Shown here: piece after piece, positions 1 through 40,077 of the stretch
Layout: each line of letters starts with the position of its first letter
How positions within the stretch are numbered: the stretch's first letter is position 1
Assembly (NCBI GenBank): GCA_013791775.1
Contig: VMTE01000020.1
Coordinates: 1 to 40,077 of the forward strand
Reading direction: 5' to 3'
DNA length: 40,077 nt
Source of the DNA: Hyphomonas sp.
Lineage (GTDB): Bacteria; Pseudomonadota; Alphaproteobacteria; Caulobacterales; Hyphomonadaceae
Program-made: the position numbers and the translations under genes
Notes under the pieces: model-generated
What the model saw: only the letters and a program-made list of their open reading frames with translations
What the model was told of the DNA's origin: nothing
Database searches by the model: none

Positions 1-1
1 G

Positions 2-127
2 CATATCGCCATGAACCTCGTCCGAAACCCCAAGGACAAGCACAGCCTCAAGGTCCGCCGAAAACTCGCCAATCTCAACCCCGATTACCTCGAAACCCTC
101 ATCCGACAAAATGGCTCGTTAACCTGA
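2..127 (+). CDS. C-terminal end of an ISAs1-like transposase (5' end outside window)
   Basis: An open frame runs in from the left edge and ends at TGA 125-127, giving about 41 residues. The tail contains N-L-V-R-N, then S-L-K-V-R-R-K and a DYLETL-type ending. This resembles the basic C-terminus of ISAs1-family DDE transposases, where a K/R-rich stretch is followed by W/L..DYL. The rest of the gene lies outside the window, so it cannot be said whether the copy is intact. I see no clear terminal inverted repeat in the 90 bp that follow. The family call rests on this short tail only. Confidence 0.5.
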   Translation, partial: HIAMNLVRNPKDKHSLKVRRKLANLNPDYLETLIRQNGSLT

Positions 128-216
128 AGCGATTCCCCTGAGCCTCCGGTTTACTCCGGATGACGTGGTGCCCCGTTTCGCCTATGGTCGGCAACTGGCT
201 TGTGAGTCGGGTGGCG

Positions 217-774
217 ATGCATACGGTTGATGCAATTCACACACGCCGGTCGATCCGGTCCTACCAGCCCCGGCCGGTCGACCGGAGCGTCATCGAGGAA
301 ATCCTGTGGGATGCGGCCCAGGCCCCGACCCCGCCGGCCAGCGGCGACACGCCGTTTACCTTCGTTGTAATCGACGGCGCGGACCGGGTCGCGCTCTACG
401 GGTCCCAGGCCTTTGAACTGGCGCGCACCGCCCCGCAGTCCGGCTCCGCCAATGACTGGCTCGATCTCGACGAATTTTCCGTATTCTTCAACGCGCCCGT
501 GGTCATCGTGATTTGCGCCGAGCCGGACGAACGGGGCGAAGCCGTGCAGAATTGCAGTCGCGCAGGGCAGAACCTGATGCTCTCCGCCGAAGCACGCGGC
601 CTTGGCACCTGCTGGGTCGAAACCGCCCTGCCCTGGCTGCGCGAACCACAGACTGGGGCCGAACTGGGCATTCCGGATACCCTCACCCCGTTTGCCGCGT
701 TCACCCTCGGCCATCCGCAAGGCATGCCGGCCGGCAAGCCGCGTGAGCGCCCGCCGATCATCTGGACGCCCTAG
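217..774 (+). CDS. Nitroreductase family FMN-dependent oxidoreductase
   Basis: This is a 185-residue protein of the nitroreductase fold, which uses FMN and NAD(P)H to reduce nitro, quinone or similar substrates in the cytoplasm. The N-terminal R-R-S-I-R-S-Y motif (residues 10-16) is the usual FMN-phosphate-contacting segment. The region around residues 130-150 (LSAEARGLGTCW) is the conserved second FMN contact of the family, and the length is typical. I chose ATG 217, with GGGTGG just upstream, over the ATG at 160, because the homologous region begins at the RRSIR segment and the upstream residues look non-coding. The substrate cannot be inferred. It is monocistronic and faces a small leftward gene. 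Confidence 0.85.
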   Translation: MHTVDAIHTRRSIRSYQPRPVDRSVIEEILWDAAQAPTPPASGDTPFTFVVIDGADRVALYGSQAFELARTAPQSGSANDWLDLDEFSVFFNAPVVIVICAEPDERGEAVQNCSRAGQNLMLSAEARGLGTCWVETALPWLREPQTGAELGIPDTLTPFAAFTLGHPQGMPAGKPRERPPIIWTP

Positions 775-917
775 GAGTCACCCGGATTTGCAGGCGAACC
801 GGGCTCCGGCGCCTCCTTGCGGGCGGCCGCCTTCCGGCGCCGCAGATTGGCCCGCAATGCCTCGGCCCGGCGGGCATCGCGCTCGGCTTGTTCGGGGGTG
901 GGCGGCTTCTGGCTCAT
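771..917 (-). CDS. Small basic protein, 48 aa, function unknown
   Basis: This short leftward ORF starts at ATG 915-917 and encodes a protein rich in Ala, Arg, Glu and Pro. A charged helical stretch (E-R-D-A-R-R-A-E-A-L-R) is followed by R-R-R-K and a Pro/Gly tail. Its end overlaps the end of the nitroreductase by 4 bp in convergent orientation. The longer frame running back through the tRNA gene is not credible, because it would translate the tRNA. No function is recognised; the composition suggests a small soluble, possibly nucleic-acid-binding protein. Confidence 0.55.
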   Translation of the reverse strand: MSQKPPTPEQAERDARRAEALRANLRRRKAAARKEAPEPGSPANPGDS

Positions 918-985
918 CTTCAACGACAAAACGGTCTTTTCACAATGGAAGGCATAGGCTAAAGCCCCCGAACCGAACCGGCAAT

Positions 986-1060
986 GCCGCCTTAGCTCAG
1001 GGGTAGAGCGCATCATTGGTAATGATGAGGTCGACAGTTCAATTCTGTCAGGTGGCACCA
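986..1060 (+). tRNA. tRNA-Thr (anticodon GGT), CCA encoded
   Basis: A full cloverleaf can be drawn. The acceptor stem GCCGCCT pairs with AGGTGGC (one G-U), followed by discriminator A and an encoded CCA. The D-arm is TAGCTCAGGGGTAGAGC. The anticodon stem CATCA/TGATG closes the 7-nt loop TTGGTAA, with GGT as anticodon. The T-arm contains GTTCAATTC. The last 45 nt, from the anticodon loop to CCA, are duplicated at 11064-11108, so the gene is the integration target of the neighbouring element and its 3' part may derive from that element's attP. Confidence 0.95.
1016..1060 (+). repeat. attL: 45-bp direct repeat within tRNA-Thr 3' half
   Basis: Identical over 45 nt to 11064-11108, beginning in the anticodon loop (TTGGT) and ending with the CCA triplet. 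The flanking bases differ on both sides. Tyrosine integrases of the P4 type commonly use the anticodon-loop to T-arm region of tRNA genes, so the crossover probably lies near the start of this repeat. Confidence 0.95.
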
Positions 1061-1124
1061 CTTTCTCTCTTTGAATCAGAGGAATGGCTGTCGGTCGTTC
1101 GTTCGCGCTTGGGAACCGAGTGAC

Positions 1125-1145
1125 CGGGGTAACGCTCGGGGTAAC
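1125..1145 (+). repeat. Two tandem CGGGGTAAC motifs near attL, possible integrase arm sites
   Basis: CGGGGTAAC occurs at 1125-1133 and again at 1137-1145, in a non-coding stretch 65-85 bp inside attL. The core GGGGTAAC recurs at 10946-10953, about 110 bp inside attR and directly upstream of the integrase start. Repeated short motifs near both ends of an element are the usual layout of integrase arm-type or excisionase sites. The function is inferred from position only. Confidence 0.4.
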
Positions 1146-1217
1146 CACGTCAGTTCAGAAACGCGACTTCCAGGGTAGGCGGAATCGCTGCAACTAAAAA
1201 GCATTGAGCGATCATTT

Positions 1218-1254
1218 GTAACGTCTAGCGGTGACAAGAAATCACCGACGTTAC
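1218..1254. other. Strong bulged hairpin upstream of the CBASS operon
   Basis: GTAACGT (1218-1224) pairs with ACGTTAC (1248-1254), and CGGTGA (1229-1234) pairs with TCACCG (1242-1247). The loop is 7 nt, and four unpaired bases (CTAG) bulge on the left side. The 13 paired bases lie 64-100 bp before the cap5 start. No T-run follows, so it is not a classic intrinsic terminator. It could be an RNA structure in the leader or a protein-binding dyad. Confidence 0.5.
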
Positions 1255-1282
1255 CGCAAGGACTTGTATTCCGGATCGGCAC

Positions 1283-1299
1283 CACCACATCATGTGGTG
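1283..1299. promoter_or_regulatory. 17-bp palindrome, candidate operator of the CBASS operon
   Basis: CACCACAT (1283-1290), one central base, then ATGTGGTG (1292-1299): a perfect 8-bp dyad just before the ribosome binding site of cap5. Palindromes of this size at a promoter/leader often bind dimeric repressors. No CapW- or CapH-type regulator gene lies in the operon, so the binding protein, if any, is unknown. Confidence 0.4.
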
Positions 1300-1317
1300 T
1301 TTCCGTAAGGATAAGCT

Positions 1318-2517
1318 GTGGGCGTCGTATCTGAATCGACTGATCTGGACGGGCCACCGTTCGAAAACGTCCGGCCCGGGCGCAAGTTGAAGCCATATTT
1401 ACAAACAGTCATTTGGTCCCGCTCTGCCGGTCGCTGCGCTCTTTGCAACAAGGACGTCACTGAAAGCGAGTTGACTCTTCGTCCAGGAACCAAGGCGGAA
1501 AAAGCGCATATAGTCGCTTACTCTAAAGGTGGTCAGCGGGGCTCTGAAAGTGACCGCCCTTCTGACATCAACGCCATCGAAAACTTGATACTGCTTTGCC
1601 AGCCATGTCATGCCGATATTGACGCGCCAGGTAACGGTTTCACGTCCAAACAGTTGAGGCAAATAAAGAACGATCACGAAGGACGAATCCGGCGCCTCGC
1701 CGAACTCTCGCCGGAGAACAAGTCTCATGTGATTGCGTTCACCTCGCCAATAGGCTCGCTAGCGGTGTCTATTCAAAAGGGTCATGCCTTTCAGGCCATG
1801 CTTCCTCGATATCCCATAGATCGGGAATGGACGTTTATTGATCTGACAGGAAACACGGGCCAAGCTGAAACGGCTGATTTTCTACAGGTAGCAAAAGAGC
1901 GCATCAAACGGGAAATTAGAATCGCTTCTGACGCGCATGGCCCGGTTCAAAGGGCACAGCACATTTCGTTGTTCGCAATTGGCCCAATTCCTCAACTCAT
2001 CTACTTGGGGACAAGGCTTTCAGACAAATTACCCCTCGACGTATTTCAACGCCATCGAGCGCCGGAAACATGGGCATGGAAATCACCTGAAGATCATCCT
2101 CCCGTTGCGTACGAGTTTCGCACCCTCAAAAGTGCAGGACCAAGCGCACCTCCAGCTCTGATATTGTCTTTGAGCGGACGAATTCACATCGGAGACTTGC
2201 CCGTCAGCATCCAGACGTCACATGCGATCTACGAGCTGACTCTGAAGGACGCCACTCCCACGCCAACATTCTTGAACGCCAAAAGAGACGCCGACGCCTT
2301 CCGAAATGCTTATCACGACGCACAATCATTCATTGCTGACGTGCACGGCAACGGAAATCCGCTTTCCTTGTTTCCAGCCGTTCCTGCTCCTCTTGCGGTC
2401 CTAATCGGACGGGAACGATTGCGGAAAATTCGCTTCGCATTCGATGTCTATGAGAATGACAAAGCCAAAGGTGGCTTCACTAAACAGCTGGAGATAAGCA
2501 ACGATGACACCGACTGA
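1318..2517 (+). CDS. cap5: CBASS effector Cap5: HNH endonuclease fused to SAVED domain
   Basis: The 399-residue protein reads as an HNH nuclease (about residues 25-125) joined to a SAVED sensor (about 190-395), the architecture of the CBASS effector Cap5. It shows C40-x-x-C43 and C94-x-x-C97 as a zinc knuckle, with the HNH catalytic set H64 (in AHIVAYS), N89 and H98. The SAVED part contains SLFAIGPIPQLIYLGTRL (217-234), a recognisable core of the domain. In the family, a cyclic dinucleotide made by the partner cyclase binds SAVED, drives oligomerisation and turns on non-specific dsDNA cleavage that kills the infected cell. The start is GTG 1318, with AAGGA at 1307-1311. The 3' end overlaps the CD-NTase gene by 14 nt, so the two are translationally linked. 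Confidence 0.93.
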   Translation: MGVVSESTDLDGPPFENVRPGRKLKPYLQTVIWSRSAGRCALCNKDVTESELTLRPGTKAEKAHIVAYSKGGQRGSESDRPSDINAIENLILLCQPCHADIDAPGNGFTSKQLRQIKNDHEGRIRRLAELSPENKSHVIAFTSPIGSLAVSIQKGHAFQAMLPRYPIDREWTFIDLTGNTGQAETADFLQVAKERIKREIRIASDAHGPVQRAQHISLFAIGPIPQLIYLGTRLSDKLPLDVFQRHRAPETWAWKSPEDHPPVAYEFRTLKSAGPSAPPALILSLSGRIHIGDLPVSIQTSHAIYELTLKDATPTPTFLNAKRDADAFRNAYHDAQSFIADVHGNGNPLSLFPAVPAPLAVLIGRERLRKIRFAFDVYENDKAKGGFTKQLEISNDDTD

Positions 2518-3397
2518 ACAATTGCGTGAAGTGCTCAAGCAACAATCGATCGATCCTGAAGGCCCCGAAATCGCAGAAATGGCGATGCACAAGCAAGCTA
2601 TCGAGCGCATATTGTATGACTCATTTGGTAGCACGAACCTGACGATTCGATATGCGGGTTCGCGTGCAAAGCATACCATGATCAAGGCCGAATACGATCT
2701 CGATATCGTTGCTTACTTCAATCATGATTCAACGATTGCTGGTCGAACCTTAAAGGAAATCTACTGGAACGTCAGCAATGCTTTGCGCGATAGCTATGAA
2801 GTGACGCCAAACCGATCTTCGCTTCGCTTGTTTAGCGCTGCATTCTCCCGCGCCCAGTATCCGCTTCAGATAGATGTGGTTCCAGGCAAGTTTCAGAACA
2901 ACGAGAACTATGATTGCTCCCTTCATCAAACCACCGGAGACAAAGACTGGCTCAAGACGAACCTTGAGACTCACATCGACTGGATCCGACAAAGCAACGC
3001 CCGAGAAGCATTGAAACTGATGAAGATAGCACGTGTTACACAAGGTTTGCTGATCAGGCAATTTCCTCTCGATCTCATCGTAATTCGTGTGCTTAGGGAC
3101 AAACAACACCTTCCATTGGCCGACCAATTCGTACACGTACTAACGGAAATATCCACATCCACCGTGCCCATACGGGTATATGATCCAGCAAATTCTGAAA
3201 ACGATCTTTCGGGGCTAACCGCCGGTCCCGTCTGGACAGACCTCGCATTGGCCTGCTCGCGAATGCTATTGGCGAACAGAAGCCAAGACTGGCTGTCCAT
3301 TTTGGGTGACCCGTCCAAGTTCGCCCCATCATCTCCCGCAATCATTCGAGCTGAAACGGACCGAACTGTTGCACCGATCAAACCCTGGGCCCGCTAA
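2504..3397 (+). CDS. CBASS cyclic-oligonucleotide synthase (CD-NTase, probably CdnG-like)
   Basis: The 297-residue protein is a cGAS/DncV-like nucleotidyltransferase. It has the G52-S53 motif followed by D65-x-D67 (in EYDLDIVAYF) and the third metal-binding aspartate D124 (in QIDVVPG). A later RVYDPANSENDLS segment (224-236) is the conserved C-lobe motif of the OAS-like fold. It would make a cyclic di- or trinucleotide on phage infection. Pairing with Cap5 fits the CdnG clade, such as the Asticcacaulis CdnG-Cap5 pair that uses 3',2'-cGAMP, but the product here is inferred. The start ATG lies inside the cap5 end, with GGAG ten bases upstream. The C-terminus is IKPWAR, not the terminal glycine of many E1/E2-primed CD-NTases. 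Confidence 0.93.
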   Translation: MTPTEQLREVLKQQSIDPEGPEIAEMAMHKQAIERILYDSFGSTNLTIRYAGSRAKHTMIKAEYDLDIVAYFNHDSTIAGRTLKEIYWNVSNALRDSYEVTPNRSSLRLFSAAFSRAQYPLQIDVVPGKFQNNENYDCSLHQTTGDKDWLKTNLETHIDWIRQSNAREALKLMKIARVTQGLLIRQFPLDLIVIRVLRDKQHLPLADQFVHVLTEISTSTVPIRVYDPANSENDLSGLTAGPVWTDLALACSRMLLANRSQDWLSILGDPSKFAPSSPAIIRAETDRTVAPIKPWAR

Positions 3398-4043
3398 AGA
3401 AGAAGCTGAACCGTGGTGGATACGCCGTGGTGATCTGGTCGAAAGCGTGGAGGTCACGATTGCGACGAGTTTTCCTTTGTTGCGCGTTATCCACACACCC
3501 TATGGACCATTGATCCGTGGTCGGATTTTGGTTCTCGGTACACCATTTTCTATAGAAATTCAGTTCCCTCCTGATTACGACGATTTCCCTATCCCGGCGG
3601 TATGGGAAACAGGCGGAAGAATCGAGCGGACGCTCGACCGGCACATAAACCGGGATGGTACCGCATGTACGTGCGTGCCCGAAGAGTGGCTTGCAAAAAC
3701 TGCACAGCCGACCTTTGAGGCATTTATGTCTGGCCCGTTGTACACCTTCTTTCTTGGACAAGTGCATTTTGAAGAGTTCAAAACTTTTCCTTGGGGCGAG
3801 AGGCAACACGGTATCGTTGGGCTCTATGAATCGTATGCAGAAATGCTCGGCACAAAGATTGACGCCGCTGAAATCTCAGCAACTTTGCTGATCCTGACGA
3901 AGACAGATATCAAGGGCCATTTTGAGTGTCCTTGCGGTTCCTCAAAGCGCCTTCGCGCCTGTTGCCGGTCAAGAATTGAAGAACTGAAGAGTAGATTGCC
4001 AGCAAAGTTGGTCGCGCGCATGTATTCCAAGGTGACGCTTTAG
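3306..4043 (+). CDS. CBASS E2-like conjugation protein with C-terminal SEC-C zinc motif (type II-short)
   Basis: Residues about 36-165 (counted from GTG 3306) look like a ubiquitin-conjugating-enzyme (E2) fold. EIQFPPDYDDFPIPAVW is followed by RHINRDGTACTC, which aligns with the E2 H..N..G..C active-site segment; C121 or C123 is the likely catalytic cysteine. The tail carries CPCGSSKRLRACC (C208, C210, C219, C220), a SEC-C zinc motif. Type II-short CBASS operons encode a lone E2 that primes the cyclase without an E1, which fits this third position. No ATG start exists. GTG 3306 overlaps the cyclase by 92 nt, and TTG 3369 (29-nt overlap) is an equally likely start. There is no JAB protease gene. 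Confidence 0.85.
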   Translation: MTRPSSPHHLPQSFELKRTELLHRSNPGPAKEEAEPWWIRRGDLVESVEVTIATSFPLLRVIHTPYGPLIRGRILVLGTPFSIEIQFPPDYDDFPIPAVWETGGRIERTLDRHINRDGTACTCVPEEWLAKTAQPTFEAFMSGPLYTFFLGQVHFEEFKTFPWGERQHGIVGLYESYAEMLGTKIDAAEISATLLILTKTDIKGHFECPCGSSKRLRACCRSRIEELKSRLPAKLVARMYSKVTL

Positions 4044-4072
4044 AAGCGCATGGCAACAGAATTGATGCAAAA

Positions 4073-4105
4073 CCCGCCCCCGGATGATGCGTTCCCGGGG
4101 GCGGG
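4073..4105. terminator. GC-rich hairpin between convergent CBASS and capsid genes
   Basis: CCCGCCCCCGG (4073-4083) pairs perfectly with CCGGGGGCGGG (4095-4105) across an 11-nt loop. It sits 30 bp past the E2 stop and 34 bp past the capsid stop. Read leftward, the stem is followed by TTTT, so it works best as an intrinsic terminator for the capsid gene and may block read-through from CBASS as well. Confidence 0.8.
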
Positions 4106-4139
4106 CAAGTCGATTGGGAAGAAAAGAAGCCCAGGCCAC

Positions 4140-5504
4140 CTAGGTTGCGGGCAGGTTCACAACCTTGCAGAAGCGATTCGGACGCACGGCGAACGAGTCG
4201 ACGCGAGCGTAGCCGCGCGCCTGCCAACCAAGTTTCTTGAAGCTGTCGCCGGACGTACGAGAGATTTCCAGCACCAGGCGTTGCCTGAACACCGCATAGA
4301 GCGACGCCCATTCGCCAGTGACGGCGCTCGCCGTGAAGGGAGATGCATCGGTCACGTCGACTTGGTTCGTGTCCAGCATCATACGATCACGCAGCGACGG
4401 CGGCGGCTGTAACGGCTGACCTGTCGTATCGGCGAGCCGGTCGATATGACCGAGGGTCGACGGCGACAGGATGAACACACCGGGTTCAACGTTCTGTTGG
4501 CGCACCTTCTGAACGGCCCGCGCAAACGGATCGTAGTCGGCAAGCACTCCAACCGCGTCGACTTGCTGAATGTCAGCGTGGTTTAGAATGCCAAGCGGCT
4601 GACCAATTCCATTGCCTGCAAGCGCAGCATAATCGACCTGTTCGGCAATTTGGGTGCCGATGGTCGTCATCAGGAAGTCGCCAAGCGTCGGCGAATCTTC
4701 GAGCAGTTCGATTGATCCTTCAACCCGTACCGCCACTGTGTACGGCTTGAATGTGCGGAGCCCGAACGCCGCTGAGCTTAGGTTGATATCCGCCAGCTCG
4801 CCGCGCCAATGCGCTACTGGGTCACGTTCAAGGGTCGGGAAGGACATCGTCCCGCCCTGCGGTGCGTCGATAATCGTGGCCCCCGCTTGCGCGATTCGCA
4901 TCTTTGCGCGGGCCAAGTCGACAACACCTCCCCAAAGTGCATCAGGTACCAGGAAGCCGCCCGCGCCGCCGCTATTGAGCAGCTGCGACGATTGAGGCGA
5001 CAGCCGCGAATGATCGCCGGTGAGAGCAGCCTTCACAACATCGCCGAGATTGTCACGCGATCTGCCGTATACGTCGGCTGCGCTGTCACCAGGACGAAGC
5101 ACAAGCGGTTCGCCGTCGCGGTGAGAGCTAAACCCGCTCGTGCCACGCTGCGAGCGTGCAAGGGCACGCGGGTCGACTCGCGTTTCTTCCATGCGGGTTC
5201 GGGCCGCTTGAATTGCATCTTCGCGGCTTTGACGCATCGCCATCCGGTCGTGATGGGGCGACTCGCGTTCGCCGCGCGCTTCGCGCGTGTCGATTTCATC
5301 CGAAATTAGATTGATGGCTTCACACATCGCATTGAAAGCCGCGCCAGCTGCATCGCTGTCGCTTTTCACGTTGTCCGCAGCCTTGCGAAGCTTCTTGCGC
5401 CGCTCGTGCAGTTCGGCCCAAGACGCGGCGAGCACGTCGGGCTTCACGTCAGAAGCCGACACACCGACCTTCGTCAGCTCCGCCAAGGTTTCATTGTTGA
5501 ACAT
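4140..5504 (-). CDS. HK97-fold phage major capsid protein
   Basis: The 454-residue protein has a charged, helical N-terminal part (about 1-120, with a likely coiled coil at 25-75) resembling the scaffolding delta domain of HK97-type capsid proteins. A typical HK97 shell domain follows from about residue 150. Recognisable pieces include GGFLVPDALWGGVVDLAR, then AAPQ/DAPQGGT and the Q-V-D-x-A-L-L-like segment IAEQVDYAALAGNGIGQPLGIL. It would assemble icosahedral shells. I chose ATG 5502-5504 because GAAGGAAA lies just upstream; a longer frame back to 5678 adds a low-complexity proline/arginine segment without support. No portal, terminase or prohead protease gene adjoins it, which is unusual for a phage module. 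Confidence 0.9.
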   Translation of the reverse strand: MFNNETLAELTKVGVSASDVKPDVLAASWAELHERRKKLRKAADNVKSDSDAAGAAFNAMCEAINLISDEIDTREARGERESPHHDRMAMRQSREDAIQAARTRMEETRVDPRALARSQRGTSGFSSHRDGEPLVLRPGDSAADVYGRSRDNLGDVVKAALTGDHSRLSPQSSQLLNSGGAGGFLVPDALWGGVVDLARAKMRIAQAGATIIDAPQGGTMSFPTLERDPVAHWRGELADINLSSAAFGLRTFKPYTVAVRVEGSIELLEDSPTLGDFLMTTIGTQIAEQVDYAALAGNGIGQPLGILNHADIQQVDAVGVLADYDPFARAVQKVRQQNVEPGVFILSPSTLGHIDRLADTTGQPLQPPPSLRDRMMLDTNQVDVTDASPFTASAVTGEWASLYAVFRQRLVLEISRTSGDSFKKLGWQARGYARVDSFAVRPNRFCKVVNLPAT

Positions 5505-5889
5505 AGTTGTTTCCTTCGGTTTGAACGTGCGCGCACGCAGCGTCGTCACGCCCGATTGGGGTTGAGGGGGGGGTGATCCGTCGCGGTCGCGTGGCGAACC
5601 GAAGGGCGATGCGGGCACCCGTGGGGCACTCCGCATACAGACAAGATAAAACTGTGAGGCGAATATCTCAACGCGCACTAGGCGGCAAAACAGGTGCTTT
5701 AGTTAGACTTAGGCAGCAAATCTAACATTTAGGGGGGGAAAATCGCCTTGCGGATTTTTTTCCTATTGTTCCGCCGGTATGGGTAATCGAGTTTTCTAGA
5801 CTTTTCACCCCCCCCCTACCCAGACGCTCCGCACACCAGTAGTTATTCACTTGGTCCCTGATCTTCAGGCGGTCGCTTTGGAGTTCCAG
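5505..5889. other. 385-bp divergent intergenic region with poly-G/poly-C tracts
   Basis: No gene is supported here. It must hold the promoters of the leftward capsid gene and the rightward protease gene. It contains G8 at 5566-5573, G7 at 5732-5738 and C9 at 5808-5816. GGGGGGGAAAA near 5732 and TTTTCACCCC near 5801 form an imperfect inverted pair about 65 bp apart. A smaller dyad is GTTAGA (5702-5707) with TCTAAC (5721-5726). The segment 5690-5810 is much more AT-rich than the rest of the window. Confidence 0.6.
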
Positions 5890-6732
5890 ATGTCCGTCAT
5901 AACTTCACCGATCTCATTGTGTACCGTTCGCGTCGAGATGCTCTTCAATGACACGTTGCTGGCTACAGGATCGAGCTTCTTCTATGACTACAAAGGCCGA
6001 TCATTTCTCGTGACCAACCGGCACAATGTAACGGGCTGTGACCAGAATACCGGTAAGCCTCTGGACGTAACGCGTGGAGGAATTCCCAACAGTATTCGGT
6101 TCAAAGTGCCCGTCGCTGAAAAATCTGGGAACTCGTTCAGAATCGGAAGCGCACACGTGCTCTCGCATCTAAAGTGGGAAGAGGATGATCGGCCTTGGCT
6201 GGAGCATCCTCAACTTGGTGCTTCGGCGGATGTCGTTGCTTTCGACATCGCGCATCATTGGCCGAAGTTCGGCAAGCCGGTTTTCCACGCCAACACATTG
6301 CCAAACTACGTGCCTCTCTCCCTCAAGCCCGCGTTGAGTGTATCGGTCGTAGGCTATCCATTTGGTCAAGCCGTGAATGAGTTTTACCCGGTGTGGGTTT
6401 CTGGGTCGCTAGCTTCAGAGCCTTCATTCAATGCTGATGGAAAACCGGCACTATTTATTGATTGCAGAACGAATAGAGGCTCATCTGGGTCACCCGTCTT
6501 CGCCTACGTTGCTGGCGGTCTCGCGCAGACCGAGAACGACAAGCTAACTTCTAGCGAGCACGGGATATTTATGCAGTACACTCATACTGATGGAACTCAT
6601 TGGGGCATGTTTGGAGCGCCAGCACAGAGGTTCATTGGAATCTATAGCGGTCGAATAAACGACAAGGCGGACATTGGTTTGGTTTGGAGAACGGAAGTCA
6701 TCGAAGCCGTTTGCAGCACCTGCGACCAATGA
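5890..6732 (+). CDS. Trypsin-like serine protease, stand-alone
   Basis: The 280-residue protein has the chymotrypsin-fold triad. H45 lies in LVTNRHNV, the likely aspartate is D114 in SADVVAFDI, and S199 lies in the nucleophile motif NRGSSGSPVF. There is no signal peptide or membrane segment, so it should act in the cytoplasm. I prefer ATG 5890, with GGAG seven bases upstream, to TTG 5851. Such trypsin-like domains occur in bacterial defence islands as proteolytic effectors, and its place beside a capsid gene also allows a role in capsid processing; the sequence does not decide between them. It is transcribed away from the capsid gene and towards the helicase operon. Confidence 0.8.
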   Translation: MSVITSPISLCTVRVEMLFNDTLLATGSSFFYDYKGRSFLVTNRHNVTGCDQNTGKPLDVTRGGIPNSIRFKVPVAEKSGNSFRIGSAHVLSHLKWEEDDRPWLEHPQLGASADVVAFDIAHHWPKFGKPVFHANTLPNYVPLSLKPALSVSVVGYPFGQAVNEFYPVWVSGSLASEPSFNADGKPALFIDCRTNRGSSGSPVFAYVAGGLAQTENDKLTSSEHGIFMQYTHTDGTHWGMFGAPAQRFIGIYSGRINDKADIGLVWRTEVIEAVCSTCDQ

Positions 6733-6820
6733 TCTGATCACGATCATTCGCGCGCGCCTCGCTAACAGCGCTTCGTCATCGTCAAGGCGCCGAAGGTCTG
6801 CGGGTCACGCAAGTCATGCA

Positions 6821-6871
6821 TTCCCCGACCCAAGAGAAGTTTACAAAAGAAAATATATACTAGGTCGGGAA
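6821..6871. other. Imperfect inverted repeat around an AT-rich loop between convergent genes
   Basis: TTCCCCGACC (6821-6830) pairs with GGTCGGGAA (6863-6871), with one bulged C. The 32-nt loop between them is strikingly AT-rich (TTTACAAAAGAAAATATATAC). It lies in the gap between the protease stop and the helicase stop. It may be a weak bidirectional terminator or part of a replication origin for the element's helicase. Confidence 0.4.
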
Positions 6872-6936
6872 TTGCCGGACATGCCTGACAATTTGACGTA
6901 CGCGGCCTTAGGGCTTTGACGCGACGATGAAGCCCC

Positions 6937-8220
6937 CTATTCGCCCGCGCGTTTGAACCTGATACCTGAATACGCGCGCGCGCCGTCACGTCGAACCGCC
7001 GCCACGCCTGAATGTCCGTATGCCGATATGATCTCGCGCCCAAACCACTCGCGAGAGAGCGACCGTCTGACACCCTCGCTGTCACACCAGCTATTGAAGT
7101 GCTGAAACAAGAGGTCTTTGGGCACCGTCGCGTCAGCCTCAAGCGTGCAAGCATCCTGCACAAAAGCTCGTACCACATTCGAAAGTCGGTCCATGCTCAT
7201 AACCAAGTCATTCGAACTGGCCGGTTGGGCGATCTCGCCCGCGACGCTGAGTTTACGCCAGCCTTCTATGGCCCAGTTCAAAATACCTGGCAGCTCTGCC
7301 CGAACGGCCTGATCCAGTCCCCTATTCTCGCGTCCGACAAAACTCTTGCGCATGTTCAGCACTCGGTACCGGGCAATCAGTGCCGAAGAGGAGTCGTGAA
7401 AGGTTGGGGGTTCGTTCCCCATGATGACGATCACGCAACCGAGGCGCCCTTGCCAGTCTTCCATGAACTTTCTTTGGACGCTCACATGGTCTTCGCCGCT
7501 GATCCTGAGAAGCGTTTCAGTAATCCGGGATTTCGGCGAGCGCTTGTCCAAGCGCGCGTCGCTGATAAGCGCAAGGCGCTTTCCGATAAGCGGCTGCAAG
7601 CCGAAAGATTCGCCGAACGAATCGAGCGTCGGCGCAGCCCAGTTTCCAGCGCCGATCAACTCGACCAATGCGCGCCCTATGGTGCCCTTCCCGCTTCGCG
7701 GCGGGCCCACGATCACCGGAATGACCTGAAGGTCGGTTCGCGGACTGATCAGATAGCCGAAGATGAGTTGCAGCGTCTCGCGGCAGTCTGCTTCGTCCGG
7801 CCATATACCGTGAAGGAATTCCAACCAGCGCGGCGCAGTCGCCGACGCGTCGAAATCAAAGGGCAGCGCGGTAACTGAAAACACGCGGGCGTCGTGTGCG
7901 TATAGTTGGGACGTCGTGAGGTCGAGGATTCCGTTTCGAAGCACAATAAGGTTCGCCGGGTCCAGGGCCACCGGCTCTAAGAGTGACGGCGGTGCGAACG
8001 AGAGCCGGTCGACAAATACGCGCGACTTCAAGGCGTCAATAAATCTGTCGACCTTCGATTTTGTATTTGCCGATGATCGAAGGTACACGTCAGCCCGCAT
8101 GGCTTCCATATCGACGGCCCGATAGACGCCGCCTTCGTAGCTGTAGAAATCGCCATTCCATCTGACCAGCCGCCCGCCGCGCCGCGCAAGGTAGCCGTCA
8201 ACGTCTTCGAAGGCTGTCAT
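6937..8220 (-). CDS. P4/D5-like superfamily 3 replicative helicase
   Basis: The 427-residue protein belongs to the phage/plasmid primase-helicase group. A D5_N-like region (about 1-160) precedes an SF3 ATPase with Walker A GPPRSGKGT (172-180), Walker B LALISD (216-221) and the sensor-type motif C IMGNEPP (266-272). A winged-helix-like DNA-binding tail follows from about residue 340. No N-terminal primase (TOPRIM or AEP) domain is present, so priming must come from elsewhere. In P4-like satellites and plasmids this protein drives replication of the excised circle. Its start overlaps the preceding gene by ATGA, placing it last in the alpA operon. Confidence 0.88.
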   Translation of the reverse strand: MTAFEDVDGYLARRGGRLVRWNGDFYSYEGGVYRAVDMEAMRADVYLRSSANTKSKVDRFIDALKSRVFVDRLSFAPPSLLEPVALDPANLIVLRNGILDLTTSQLYAHDARVFSVTALPFDFDASATAPRWLEFLHGIWPDEADCRETLQLIFGYLISPRTDLQVIPVIVGPPRSGKGTIGRALVELIGAGNWAAPTLDSFGESFGLQPLIGKRLALISDARLDKRSPKSRITETLLRISGEDHVSVQRKFMEDWQGRLGCVIVIMGNEPPTFHDSSSALIARYRVLNMRKSFVGRENRGLDQAVRAELPGILNWAIEGWRKLSVAGEIAQPASSNDLVMSMDRLSNVVRAFVQDACTLEADATVPKDLLFQHFNSWCDSEGVRRSLSREWFGREIISAYGHSGVAAVRRDGARAYSGIRFKRAGE

Positions 8221-8555
8221 GACGGCACGGAGAGTCCGCGCTTGCGGAGTTCGTCGCGCACAGCATCAATGTCTCGTAACTCTTGCAACAACTGCGCAGC
8301 ACGTTGATTGACCGTCTTGTGGTAGCCGTCGCTCGCATCATCTTCACGTTCCGCCGACTTGAATAGCTCCAGAAATTCCGGTTCGGGCAATTGCCGAACA
8401 AACTTCAACGCGGCTTGAACCTCGCGTTCAACATGGGGAACGTTGCCCGCGCTCCACGATTCGAATCGGCGCAGCATTTCGGTGTTGATATTCGTAAGGT
8501 CGCGGTTCCAGAGGCCCCCTTTCACCGTAAGAAGCGTATTTGCATCGATAAACAT
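8217..8555 (-). CDS. Hypothetical protein, 112 aa, in replication operon
   Basis: No family is recognised. The protein is soluble and mostly helical, with charged Glu/Arg-rich stretches (PEPEFLELFKSAERE, then LLQELRDIDAVRDELRKR) at residues about 55-108. Its stop overlaps the helicase start by four bases (ATGA), and its own start lies one base after the preceding stop (TGA-C-ATG). It is therefore translated as part of the replication unit. A helicase accessory or loader role is possible from position alone. Confidence 0.7.
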   Translation of the reverse strand: MFIDANTLLTVKGGLWNRDLTNINTEMLRRFESWSAGNVPHVEREVQAALKFVRQLPEPEFLELFKSAEREDDASDGYHKTVNQRAAQLLQELRDIDAVRDELRKRGLSVPS

Positions 8556-8556
8556 G

Positions 8557-8907
8557 TCAGTTCACCCTTCCAGCGGCCCGCCGCTGCTGTTCGGCTTGGA
8601 ACGCTTGAAGCATGCTGGTCGAGTTGAGTGTCATTGCCGCCTCTTCGTCGACTGAAAGCGCGCCGCCGCTGCTTTCACGTAACCACGCATCTTGAACGAT
8701 TGACCGATGTTCAGACGATACCAGCTTCGAAGCCCGCTCAAGGGCCGCGCGTGCATCGGGAAATCGGTTCAAGCGTCCAAGCCGGTTATGCACGTCGGCT
8801 GCGACGCATATCAACGTGGCTTCCAAGTCGGAGTTCGGGATTTCGGCGAGTGACTCGCCGGATTGAATTCTGTTGATTGTCTCGACGTACAAGTGCGCGA
8901 TATTCAT
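8557..8907 (-). CDS. Hypothetical protein, 116 aa, in replication operon
   Basis: The product begins MNIAHLYVETI and is a helical, soluble protein with no recognised domain. I chose the ATG at 8905-8907 because it overlaps the alpA stop by four bases (ATGA), the coupling seen along this operon; the longer frame back to 8967 would run through alpA. The C-terminus is Gln/Arg-rich (FQAEQQRRAAGR). Function unknown; its place between alpA and the helicase suggests element replication or regulation. Confidence 0.7.
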   Translation of the reverse strand: MNIAHLYVETINRIQSGESLAEIPNSDLEATLICVAADVHNRLGRLNRFPDARAALERASKLVSSEHRSIVQDAWLRESSGGALSVDEEAAMTLNSTSMLQAFQAEQQRRAAGRVN

Positions 8908-9110
8908 CGATTGTGCTCTTTGTGCTGACTGATTGCATCGCGCTCGGACACCCGACCCGCGATCCACGCTTCAATCTCGCTCTTGAGGTAGCCAATGCGA
9001 CGCACACCGAGCTTCACCGGGTGGGGAAACTGACCGCGTTGACGGCGGCGCCATAGTTCTTGGCGGGAAAGGCCAACGACTCTGGTAACTTCGGTTTGGG
9101 TCAAAAGCAT
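8904..9110 (-). CDS. AlpA-like MerR/HTH regulator or excisionase
   Basis: The 68-residue protein carries the AlpA pattern: an N-terminal helix-turn-helix (TEVTRVVGLSRQELWRRR, residues 6-23), then a wing with FPHPVKLG and IGYLKSEIEAWI. AlpA family proteins in P4-like and CP4-57-like elements control integrase expression or act as excision factors. I chose the ATG at 9108-9110, which has GGAG seven bases upstream. It heads the four-gene unit alpA-orf116-orf112-helicase, so it may be the switch between the quiescent and replicating states. Confidence 0.88.
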   Translation of the reverse strand: MLLTQTEVTRVVGLSRQELWRRRQRGQFPHPVKLGVRRIGYLKSEIEAWIAGRVSERDAISQHKEHNR

Positions 9111-9199
9111 TGTGCGGCTCCACGAGACAGCGTGAGCACTCAACTTGATGCGTAGGCTGACCTTCGTAAACGCAAAGGATTTAGCGTGACGCGGTAAGT

Positions 9200-9652
9200 C
9201 TAATTTTTCTTCGACAGCTCTTTTAGAGCAGCGGCGGTTTCTTCATGTTTCGGGCCGCTCAATAGACGCTCCAATCCGCGAACAATGTAGGCCTTGGCTT
9301 CAGTTTGATTTGCAAGCTTAGTTGCTTCCCGAAGTTTGTAGCTGCGCTTTAGATTGCCCGTTTGAGAAAGGTAAACTTCTGCGGCGGCTACGCACCGGTC
9401 ATCGGTCCATTCTCGCGCTTTCTGACTGAGCTGATTCATGCTCTTGGCCGCTTCGGCCCGGTCGGCGTTAGCAATAGCTGCTTCCAGCTCGGCTGTGCGA
9501 GCGGCCAAATCCCATTCACTCATTCCAGGTGCGGACGTCAGACGACTAGCGTATCGCTTAAACCATACTCGCGCCAATTGCGCCTCATACGCCCGATTGG
9601 CGGGGTCAAGAGCGATCTGAATCTTGCCAGCGTCGTCTAACCAAGCTTGCAT
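9200..9652 (-). CDS. Hypothetical protein, 150 aa, between integrase and alpA
   Basis: This is a mostly alpha-helical, charged, soluble protein with no recognised family. Repeating Ala/Glu/Lys patterns (TAELEAAIANADRAEAAKS) suggest a helical bundle or coiled coil in the middle. I chose ATG 9650-9652, with AGAGG eight bases upstream; a TTG at 9691 would add 13 residues but lacks a Shine-Dalgarno sequence. It is transcribed with the integrase on the same strand, with 50-90 bp gaps on each side. Confidence 0.65.
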   Translation of the reverse strand: MQAWLDDAGKIQIALDPANRAYEAQLARVWFKRYASRLTSAPGMSEWDLAARTAELEAAIANADRAEAAKSMNQLSQKAREWTDDRCVAAAEVYLSQTGNLKRSYKLREATKLANQTEAKAYIVRGLERLLSGPKHEETAAALKELSKKN

Positions 9653-9703
9653 TGCAGGAGCCTCTAGTGGGTTAATTCTCCCCTCTCGCAAGAATTGTGC
9701 CGA

Positions 9704-10942
9704 TCAGGGACTTTCGTCCATGATCCGTCCCAAGGCTGCTGACCACATCTCCAGTGCTGCCCTTTTTTCCTTTCCATAATCGAACCGGTTATAAATTGCC
9801 GCGACCCCCGAAATGCGTCCGCTGGAATGGTTTAACACCGCTTCCACGACATGCGGCGGCACGCCCTCGCGCGCCATGCCCGTCGCCGCAGTTCGCCTCA
9901 AATCATGAATTGTCCAATTCGGTAGTTCGGCGAGTTGAGATGATTTTCGAAGGTGTTCCAGCATAAGCGCATCTAGACGACGCTTGATCCGCGTGAAGCC
10001 CGAAGCCGTCCCTATGCCGCCGCGATCTGCCGGGAAAAGGAAATTGCTCTTTCCCTTCGAGGAAAGAGTTGAAACTATTTCATGGGCGCGCCGCGAGAGG
10101 GGAACATGGTGCGAGCGGCTGTTCTTCACGCGCTCCTTAGGTAGCGTCCAAGCGCGCTCTTGCAGGTCGATCTCAGACCATACAGCCCCGGCCACTTCAC
10201 CGCGCCGTTGACCAGTCAAGATGAGTAGCTCGAACATCGAAGCCCACGGGTCGCCAAGTTCATGTAGAACCGCGAAGAAAGCTCGAATTTCCTGATCACT
10301 GAGAACACGGTCGCGCGAATTGATTGGAGCGGCGCAGCGAATTCCGTCTGCAGGCGACGCCGCTAAAACGCCCTGCTCCACGGTCCAGCGAAAGAACTTC
10401 TGGACGCAAGCCATCGTTCGCCGGTGCTTGCCTTCTAGCACTCTGATCAAGTCGCGACGCGTTACGTCTCTGATCAAGTATGGTCCCAGCGGCCTTACCA
10501 AGGCTTGGTTCAATGAGTGTTCGGCAGCTTTCCAGGTACGGTTTCTCGGCTTTTGCCAATTCTCGATATACCTAGCGGCCAGCGCGCGAACGGTTTCAGC
10601 CTGGTCAATTTTCGCTCTTTGCTTCTGACCCGCCAGGTCGATCCCCTGTGCGGCTTTAGACACCGTATCGCTTGCTGCGAGGCGCGCATCCTTGAGCGTG
10701 ATGGCTGGGTACTTGCCTAGCGTGAGCTTTCGCTGCCGCCCTGAAACACGATATCGGACAGCCCACGATTTCGCGCCGGTGGGAAAGACGACAAGGCGCA
10801 GCGGCGACCTGCCATCACTGATTTCGTAACGCTGAGCCCTTGGTTTGGCCGCGTCGATTTCAGCGGCTGTTAGCCGCCTGATTCCACCGCTTCGATATTC
10901 CGCGTCCGCCAACAGAAAGCCCTTTGCTTTGGCTCGGGTCAC
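9704..10942 (-). CDS. int: P4-type tyrosine site-specific integrase
   Basis: The 412-residue protein has an N-terminal arm-DNA-binding DUF4102-like domain (about 15-105: SPLRLVVFPTGAKSWAVRYR, KLTLGKYPAITLKDAR), a core-binding domain (about 115-205) and a catalytic domain. The active-site residues are R246 (TGQRRGEV), K273, H346-x-x-R349 (HDLRR), H372 (LNHS) and the nucleophile Y384 (AAIYNRF). It would integrate and excise the element at the tRNA-Thr 3' end. The only plausible start is GTG 10942, which has no strong Shine-Dalgarno sequence. The gene lies beside attR, at the end farthest from the intact tRNA, and reads into the element. Confidence 0.95.
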   Translation of the reverse strand: MTRAKAKGFLLADAEYRSGGIRRLTAAEIDAAKPRAQRYEISDGRSPLRLVVFPTGAKSWAVRYRVSGRQRKLTLGKYPAITLKDARLAASDTVSKAAQGIDLAGQKQRAKIDQAETVRALAARYIENWQKPRNRTWKAAEHSLNQALVRPLGPYLIRDVTRRDLIRVLEGKHRRTMACVQKFFRWTVEQGVLAASPADGIRCAAPINSRDRVLSDQEIRAFFAVLHELGDPWASMFELLILTGQRRGEVAGAVWSEIDLQERAWTLPKERVKNSRSHHVPLSRRAHEIVSTLSSKGKSNFLFPADRGGIGTASGFTRIKRRLDALMLEHLRKSSQLAELPNWTIHDLRRTAATGMAREGVPPHVVEAVLNHSSGRISGVAAIYNRFDYGKEKRAALEMWSAALGRIMDESP

Positions 10943-10945
10943 ACG

Positions 10946-10953
10946 GGGGTAAC
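10946..10953 (+). repeat. GGGGTAAC motif near attR
   Basis: The third copy of the 8-bp motif that is tandemly repeated at 1126-1133 and 1138-1145 near attL. Here it lies immediately upstream of the integrase start codon, so a protein bound there could affect both recombination and int transcription. This is positional inference. Confidence 0.35.
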
Positions 10954-11063
10954 AAAAAACTGCTGACTGCCTGAGATAACCCGCAACCGACCGAGACCGT
11001 ACAGCACTGTATTATTTAGCTTTATACATCATTCGGCCCATCAAATACAGACGTAAAATCCCT

Positions 11064-11108
11064 TTGGTAATGATGAGGTCGACAGTTCAATTCTGTCAGG
11101 TGGCACCA
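11064..11108 (+). repeat. attR: 45-bp copy of the tRNA-Thr 3' part
   Basis: Identical to 1016-1060, but without the 5' half of the tRNA, so it is not a gene. To its right host DNA resumes, with the end of glpK 41 bp away. It marks the right boundary of the integrated element. Confidence 0.95.
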
Positions 11109-11148
11109 TCCGGCTCCGGTCCGGCCCCGCACGTTCTGGCGCCCGGCC

Positions 11149-12627
<1,479 letters not shown>

Positions 12628-12631
12628 GGGG

Positions 12632-12997
12632 TCAGGCTTTCATCTGGGCGGGGTCGTAGAAAAACGTCTCGGACTCAATCCGGTCTCCGCGCCAGGTTTG
12701 CCAGGCGACTTCTTCCAGAACCCGCTCACCGCCGCCTTTCGGATAAAAGGTAAAGCGCCAGCGAATGACGACGGTATCGCCTGACACGAGGGGTTCTGCC
12801 AGCAGCTGCGTCTCGACGCGCATCATGCGGTCGAGCGTCGCCTGTTCCTGGGCGACAAGTGTGTCTCGTCCCCGCCGGGGCGGAGCCTGGTTCTCCTGCA
12901 TCGAGGCGTCCGGCGTGTACCAGTCGCAGATCGCGCCGGCATGATCGCCGCTGAGCACCTGCGCCGTGAAGCGCTGGACCGTTTCTATTGCAGGCAT
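12632..12997 (-). CDS. NTF2-like (SnoaL-type) protein
   Basis: The 121-residue protein shows the cone-shaped NTF2-like pattern: an N-terminal helix with IETVQRFTAQVLSGD, then a DWYTPDASMQENQAP segment, and beta strands ending in GDRIESETFFYDP. These are typical of SnoaL-like polyketide cyclase or ketosteroid-isomerase-like proteins. It has no signal peptide. It lies four bases upstream of glpK on the same strand. Its substrate is unknown, and many such proteins have no assigned reaction. Confidence 0.75.
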   Translation of the reverse strand: MPAIETVQRFTAQVLSGDHAGAICDWYTPDASMQENQAPPRRGRDTLVAQEQATLDRMMRVETQLLAEPLVSGDTVVIRWRFTFYPKGGGERVLEEVAWQTWRGDRIESETFFYDPAQMKA

Positions 12998-13042
12998 GCC
13001 GCCTCCCGTTTCCGGGAATTCCTAGCACGCTTCAGGAAAGGC

Positions 13043-13510
13043 TCAACGCACCTCGCGCCGGTTTCCCCTGTCCCCAAACCACCAGAGCGTTGCCGCCGTG
13101 GCGGCGAAGGTGGCCGTTTCCACGATGCTGGCTTTCGCGTCTGCCGCCGCGTTGAAATAGACCAGCGACATGATCAGCCACAGCAGCAGCGTCAGGAGCG
13201 GACGGGTCAGCGCCCGCACCGCATTCACCCATCTGTAGCTGCTTTCAATCGAGGCTTCCGCCTCCATCGACGCCGCGAGCCCCCGCCAGGCTCCCGCCGT
13301 CTCTGCCAGATGCGCCTGCCCCTCCGCCGCCGAGGCTTGTGCGCGCATCTGAAGTTCAGCCAACGCCGTTTCGTGCATCCAGCGCGCCCGCTCTTGCGCG
13401 TTTTCCTGCCGGCGTTCCACTACCCCCGCGATCCGCCCGATCACGGTGCCCGCCAGGCCGAACACGCCGCCCCCCGCAGCGCTCGCCGCCAATCCGATTA
13501 TATCTGCCAT
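13043..13510 (-). CDS. Three-TM holin of the gene-transfer-agent release type
   Basis: The 155-residue protein has a hydrophobic, Gly/Ala-rich N-terminal helix (1-29), a charged amphipathic middle (30-90) and two clear membrane segments (about 101-119 and 129-146). The stretch VNAVRALTRPLLTLLLWL and the ending TLWWFGDRG match what I know of the GTA_holin_3TM family. Holins make the inner-membrane lesion that lets an endolysin reach the wall. Its start overlaps the M15 peptidase stop by 13 nt, so the pair forms a lysis cassette. The family call is from pattern memory, not a search. Confidence 0.7.
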   Translation of the reverse strand: MADIIGLAASAAGGGVFGLAGTVIGRIAGVVERRQENAQERARWMHETALAELQMRAQASAAEGQAHLAETAGAWRGLAASMEAEASIESSYRWVNAVRALTRPLLTLLLWLIMSLVYFNAAADAKASIVETATFAATAATLWWFGDRGNRREVR

Positions 13511-13887
13511 GACGCGTCCGCCCCCTTGTAGGTCCAGGTGGCGGGAGACATCCGCCGGTCGAGGTGAATGAATGTCCGCCCACGGCCTATGCCGGTGAAC
13601 CCGCTGTCGATGGCCGCGTTGAGAAAGGCGTGCCGGTCGTGACCGGACAGTGAAATGTCGGCGGCGATGCGCCGGTGGCGCGATTCCGGCGCGCCGCCCA
13701 CGAGGACATTGCGCACCCCGCAGCGATGCCCGGAATTGATCTTCAGGGGCCGGCCCACCCGTCCGCGCAACGCTTCGAGCGCATCGATGAATTTCGGATC
13801 GTGCCAGTATTCACCCCGGCACCCGCGCGAGCGGCACTTGCAGGCCAGCTCCACGGGATGGAAATGCGGCCAGGCCCAACCGGCCAT
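13498..13887 (-). CDS. Peptidase M15-type D-Ala-D-Ala carboxypeptidase/endolysin
   Basis: The 129-residue zinc peptidase has NSGHRC (residues 51-56), SRHRRIAADI with H71 and D77, and FIHLD with H108, the H..D..H ligand set of family M15. The N-terminal CKCRSRGCRGEYW may bind a structural metal. There is no signal peptide, as is usual for a holin-dependent phage-type endolysin. I chose the ATG at 13885-13887, with AAGGA seven bases upstream, over the ATG at 13917. It is followed by an overlapping holin-like gene. It would cleave peptide cross-links in peptidoglycan. Confidence 0.82.
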   Translation of the reverse strand: MAGWAWPHFHPVELACKCRSRGCRGEYWHDPKFIDALEALRGRVGRPLKINSGHRCGVRNVLVGGAPESRHRRIAADISLSGHDRHAFLNAAIDSGFTGIGRGRTFIHLDRRMSPATWTYKGADASWQI

Positions 13888-14084
13888 CGAAAAGTCCTTG
13901 TACGAAGCAATCAGCATCCGGTGAGTATGCGCCCGGTCCGGATCCAGCCGGATTCGCAGCGCGCGGAAAAATGGCTGATCTCGGTTGCCGGAACCGTTGC
14001 GGCGTACGCAAGTGGCTCAATTTGTTGTAAAAAATACAAGGCACTTCAGCGAAAGAAAATTTCGGGCTGGCGGCGAAACCGCTC

Positions 14085-14122
14085 AAAACTGTTGCGCAAG
14101 CAGAAACTTGCGCGACAGTTTT
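14085..14122. terminator. Long hairpin with A/T ends, likely bidirectional terminator
   Basis: AAAACTGTTGCGCAAG (14085-14100) pairs with CTTGCGCGACAGTTTT (14107-14122) through a 6-nt loop, with one G-U wobble. The stem ends in AAAA/TTTT, giving a short T-run in both directions. It could end the leftward nitronate monooxygenase transcript, whose stop is 236 bp away. Confidence 0.6.
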
Positions 14123-14295
14123 CGGGATGTGACGGAACTTTTCAGCATCGCCACGCTCTCTCCCTGCCGCTCATCCCGGCGGATGCCGGGACCCAGACTT
14201 GCGCGCCGCAGCAAGGCAAATGCTCTGGACCCCGTCTGTCGACAGAGTGAGCGACGCGGAGAGATTGTGTGGGAACGGAAGGGTCGCGAGATGGG

Positions 14296-14323
14296 CCCTC
14301 TGATGGCCTTCGGCCATCGAGGG
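14296..14323. repeat. GATGGCC-ttc-GGCCATC hairpin, probable dispersed repeat end
   Basis: CCCTC-T-GATGGCC (14296-14308) pairs with GGCCATC-GAGGG (14312-14323), with a single bulged T and a 3-nt loop. It sits 36 bp after the nitronate monooxygenase stop and could also act in transcription termination. Confidence 0.5.
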
Positions 14324-14358
14324 TAACGATGTTGAGAGCGCGGGAAAGCGGTGACAGC

Positions 14359-15354
14359 TTACGCCGTCACTGTCTGCTTCCGCACGAAGCCGAGGCCCTT
14401 GGCGAGCGCGGCGCGGGCGTCGTCATACTCGCGCACGAGCTGGTCCACGAACACCTGAACCGGCATCCGCGACTTGATGGCGCCGATGCCCTGCCCGCAG
14501 CCCCAGATGTCTTTCCAGGCCTTGGCTTCGGTGTTGCCGCCGGAGCCGAAGTTCATTTTCGAAGGATCGCTTTCCGGCAGGTTGTCGGGGTCAAGGCCGG
14601 CGGCGATGATCGACGGCTTCAGGTAGTTGCCGTGCACGCCTGTGAAGAGGTTGGTATAGACGATGTCCTCGGCGCCGTATTTGGCGATGGCATCCTTGTA
14701 GCCATCCGGCGCGTTGGCCTCGTCGCACGAGATGAAGGCCGAGCCGATATAGCCGAGGTCAGCACCCATCGCGAGGGCGGCAGCGACCGCACCGCCATTG
14801 GCGATGGAGCCGGAGAGTGCCAGCGGGCCGTCGAAGAATTCGCGGATCTCCTGGACCAGCGCGAAGGGCGACAGCACGCCGGCATGACCGCCCGCGCCGG
14901 TGCACACCGCAATCAGGCCGTCGGCGCCCTTCTCGAGCGCCTTCCTGGCAAACCAGGTGTCGATCACGTCATGCAGCACGATGCCGCCATAGGAATGAAT
15001 GGCGTCGTTCACATCCTGGCGCGCGCCGAGCGAGGTGATGATGATCGGCACCTTGAACTTCACGCAGGCCTCGATGTCGTGGTCGAGGCGGTTGTTGGTC
15101 TTGTGGACGATCTGGTTGACCGCGAAGGGCGCGGCCGGGCGATCCGGGTTCTGCCGATTGTACTCGTCGAGTTCGGTGGTGATCCGCTCCAGCCATTCAT
15201 GCAGCACCGGACCTGGCCGCGCGTTGAGCGCCGGGAAGCTGCCAACCACACCGGCCTTGCATTGAGCGATAACAAGATCGGGCGTGGAGATCAGGAACAA
15301 CGGCGAGGCGATCACCGGAATGCGCAGGTTCTGCAGGATGGGCGGCAGGGCCAT
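14359..15354 (-). CDS. Nitronate monooxygenase / 2-nitropropane dioxygenase family flavoprotein
   Basis: This 331-residue TIM-barrel FMN enzyme is of the NMO/2-NPD family. It shows the start LRIPVIASPLFLISTPDL, ADGLIAVCTGAGGHAG (FMN phosphate loop, about 163-178), ALSGSIANGGAVAAALAMGAD (about 198-218) and IGSAFISCDEA. The family oxidises nitroalkanes or propionate-3-nitronate using O2, though many members have other roles, and the substrate here is not known. The start at 15352-15354 lies just inside a candidate operator at 15374-15388. It is separate from the SDR/CMD pair but on the same strand. Confidence 0.85.
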   Translation of the reverse strand: MALPPILQNLRIPVIASPLFLISTPDLVIAQCKAGVVGSFPALNARPGPVLHEWLERITTELDEYNRQNPDRPAAPFAVNQIVHKTNNRLDHDIEACVKFKVPIIITSLGARQDVNDAIHSYGGIVLHDVIDTWFARKALEKGADGLIAVCTGAGGHAGVLSPFALVQEIREFFDGPLALSGSIANGGAVAAALAMGADLGYIGSAFISCDEANAPDGYKDAIAKYGAEDIVYTNLFTGVHGNYLKPSIIAAGLDPDNLPESDPSKMNFGSGGNTEAKAWKDIWGCGQGIGAIKSRMPVQVFVDQLVREYDDARAALAKGLGFVRKQTVTA

Positions 15355-15373
15355 GATCTTACCTCATGTCAAA

Positions 15374-15388
15374 GTGAACAGTGTTTAC
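15374..15388. promoter_or_regulatory. Near-perfect palindrome GTGAACA-G-TGTTTAC upstream of the NMO gene
   Basis: The two 7-base arms match at six positions around one central base. It lies 20-34 bp before the nitronate monooxygenase start codon, a place where a dimeric repressor would block transcription. The GTxAACAnTGTTxAC shape is common for TetR-family operators of acyl-CoA and detoxification genes. No regulator gene is nearby. Confidence 0.45.
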
Positions 15389-15451
15389 ATCGGAGCCGAA
15401 TGTAGCGTTCCAGTCAGGCCGGACAAGCCGTTACGTTGGGGAAGTGAGAGA

Positions 15452-16267
15452 TCAACCGATCCGCGCGCTGCCGCCGCCATCGACGGGCAGGATGGCGCCG
15501 GTGATGAAGCGGGCCTCGTCACTGGCGAGGAACAGCGCGGCATAGGCGGTGTCCCAGCCGGTGCCCATGAACCCCATCGGCACGCGGGCGGCGCGTTCGG
15601 CGCGCAGGTCGTCTTCCGGAATGCCGCGCTTCCTGGCGATGCCGCCAATGGCCATCGGCGTGTCCATCAGGCCGGGCGTGATGGCGTTGCAGCGCACGCC
15701 GCGCGAGGCGCCGGACATGGCGACGCTGAGGGTCATCCGGTTCAGTCCGGCCTTGGAGACTTCGTACGCCATCTGGAACCCGCCCGCGATGGCGGCGAGC
15801 GAGGAGATGTTGACGATGGCGCCGCCGCGCCGCTCCAGCATGCCGGGCATCACGGCCTTCGTCAGCAGCCAGGCGCCCTTGAGATTGATGCGGAGCGTCC
15901 GGTCGAAGGCCTCTTCGGTCAGCTTGTGGGGCGGGCCGTCGCCAGCGTCACCGATGCCGACATTGTTGACGAGGATGTCCGGCGGTCCGAACGCGGCCGC
16001 ACAGGCGGACGCGGTGGACGCGGCGCCGGCAGCGGTTGAAATGTCGGCCACACAAAGCGCCGCCTGCCCGCCATCGGCATTGATCTTGTCGACAGTCAGC
16101 TGGCCACGCGCCTCATCGCGGTCAACGCACAGGACCCGGGCGCCGGCCTGGGCGAACAGCAGCGCAATCGCCTTGCCGTTGCCGATGGTGTCTCCTGGCG
16201 CCTGACCGGCGCCGCTGACGATGGCGACCTTGCCGGCAAGTCGCCCGGCCACCGGCCCGGCGCTCAC
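15452..16267 (-). CDS. Short-chain dehydrogenase/reductase (classical SDR)
   Basis: This 271-residue Rossmann-fold NAD(P)-dependent oxidoreductase has an N-terminal glycine motif spread over SGAGQAPGDTIGNG (18-31), an insertion-bearing variant of TGxxxGxG. C-V-D-R (47-50) with D49 suggests NAD preference. The NNVG motif (101-104), the catalytic S155/S156, Y168 and K172 (AYEVSK) and the C-terminal LPVDGGGSARIG complete a classical SDR. The alcohol or ketone substrate is not evident. Its start overlaps the upstream CMD-family gene stop (ATGA), so the two are co-translated. Confidence 0.9.
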   Translation of the reverse strand: MSAGPVAGRLAGKVAIVSGAGQAPGDTIGNGKAIALLFAQAGARVLCVDRDEARGQLTVDKINADGGQAALCVADISTAAGAASTASACAAAFGPPDILVNNVGIGDAGDGPPHKLTEEAFDRTLRINLKGAWLLTKAVMPGMLERRGGAIVNISSLAAIAGGFQMAYEVSKAGLNRMTLSVAMSGASRGVRCNAITPGLMDTPMAIGGIARKRGIPEDDLRAERAARVPMGFMGTGWDTAYAALFLASDEARFITGAILPVDGGGSARIG

Positions 16268-16827
16268 TTGGCGAGGTCCGGATCGAGCGTCAGGTCGTCG
16301 TCCAGCTGCACGCCGAAGGAATTCAGCATCATCGAGACCTGCGTGTACTGGCCGACGGTCATCACGAGATCCATGCGTTGTTTCTCGGTGAGCGGCGCAA
16401 GCTCGGCCCAGGTGCGGTCGGTGATGAAGCCGTCGCTGGTGAGTTCATCAGTCGCGCGGATCATGGCGCTGTCGATGGGCGACCAGTCGGGCGAAAGCGG
16501 CCCTTCCTTGATGGCCTGGATCTCGACATCCGTAAGGCCGCACTGCTTGCCGATGCGCACATGCTGGGCCCATTCATAGCCGGACTTCCAGTTGTAGCCG
16601 GTACGCAGGATGACGATCTCGCGCTCGCGCGGGGCGAGGCTGTTCTTGTCCGACAGGATATAGCCGCCCCAGCGCATGAAGGCGCGGTAGGCATCAGGCG
16701 CGCGGGCGAGCGTGCGGAAGATGTTGTAGACATTGCCGCGCCCGAACTGGGCGGCGAGCGCTTCGCGGTGATCGGCGTTCATGTCAGCGTCGGCGAGCGG
16801 CGCGATTCGCGGGCTTTTCAGTCTCAT
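16264..16827 (-). CDS. Carboxymuconolactone decarboxylase (CMD/AhpD-like) family protein
   Basis: The 187-residue all-helical protein has the CMD pattern: REREIVILRTGYNWKSGYEWAQHVRIGKQCGL. It carries E and H (EWAQH) but no CxxC pair, so it is closer to the decarboxylase side of the family than to thiol-peroxidase AhpD. Such proteins often accompany SDRs in catabolic modules, and here it overlaps the SDR start by four bases. A direct role in beta-ketoadipate metabolism is not supported, because no pathway partners are in view. Confidence 0.85.
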   Translation of the reverse strand: MRLKSPRIAPLADADMNADHREALAAQFGRGNVYNIFRTLARAPDAYRAFMRWGGYILSDKNSLAPREREIVILRTGYNWKSGYEWAQHVRIGKQCGLTDVEIQAIKEGPLSPDWSPIDSAMIRATDELTSDGFITDRTWAELAPLTEKQRMDLVMTVGQYTQVSMMLNSFGVQLDDDLTLDPDLAK

Positions 16828-16902
16828 GGGCAGGTTTCCTCCGGCGTTTCTTGTCGCCGGAGACTAAAGGACGCCGGACGCGGCGCGACAAGCCCTTACG
16901 GT

Positions 16903-17931
16903 TCAGGTTCCCGGCGAGCCGAAGATGGCAGGGCTGGTGCGGTCCTGCGTGGCGGCGCGTGTGCGGGCCGGATCATCGGCGGCCGTATCGATGGCGGTCT
17001 CGGTCGCGGTGTCGGCGATGCCGGTGACCGGCAGGCCGTTCTCGTGCTGGAAGGCGATGACGGCGCGTTTGGTGCCCTGGCCGAACACGCCGTCTACGCC
17101 ATTGGTGTTGTAGCCGAGCGTATTGAGATCGGTCTGGAGCGCGCGCACGCGGTCGCCCCGGCTGCCGACCGTCAGCGGCTTGAGCGACGGCGCCGGCGCC
17201 GGCGCGGTGGGATCGGGCGCAACATTCTGCGGCGCCCGGGTGATCGACAAGGCAGTCTCGGTCCACAGGATGCGCAGGTCTTCGTGATTGGCGGCGGCGG
17301 GGTCATTGGGATTGCCGCGATTGACGCCGCGCGAGACTTTCACGGCATCATTCTGGTCGGCGTAGGCGTTGAGACCATTGGCTTTCCAGAAGGCGGCGGC
17401 GACTTCGACTGACTTGGTGAGGTCGCGCCTGATGATGTCCGGGTCGTTCACGAGGTCGATACCGGAGGCTTCAGCATAGCGCGTATAGTTGGCGCGGCCG
17501 GTCAATTGAATGAAGCCGCGCCCCCTGTATTTCCACCCGTCACCCGGCTCTGTATTTCCAAGATCGGCCCGGCCACCATAGACGGTATTGGCGATCAATT
17601 CCTTCCTGTGGGCGTGCTGCTTAGCGAGATCGGGATTGCGCCGGTAGAAGCGGAAAGTCTTCTTCAACCCCTCTTCGGAATAGTTGAAACCTTCTTCGGT
17701 GTATTTGAACCAGCCGGTTTCCACGAGGCCCTGGCCGAAGAAATGGCCAAGACGGAGGGGTGTGTTGATTTCGTAGCGTTCGAGCACGGACCACGAATCG
17801 ATAATCGCCTTGATATACCGGCCCTGGGTGGTCATCTGGAGGATGTCCCAGCCCTTCCGGCCAGGCAGTAGGCGCGCGATCTTGTCGAGGTCGATGTCAC
17901 CGACACCCTGAATGGTCACCGTCTTTGCCAT
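16903..17931 (-). CDS. GH19 lysozyme/chitinase with C-terminal peptidoglycan-binding domain
   Basis: The 342-residue protein carries a glycoside hydrolase family 19 domain (about 50-225), with GHFFGQGLVETGWF holding the likely catalytic glutamate and the signature YRGRGFIQLTGRANY. An Ala/Pro linker (about 238-252) leads to a peptidoglycan-binding type 1 domain (VGSRGDRVRALQTDLNTLGY and GVFGQGTKRAVIAFQ, about 257-315). It would cut the glycan strands of peptidoglycan. No signal peptide is seen, so release probably needs the holin-like neighbour. Such two-domain enzymes are typical phage or GTA-type endolysins. Confidence 0.88.
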   Translation of the reverse strand: MAKTVTIQGVGDIDLDKIARLLPGRKGWDILQMTTQGRYIKAIIDSWSVLERYEINTPLRLGHFFGQGLVETGWFKYTEEGFNYSEEGLKKTFRFYRRNPDLAKQHAHRKELIANTVYGGRADLGNTEPGDGWKYRGRGFIQLTGRANYTRYAEASGIDLVNDPDIIRRDLTKSVEVAAAFWKANGLNAYADQNDAVKVSRGVNRGNPNDPAAANHEDLRILWTETALSITRAPQNVAPDPTAPAPAPSLKPLTVGSRGDRVRALQTDLNTLGYNTNGVDGVFGQGTKRAVIAFQHENGLPVTGIADTATETAIDTAADDPARTRAATQDRTSPAIFGSPGT

Positions 17932-18018
17932 TGCCTGTCCCTCACCCTTCAGCGCTGCGGATGCCTGCGCGGATGGGGTGACTATAGGCCAATTTGCGAC
18001 GATATCGTGACCCGAATT

Positions 18019-18438
18019 TCAGGATCTGCGACGTTTCGCTTCCAGCAAGCCGCCGGCGAGCAGGCCGGCCACCGCCGCCGCGAGCAGCCCGTGGGCCGAT
18101 CCCTCTGCGGCAAACTCTGTCAGGGCCTTGAGGGTTGCGTCCTGTGTGGTCGCCTCCAGTTCCTTCGCCCGTCGATCGGCGGCGCGGGATTGCCACGACC
18201 CGGCCAGCAACGCCGCGCCGGCCGCAACGATGAAGCCGCCGGCAAGCGCCGCAAAGGCGGCCCACAGGCTCATGTGTTCGGCCAGGTACATCGCGAGCGC
18301 AGCGACACCGGCGATGTAGGCGGTCGCAAGAAATACGGAGGCGACAATGATGTAACCGAGGTTTTTCGTGCCGCGCGATACGGCGCCGCCCAAGGCGGTG
18401 CCGGATAGCGACAGAAGAAGGGAGACGATGGAGGGCAC
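18019..18438 (-). CDS. Phage-holin-family / YqjE-like membrane protein
   Basis: The 139-residue protein has two adjacent membrane helices (about 30-53 and 60-80), a charged linker (82-105) and a third weakly hydrophobic helix (113-130) before a K-R-R-R tail. This resembles the holin superfamily III/YqjE group. It sits between a DUF883 (YqjD-like) gene and a GH19 lysozyme on the same strand, and the YqjD-YqjE pairing is known from Escherichia coli. It may anchor at the inner membrane and help the lysozyme reach the wall. Confidence 0.65.
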   Translation of the reverse strand: MPSIVSLLLSLSGTALGGAVSRGTKNLGYIIVASVFLATAYIAGVAALAMYLAEHMSLWAAFAALAGGFIVAAGAALLAGSWQSRAADRRAKELEATTQDATLKALTEFAAEGSAHGLLAAAVAGLLAGGLLEAKRRRS

Positions 18439-18454
18439 GCGCGCTTGCTTCCCT

Positions 18455-18787
18455 TCAGCGCCGCAGGAGGACGGAGATCAGGAAGCCGAGACCGAAAGCC
18501 AGCAGCAGCGATTGCAGCGGATGCTCGCGCGTGCTGGTTTCGATGACCTTCTCGGCAGACCCGGCCTGCTTGCGGATTTCCTTCAGCGCCTCCTGCAGAT
18601 CGTCGAGGAGGTCGTCCTTGGCGCCGGAAATGCTGGCTTTCACGTCCGCGACTTCGTCTTCGGCCTTGCCGGCCAGCGCCTTCATGATCTCGTCCATGTC
18701 GGCGCGCAGGGAGTCGAGCTTTGCTTCGAGATCCTTTGCGGTCGCGGGCTTGGCGCGTTTCGGCGGATTTTCAGCGGAACCGGACAT
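18455..18787 (-). CDS. DUF883 (ElaB/YqjD-like) membrane-anchored protein
   Basis: The 110-residue protein has a long charged helical region (20-80) ending in a conserved REHPLQSLLLAFGLGFLISVLLRR-type C-terminal anchor (read as HPLQSLLLAFGLG, then LISVLL). This is the mark of the DUF883 family, of which YqjD and ElaB in E. coli are ribosome-binding inner-membrane proteins made in stationary phase. I chose the ATG at 18785-18787, with AGGTG upstream, instead of the GTG three codons earlier. It precedes the YqjE-like gene by 16 bp, an operon arrangement. Confidence 0.8.
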   Translation of the reverse strand: MSGSAENPPKRAKPATAKDLEAKLDSLRADMDEIMKALAGKAEDEVADVKASISGAKDDLLDDLQEALKEIRKQAGSAEKVIETSTREHPLQSLLLAFGLGFLISVLLRR

Positions 18788-18947
18788 ATCATGCACCTGA
18801 GGGCCTGCGCGTCATTCCGCCAAAACTGGCCTCGGACAGCGCGTTCATACCTTCCATAAACCAAAAGGCTGAAGCGCCAGTATAAAGCATGGATCAAATT
18901 GCACCGGCCACAGGTTTCGCGCAGCCGGAGAACAGAGGAGGCAGGCC

Positions 18948-19235
18948 TCAGCCCTTCTGAATACGCCCGCGCATCAGCTCCAGCCAGACCTGCTGGCGAT
19001 GTACCATCGAGATCAGATCGCCCGGATCGCCCTGCTCGATCAGCCGGTCCAGCCACAGACCCAGCACCTGCGCCTGCGAGTCGATCCAGTCGCCGAGGGG
19101 CCCTGCCTTAACCGCCGGGGAGGAAACAGCCGTCAGTGGCGGGTGCGGCGCACAGGGACCGGACATACCATCGGTTGGCGTGCCGGTGGGAACCGTCCGG
19201 ACGGGTTCAACATCTACGGGGCGTGCCTGGCGCAT
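18948..19235 (-). CDS. Hypothetical protein, 95 aa, downstream of a Fur-like box
   Basis: No family is recognised. The N-terminal half is Pro/Thr-rich and probably disordered; the C-terminal half is helical with many Trp, Leu and Gln residues (DWIDSQAQVLGLWLDRLIEQ, then HRQQVWLELMRGR). I chose ATG 19233-19235, with GGAG eight bases upstream. A perfect 25-bp dyad resembling a Fur box starts 15 bp upstream of this start, so iron control is possible. It is divergent from mutA. Confidence 0.6.
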   Translation of the reverse strand: MRQARPVDVEPVRTVPTGTPTDGMSGPCAPHPPLTAVSSPAVKAGPLGDWIDSQAQVLGLWLDRLIEQGDPGDLISMVHRQQVWLELMRGRIQKG

Positions 19236-19249
19236 GGCGCGATCTCCAA

Positions 19250-19274
19250 TTTGCGAATAATTCTCAATCGCAAA
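19250..19274. promoter_or_regulatory. Fur-like palindrome between a hypothetical gene and mutA
   Basis: TTTGCGA (19250-19256), 11 bases (ATAATTCTCAA), then TCGCAAA (19268-19274). The outer arms are perfectly symmetrical, and the AATAATTCTCAAT centre is close to the classical Fur 7-1-7 pattern. It lies 15 bp from the hypothetical gene start and 95 bp from mutA, so it most likely controls the former. Confidence 0.5.
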
Positions 19275-19368
19275 TATTACGCGCCGGGTCAAGCCCTCGC
19301 AACGCGTGTCGACGTGTCCCGAAGGAAACGGTTCACAAGGCCCGGCAGTTTGCCTTAAACCCCAGCCC

Positions 19369-21285
19369 ATGGCCGATGACATCCTCCCCTTCAGTTCCGC
19401 ATTCCCCGAAGCCACCGAAGCCGACTGGCTGCGCGAGGTCGAAAAGGCCCTGAAGGGCAAAGGCGCCGAGACGCTGACCCGCAAGACGGCGGACGGCGTG
19501 GGCATCAAGGCGCTCTACCGCGAGAGCGACTTTGCCGGCGCATCCGATCCGCTCGGCGTACCCGGCGCAGCGCCCTTCCTGCGCGGCAAGACAGCGGCGC
19601 CCGACAAGTGGCTGCCCTGGGACATCCGCCAATCCTTTGCGCATCCCTCACCGGCCCAGACCAACGCGGAAATCCTGCGCGATCTCGAGCGCGGCGTTTC
19701 GTCGATCGAGCTGCACATTGACGGGACCGGCGCTAACGGCGTGCAGCTGTGCAGCGCCGACGACTTCAAGACGGCGCTGGCAGGAGTCGATGCGGCCATC
19801 GCGCCCGTAGCCCTCGAGTCCGGACGCGGCATGGGCGCGCGGACGGCCGGGCTGCTCGGACAATGGGCAGACGGCGAAGGCAACGCGGCGCAGCTGAAGC
19901 TCGACTTCAACATGAACCCGCTCGGCGCGCTGGCGAAGACCGGGCGGATCGAAGGCGGGCTGGACGCGGCCTTTGCAAAGACCGGCGCGCTGGCGGCGGC
20001 ACTGACCGCCAGGTTCCCGGCAGCGAACCTGCTGCGCATGGACGCAACCCTGGTGCACGAGGCGGGCGGATCGGAAGCGCAGGAACTCGGCGCGCTGATC
20101 GCCTCGGCCATCGACACGCTGCGCCGGCTGGACGGCGCGCTGGACGCGAAGACGGCAGCCGGCCGCATGGTGTTCGCTGTCGCGCTGGACGCGAACTACG
20201 GCGTCGGGATTGCGAAACTGCGCGCGGCGCGGCGGCTGTGGGCGCGCTGCCTTGAGGCGCTGGGGCTTGAAACGGCGCCGATGCGCCTGCAAGCAATCAC
20301 CTCGGCCCGGATGCTGACGAAGTATGATCCGTGGACGAACATGCTGCGCGGCACGGCAGCGGCGTTTGCGGGCGCTGTGGGCGGGGCGGATATCCTGACG
20401 GTGCGGGCCTTCAACGAAGCCCTCGGCCTGCCGGAAGAACTCGGCCGCCGGATTGCGCGCAACACGCAGGTGATCGCGATGGAGGAAAGCCAGCTTGGCC
20501 GGGTGGCGGATGCGACCGGCGGGGCGTGGTTCACCGAGACGCTGGCGGAGGATCTGGCCAAAGCGGCTTGGGAGGAGTTCCAGAAAATCGAAAGCGAAGG
20601 CGGCTATGCGGCTTCGCTGATGGCCGGCGCGTTCCAGGCGCGTGTTGCGACGGTGCGCGAGACGCGGGCGAAGGACATAGCGCGGCGCAAGATTCCGCTG
20701 ACGGGCATTTCGGAATATCCGCTGCTCGAGGAAATCGGCGCGCCGGTCGCGGATGTGGCGGCGCCGAGGGCGAAATCCGTGTCCGATGCGGGGCTGAAGC
20801 ATTTCGTGAAAGCGCTGCCGGCAGGCGGCGCAGACGTTGTCGCCGCAGCGCTGGAGCCGGTGCGCCTCGCGGCGCCGTTCGAGGCCTTGCGCGATGCAGC
20901 GGCGCGCGCGACTCGTCCGCCTGCGGTGTTTCTGGCGACGCTGGGCAGCCTCGCGGAATTCACCGCGCGGGCAGACTTTGCGCGCAACTTCTTTGCGGCC
21001 GGCGGGATCGTCTCGAAAGAACCGCCCGTGCCGCCGAAGACGGCGGGCGAACTGGCAGCGGCGTTCAAGGCTTCCGGCTGCCGGATCGCCGTGCTGTGCA
21101 GCACGGACAAGATGTACGAGACAGAAGCAGCCGGCGCGGCAGAGGCGCTGAAGAAAGCCGGCGCGCAGCGCGTCTGGCTCGCCGGCAAGCATGAGGGCGC
21201 GGGCATCGATGCGAACATCTTTGCGGGGGCGGATGTGGTGCATCTGCTCAAACTGGCGCAGGCCGAACTGGGAGTAGCCCAATGA
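19369..21285 (+). CDS. mutA: Methylmalonyl-CoA mutase, small subunit
   Basis: The 638-residue protein is the non-catalytic partner of MutB in the heterodimeric, B12-dependent methylmalonyl-CoA mutase. It has the same barrel order as MutB but is degenerate. The early AAPFLRGKT, the [17 protein letters not shown] segment and [31 protein letters not shown] are typical. The C-terminal domain (about 500-638) resembles the B12-binding fold but lacks the D-x-H-x-x-G cobalamin motif, as expected for MutA. I chose ATG 19369, which gives the usual MADD-type start. Its stop overlaps the mutB start by four bases. Confidence 0.92.
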
Positions 21286-23444
21286 CCCGCTTTCCTGATT
21301 TCACGAAACTCGCGCTCGAAGCTCAAGCCGTGAAGGCGGCCAAGGCAAATCTCGGTGAGCCTTGGGAAACGCCGGAAGGCATCGCGGTGAAGACCGCTTA
21401 CACCGCCGCAGACCGCGCGGGTCTCGATTTCGTCGATGACTATCCGGGTCTCGCGCCGTTCGGCCGGGGCCCCTACCCGACGATGTATACCAACCAGCCC
21501 TGGACGATCCGTCAGTACGCGGGCTTTTCCACGGCGGAAGATTCCAACGCCTTCTACCGGCGCAACCTCGCGGCCGGGCAGAAGGGACTGTCAGTTGCGT
21601 TCGATCTTGCGACGCACCGGGGCTACGATTCCGATCACGTGCGCGTCTCCGGCGATGTTGGCATGGCAGGCGTCGCGATTGATTCCATTTACGACATGCG
21701 CACGCTGTTTTCCGGCATTCCGCTGGACCAGATGTCGGTCTCGATGACGATGAACGGCGCCGTGCTGCCGATCCTCGCGCTGTATATCGTCGCCGCCGAG
21801 GAGCAGGGCGTGTCGCCGGAAAAGCTGGCCGGAACCATTCAGAATGACATCCTGAAAGAGTTCATGGTGCGCAACACCTATATCTATCCGCCGAAACCCA
21901 GCATGCGGATCATTTCGGATATCTTCGCCTACACTTCGCAGAAGATGCCGAAGTTCAACTCGATCTCGATTTCCGGCTATCACATGCAGGAAGCGGGCGC
22001 GACGGCGGATCTGGAGCTCGCCTACACGCTGGCCGACGGCATCGAATATATCCGCGCGGGCGTCGCTGCCGGCCTCGATGTCGACGCCTTCGCGCCGCGG
22101 CTTTCGTTCTTCTGGGCGATTGGCATGAACACGTTCATGGAAGTTGCCAAGATGCGCGCCGCGCGGCTGATCTGGGCGAAGCTGGTGCAGGAAAACTTCG
22201 CGCCGAAATCGACCAAATCCCTCAGCCTGCGGACGCATTCGCAGACCTCCGGCTGGAGCCTGACGGCGCAGGATGTGTATAACAACGTCATCCGCACCTG
22301 CCTTGAAGCCATCGCGGCAGCGGGTGGGCAGACGCAGAGCCTGCACACCAACAGCTTCGATGAAGCGCTGGCCCTGCCCACGGACTTCTCGGCCCGCATT
22401 GCGCGCAACACGCAGATCCTGCTGCAGCAGGAAGCCGGCGCCTGCCAGTCCATCGACCTGTTCGGCGGCAGCTATTATGTCGAGCGCCTGACGCATGATC
22501 TCGCCGCAAAAGCGCTGAAACACATCGCCGAAGTCGAGGCGATGGGCGGCATGGCGAAGGCCATCGAGGAGGGCCTGCCGAAGCTGCGCATCGAAGAGGC
22601 CGCCGCGAACACGCAGGCGCGTATCGACAGCGGCAAGCAGACGGTCGTGGGCGTCAACAAGTTCCTGCTGGATGAGGACGAGGATGTCCCTGTACTGAAG
22701 GTCGACAACGCCGCCGTGCGCCGGATGCAACTCGACAAGCTCGCGCGCCTGAAGGCGGAACGCAATGGCGCCGAGGTCGAGGCGACACTGAACGCGATTG
22801 CGGAGGCGGCGGCGAGCGGCAAGGGCAACCTGCTGGCGCTGGCGGTGGACGCGGCGCGCGCCAAAGCGACAGTGGGCGAGATTTCCGAAGCCGTGGAGCG
22901 CAGTCAGGGCCGGCACAGCGCCGTGATCCGGTCGATCAAGGGCGTCTACGGCGGCGGCGTGAAGGGCAATGACAAGGCCGAACACGCGCAGGCGCTCGCT
23001 GCGAAGTTCGAGACGGCGCATGGCCACCGGCCGAAGATCTACATCGCCAAGATGGGCCAGGACGGCCACGACCGGGGCCAGAAGGTCGTCGCGTCCGCGC
23101 TGATGGACCTTGGCTGGGACGTCGAGATCGGCCCCCTGTTCCAGACGCCGGAAGAAGCCGCGCGGGACGCGCGCAAGGCGGGCGTGGATATCGTTGCGGC
23201 CTCGTCGCTGGCGGCGGGCCACCTGACGCTGGTGCCGGAACTCAAACGCGCGCTCGGCAACGAAGGCGCGGCGAATGCGCGGATCATCGTGGGCGGGGTG
23301 ATCCCGCCGGGCGACTTCGAAGCCTTGCGCACCGCCGGCGCCGCCGCCATCTTCCCCCCGGGCACCGTGATTGCCGACAGCGCGATTCGCATGCTGGAAT
23401 TGCTGGACGGCAAGACGGATCCGGCCCTGACGGCAGCGGAATAA
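21282..23444 (+). CDS. mutB: Methylmalonyl-CoA mutase, large catalytic subunit
   Basis: The 720-residue enzyme interconverts (R)-methylmalonyl-CoA and succinyl-CoA using adenosylcobalamin, feeding propionyl-CoA carbon into the TCA cycle. The N-terminal [17 protein letters not shown] and [17 protein letters not shown] segments bind substrate. The C-terminal B12 domain has the D-G-H-D-R-G motif (residues 594-599), in which H596 ligates cobalt. The length is normal for the family. The ATGA overlap with mutA and a GGAG upstream indicate coupled translation giving a 1:1 dimer. No meaB or epimerase gene is seen next to it. Confidence 0.97.
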
Positions 23445-23455
23445 GGATACTGCAC

Positions 23456-23776
23456 ATGATCCTCACGACCACCTCCTCCATCGAAGGCCGCAGGATCGTT
23501 GCATATAAGGGCATTGCCTGCGGCGAGGTCATCATCGGGGCGCATCTCGGCAAGGATATCCTCGCGAGCTTCACCAACCTCGTCGGCGGGCGTTCGGAGT
23601 CCTATGAGAGCACCATCCGCGAGACGCGCAACGACGCGCTCGGCGAGATGGTTGAAGGGGCGCAGAAGCTGGGCGCCAATGCCATCGTCGGCGTGAAGTT
23701 CGACTATGGCGTCGTCGGCCAGCAGGGCTCGATGATGATGGTCGCCGTTTCCGGCACGGCCGTCGTGCTCGAGTGA
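23456..23776 (+). CDS. YbjQ/UPF0145 family protein
   Basis: The 106-residue protein matches the YbjQ family over its full length. It shows [10 protein letters not shown] at the start, [14 protein letters not shown], then [16 protein letters not shown] and [14 protein letters not shown]. The family forms pentamers and has been called heavy-metal-binding, but its function is not settled. AAGGA lies eight bases before the ATG. It begins 11 bp after mutB, and its stop overlaps the GTG start of the next gene, so it is part of the same rightward unit. Confidence 0.9.
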
Positions 23777-24177
23777 GCGCGCTGACCAGCGTTGCGCCAG
23801 GCGCCGAGGCGATGTTGGCGCTTGCGGAACGGTGCTTTGCGGAACTGCCGGACTTCATGCGCGGCCCCGCCGGCGATGTGCGCATCCTCGTGATGGACTA
23901 TGCCGAGGACGAACTCCTCGACGAGATGGAAATCGACGACGCGCTGGACCTGACCGGGCTCTATGTCGGCGTGCCGTTGACCCTCGAGAGCGTGACGCAG
24001 CCGGCAATGGACCGGCCGTTGATCTACCTCTACCGCTTGCCGATCCTGTTCGAATGGGCCCAGCGCGGCGACGTGACCCTCGAAGAAATGGTCCGCCACG
24101 TCTTCATCCACGAACTCGGCCACCATTTCGGATGGTCGGACGCGGAAATCGATGCCAAGCTGGCCGAAGAGCACTAG
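23773..24177 (+). CDS. Small zincin-like metallopeptidase (HExxH)
   Basis: The 134-residue protein carries H113-E-L-G-H117-H-F-G in [13 protein letters not shown], with D123 as a likely third zinc ligand, the signature of the zincin-like peptidases near PF06262. LILY-type strands ([13 protein letters not shown]) precede the active-site helix. It has no signal peptide and is thus cytoplasmic. The start is GTG 23773, overlapping the YbjQ stop. Its own stop overlaps the end of the leftward trkH gene by 4 bp. The substrate is unknown. Confidence 0.85.
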
Positions 24178-25547
24178 ACCAGCAGGTCTCCCTCGTGACG
24201 CTCTGCGGGTTCGGCTTCCCGTGACGCCAACGCAATGCCGAAGGTAAGAATGCCGACGCGACCCGCAAACATCAGCAGAATGATGATCGCCTTGCCGATC
24301 TCGGACAGCGACCCCGTGATACCCATACTGAGGCCGACCGTGCCGATGGCGGAGAAGGCCTCGAACAGAACCATCTCGAAGTCCTTACCCGGCTCCGTCA
24401 AAGTCAGCGCAAAAACCGCCGGCGTCATTAACATCACGAAATAAGCCGCCGACGCGGACGCAAGCCGCACACGCTCGTCCGGGATCACACGGCCAAAGAA
24501 GACGACATCCTTCCGGCGGCGCACGGTCGAGCGGACGAGCCCGACCAGTGCGGCAAATGTCGTCAGCTTCAGGCCGCCACCCGTGCCGGACGGCGCCGCG
24601 CCGATGGCCATCAGGAGATAGAGGAAAACGATGGCCGCCGGCGCCAGCGTGCCGATCGGATGGGTATCGAATCCCACTGTCGTCATCGCGGTCATGGTCT
24701 GAAAAAAGGCCGACAGCAGGCGCTCGGACGAAGGCAGCGCGGCGATGCCGGGGTCGGCAACGAAAAGCACTGCCGTGCCGAAAGCCAGAAAGCCCGCCGT
24801 AAGCCTCAGAATGATCTGGCTGGTGAAACTGAGCGTGAAGGCGCGGGTGGTCAGGCTGCACCAGACATCCCATACTATCAGGAAGCCCATCGCACCGAGG
24901 ATCGACAGCATCGAGACGGCCGCGTTGACGGCGAAATCGCCGCGGAAGTTTTCCAGGCTGTTCGGGTTCAGGCTGAAGCCTGCCGTGCAGAAGGCTGACA
25001 CGGAATGGAAGATGGCGCTCCACGGCGCATCCTTCACACCGGCATTCGCGAACAGGATGTAGAGAATGACCGCGCCGATTACCTCGATGGCCAGGGTGAA
25101 CACAACCACTGCGCGGATGAAATGACCCGTGATGATGTTCTCCGGCAGCGTAAAGGCGGTTCGCGTGAGGCGCTCGCGCAGGGGGGACAGATGTTTGACG
25201 GTCGCAAGCATGATGAATGAGCCGAGCGTCATGTACCCGATGCCGCCCGCCTGGATCAGCAGGAGGATCACGAGTTCGCCAAAGAACGTATAGGACGTAC
25301 CCGGATCTACCGTCACAAGACCGGTCGTCGAAACGGCGGAGACGGCTGTGAAAAGGTTGTCCAGCGGATTGACGGGAACGGCCTGCGCCACCGGAAGGCA
25401 CAAGAAGCACCAGCCGAGCAGCATATAGAAAGCATAGCCGGCAAGAATCAGTTTGGTCGGATGAACACGCCGCATGATGCGGTGCGCATACAGGGAAGCG
25501 ACCGCAAGCGACTTGCGCAACGCTCCAATCATACGCAGGGAGCGCAT
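24174..25547 (-). CDS. TrkH/KtrB-type potassium transporter membrane subunit
   Basis: The 457-residue integral membrane protein contains four pore-loop repeats of the superfamily of K+ transporters: SAVSTTGL, SAFCTAGF, TAMTTVGF and SAIGTVGL, each with its filter glycine. M1-P-M2 pairs surround them, and a final hydrophobic segment near FAGRVGILTFG matches the TrkH/KtrB C-terminus. It would move K+ (possibly with Na+ or H+) across the inner membrane. I chose the ATG at 25545-25547, with GAGG six bases upstream. The cytosolic TrkA/KtrA gating subunit is not encoded next to it, so that partner must be elsewhere. Confidence 0.93.
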   Translation of the reverse strand: MRSLRMIGALRKSLAVASLYAHRIMRRVHPTKLILAGYAFYMLLGWCFLCLPVAQAVPVNPLDNLFTAVSAVSTTGLVTVDPGTSYTFFGELVILLLIQAGGIGYMTLGSFIMLATVKHLSPLRERLTRTAFTLPENIITGHFIRAVVVFTLAIEVIGAVILYILFANAGVKDAPWSAIFHSVSAFCTAGFSLNPNSLENFRGDFAVNAAVSMLSILGAMGFLIVWDVWCSLTTRAFTLSFTSQIILRLTAGFLAFGTAVLFVADPGIAALPSSERLLSAFFQTMTAMTTVGFDTHPIGTLAPAAIVFLYLLMAIGAAPSGTGGGLKLTTFAALVGLVRSTVRRRKDVVFFGRVIPDERVRLASASAAYFVMLMTPAVFALTLTEPGKDFEMVLFEAFSAIGTVGLSMGITGSLSEIGKAIIILLMFAGRVGILTFGIALASREAEPAERHEGDLLV

Positions 25548-25792
25548 TGGAAACCTCGATTGATGATGTCTGGGATTCTGGGGTGAAGAACACGGCGCCA
25601 GGCGCCTCGATCTATCCGTCCATTCCTTGCAGCGCCGCACACCGGGCGGTAGGCCCCACGGCTGATGATGCAGCGCAATATCACCGAGCCCTGTGAATAT
25701 CCAGCGACTTTGATTTGCGCGCCGATTGTTTTTTTCTATGAATTGGCCGACGAACATAAGCAAGACAGCAGGCCGAAGCGAAGGGACATCAC

Positions 25793-27238
25793 TTGAATTA
25801 CTCAGAATACGATGGACTTGCGCTCGCCGATCTTGTCCGGAACCGGAAGATCAGCCCGGACGAACTGCTGGAAGAAGCCGTCAGCCGGGCCGAGAAGGCG
25901 CAGGCGCGGGTGAACTGTTTTGCCGCGCTCTACCCGGACCTCGCCCGCGAGCAGATCGCGAAGGGCGGGATGGAAGGGCCTTATGCCGGCGTCCCGTTTG
26001 TGACGAAGGACCTCGCGGTCGGCGTCAAGGGCGCGCCGCTGACCGGGGGCAGCCGCGCGTACAAGGACACCGTGGCCACCGATGATACGACGCTGACGCA
26101 GCGGTACCGCGCCGCCGGTCTCGTCTTTTTCGGATCCACCACCACGCCGGAATTCGGCCTCACGCTGACGACCGAATCGACACTTTACGGCCGGACGCGA
26201 AATCCGTGGGACCGCACGCGGATCGCGGGCGGATCATCGGGCGGCGCGGCGGCGGCCGTCGCGTCCGGCGTCCTGCCGGTCGCCCATGCAAGTGATGGCG
26301 GCGGCTCGATCCGGATCCCGGCGGCGTGCTGCGGCGTGTTCGGGCTGAAGCCCTCGCGCGGGCGCACGCCCATGGGGCCGTCGCGGACGGAAGGGTGGAA
26401 TGGTCTGTCCACGGTGCATGTGGTCAGCCGGACGGTCCGCGACTCGGCGGCGCTGCTGGACCTGACGCACGGGCCCGAAACCGGCAGCCGCTATATCGCC
26501 ACACCGCCTGTCCGGCCCTACCTTTCCGAACTCGACCGCGATCCGAGGCCGCTTCGCATTGCGCTCTGGCGCACGGCGCCGAACGGCACGAAACCGGATG
26601 CAGACGCCGCTGCGGGACTGGATGCGACGGCGAAGCTGCTGGAGCGCCTCGGCCATGTCGTGGTGGAAGCCGGCCCTATCCTCAACGGCGAGGCGCTCGG
26701 CAAGGCGGCGCTGTTCACGATTTCGGCAAACATCGCCGCACAACTCGACGAGCACGGCGAGGCGCGCGGCCGGCCGGTCGGCGAAGACGAGATCGAGCTG
26801 ATCACGGCGGGCATGGTGCGCCTCGGCCGAACGGTGCCGATGGTGGAGCTGGCCAAGGCCAACAACGCGTTCATCACGGCGGCGATCCAGTACGAGCATT
26901 TCCTCGATGCCGGCGGCTTCGACATGACGCTGTCACCCACCCTGCACCGGGCGCCGGACCTCCTCGGCACCATGGCCCTGACGGCGGATCCGCAGAAGAT
27001 GGGTGAAGCGATCGCCGGTTTTGCCCCGCACTGCGCCGTGTTCAACCAGATGGGCGCGCCGGCGATGTCCGTACCGCTGCACTGGACGGCGCCGACGCCC
27101 ACCGCCCCCGGCGGGCTGCCGATCGGCATGATGTTTGGTGCGCGCTTCGGGCAAGAAGGCTTGCTGCTCAATCTGGCGGCCCAGCTGGAACGCGCGGCGC
27201 CCTGGGCGCACCGCAAACCGCCGGAGTGGGTGGGATGA
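25793..27238 (+). CDS. Amidase signature family enzyme
   Basis: This 481-residue amide hydrolase has the Ser-cisSer-Lys triad: K72 in VTKDL, S148 in AGGSSGG and the nucleophile S172 in [10 protein letters not shown]. The S148-S172 spacing of 24 is as in FAAH-type enzymes. The length is in the normal range. The start is TTG 25793, supported by AAGGG upstream and by the typical opening ([21 protein letters not shown]). The substrate cannot be read from the sequence; gatB and gatC are not adjacent, so a GatA role is unlikely. Its stop overlaps the next start by ATGA. Confidence 0.93.
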
Positions 27239-27636
27239 GCGAGCCGGCCCGCCGATGGCATGCCGGCGGATGCCATTGCGGCGCCATACGGTTTGAAGCG
27301 GAGCTGCCCCAGGCGTTCGAGGTGGAAGATTGCAACTGCTCGATGTGCGCGATGAGCGGCAACATCCATGTGATCGTGCCCTCCAGCCGGTTCCGGCTTC
27401 TTCAGGGGGCGGACAATCTGACCGAGTACACGTTCAACACGCGGCGCGCGCGTCACCTGTTCTGCAAGACCTGCGGCATCAAGAGTTTCTATGTTCCGCG
27501 TTCAAACCCGGATGGCTTCGCGGTGACGTGGCGCTGTCTCGATGACTGGGCAGATCTGGACGTGACCATCTCGCCCTTCGACGGACAGAACTGGGAAGCG
27601 AATGCCGGGCGGCTCGCCCACAAATCGAAGGACTAG
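27235..27636 (+). CDS. GFA (glutathione-dependent formaldehyde-activating-like) zinc protein
   Basis: The 133-residue protein has the GFA/CENP-V fold zinc sites: C13-H-C15-G, then C33-N-C35-S-M-C38, and C77-x-x-C80. These match the two zinc clusters of the family. Despite the family name, most members are not proven to act on S-hydroxymethylglutathione, so the reaction is open. I chose ATG 27235, which overlaps the amidase stop, over an in-frame GTG three codons earlier. Its stop overlaps the convergent Metal_resist gene by 4 bp. Confidence 0.9.
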   Translation: MSEPARRWHAGGCHCGAIRFEAELPQAFEVEDCNCSMCAMSGNIHVIVPSSRFRLLQGADNLTEYTFNTRRARHLFCKTCGIKSFYVPRSNPDGFAVTWRCLDDWADLDVTISPFDGQNWEANAGRLAHKSKD

Positions 27637-28151
27637 GGCCGCTGCTCGTCCTTCTCGCGCGGGCGCTCTTCCCGGTGCTCCCGGAATTTTTCGAGACGGT
27701 CGTGCCGATCGCCGCGCCGTTCCGCGTTTCCCGCGATCAGGTGGGCGACCAGGGCGCGCTGCTCGGGGGTCAATTCCCCCATGCCGTCAAACATCCGGTC
27801 CGCGACAATGTCCCGGGCGGCGCGGTCCGCCTCCCGCAACTCGACCAGCGCCGCGCGGGCAGCCACTTCGTCATACGGGTCAGCCCGCAGCACTTCGACA
27901 AGACGGCGCTCCGCAGCGTGGCGGATTTCAAGGGCGTCGCGGCTGACTTCAAAACTTGACCGCATCAGCTGGCGAACCGTGTCGCGGTCCTCGCGGCTGA
28001 GTTCAATGCCGGGCCGTTCGCCGGCCGGCACACGTTCGCGCTTGGCCGGTCCCTTCAGCAATACGCCGGCAATCAGCCCGACCAGCACAAGATTGACCAG
28101 CACCGAAAGGGTCAGCAGAAACGGAAAGCGGCGCACTTGCGGTTCGCTCAT
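27633..28151 (-). CDS. Periplasmic heavy-metal-sensor-like (Metal_resist/Spy-like) protein
   Basis: The 172-residue protein has a single N-terminal membrane anchor (about 11-32, FLLTLSVLVNLVLVGLIAG) and a helical periplasmic part with paired repeats (REDRDTVRQLMRSSFEVSRD and DGMGELTPEQRALVAHL). These resemble the LTxxQ-like motifs of the CpxP/Spy/CnrX group. The tail is highly charged (RHDRLEKFREHREERPREK). Its start overlaps the anti-sigma gene stop, so it belongs to the sigma operon and may sense metals or misfolded protein for it. Confidence 0.8.
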   Translation of the reverse strand: MSEPQVRRFPFLLTLSVLVNLVLVGLIAGVLLKGPAKRERVPAGERPGIELSREDRDTVRQLMRSSFEVSRDALEIRHAAERRLVEVLRADPYDEVAARAALVELREADRAARDIVADRMFDGMGELTPEQRALVAHLIAGNAERRGDRHDRLEKFREHREERPREKDEQRP

Positions 28152-28582
28152 GGTGCGATCTCCTCGGACAAGGCGGCCGGGTCGTAGCCAAGCGCCTGTT
28201 CGAGCAGGGCTTGCACGTCATCGGTATCGCTCGCCGCGCTGGCCGCTGGCGCCACCATGATTCCCATGAACACTCCCGCCGTAAGCGCGGCCAGACCGCT
28301 GGCGGGGGCCCAAGCCGAAAACTTCGGAAGGCGCAGCCTGAAGCCCGCGCCGGCGGGTTTCGGCGCCGATGCGATCAGGGCGGCCGTCAATGCAGCCGAA
28401 GGGAGAATGCCCGGCAGCCGGTCGAACGCGGCGTCCAGCGCGCGCGCGTCAGCCAGGGCCGGCGCGAAGCGCTGCGGATGCGCGGCCAGCAAGGCCTTCG
28501 CGCCAGCGCGTTCGGCTTCCGGATAGGCGTCCGGATCAGCGCCCCAGGTTTCGATCAGTTCAAACAACCGGTCTTCGATCAT
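28148..28582 (-). CDS. Putative membrane anti-sigma factor, 144 aa
   Basis: The N-terminal cytoplasmic part (1-90) is helical and could mask a sigma factor. One membrane segment follows (about 93-117, ending MGIMVAPAASA), and a short periplasmic tail ends in DDVQALLEQALGYDPAALSEEIAP. It has no zinc motif of the ZAS type. ATG 28580-28582 overlaps the sigma gene stop (ATGA), the normal arrangement for a sigma/anti-sigma pair. The role is inferred from topology and position, since no strong domain is recognised. Confidence 0.7.
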   Translation of the reverse strand: MIEDRLFELIETWGADPDAYPEAERAGAKALLAAHPQRFAPALADARALDAAFDRLPGILPSAALTAALIASAPKPAGAGFRLRLPKFSAWAPASGLAALTAGVFMGIMVAPAASAASDTDDVQALLEQALGYDPAALSEEIAP

Positions 28583-29124
28583 GCGCTGGTTCTCCCTTCC
28601 AGCAATTGCGCGCGCAAGGTGCGCCGCGCGCGGGCGAGCAGGCTTTCGAGGGCTTCGACACTGACGTCCAGGATCTCGGCGGCTTCGGATTGCGAGTGTC
28701 CCTGCAGGGCGCACAGCGTCAAGGCGGCGCTCTGGCGTTCCGGCAAGGCGATGATGGCGGATTCAATGGCGCTCACGCGCTGCAACTGGTCCAGGGCATC
28801 ATGCGGCGCGAGGCGCGTGTCGGCCATGTCCGGCAGTTCGCCGGGCAGCGACTCCTTGCGCTTGCGCAGGCGGTCATAGCAAAGGTTCAGCGCGACCCGG
28901 TGCAGCCAGGTCGAGAATTTGGCGCGCGGCTCCCAGCCGGGCAGCGCCTTCCAGGCGCGGATGAAGGTTTCCTGAGTCACGTCTTCGGCCTCCGCGCGGT
29001 CCGAGAGCATCCGGGTTGCCAGACCGAGGATGCCGGGGCTGTAGCGATGCACAAGGGAACGAACCGCAGCCGGGTCTCCCGCTGCGGCGCGTGCGATCTG
29101 GTCGAGGTCAGACGTGAAGGCCAC
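28579..29124 (-). CDS. ECF (RpoE-like) RNA polymerase sigma factor
   Basis: This 181-residue group 4 sigma factor has sigma-2 with YSPGILGLATRMLSDRAEAEDVTQETFIRAWK (residues about 28-59, including the D-V-T-Q-E-T-F core) and sigma-4 with LTLCALQGHSQSEAAEIL and VSVEALESLLARARRTL. The start is GTG 29124 without a clear Shine-Dalgarno sequence. It heads an operon with a putative anti-sigma factor and a Metal_resist-like protein, so the set probably answers an envelope or metal signal. Confidence 0.93.
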   Translation of the reverse strand: MAFTSDLDQIARAAAGDPAAVRSLVHRYSPGILGLATRMLSDRAEAEDVTQETFIRAWKALPGWEPRAKFSTWLHRVALNLCYDRLRKRKESLPGELPDMADTRLAPHDALDQLQRVSAIESAIIALPERQSAALTLCALQGHSQSEAAEILDVSVEALESLLARARRTLRAQLLEGRTSA

Positions 29125-29221
29125 GCAGCAGACACTACCCGATTCCGGACCGGAACCCCGACAGGCAATCGCAGGGAGGATGCAATGGCCACATCACGGC
29201 TCCGGTCCGGTTCAGGGGTTC

Positions 29222-29785
29222 TTACTGGCCGGCCGGCTTGTCCCGCCATTTGCCACGGCTTTCCTTCATCTTGGCGCGTGCGGCAGCATGCTCTTCCGGC
29301 GAAATACTGCCATCGGCGTTCGTGTCGGCCTTGCTGAAGCGATCCAACTGGGGCGCGGCGAACTCGACCGGGCTCAGCTGGCCATCGCCATTGGTGTCGA
29401 TCGCGGCAAAACGCTCGGCGCCCTTGGCCTGCATTTCAGCCATGCGGGCAGCCATTTTTTCGGGATCGCGTTCGCGGCGCGGCCGGTCACCCGGCGCCTC
29501 GCCGTCCTTCATCCCGCCACGTTTCTCTCGCATTTCATCGCGCTGAGCCATATGGAAGGCCCGCATCTCATCCTGGGTAAGGAAGCCATCGGTATCGAGG
29601 TCCATCTCGGTGAACATGGCGGTTGCGGCGGCTTCGGCCTCGGCGCGGGTCACTGTGCCGTCGGCATTGGTGTCCACCTTGGCCATGTGGTCTCCGCCGC
29701 CGCGGTGTCCGAACGCCTGGGCGGCCATGGGAACAGCCAGCGCGAGGGTCAGCGCCGAGGCTGCAGCGAGTATGAGTTTCTTCAT
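29222..29785 (-). CDS. Secreted EF-hand calcium-binding protein
   Basis: The 187-residue protein has a signal peptide (about 1-24, cleavage near AAQA-F) and four EF-hand loops starting at D38, D62, D130 and D154, each with the DxDxDG..xxE pattern (for example DTNGDGQLSPVE). Between loops 2 and 3 is a charged Met/Arg-rich linker. It should bind Ca2+ in the periplasm. I chose ATG 29783-29785, with GGAG seven bases upstream. It lies between glnE and the sigma operon on the same strand. A CaM-like signalling role is not shown. Confidence 0.9.
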   Translation of the reverse strand: MKKLILAAASALTLALAVPMAAQAFGHRGGGDHMAKVDTNADGTVTRAEAEAAATAMFTEMDLDTDGFLTQDEMRAFHMAQRDEMREKRGGMKDGEAPGDRPRRERDPEKMAARMAEMQAKGAERFAAIDTNGDGQLSPVEFAAPQLDRFSKADTNADGSISPEEHAAARAKMKESRGKWRDKPAGQ

Positions 29786-29835
29786 GGGTGATCTCCGTTT
29801 ATTGATCCCAGCGACCATCAAACGGGCCGGGCCGG

Positions 29836-32526
29836 CTATTCCGTCGCAGGCAGGTGCAGTTTTTCCCGGGCCAATGCGTGGACGCGGGCCTTGACCCCGG
29901 CGAGACGGGCCTCGAGGGCGGCAAAATCCTCCTCCTCGGCCGCCCGGCACATGCGGTTTTTCAAGCCTTCCGGGATCGCCGTGTCGCCGGGAGCATTGCC
30001 CAGCGCAAGGCGCTGCAATTGCTGCATCGAAGACAGAAGGTTGATCGCCGCGCGCAGGAAGAACCAGTCTTCGGCGCCGGGTTCGTCAGCATCGGCGAGA
30101 CCGGACAAGGCGCGGCCGGTGTTCGGTCGCACAAGATCCGGCCGGGCCCTGAGCAACATTTCCTGCTGCGCCATGAATTCGATGTCGATCAGTCCGCCTT
30201 CGGCCGTCTTGATATCCCAAAGTCCCTGCCCGGGCTTTTCCCGATAGAGCGTCTGGCGCATCTCCGAAATGTCTGCCGGAATCTGCTTGCGGCGCGGGCT
30301 GCGGGCGCGGGCACAGATGGCATCGGCGGCAATCTGGTGCACGGCCTTGCCGAGTTCAGCGTCGCCCGAAATGAACCGCAGCCGGGTGAGCGCCATATGC
30401 TCCCACGTCCAGGCTTCTTCGTTCTGGTAGTGCCGGAAAGCCTCGAGGCTGACCGCCACCGGACCGGCGCGCCCCGAGGGGCGCAGGCGCATGTCGACTT
30501 CGTAGAGTTCTCCCTCGGCCGTCGGCGCTGTCAGCCCGGTGATGAGGCGCTGCGTGAACCGGGTGAACCAGTTCTGTGCATCGTCGCGCGCGGCCTCGTA
30601 GATGACGATCAGGTCGAGGTCCGAACCCGCTGTCATTTCTTCGCCGCCGAGCTTGCCCATGCCGAAGACGGCCCAGCGGCCCGGCACGTCGCCGTAGCGC
30701 CGGGTGGTTTCCTGCGCGCCGACGCCGGCCATGAAGGTGATCGTGTCATCGGCAAGCCGCGTCCAGACAGCCGCCGCCTCCTCCGAAGGCATCAAGCCGT
30801 GCAGCAACCGGTGGCCCGTCAGGAAGCTGTGTTCGCGGTGATACCGGCGCCAGTCGTCCAGCGCGGCGTCAAAGGACGTCATCGCCGCAACGTCCGGCGG
30901 CGTCGGAATGGCGTTCGACACCAGCGCTTCGAGCAGGTCGGGCCGGCGCGCAAGGATGCGCGCGAGGCGCGGCGCAAGGGCCAGCGTCGCCACGAGATCC
31001 GACAGGAGGTCCGGCTTGGCGAGCAGCATCGACAGGGTTTGCACACCCGACGACAGGCCTTCGAAGAAGCGCGAATACCAGCGGAAGGACACGTCCGGTT
31101 CACCGGTCTCGCCCATCGCCTGCAGCATAGTGGGCAGGATGGACGTCAGCAGTTCCCGCCCCCGCGCCGTGCGGGTCGCCGGCACGCTGCCGCGGTGCCA
31201 CCGCCGGATCGTGTCGATGGCCGAGGACGGATCGGAGAACCCGAGCCCCGATAGGGTTCGCACCGTACCCGGATCATCGTCCACCCCTGTAAAGACCAGG
31301 TTGCCGAGCGCGTGCGTGTCAGCCGCGCGGGCCTCCTGCGCAAACAGGCCGTCATAGGCCGCCTGAACCTGCTGGCGGGTCTCCAGCAGGTCGCGGTCAA
31401 ACTCTGCCAGTCCGCCATAGCCGCACAGGAAGGCCAGGCTTTCGCGCTCGGCGGGATCGGCCGGCACCGTGTGGGTCTGCTCGTCGTTGCGCATCTGGAG
31501 GCGGTGCTCGACATTGCGCAGCGCCTTGTAGGCTGCCTCGAGCGTCGCCGCCGTCCCCGGGGAAACCACGCCGGTCGCCACCAGCGCGGACAATGCGCCG
31601 AGGGTTGTGTTGTCTCGAAGCGGCGGCTCGCGCCCGCCGAGGATCAGCTGCTGGGTCTGGACGAAGAACTCGATCTCCCGGATGCCGCCCGGCGAGAGCT
31701 TCACGTCGGGCGAGACGGCACTGAATTCGTCGGCGCCGACCTTGGTATTGATCATCCGCTTGATCGCCTGGATGTCGCCGATGGCCCAATAGTCGAGATT
31801 GCGGCGCCAAACATAAGGCTCCATCCGTGTAAGGAATTTTGCGGCGGAGGCCCGGTCGCCGGCCGCAGGCCGCCCCTTGATCCAAACCATCCGCTCCCAG
31901 TTCTGGCCGACGCTTTCATAGTAGAGCTCCGCCATTTCGGTGGATACCGCCAGCGGGGTTGAGCCCGGATCCGGGCGCAGGCGCAGGTCGGTACGGAAGA
32001 CATATCCGCCGGACGTAACCTCATCCATGATGCGCACCAGGTCGCGCGCGACGCGCTGGGCAGCGTCGCCGGGATCGCGCGCGCCGCCATCGAACCGGTC
32101 GCGGTCGTAGAAGACGGCTATGTCGATATCGCTGGAATAGTTGAGCTCGAACGCCCCCATCTTGCCGAGCGCGATGGCGAAGATGCCCTCGCCCGTCAGG
32201 CCGCGCGAAGCCAGCGCAATGCGCAGCGCCGCATCGAGGCTCGCGCCGGCAAACTCGGTCAGGCACCGCGTGATGTCCATCACCCCGCGCCGGCCGGAAA
32301 GATCATCACCCGCCAGCGCGAGATGCACCGCCAGCTTTTCCGCACGCAGGGTTGCCATGGCCTCTTCGATCGCCGTGCCGGATGCCAGCGTCAGCGCCGC
32401 GTTCAGCGCCGCCGGAAAGTCCATGGAAACGCCGCGTCCGCGCAACCGCCGCAGGTAAGGCGCATGCGGCTCGGCGGCCGCCAGCGCGGTTTCCGGATCG
32501 TTGGCAATCGGTCGGATATTCAGCAT
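29836..32526 (-). CDS. glnE: Bifunctional glutamine synthetase adenylyltransferase/adenylyl-removing enzyme
   Basis: The 896-residue protein adenylylates and deadenylylates glutamine synthetase in response to PII status. It has two nucleotidyltransferase domains. The N-terminal adenylyl-removase half has NYSSDIDIAVFYD (D133, D135), and the C-terminal adenylyltransferase half has AGSDLDLIVIYE near residue 635. A linking helical PII-responsive region lies between them. It is slightly shorter than the E. coli protein (946), as in many alphaproteobacteria. Its product acts in the cytoplasm. It is transcribed leftward, divergent from the M48 gene, with 50 bp to the EF-hand gene. Confidence 0.97.
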   Translation of the reverse strand: MLNIRPIANDPETALAAAEPHAPYLRRLRGRGVSMDFPAALNAALTLASGTAIEEAMATLRAEKLAVHLALAGDDLSGRRGVMDITRCLTEFAGASLDAALRIALASRGLTGEGIFAIALGKMGAFELNYSSDIDIAVFYDRDRFDGGARDPGDAAQRVARDLVRIMDEVTSGGYVFRTDLRLRPDPGSTPLAVSTEMAELYYESVGQNWERMVWIKGRPAAGDRASAAKFLTRMEPYVWRRNLDYWAIGDIQAIKRMINTKVGADEFSAVSPDVKLSPGGIREIEFFVQTQQLILGGREPPLRDNTTLGALSALVATGVVSPGTAATLEAAYKALRNVEHRLQMRNDEQTHTVPADPAERESLAFLCGYGGLAEFDRDLLETRQQVQAAYDGLFAQEARAADTHALGNLVFTGVDDDPGTVRTLSGLGFSDPSSAIDTIRRWHRGSVPATRTARGRELLTSILPTMLQAMGETGEPDVSFRWYSRFFEGLSSGVQTLSMLLAKPDLLSDLVATLALAPRLARILARRPDLLEALVSNAIPTPPDVAAMTSFDAALDDWRRYHREHSFLTGHRLLHGLMPSEEAAAVWTRLADDTITFMAGVGAQETTRRYGDVPGRWAVFGMGKLGGEEMTAGSDLDLIVIYEAARDDAQNWFTRFTQRLITGLTAPTAEGELYEVDMRLRPSGRAGPVAVSLEAFRHYQNEEAWTWEHMALTRLRFISGDAELGKAVHQIAADAICARARSPRRKQIPADISEMRQTLYREKPGQGLWDIKTAEGGLIDIEFMAQQEMLLRARPDLVRPNTGRALSGLADADEPGAEDWFFLRAAINLLSSMQQLQRLALGNAPGDTAIPEGLKNRMCRAAEEEDFAALEARLAGVKARVHALAREKLHLPATE

Positions 32527-32683
32527 GCCTGACGCTTAGCCGACAGCCGCGCGCGGGACAAACCCCAAGCGTCTCAAGGCGCGCGCCCCCGCCGCCGCCG
32601 CGCCCGGCGCCAGAGAGACGTTGACATCGTCTGGTTTCAGCGTTTCGCTGATGCCAGCGCGGGGACAGTCAGGGGGACAGGTC

Positions 32684-34474
32684 ATGCTGCGGATAATCAG
32701 ACTGATCGCGGTGCTGACCGTGATTCCGCTCATCGGGCTCGGCGTCGCGCTCGCCCGTTTCTGGGGCGCTACGCCGGCAAGCCTCGAAGGCCTGGCACCG
32801 GCCGGCGCGGCGCTCACAACTTGCGTAACCTCCCTCCTCGGCAGTCCGGACGCGAGCGTCTGCGGCGAAGCAACTCCGTTCGGCTGGCTCGCCCTGGGTT
32901 CGGCCGGCGTACTGGTCCTGTCTTTCGGGATCGCACCTTTGTCACGCCTGGTTGCGACGGTGCTGGGCACGCATCGCAGCATCCTGTCCCTCGGCTTCTG
33001 GCCTTACGCCCTGGCCATCACCATCCTGGTCGGGATCGTTTCGCTGATCCACGTCGGCATCTTCGGCGGCGCCGCCTACCTGGTGCTGCAGCACTGGTTC
33101 GGCGTGGAAAGCGACCTGCTGCTGGTGGCGATCGGCGTGGTGCTGGCCGGCGCCACCTATGCCATCGCCCGCGGACTTGCCGTGTTCTTCACCCGGCCGA
33201 AAACCTACATCGCGGCCCGCCCGGTCACGTTCTACGAATACCCGCGCCTGGGCCTGCTGGTGCGGGACATTGCAAAGAAGCTGAACTCGAAGATGCCGGA
33301 CAATGTGGTGATCGGGCTGCAACCGACCTTCTTCGCCACATCCTCGCCGGTGTTCACGCCGTACGGAAAGGGCCCGTTGAACGGACGGACGCTGCATCTG
33401 TCGCTGCCGCTGATGATCCATTTCACGGAGGGCGAACTGAAGGCCGTGATCGGACACGAGCTGGGCCACTTCTCGGGAGGTGACACGAACTATTCGATGC
33501 GCTTTGCACCGGTCTATATGGGGCTGGCGAAAGCCAGTGAGGTCTTCTCGGCCGAAGACCGGCCCCTGACCCGCTTTCTCTCGATGCCGGCCAAGCTGCT
33601 GATCGATGACCTGATCTACGCCTTCTCCGTGGTCGAACGCCGGATCGGCCGGGCCCGCGAACACCGCGCCGATCAAAGCGGCGCCAAGGTCTCCTCGCCG
33701 GAAGACATCGCCTATTCCCTGCTGAAATCCTCCCTGCTCGGATCGATCTGGAACGAGCAGGTGCAAAGCCTGGTCGAGCGCGGCATGAAAGGCCGCTTCT
33801 CGCGCAACGTCGTGCGCAATTTTTCGGAGAGTGTGCGGCTGGACGTGGACCGCACACGGATTGCGCCGCTGCTGCAATATGCACTGGGCGACTGCGTGGC
33901 CCACCCGGTCGATACCCACCCGCCGACCGAAGACCGGATCGAGGCGTTCGGGCTGAACCTCGGCGAAATCTGCTCCGAGGATGTCCTGCTTCACCGGTTC
34001 TTCAAGGCCCCGAAGGTGACGGACGGTCTCGACAACATGGCCGCGCTTGAGGAAGATCTCACCGCCCTGCAATACCATCTGTATGCCGAGCTCTGGCCGG
34101 CCGACGAGGACGGCGAACGTTCGATCGACGACATCTTCCTGACGTTGCTGATCGACTTCCTGGCCCTGATGGTGACCATCGACGGCAGCGTGGATGACCG
34201 CGAGATACTGGCTGCGGAAACCCAGGCCGCGCAGCTGTTCGGCAACTTCGACCGGGACTCGTTCCGGGACCGGTGCCGTTCGCCCGAACAGATCCCCTCG
34301 CTCGACAAGATGATCTCGTTCGCCAACAAGCTGCTCACCGACACCGGCATCGACAATCTGAAAACCACGCTGCGCGCCATTGCCCGCGCCGACGGCGTAA
34401 TCCAGCCGGAAGAAGCCCGGCTGCTGGATGTTCTCGACGCCTCGCTGCAATCGGAGCCGCCGCAGGCCGCTTGA
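32684..34474 (+). CDS. M48-family membrane metalloprotease with TerB-like C-terminal region
   Basis: The 596-residue protein has at least three membrane segments in the first 170 residues. The zinc-binding motif HELGH (258-262, in VIGHELGHFSGGD) follows, with a possible third ligand in the REHRADQSGAK segment; together these mark the M48 (HtpX/Ste24-like) family. The last 110 residues (about 485-595) contain IDGSVDDREIL and ARADGVIQPEEARLLD, the acidic repeats of the TerB/DjlA fold. I chose ATG 32684, preceded by a GGGGGA-rich site. It would process membrane or envelope proteins at the inner membrane. The M48 plus TerB combination is uncommon. Confidence 0.85.
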   Translation: MLRIIRLIAVLTVIPLIGLGVALARFWGATPASLEGLAPAGAALTTCVTSLLGSPDASVCGEATPFGWLALGSAGVLVLSFGIAPLSRLVATVLGTHRSILSLGFWPYALAITILVGIVSLIHVGIFGGAAYLVLQHWFGVESDLLLVAIGVVLAGATYAIARGLAVFFTRPKTYIAARPVTFYEYPRLGLLVRDIAKKLNSKMPDNVVIGLQPTFFATSSPVFTPYGKGPLNGRTLHLSLPLMIHFTEGELKAVIGHELGHFSGGDTNYSMRFAPVYMGLAKASEVFSAEDRPLTRFLSMPAKLLIDDLIYAFSVVERRIGRAREHRADQSGAKVSSPEDIAYSLLKSSLLGSIWNEQVQSLVERGMKGRFSRNVVRNFSESVRLDVDRTRIAPLLQYALGDCVAHPVDTHPPTEDRIEAFGLNLGEICSEDVLLHRFFKAPKVTDGLDNMAALEEDLTALQYHLYAELWPADEDGERSIDDIFLTLLIDFLALMVTIDGSVDDREILAAETQAAQLFGNFDRDSFRDRCRSPEQIPSLDKMISFANKLLTDTGIDNLKTTLRAIARADGVIQPEEARLLDVLDASLQSEPPQAA

Positions 34475-34522
34475 ACACCGAAGTCCATTTGATACGGGCC
34501 GGGGATTTGCTATCTGGCAGGC

Positions 34523-34921
34523 ATGAAACTGCTGCTGGCTTCCGCCCTGATTGCCTTTTTCGCCGAGACACCGCTGGCCGATCCCGGCGAAGAGGCGCGC
34601 GCGCAGTCGCTGATGCGCGAGATCCGGTGCGTCGCCTGCGAGAATGAGCCGGTGTCGCAGTCCTCTGCGGCCATCGCCGAGGACATGCGCATCCAGATCC
34701 GCGAACTGGTCGGCGACGGGGCCTCCGACACCGAAGTGCGCGACTGGTTCGTCAGCCGGTATGGTGAATTCGTGCTGTTCCGCCCGCCGGCCCGGGATGT
34801 GTCGGGCTGGTTACTCTGGGGTTTACCCTTCGGGCTGCTGCTGGCCGGAATTGCGGGCGGCGTGATGCTGACCCGGAAAACTGCCCGCGCCGCCACGGAA
34901 ATCGAAGCCGAAGACGTCTGA
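34523..34921 (+). CDS. ccmH: Cytochrome c maturation protein CcmH (CycL-like)
   Basis: The 132-residue protein has a signal peptide (1-19) and the conserved redox motif IRCVACENEPVSQSSA with C36 and C39. A C-terminal membrane helix (about 95-112) is followed by a short basic tail, which is the CcmH layout. It reduces the CxxCH cysteines of apocytochrome c in the periplasm, working with CcmF in the haem-ligation complex. It lies 48 bp after the M48 gene and 144 bp before degP. Its partner ccmF is 4 kb away on the other strand. Confidence 0.92.
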   Translation: MKLLLASALIAFFAETPLADPGEEARAQSLMREIRCVACENEPVSQSSAAIAEDMRIQIRELVGDGASDTEVRDWFVSRYGEFVLFRPPARDVSGWLLWGLPFGLLLAGIAGGVMLTRKTARAATEIEAEDV

Positions 34922-35065
34922 AACCGCACGGCTTTTGCCGCCGGGCCATCTTCCGGCCCCGGGCAAATCACCTAACTGTCTTTTAATGACCACATTACCT
35001 GTGGCATGTTTATGTTCAGTCCGGTCGCGGGAAACGGCGACAATTTCAGTTCGTTGGAGCGGTTT

Positions 35066-36610
35066 ATGAGCAAATTTGGAGTTTCGGCCCAGGCCATGCT
35101 GGCGGCCGTGTTTGGCGCTGCGATCATGGGATCTGCTGTTGTCGTTCCAAAGCTGTTCTCCCCTGAAGCCGGTGCCCAGCCAATCGCCATCCAGCCCCCG
35201 CCGGGCGCGCCGATGAGCTTTGCCGACCTGATCGAGAAGGTCGAGCCGGCGGTAGTGTCAGTCAACGTTATCTCGACCCAGGATGTCAGCGAGCTGGGCG
35301 ACATGGACCAGTTCTTCGAACAGTTCCGCGGCATGCCGGGGCTGGAGGATTTCTTCGAACAGCGCCGTCAGCAACAGGAACAGGAAAGCCCCCGGACGCG
35401 CGAAGCGCGCTCGCTCGGATCGGGCTTCTTCATTTCCCAGGACGGCCTCGTCGTCACCAACAACCACGTCATCGAACGCGCCACCCAGATCCAGGTGGTG
35501 ATGAGCGACGGGCGCGAACTCGACGCCGAACTCGTCGGCACCGACCCGCTGACCGACCTCGCTGTGGTGCGCGTCAAGGAGGCGGGCGCCTATCCGTATG
35601 TGAAATTCGGCTCGTCCAAGGAAATCCGCAAGGGTGACTGGGTCGTGGCCCTTGGCAACCCGTTCGGCCTGGGCGGCACCGCCACCGCCGGCATTCTCTC
35701 GGCCGATGGCCGTGAACTCGGCGCCGGCAGCCCGTACACCGACTTCCTCCAGATCGATGCACCGATCAACCGGGGCAACTCGGGCGGCCCGACCTTTGAC
35801 CTGAAAGGCAACGTGATCGGCGTGAACTCGCAGATCCTGTCGCCCACCGGTGGTTCCGTCGGTATCGGCTTCGCCATTCCGGCAGAGCTCGCCCAGGAAG
35901 TCACCAACACGCTGATCCGGAATGGCCGCGTTTCGCGTGGCTGGCTGGGCGTGCAGATCGGCGACCTGACACCGGAATTCGCCGAAGCCCTGGGCCTCGA
36001 AGACGTCAAGGGCGCGCTCGTCGCCGATGTTACCTCCGGCAGCCCGGCCGAACGCGGCGGCCTGAAGCGCAACGACATCATCCTGTCGGTCAACGGCCAG
36101 AAGGTAACCGATTCGACCTCGACCACCCGGCTCGTCGCCAAGCTGATCGCCAACACGCAGAACAAGTTCGACATCCTGCGCAACGGCAAGGCGCAGACCC
36201 TCAACGTCACGGTGGGCGAACGGCCGGCGGATCTGACGGCGGCAAGCCAGTCGTCCGGCGGCGGCGGCAACCGTGTGGACCCCGACGCCCCGTCGGCCGT
36301 CCCCGGCAAGCTGCTTTCCGACTTCGGCGTCCGCCTGCTGCCGATGGACGACAGCACACGCGATGCCCTCGGCCTGCGGGCCGGCGACACCGGCCTGACC
36401 ATCACCGAAGTGGTCAAGGACGGCGTGTTCGAAAAAGCCGGGTTCGAGAATGGCATCGTGATCCTCGAGGCCAATGGCCGGGCCGTGCCGACCGTGGACG
36501 CCTTCGAACGGGCGGTCGCCGAGGCCCGCGCGGCGAACCGGTCCAAGGTTCTCCTGGCCCTTCGCGTCGGCCAGGTCACCAACTACCGGACAGTCGATAT
36601 TCCCAAGTAA
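35066..36610 (+). CDS. degP: DegP/HtrA-type periplasmic serine protease
   Basis: The 514-residue Do-family protease has a signal-like N-terminus (about 1-38), the trypsin-like domain with H134 (NNHVI), D164 (LTDLAVV) and S239 (GNSGGP), and two PDZ domains (about 290-385 and 420-510). It degrades or chaperones misfolded envelope proteins. I chose ATG 35066, with GGAG six bases upstream. The order ccmH-degP-response regulator-histidine kinase is the conserved alphaproteobacterial arrangement, as I remember it from rhizobia. A 144-bp gap before it may hold a stress promoter. Confidence 0.96.
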   Translation: MSKFGVSAQAMLAAVFGAAIMGSAVVVPKLFSPEAGAQPIAIQPPPGAPMSFADLIEKVEPAVVSVNVISTQDVSELGDMDQFFEQFRGMPGLEDFFEQRRQQQEQESPRTREARSLGSGFFISQDGLVVTNNHVIERATQIQVVMSDGRELDAELVGTDPLTDLAVVRVKEAGAYPYVKFGSSKEIRKGDWVVALGNPFGLGGTATAGILSADGRELGAGSPYTDFLQIDAPINRGNSGGPTFDLKGNVIGVNSQILSPTGGSVGIGFAIPAELAQEVTNTLIRNGRVSRGWLGVQIGDLTPEFAEALGLEDVKGALVADVTSGSPAERGGLKRNDIILSVNGQKVTDSTSTTRLVAKLIANTQNKFDILRNGKAQTLNVTVGERPADLTAASQSSGGGGNRVDPDAPSAVPGKLLSDFGVRLLPMDDSTRDALGLRAGDTGLTITEVVKDGVFEKAGFENGIVILEANGRAVPTVDAFERAVAEARAANRSKVLLALRVGQVTNYRTVDIPK

Positions 36611-36633
36611 CCCCTGCGTACATGGAGCCAGAA

Positions 36634-37332
36634 ATGGCGGACACACTGAATCATCGTTCTCTCAAGGTGCTGGTCATCGAGGACGACAACGAGATGGCTA
36701 GGTTCATCGAGAAGGTGCTGGCCGATGCCGGGCACGACGTCGAATGCGCCCGCGACGGCGCAGCCGGCCTCGCCCGCGCCCGGGCAGCGGATTTCGATGC
36801 CCTCGTGGTGGACCGCATGCTGCCCGAGAAGGACGGCCTGACCCTGATCCGCGAGTTCCGCGATGCGGGCGGCACCACGCCGGCGCTGTTCCTGTCGGCG
36901 CTCGCCGATGTCCAGAACAAGGTTCAGGGCCTGCAAGCCGGCGCCGAGGACTATCTCGGCAAGCCGTTCGTGCCCGCCGAACTGGCAGCCCGGGTCGAGG
37001 CACTCGGCCGGCGTCAGGCAGGTGAGCCACAGGTGACCTCCCTGAAGGCCGGCGATCTTGAAATGAACCTCCTGACCCGCAAGGTGACCCGCGCCGGAAA
37101 GAAGATCGATCTCCAGCCGCGCGAGTTTCGCCTGCTGGAATACCTGATGCGCCACGCCGGACAGGTCGTGACCCGCACGATGCTGCTGGAAAAGGTCTGG
37201 GACTACAATTTCGACCCGCAAACCAACGTCATCGACGTGCACGTCTCGCGGCTCCGGTCCAAGATCGATAAGGAATTTTCCGAGCCCCTGCTGCAGACCG
37301 TCCGCGGCGCCGGTTACCGATTGCAGGGCTAG
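36634..37332 (+). CDS. OmpR-family response regulator
   Basis: The 232-residue protein has a receiver domain (about 10-125) with the acidic pair D17/D18, the phospho-acceptor D60 (ALVVDRMLP) and K110 (GKPF). A winged-helix DNA-binding domain (about 135-231) ends RLRSKIDKEFSEPLLQTVRGAGYRL, the usual OmpR/PhoB tail. I chose ATG 36634, with GGAG six bases upstream, over the ATG four codons earlier. It lies 23 bp after degP and 32 bp before a histidine kinase gene, so the pair likely controls envelope-related genes, possibly degP itself. Confidence 0.95.
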   Translation: MADTLNHRSLKVLVIEDDNEMARFIEKVLADAGHDVECARDGAAGLARARAADFDALVVDRMLPEKDGLTLIREFRDAGGTTPALFLSALADVQNKVQGLQAGAEDYLGKPFVPAELAARVEALGRRQAGEPQVTSLKAGDLEMNLLTRKVTRAGKKIDLQPREFRLLEYLMRHAGQVVTRTMLLEKVWDYNFDPQTNVIDVHVSRLRSKIDKEFSEPLLQTVRGAGYRLQG

Positions 37333-37364
37333 ACGCAACTTCGGGGGGCTGGCACTAGTCGCCC

Positions 37365-38888
37365 ATGAAGCTGCCCACCCACCGGCCGGCCTGGCTCACG
37401 CTCGAGCAACTCGCCAAGCTGCCCGCGAAACTCGCCGGGCGGCTGCCGCGATTCCCGGACGAGTTCCGGCTGCCGATCCCGGAACGCATGCGCAAGGCCA
37501 TGCCGGTCTTCGTGCGCACGACGACCTTCAAGCTGGCCATGCTCTACAGCCTGATGATCGCCGCCTTCTCCGGCGCCCTGCTCGCCTATCTCTATTATTC
37601 GACCGTGTATTATATCCGGATCGAATCCGAACGCCGGATCACGGTCGAGTTCGAGCAACTCGCCAACGCCTACTATACCGGCGGGATGCAGCGCCTCAGC
37701 CAGTCCGTGTTCGAACGGATGACCCTCTCAGGCTCGCCGTTTTACTACTACCTTGAAGACACATCGGGCCGGAAAATCGCCGGACACTTTCCCCGCCTGC
37801 CGGATGATCCGCCCGAAGCGGGCATGAAGACCGTCTATTTCGATTTCGAGCTTCCCCAGACGGACGGCACAAAAGTGCTGCGCCCGGCGGCGGGGCGCAT
37901 CGTTCGCCTCAAGGACAATGGCGGCTCGCTGATGGTCGCGTTCGATACCGCGCAGCAAACCGTGATCGTTGACCGGATCCAGAGCGCCATTCTCGTCGCC
38001 GCGCCGGTCGCGCTGATCCTGTCCCTGCTCGGCGGCGTGCTGATCACGCGCGGCGCCGCCCGCCGGGCCGAAGAATTGGCAAAGACGGCCGAAGCGGTGA
38101 TCGGCGGAGAGCTCAGCCGGCGGGTGCCGGTTCGCGGCACAGGCGACGAGTTCGACCGGCTAGCCCAGCGCATAAACGCCATGCTCGACCAGATCGGCAA
38201 GCTGGTCGAAGCCTCGCAGAACACCGGCAACGCCATCGCCCATGACCTGCGTTCCCCTTTGACGCGGCTGCGTAACCGACTGGAACTGGCCCTCTCCGCC
38301 CCGATGACCGAGCAGGATGCCAGCACCACGCTCGGCGAAACGGTCGAGGAGGTGGACCGCGTGCTCGACACATTCAACGCCATCCTCCGCCTCGCCCGCC
38401 TTGATGCGGGTACGGAAGGTCTTCGCGTCCGGATGGATCTCAGCGAAGTCGCAGAAGAACTCGCCGAACTGTTCGACCCCGCCTGCGAGGAAGCAGGGCT
38501 CACCTTCCGCAGTCAGATCACCCGCGGCCAGCTGGTCCTGGGGGACCGCGAACTGATCGGCCAGGCCATTTCGAACCTCATCGACAACGCGATCAAATAC
38601 ACGCCGCAGGGCGGGTCGATCTCGCTCAGTGTCACACGCGGCCCTGAAGCGATGATTGACCTGACCGTTCTGGATACCGGTCCCGGCATCCCTGACGCGG
38701 AGCGGTCCAAGGTGATCCAGCGCTTTCACCGGATGGATTCGGCACGCACCCAGCCCGGCTCCGGTCTGGGGCTGTCGCTGGTCCAGTCGGTGGCAGACCT
38801 GCACGGCGGTGAACTGGTGCTGAGCGACGGGAACGGCCCGAAAGACCGGCCGGGCCTGCGCGCGACGCTCAGGCTTCCGCGGGCCTGA
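37365..38888 (+). CDS. Sensor histidine kinase
   Basis: The 507-residue membrane kinase has TM1 at about 55-77, a periplasmic sensor region (78-207), TM2 at about 208-228, a HAMP domain (to about 282) and the dimerisation H-box AIAHDLRSPLTRLRNR with H293. The HATPase domain follows, with the N-box NLIDNAIKYT, DTGPGIP and GSGLGLSLV. A 50-residue Pro/Arg-rich N-terminal extension precedes TM1. It is paired with the preceding response regulator. Its 3' end overlaps the convergent ccmF stop by 20 bp. Confidence 0.95.
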   Translation: MKLPTHRPAWLTLEQLAKLPAKLAGRLPRFPDEFRLPIPERMRKAMPVFVRTTTFKLAMLYSLMIAAFSGALLAYLYYSTVYYIRIESERRITVEFEQLANAYYTGGMQRLSQSVFERMTLSGSPFYYYLEDTSGRKIAGHFPRLPDDPPEAGMKTVYFDFELPQTDGTKVLRPAAGRIVRLKDNGGSLMVAFDTAQQTVIVDRIQSAILVAAPVALILSLLGGVLITRGAARRAEELAKTAEAVIGGELSRRVPVRGTGDEFDRLAQRINAMLDQIGKLVEASQNTGNAIAHDLRSPLTRLRNRLELALSAPMTEQDASTTLGETVEEVDRVLDTFNAILRLARLDAGTEGLRVRMDLSEVAEELAELFDPACEEAGLTFRSQITRGQLVLGDRELIGQAISNLIDNAIKYTPQGGSISLSVTRGPEAMIDLTVLDTGPGIPDAERSKVIQRFHRMDSARTQPGSGLGLSLVQSVADLHGGELVLSDGNGPKDRPGLRATLRLPRA

Positions 38889-40077
38889 CCGGGCGCGGTG
38901 ACGGCCAGAGCCCGAGCAGGGCGGCGAACCCGATCAGGACAACCCCCGCATAGAGAAGGTCGATCAGGGGATTGAAATAGACGCGGAACACCCAGCGCGC
39001 CTGCCCGTCTACCGTCCGCTGTTCACCCAGCGCCACATAGAGATCGCCGGTGCCGGTCTTGTGGATGGCGGTCTCGGTGGTGGGCATCCTAGCGGCCGGA
39101 TAGAAGCGCTTCATCGGTTCGAGAACCGCAACCTGCGATCCCCGGCGCGCGGTGACGACGGCGCGGTCCGCGTACCAGTTCGGGCCTTCGATCGAGCGGA
39201 TTTCGTCGAGCGTCAGCGTCCAGCCGGCAACCTGCCCCGCCCCCTTTTCAGCCAGCGCCAGCGTCGACTCGTAGCGGCCGGTCGTTTCCACCACGGCGCC
39301 GATGACGAACAGTCCGAGCCCCAGATGTGCGAGTGTCATCGACCAGACCCGGCGCGGCAGCTTGAAGATGCGCCCCGGCGTGATGGCGCGCCGCTTCAGT
39401 TCCCACAACGCCCCGAACACCAGCCAGAGCCCGATGGCGAGCCCGAACGCGGCGCCGACCGGGATATCGAAAGGGCCAACGCCGAGCAACACAAACACCG
39501 CCACCAGCCCCGCACCGCCGGCCGCCCAACGCAGCCAGCCCGTCACATCTGCCTTGCCCCAGGCCCAGGCCTGAACCACCGGCAACAGGACAAGAATGAG
39601 CGCAAGGATCGGAACAAAGGTCAGCGTGAAATAAGGCTCGCCCACCGAGATCGTCCGCCCGAAGGCTTCGGCCATCAACGGGAACAAGGTTCCGAGGAGC
39701 ACCGTCAACGCGGCGACGATCAGCACGATATTGTTCGCCATCAACGCGCCCTCGCGGCTGACCAGCCGCCAGGGCTTGCCGCCCTCCAGCTTCGGCGCGC
39801 GCCAGGCAAACAGGCCAAGGGCGAAACCGCCATAGGCCAGCAGGCCCATCAACAGCAACGTACCGCGCTCCGGATCAACCGCGAAGGCATGCACCGAGGT
39901 GAGCACGCCCGAACGCACGAGGAAGGCGCCGAGGATCGAGAACAGGAAAGCCAGCACGGCCAGCAGCGCAGTCCACGCGGCAAAGCCTTCGCGCTTCTCG
40001 GTGACTGTTATGGAGTGCAGCAAGGCAGCGCCGATGAGCCAGGGCATCAGCGAGGCATTCTCGACCGGATCCCAGAA
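38869..40077 (-). CDS. ccmF: Haem lyase CcmF, C-terminal part (5' end outside window)
   Basis: The visible 402 residues begin with FWDPVENASLMPWL at the window edge, the conserved tryptophan-rich WWD segment of CcmF that binds haem. Many membrane helices follow, with a periplasmic domain near LDEIRSIEGPNWYADRAVV and FRVYFNPLIDLLYAG. CcmF attaches haem to apocytochrome c together with CcmH at the inner membrane. The start lies beyond 40077; an internal ATG at 40047 is not the start. It is convergent with the histidine kinase, so it is not co-transcribed with ccmH. Confidence 0.95.
   Translation of the reverse strand, partial: FWDPVENASLMPWLIGAALLHSITVTEKREGFAAWTALLAVLAFLFSILGAFLVRSGVLTSVHAFAVDPERGTLLLMGLLAYGGFALGLFAWRAPKLEGGKPWRLVSREGALMANNIVLIVAALTVLLGTLFPLMAEAFGRTISVGEPYFTLTFVPILALILVLLPVVQAWAWGKADVTGWLRWAAGGAGLVAVFVLLGVGPFDIPVGAAFGLAIGLWLVFGALWELKRRAITPGRIFKLPRRVWSMTLAHLGLGLFVIGAVVETTGRYESTLALAEKGAGQVAGWTLTLDEIRSIEGPNWYADRAVVTARRGSQVAVLEPMKRFYPAARMPTTETAIHKTGTGDLYVALGEQRTVDGQARWVFRVYFNPLIDLLYAGVVLIGFAALLGLWPSPRPVRPAEA

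Follow-up and report, generated by a model that had tools for sequence, protein, structure and literature searches.

Gene content and integration site

The window, i.e., the whole stretch of 40,077 nucleotides of Hyphomonas sp. DNA analysed here, carries between two exact copies of a 45-bp direct repeat (1016-1060 and 11064-11108, start-to-start distance 10,048 bp) a compact element with integrase, helicase and capsid genes and a CBASS operon. The features are as follows:

986..1060, plus strand: tRNA-Thr (ggt), the integration target (ARAGORN)
1016..1060: left 45-bp att repeat, identical to the 3' end of tRNA-Thr (exact repeat)
1318..2517, plus strand: HNH-SAVED nuclease, CBASS effector, Cap5-like (Pfam SAVED 4.6e-33, PADLOC Effector 9.9e-112, PDB 7rwk 9.5e-40)
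2504..3397, plus strand: CBASS CD-NTase (SMODS) (Pfam SMODS 4.7e-7, PADLOC Cyclase 1.9e-59)
3306..4043, plus strand: E2-like CBASS protein with a SEC-C-like tail, start codon uncertain (PADLOC E2 1.2e-50)
4140..5504, minus strand: HK97-fold major capsid protein (MCP), 454 aa (Pfam Phage_capsid 3.3e-31, NCBIfam major_cap_HK97 3e-39)
5505..5889: intergenic region between the MCP and trypsin-like genes, containing three G/C runs, each 7-9 bases long (run scan)
5890..6732, plus strand: trypsin-like peptidase, probable second cargo gene (Pfam Trypsin_2 8.7e-7, PADLOC PDC-S45 9.6e-20)
6937..8220, minus strand: D5/P4-family SF3 helicase, 427 aa (NCBIfam primase_Cterm, Pfam D5_N)
8217..8555, minus strand: 112-aa protein, no family above cut-off in Pfam and PHROG (ORF)
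8557..8907, minus strand: 116-aa protein, no family match in Pfam and PHROG (ORF)
8904..9110, minus strand: AlpA-type excisionase/regulator (PHROG 66, 6.5e-12)
9200..9652, minus strand: 150-aa protein adjoining the integrase, no family above cut-off in Pfam and PHROG (ORF)
9704..10942, minus strand: tyrosine integrase, Arm-DNA-bind_3 and Phage_integrase (Pfam 2.7e-24 and 6.4e-20)
11064..11108: right 45-bp att repeat (exact repeat)

The core genes (integrase, AlpA-type regulator, SF3 helicase and MCP) all lie on the minus strand, and the cargo (the CBASS operon and the trypsin-like gene) on the plus strand; the GC content is 51% in the CBASS, 52% in the trypsin-like gene, and 61, 59 and 57% in the MCP, helicase and integrase genes, respectively. 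The identification of the four core genes in the initial annotation was borne out by family matches: the Phage_capsid match of the MCP spans positions 1-278 of the 280 in the profile, the helicase matched the NCBIfam P4-family primase_Cterm at 1.4e-49 (168.6 bits, cut-off 108.7), and the PHROG 66 regulator is what we take to be AlpA. Called genes make up 88% of the element, and leftover ORFs (at least 40 aa, less than 40% overlap with called genes) reach at most 106 aa. The trypsin-like gene and the ORFs at 8217-8555, 8557-8907 and 9200-9652 were absent from the initial list. The three G/C runs upstream of the MCP gene are the only ones of at least 7 bases in the window; such runs occur in 5 of 12 other elements, and since only one of the 12 (L019) has a run within 400 bases before the MCP, they were not taken as a shared signal.

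Integration of the element in the tRNA gene is confirmed by the att repeats together with the empty site in relatives; the perfect repeat in tRNA-Thr claimed initially was recovered by exact repeat search and ARAGORN. Positions 601-1060, used as a query, found a match in all 42 genomes of the genus (own genome included), and the loci of 30 of these 42, of which 29 are relatives, were compared. In the stretch examined, which mostly extended 1.5 kb past the tRNA, blastn detected no element DNA in any of the 29 relatives; a glpK match was seen 0.8-1.4 kb downstream in L024 and L036-L039 and none in the other 23. In L041 the tRNA-Thr runs directly into glpK, the joined flanks aligning at 75% identity over 1,791 columns, so that the empty site anticipated in the initial annotation does exist.

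The three-gene CBASS proposed initially was likewise substantiated: a CD-NTase and a cyclic-nucleotide-sensing effector, which besides SAVED has an HNH_2 match (3e-5, Pfam), lie in one operon with an E2-like protein, an arrangement shared with HNH-SAVED CBASS with an E2 protein. The cyclase gave no PDB match at 1e-3 and stayed below the NCBIfam CBASS-cyclase cut-offs; the acidic residues after its GS motif are kept in two relatives in the alignment. The E2-like protein has no Pfam E2 match (only SEC-C, below cut-off), and its cysteine lies in a DRHIN..AC..VPEEW block kept in two relatives. Only this E2-type protein, and no E1 domain or peptidase, was found in the CBASS with Pfam and PADLOC, i.e., the operon is not of the full Cap2 and Cap3 type (E1-E2 protein plus peptidase). 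Cyclases from operons with full Cap2 and Cap3 are described as ending in Gly/Ala (PMC10097602), whereas the window cyclase and two aligned relatives end in KPWAR. Related CBASS operons with identical gene order and 35-46% identity reside in islands of the host's family that were judged by eye to be ICE-like. Considering these operons and its lower GC content, the CBASS looks like cargo of the element. The trypsin-like gene was considered as a head protease and rejected, as it is divergent from the MCP gene, has a CBASS-like low GC content and matches a defence-candidate family.

Virion genes and comparison with known satellites

No portal, head protease, connector or tail family was present among the Pfam, PHROG and NCBIfam matches of the element proteins, nor was a large or small terminase or a packaging HNH, the sole HNH being that of the SAVED fusion. 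Capsid-forming PICIs (cf-PICIs) are reported to encode MCP, protease, portal, connectors, TerL, TerS and HNH (PMC10690885). They resemble the window element in being small and integrated, with an integrase, a replication protein and an HK97 MCP of their own, but have the full head and packaging set, of which only the MCP was found here. With portal, head protease, connector and terminase all missing from the matches and no leftover ORF above 106 aa, the element stands outside the cf-PICI definition. The capsid-encoding satellite of the initial annotation therefore stands as a tRNA-integrated, satellite-like element with its own MCP, but not as a capsid-forming one in the published sense.

The Psu, Sid and Delta genes are a mark of P4-like satellites, and an AlpA-type regulator is one of their traits. 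Psu, Sid and Delta were not seen among the Pfam and PHROG matches of the scanned proteins, which divergent versions could escape; an integrase and a P4-family primase/helicase are both present. P4 is described as having no capsid and tail genes, and P4-like satellites as bearing defence genes as cargo (PMC9122126). Integrase, P4-family helicase domain and defence cargo are thus common to P4-like satellites and the window element, the difference being the MCP of the latter.

Phylogeny of the capsid protein and its carriers

In the MCP tree of 38 rows, among which there is no canonical cf-PICI MCP, the window MCP fell within a clade of 10 rows (support 100/99). Every row of this clade stems from a small element, the plasmid pCD630 in one case and integrated elements in the other nine, of which eight were measured at 7-11 kb. 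Outside this clade were 20 rows that carry the label phage, prophage, GTA or phage-like plasmid, five cf-PICI-like rows, the C34 element of the own genome, L091 and one scaffold. Within this sample, the window MCP appears to belong to a lineage confined to small mobile elements, and its shell lineage was not found in complete phages. Capsid clades specific to satellites have been described before: in the phage capsid tree, the capsids of cfPICIs are reported to make up three clades (PMC11389934); as the canonical cf-PICI MCPs are absent from our tree, the ten-row clade may equal a known cfPICI capsid clade. The members of the clade come from a single order of Alphaproteobacteria, a Bradyrhizobium, a metagenome bin of Eisenbacteria and a plasmid of Clostridioides. 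The initial annotation did not include this grouping of the lone MCP, exclusive within the sample, with capsid proteins from other small elements.

The eight integrated relatives (L013, L017, L018, L019, L020, L021, L075 and L076) each encode an integrase and, like the window element, have one end at a gene for a tRNA or tmRNA. In seven of them the tRNA or tmRNA end is repeated (16-46 bp), which delimits elements of 7.0-11.0 kb; L075 has a tRNA-Met and no repeat in the DNA examined. In L018 and L020 the tRNA/tmRNA lies at the end opposite the integrase, as in the window. The clade elements bear differing subsets of virion genes: MCP alone (L019), MCP and portal (L017, L075), MCP and tape measure (L013, L020), MCP and TerS (L076), MCP, tape measure and TerS (L018), and portal, MCP and TerL (L021). 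Replication genes and other virion genes differ from those of the window: by tblastn (E<=1e-3), L018 and L020 each gave matches to AlpA and the integrase, L019 gave a weak match to the integrase, and the window helicase and the three CBASS proteins matched in none of the eight. The C. difficile plasmid pCD630 (7.9 kb), in which the MCP alone carries a head-gene annotation, shares the MCP clade with the window but is not integrated, and its placement is less sure owing to a long branch; the available portions of the literature on it (PMC6807378, PMC10993401) make no mention of packaging by its MCP.

In wider searches, single-protein pattern scans of GTDB contigs and IMG/VR revealed no MCP relatives, and scans with alignment A2 yielded three loci in genome contigs (one being the contig of G098) and one weak viral contig; the L020 and L017 MCPs had no match in the viral scans. 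A class search with the window MCP (E<=1e-25) returned only the own genome among 385. In the phage collection the window MCP matched 57 records (identity 22.7-30.0% in the best 20 of the 57), the L017 MCP one (27.3%), the L013 MCP none, and the L020, L021 and L018 MCPs 188, 165 and 190, respectively, with at most 33% identity among the matches listed; in the plasmid collection the window MCP matched 68 records, all below 60% identity. Among 398 genomes of the order, 7 (counting the own one) hold relatives of the helicase, as do 10 viral loci; as a core marker the helicase was rejected: L069 and L070, the two loci inspected, show no MCP, and no helicase locus matches the window MCP (tblastn).

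Possible mode of propagation

With somewhat better than even confidence we regard the locus as a phage-satellite-like integrative element that would obtain portal, head protease, terminase and tail from a helper, with the MCP serving as a shell swap and the CBASS as cargo. Upon helper infection the element would excise, as the observed att and empty sites suggest, replicate by means of its own helicase and produce its own HK97-fold shell protein, whose gene is intact and constrained. Since portal, head protease, terminase and tail would be borrowed from the helper, the MCP would act as a shell swap, diverting helper assembly towards a head sized for a genome of about 10 kb; the result would probably be a small head. 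The CBASS would act as abortive-infection cargo against phages that the element cannot use, and by likeness to P4 satellites (PMC9122126) it may guard the helper's interests. Against this reading, the sequence analysis gave no sign of a helper, a particle, an excision product or a packaging signal. In the own genome, no helper terminase was detected by PF03354 or PF17289, and the portals detected with PF04860 were confined to the C34 element and a GTA-like remnant on C51. Also counted against the satellite reading were the little that the eight relatives share with the window apart from the MCP and the portal and TerL of L021 inside the clade.

It is unlikely that the element descends from a larger satellite of the capsid-forming kind, or from a prophage, by loss of portal, protease and terminase, with the MCP as a leftover. 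The own genome does contain a broken MCP copy (C5) and a richer element (C34, with MCP, portal and protease by eye), and cf-PICI-like elements were recognized by eye at five loci of the host's family (for L092, not by eye alone). However, the frames are intact, the att repeats exact and 88% of the element coding, and dN/dS of the window MCP against the own-genome fragment is 0.10 over 193 codons (with dS at 1.38, near saturation, and the compared copy itself broken); moreover, several other clade elements are likewise without most head genes. A role of the MCP in interference, by co-assembly spoiling phage heads or as a decoy, the element moving by another route, seems rather improbable: no packaging family was matched and both remaining non-core units are of defence type by PADLOC, but there is no relaxase family among the Pfam and NCBIfam matches, the MCP gene lies on the core strand, and the pairing of the MCP with portal, TerS or tape measure in relatives points to particle building. 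Very improbable is a separate mobile CBASS unit within an older capsid element, suggested by its GC content of 51%, where integrase, helicase and MCP have 57-61%, and by the related operons in islands ICE-like by eye, as the CBASS lies inside the att repeats and no second long repeat pair or recombinase ORF was found in the element; the differing integrase and CBASS boundaries that the initial annotation had envisaged for a composite were not seen, and taken as cargo uptake this alternative fits the preferred reading.

Beyond the single locus, we tentatively consider the possibility, less probable than the satellite reading itself, of a separate kind of satellite with an old shell lineage of its own, as little as one virion gene, the rest borrowed, heads for 7-11 kb, mostly T=3, and a CBASS that does not block spread. 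The satellites known so far follow one of two courses, changing the size of the helper's shell or coding for a complete module for head and packaging; if the proposal is true, the shell and packaging parts of one particle may stem from different genomes. Capsid-type triggers are known for CBASS. A phage capsid protein is reported to activate one bacterial immune system (PMC9712102), so an element encoding an immune system alongside a capsid gene would have to avoid self-triggering. Genome size alone does not give head size, as the P4 head (11.6 kb) is larger than its genome size predicts (PMC7762592). In the published size model a T=3 head corresponds to 8.1-17.1 kb (PMC7762592), and most of the 7-11-kb elements would then be T=3; the clade MCPs would thereby be candidates for the small T=3 HK97-fold heads whose absence has been called puzzling (PMC7762592).

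Integration site and gene content of the element

Exact 45-bp repeats (1016-1060 and 11064-11108) bound a 10,048-bp element in the window, in agreement with the initial annotation, and the left one coincides with the 3' end of a tRNA-Thr(ggt) gene (986-1060). The GC content is 55% in the element vs 65.5% in the window downstream of it. The sequence preceding the insertion (window positions 601-1060) was matched in all 42 genomes of the genus, the source genome included, and the locus was examined in 30 of these; blastn of the stretch available past the tRNA gene detected no element DNA at this site in the 29 relatives among them. In one of them (L041, genome G066) tRNA-Thr leads directly into glpK, as it does in the joined flanks of the window; in five others (L024, L036-L039) a glpK match lies 0.8-1.4 kb downstream, and in the remaining 23 glpK was not found in the stretch examined. 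Both the integration site and the empty site, for which the initial annotation had asked, are demonstrated.

The called genes are intact and cover 88% of the element, the remaining ORFs being of at most 106 aa:

Minus strand, from the right end: tyrosine integrase
Minus strand: 150-aa ORF
Minus strand: AlpA-type regulator
Minus strand: two small ORFs
Minus strand: P4-family SF3 helicase
4140-5504, minus strand: HK97 major capsid protein (MCP), 454 aa
Plus strand, between the MCP and helicase genes: trypsin-like gene
1318-4043, plus strand, left end: CBASS operon (HNH-SAVED effector, CD-NTase, E2-like protein)

The PHROG match of the AlpA-type regulator is labelled 'excisionase and transcriptional regulator'. 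Family searches with the element's proteins gave no match to portal, protease, terminase, connector or tail families. The label 'satellite-like' is retained, and 'capsid-encoding' holds for the presence of the MCP gene but is too strong as a claim about packaging.

Three G/C runs of 7-9 bases (5566-5573, 5732-5738 and 5808-5816) lie within the 385-bp intergenic stretch between the MCP and trypsin-like genes; none of at least 7 bases occurs elsewhere in the window, and none of 20,000 single-base shuffles of the stretch reached three.

Small elements with related capsid proteins

Relatives of the MCP were detected in 7 of 398 genomes of the order (source genome included, E<=1e-15), in 5 of 105 genomes of the family (E<=1e-3) and, among 385 genomes of the class, in the source genome only (E<=1e-25). 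We inspected these regions by eye and scanned 22 chosen proteins against family profiles; element ends were placed at repeats of the adjacent tRNA or tmRNA gene, repeats of 16-19 bp being weaker evidence for such ends.

Elements carrying MCP relatives: size; repeat; virion-type genes
L013; 11.0 kb; 19 bp; MCP, tape measure
L017; 10.5 kb; 17 bp; MCP, portal
L018; 8.8 kb; 45 bp; MCP, tape measure, small terminase (TerS)
L019; 7.0 kb; 44 bp; MCP only
L020; 10.0 kb; 46 bp, 95.7% identical; MCP, tape measure, two further tail-type genes
L021; 10.2 kb; 16 bp; portal, MCP, large terminase (TerL)
L076; 8.6 kb; 26 bp; MCP, TerS (1.6e-5)
L075; no repeat in the DNA examined; MCP, portal

The non-virion genes of L019, read by eye, are those of replication, regulation and an integrase. 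The tape-measure-like genes (L013:5753-8113, L018:10541-12364, L020:6351-8471) matched PHROG tail families, with no Pfam match, and might determine how long a borrowed tail becomes. In L076, the Eisenbacteria element, a second integrase-like ORF (4992-6314, by eye) immediately beyond the left end suggests tandem elements at the tmRNA.

In the IQ-TREE phylogeny of 38 MCPs, a branch with 100/99 support separates ten proteins, namely those of the window, the eight tabulated elements and pCD630, from all others; the same ten were grouped (98/94) in an earlier 29-row tree. The other 28 rows comprise 20 phage-type proteins (12 phage records, judged from parts of each record, one IMG/VR contig, five family prophages, a gene transfer agent (GTA) and a Piscirickettsia plasmid with head genes), five from elements resembling capsid-forming PICIs (cf-PICIs), one from a second element of the source genome (contig C34), the MCP of L091 and one unannotated scaffold. 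For the 37 rows labelled 'small' or 'phage-type', the tree requires three label changes. In this sample phages were drawn from database matches and canonical cf-PICIs are not represented; pCD630 and L091 form long branches, and the L075 and L076 proteins originate in metagenome bins. The clade is demonstrated within this sample, and a shell-protein lineage restricted there to small elements is the wider lead. According to a review, cfPICI capsids form three clades inside phage capsids (PMC11389934), so a satellite-specific capsid clade has precedent, and the ten-row clade may be one of them.

Other capsid genes in the family and in the source genome

Of 105 family genomes, 71 contain a match to the capsid family PF05065. 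Sixty-two matches with E of 2.6e-76 or better were assigned to the GTA type by score, and the single one read by eye (L100) resembles a GTA cluster. The other 22 rows include four in loci already sampled (three in the source genome, one in G098), 15 rows in 14 regions read by eye, and three left out of reading (G023:C519 and two of G102). Reading by eye recognized five complete-looking prophages (L086-L090), three pieces adjoining GTA-like genes (L097-L099) and five cf-PICI-like elements (L092-L096, L092 alone family-scanned) with TerL-, MCP- and portal-type genes, in four of which the DNA examined also includes an integrase; the fourteenth region is L091.

L091 (G023, 309-14749, 14.4 kb, 16-bp repeat at tRNA-Asn) is an independent look-alike of the window element: it carries an integrase, an AlpA-type gene, a helicase-primase, an MCP and a head maturation protease (PHROG 53, 1.1e-61), with no portal or terminase seen. 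Since its MCP falls outside the ten-row clade, elements poor in head genes may have more than one origin. A complementary subset is seen in L070 (G173, 3242-14156), a 10.9-kb element flanked by 46-bp repeats of tRNA-Gly; its helicase shares 39% identity with that of the window, and it has a terminase-like ORF (by eye), but no MCP was seen.

The second capsid element of the source genome (C34:14247-23561; L014, L015) spans 9.3 kb between 39-bp repeats of a tRNA-Gly 5' part. Its genes, recognized for the most part by eye but with Pfam matches for portal and MCP, encode an integrase, an HTH protein, a portal, a protease, an MCP and an ATPase; no terminase was seen. The window element could in principle obtain a portal and a protease from it. 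A broken MCP copy (C5:697-1275, L016), with a DUF736-like ORF (by eye) beside it, shares 82% identity with the window MCP over 193 residues. Over the open stretch dN is 0.143 and dS 1.378 (ratio 0.10, NG86); with dS close to saturation and one of the copies no longer intact, the ratio says only that the MCP was under constraint during most of the divergence. The strong GTA-type MCP match found in 62 of 105 family genomes is lacking from the source genome, in which a GTA-type portal gene adjoins a DnaJ-like ORF (by eye) and the GTA capsid is missing (C51:5085-7096, L119).

CBASS cargo and the proposed mode of propagation

PADLOC recognizes the cyclase, effector and E2 protein of the CBASS. The effector matches solved HNH-SAVED structures in the PDB, no PDB entry matches the cyclase at 1e-3, and the matches of the E2 protein are weak (best 0.024). 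A related cyclase occurs in 4 of 105 family genomes, the source genome included (E<=1e-15), and the three other operons (L082-L084) keep the same gene order, with 42-46% identity in effector and cyclase and 35-38% in E2. They adjoin ArdC-, ParB- and SSB-like genes (by eye), and downstream of them lies a 355-aa gene that the window lacks. An alignment of the window with two of them conserves the nucleotidyltransferase, HNH and E2-cysteine positions, and both aligned cyclases (G019, G037) end in KPWAR, as does that of the window. Considering these related operons and the GC content of 51% in the CBASS vs 61% in the MCP gene, the operon is best seen as cargo, as the initial annotation had held, and as of an origin different from that of the element; the mosaic itself is demonstrated.

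The element would be excised, packaged with the aid of a helper and, probably, enclosed in a small head. A published size model assigns T=3 to 8.1-17.1 kb (mean 11.8 kb), predicts T=3 for four isolated phages and mentions MCPs on nine gut contigs of 7.3-8.5 kb, so that genomes of this small size with an MCP have been described before; it also places the P4 head above the prediction from its genome size, and genome size is thus insufficient to define head size (PMC7762592). The titles and abstract beginnings listed, in which subscription papers are thinly covered, yielded no element combining an MCP as sole virion gene with CBASS. The small marine elements of PMC12324425 are described as being without HK97 capsid genes and are of a different kind. 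As to the role of the CBASS, PMC9122126 describes P4-like satellites carrying defence genes able to favour the helper against other phages, which by analogy may serve as a model for the cargo here.
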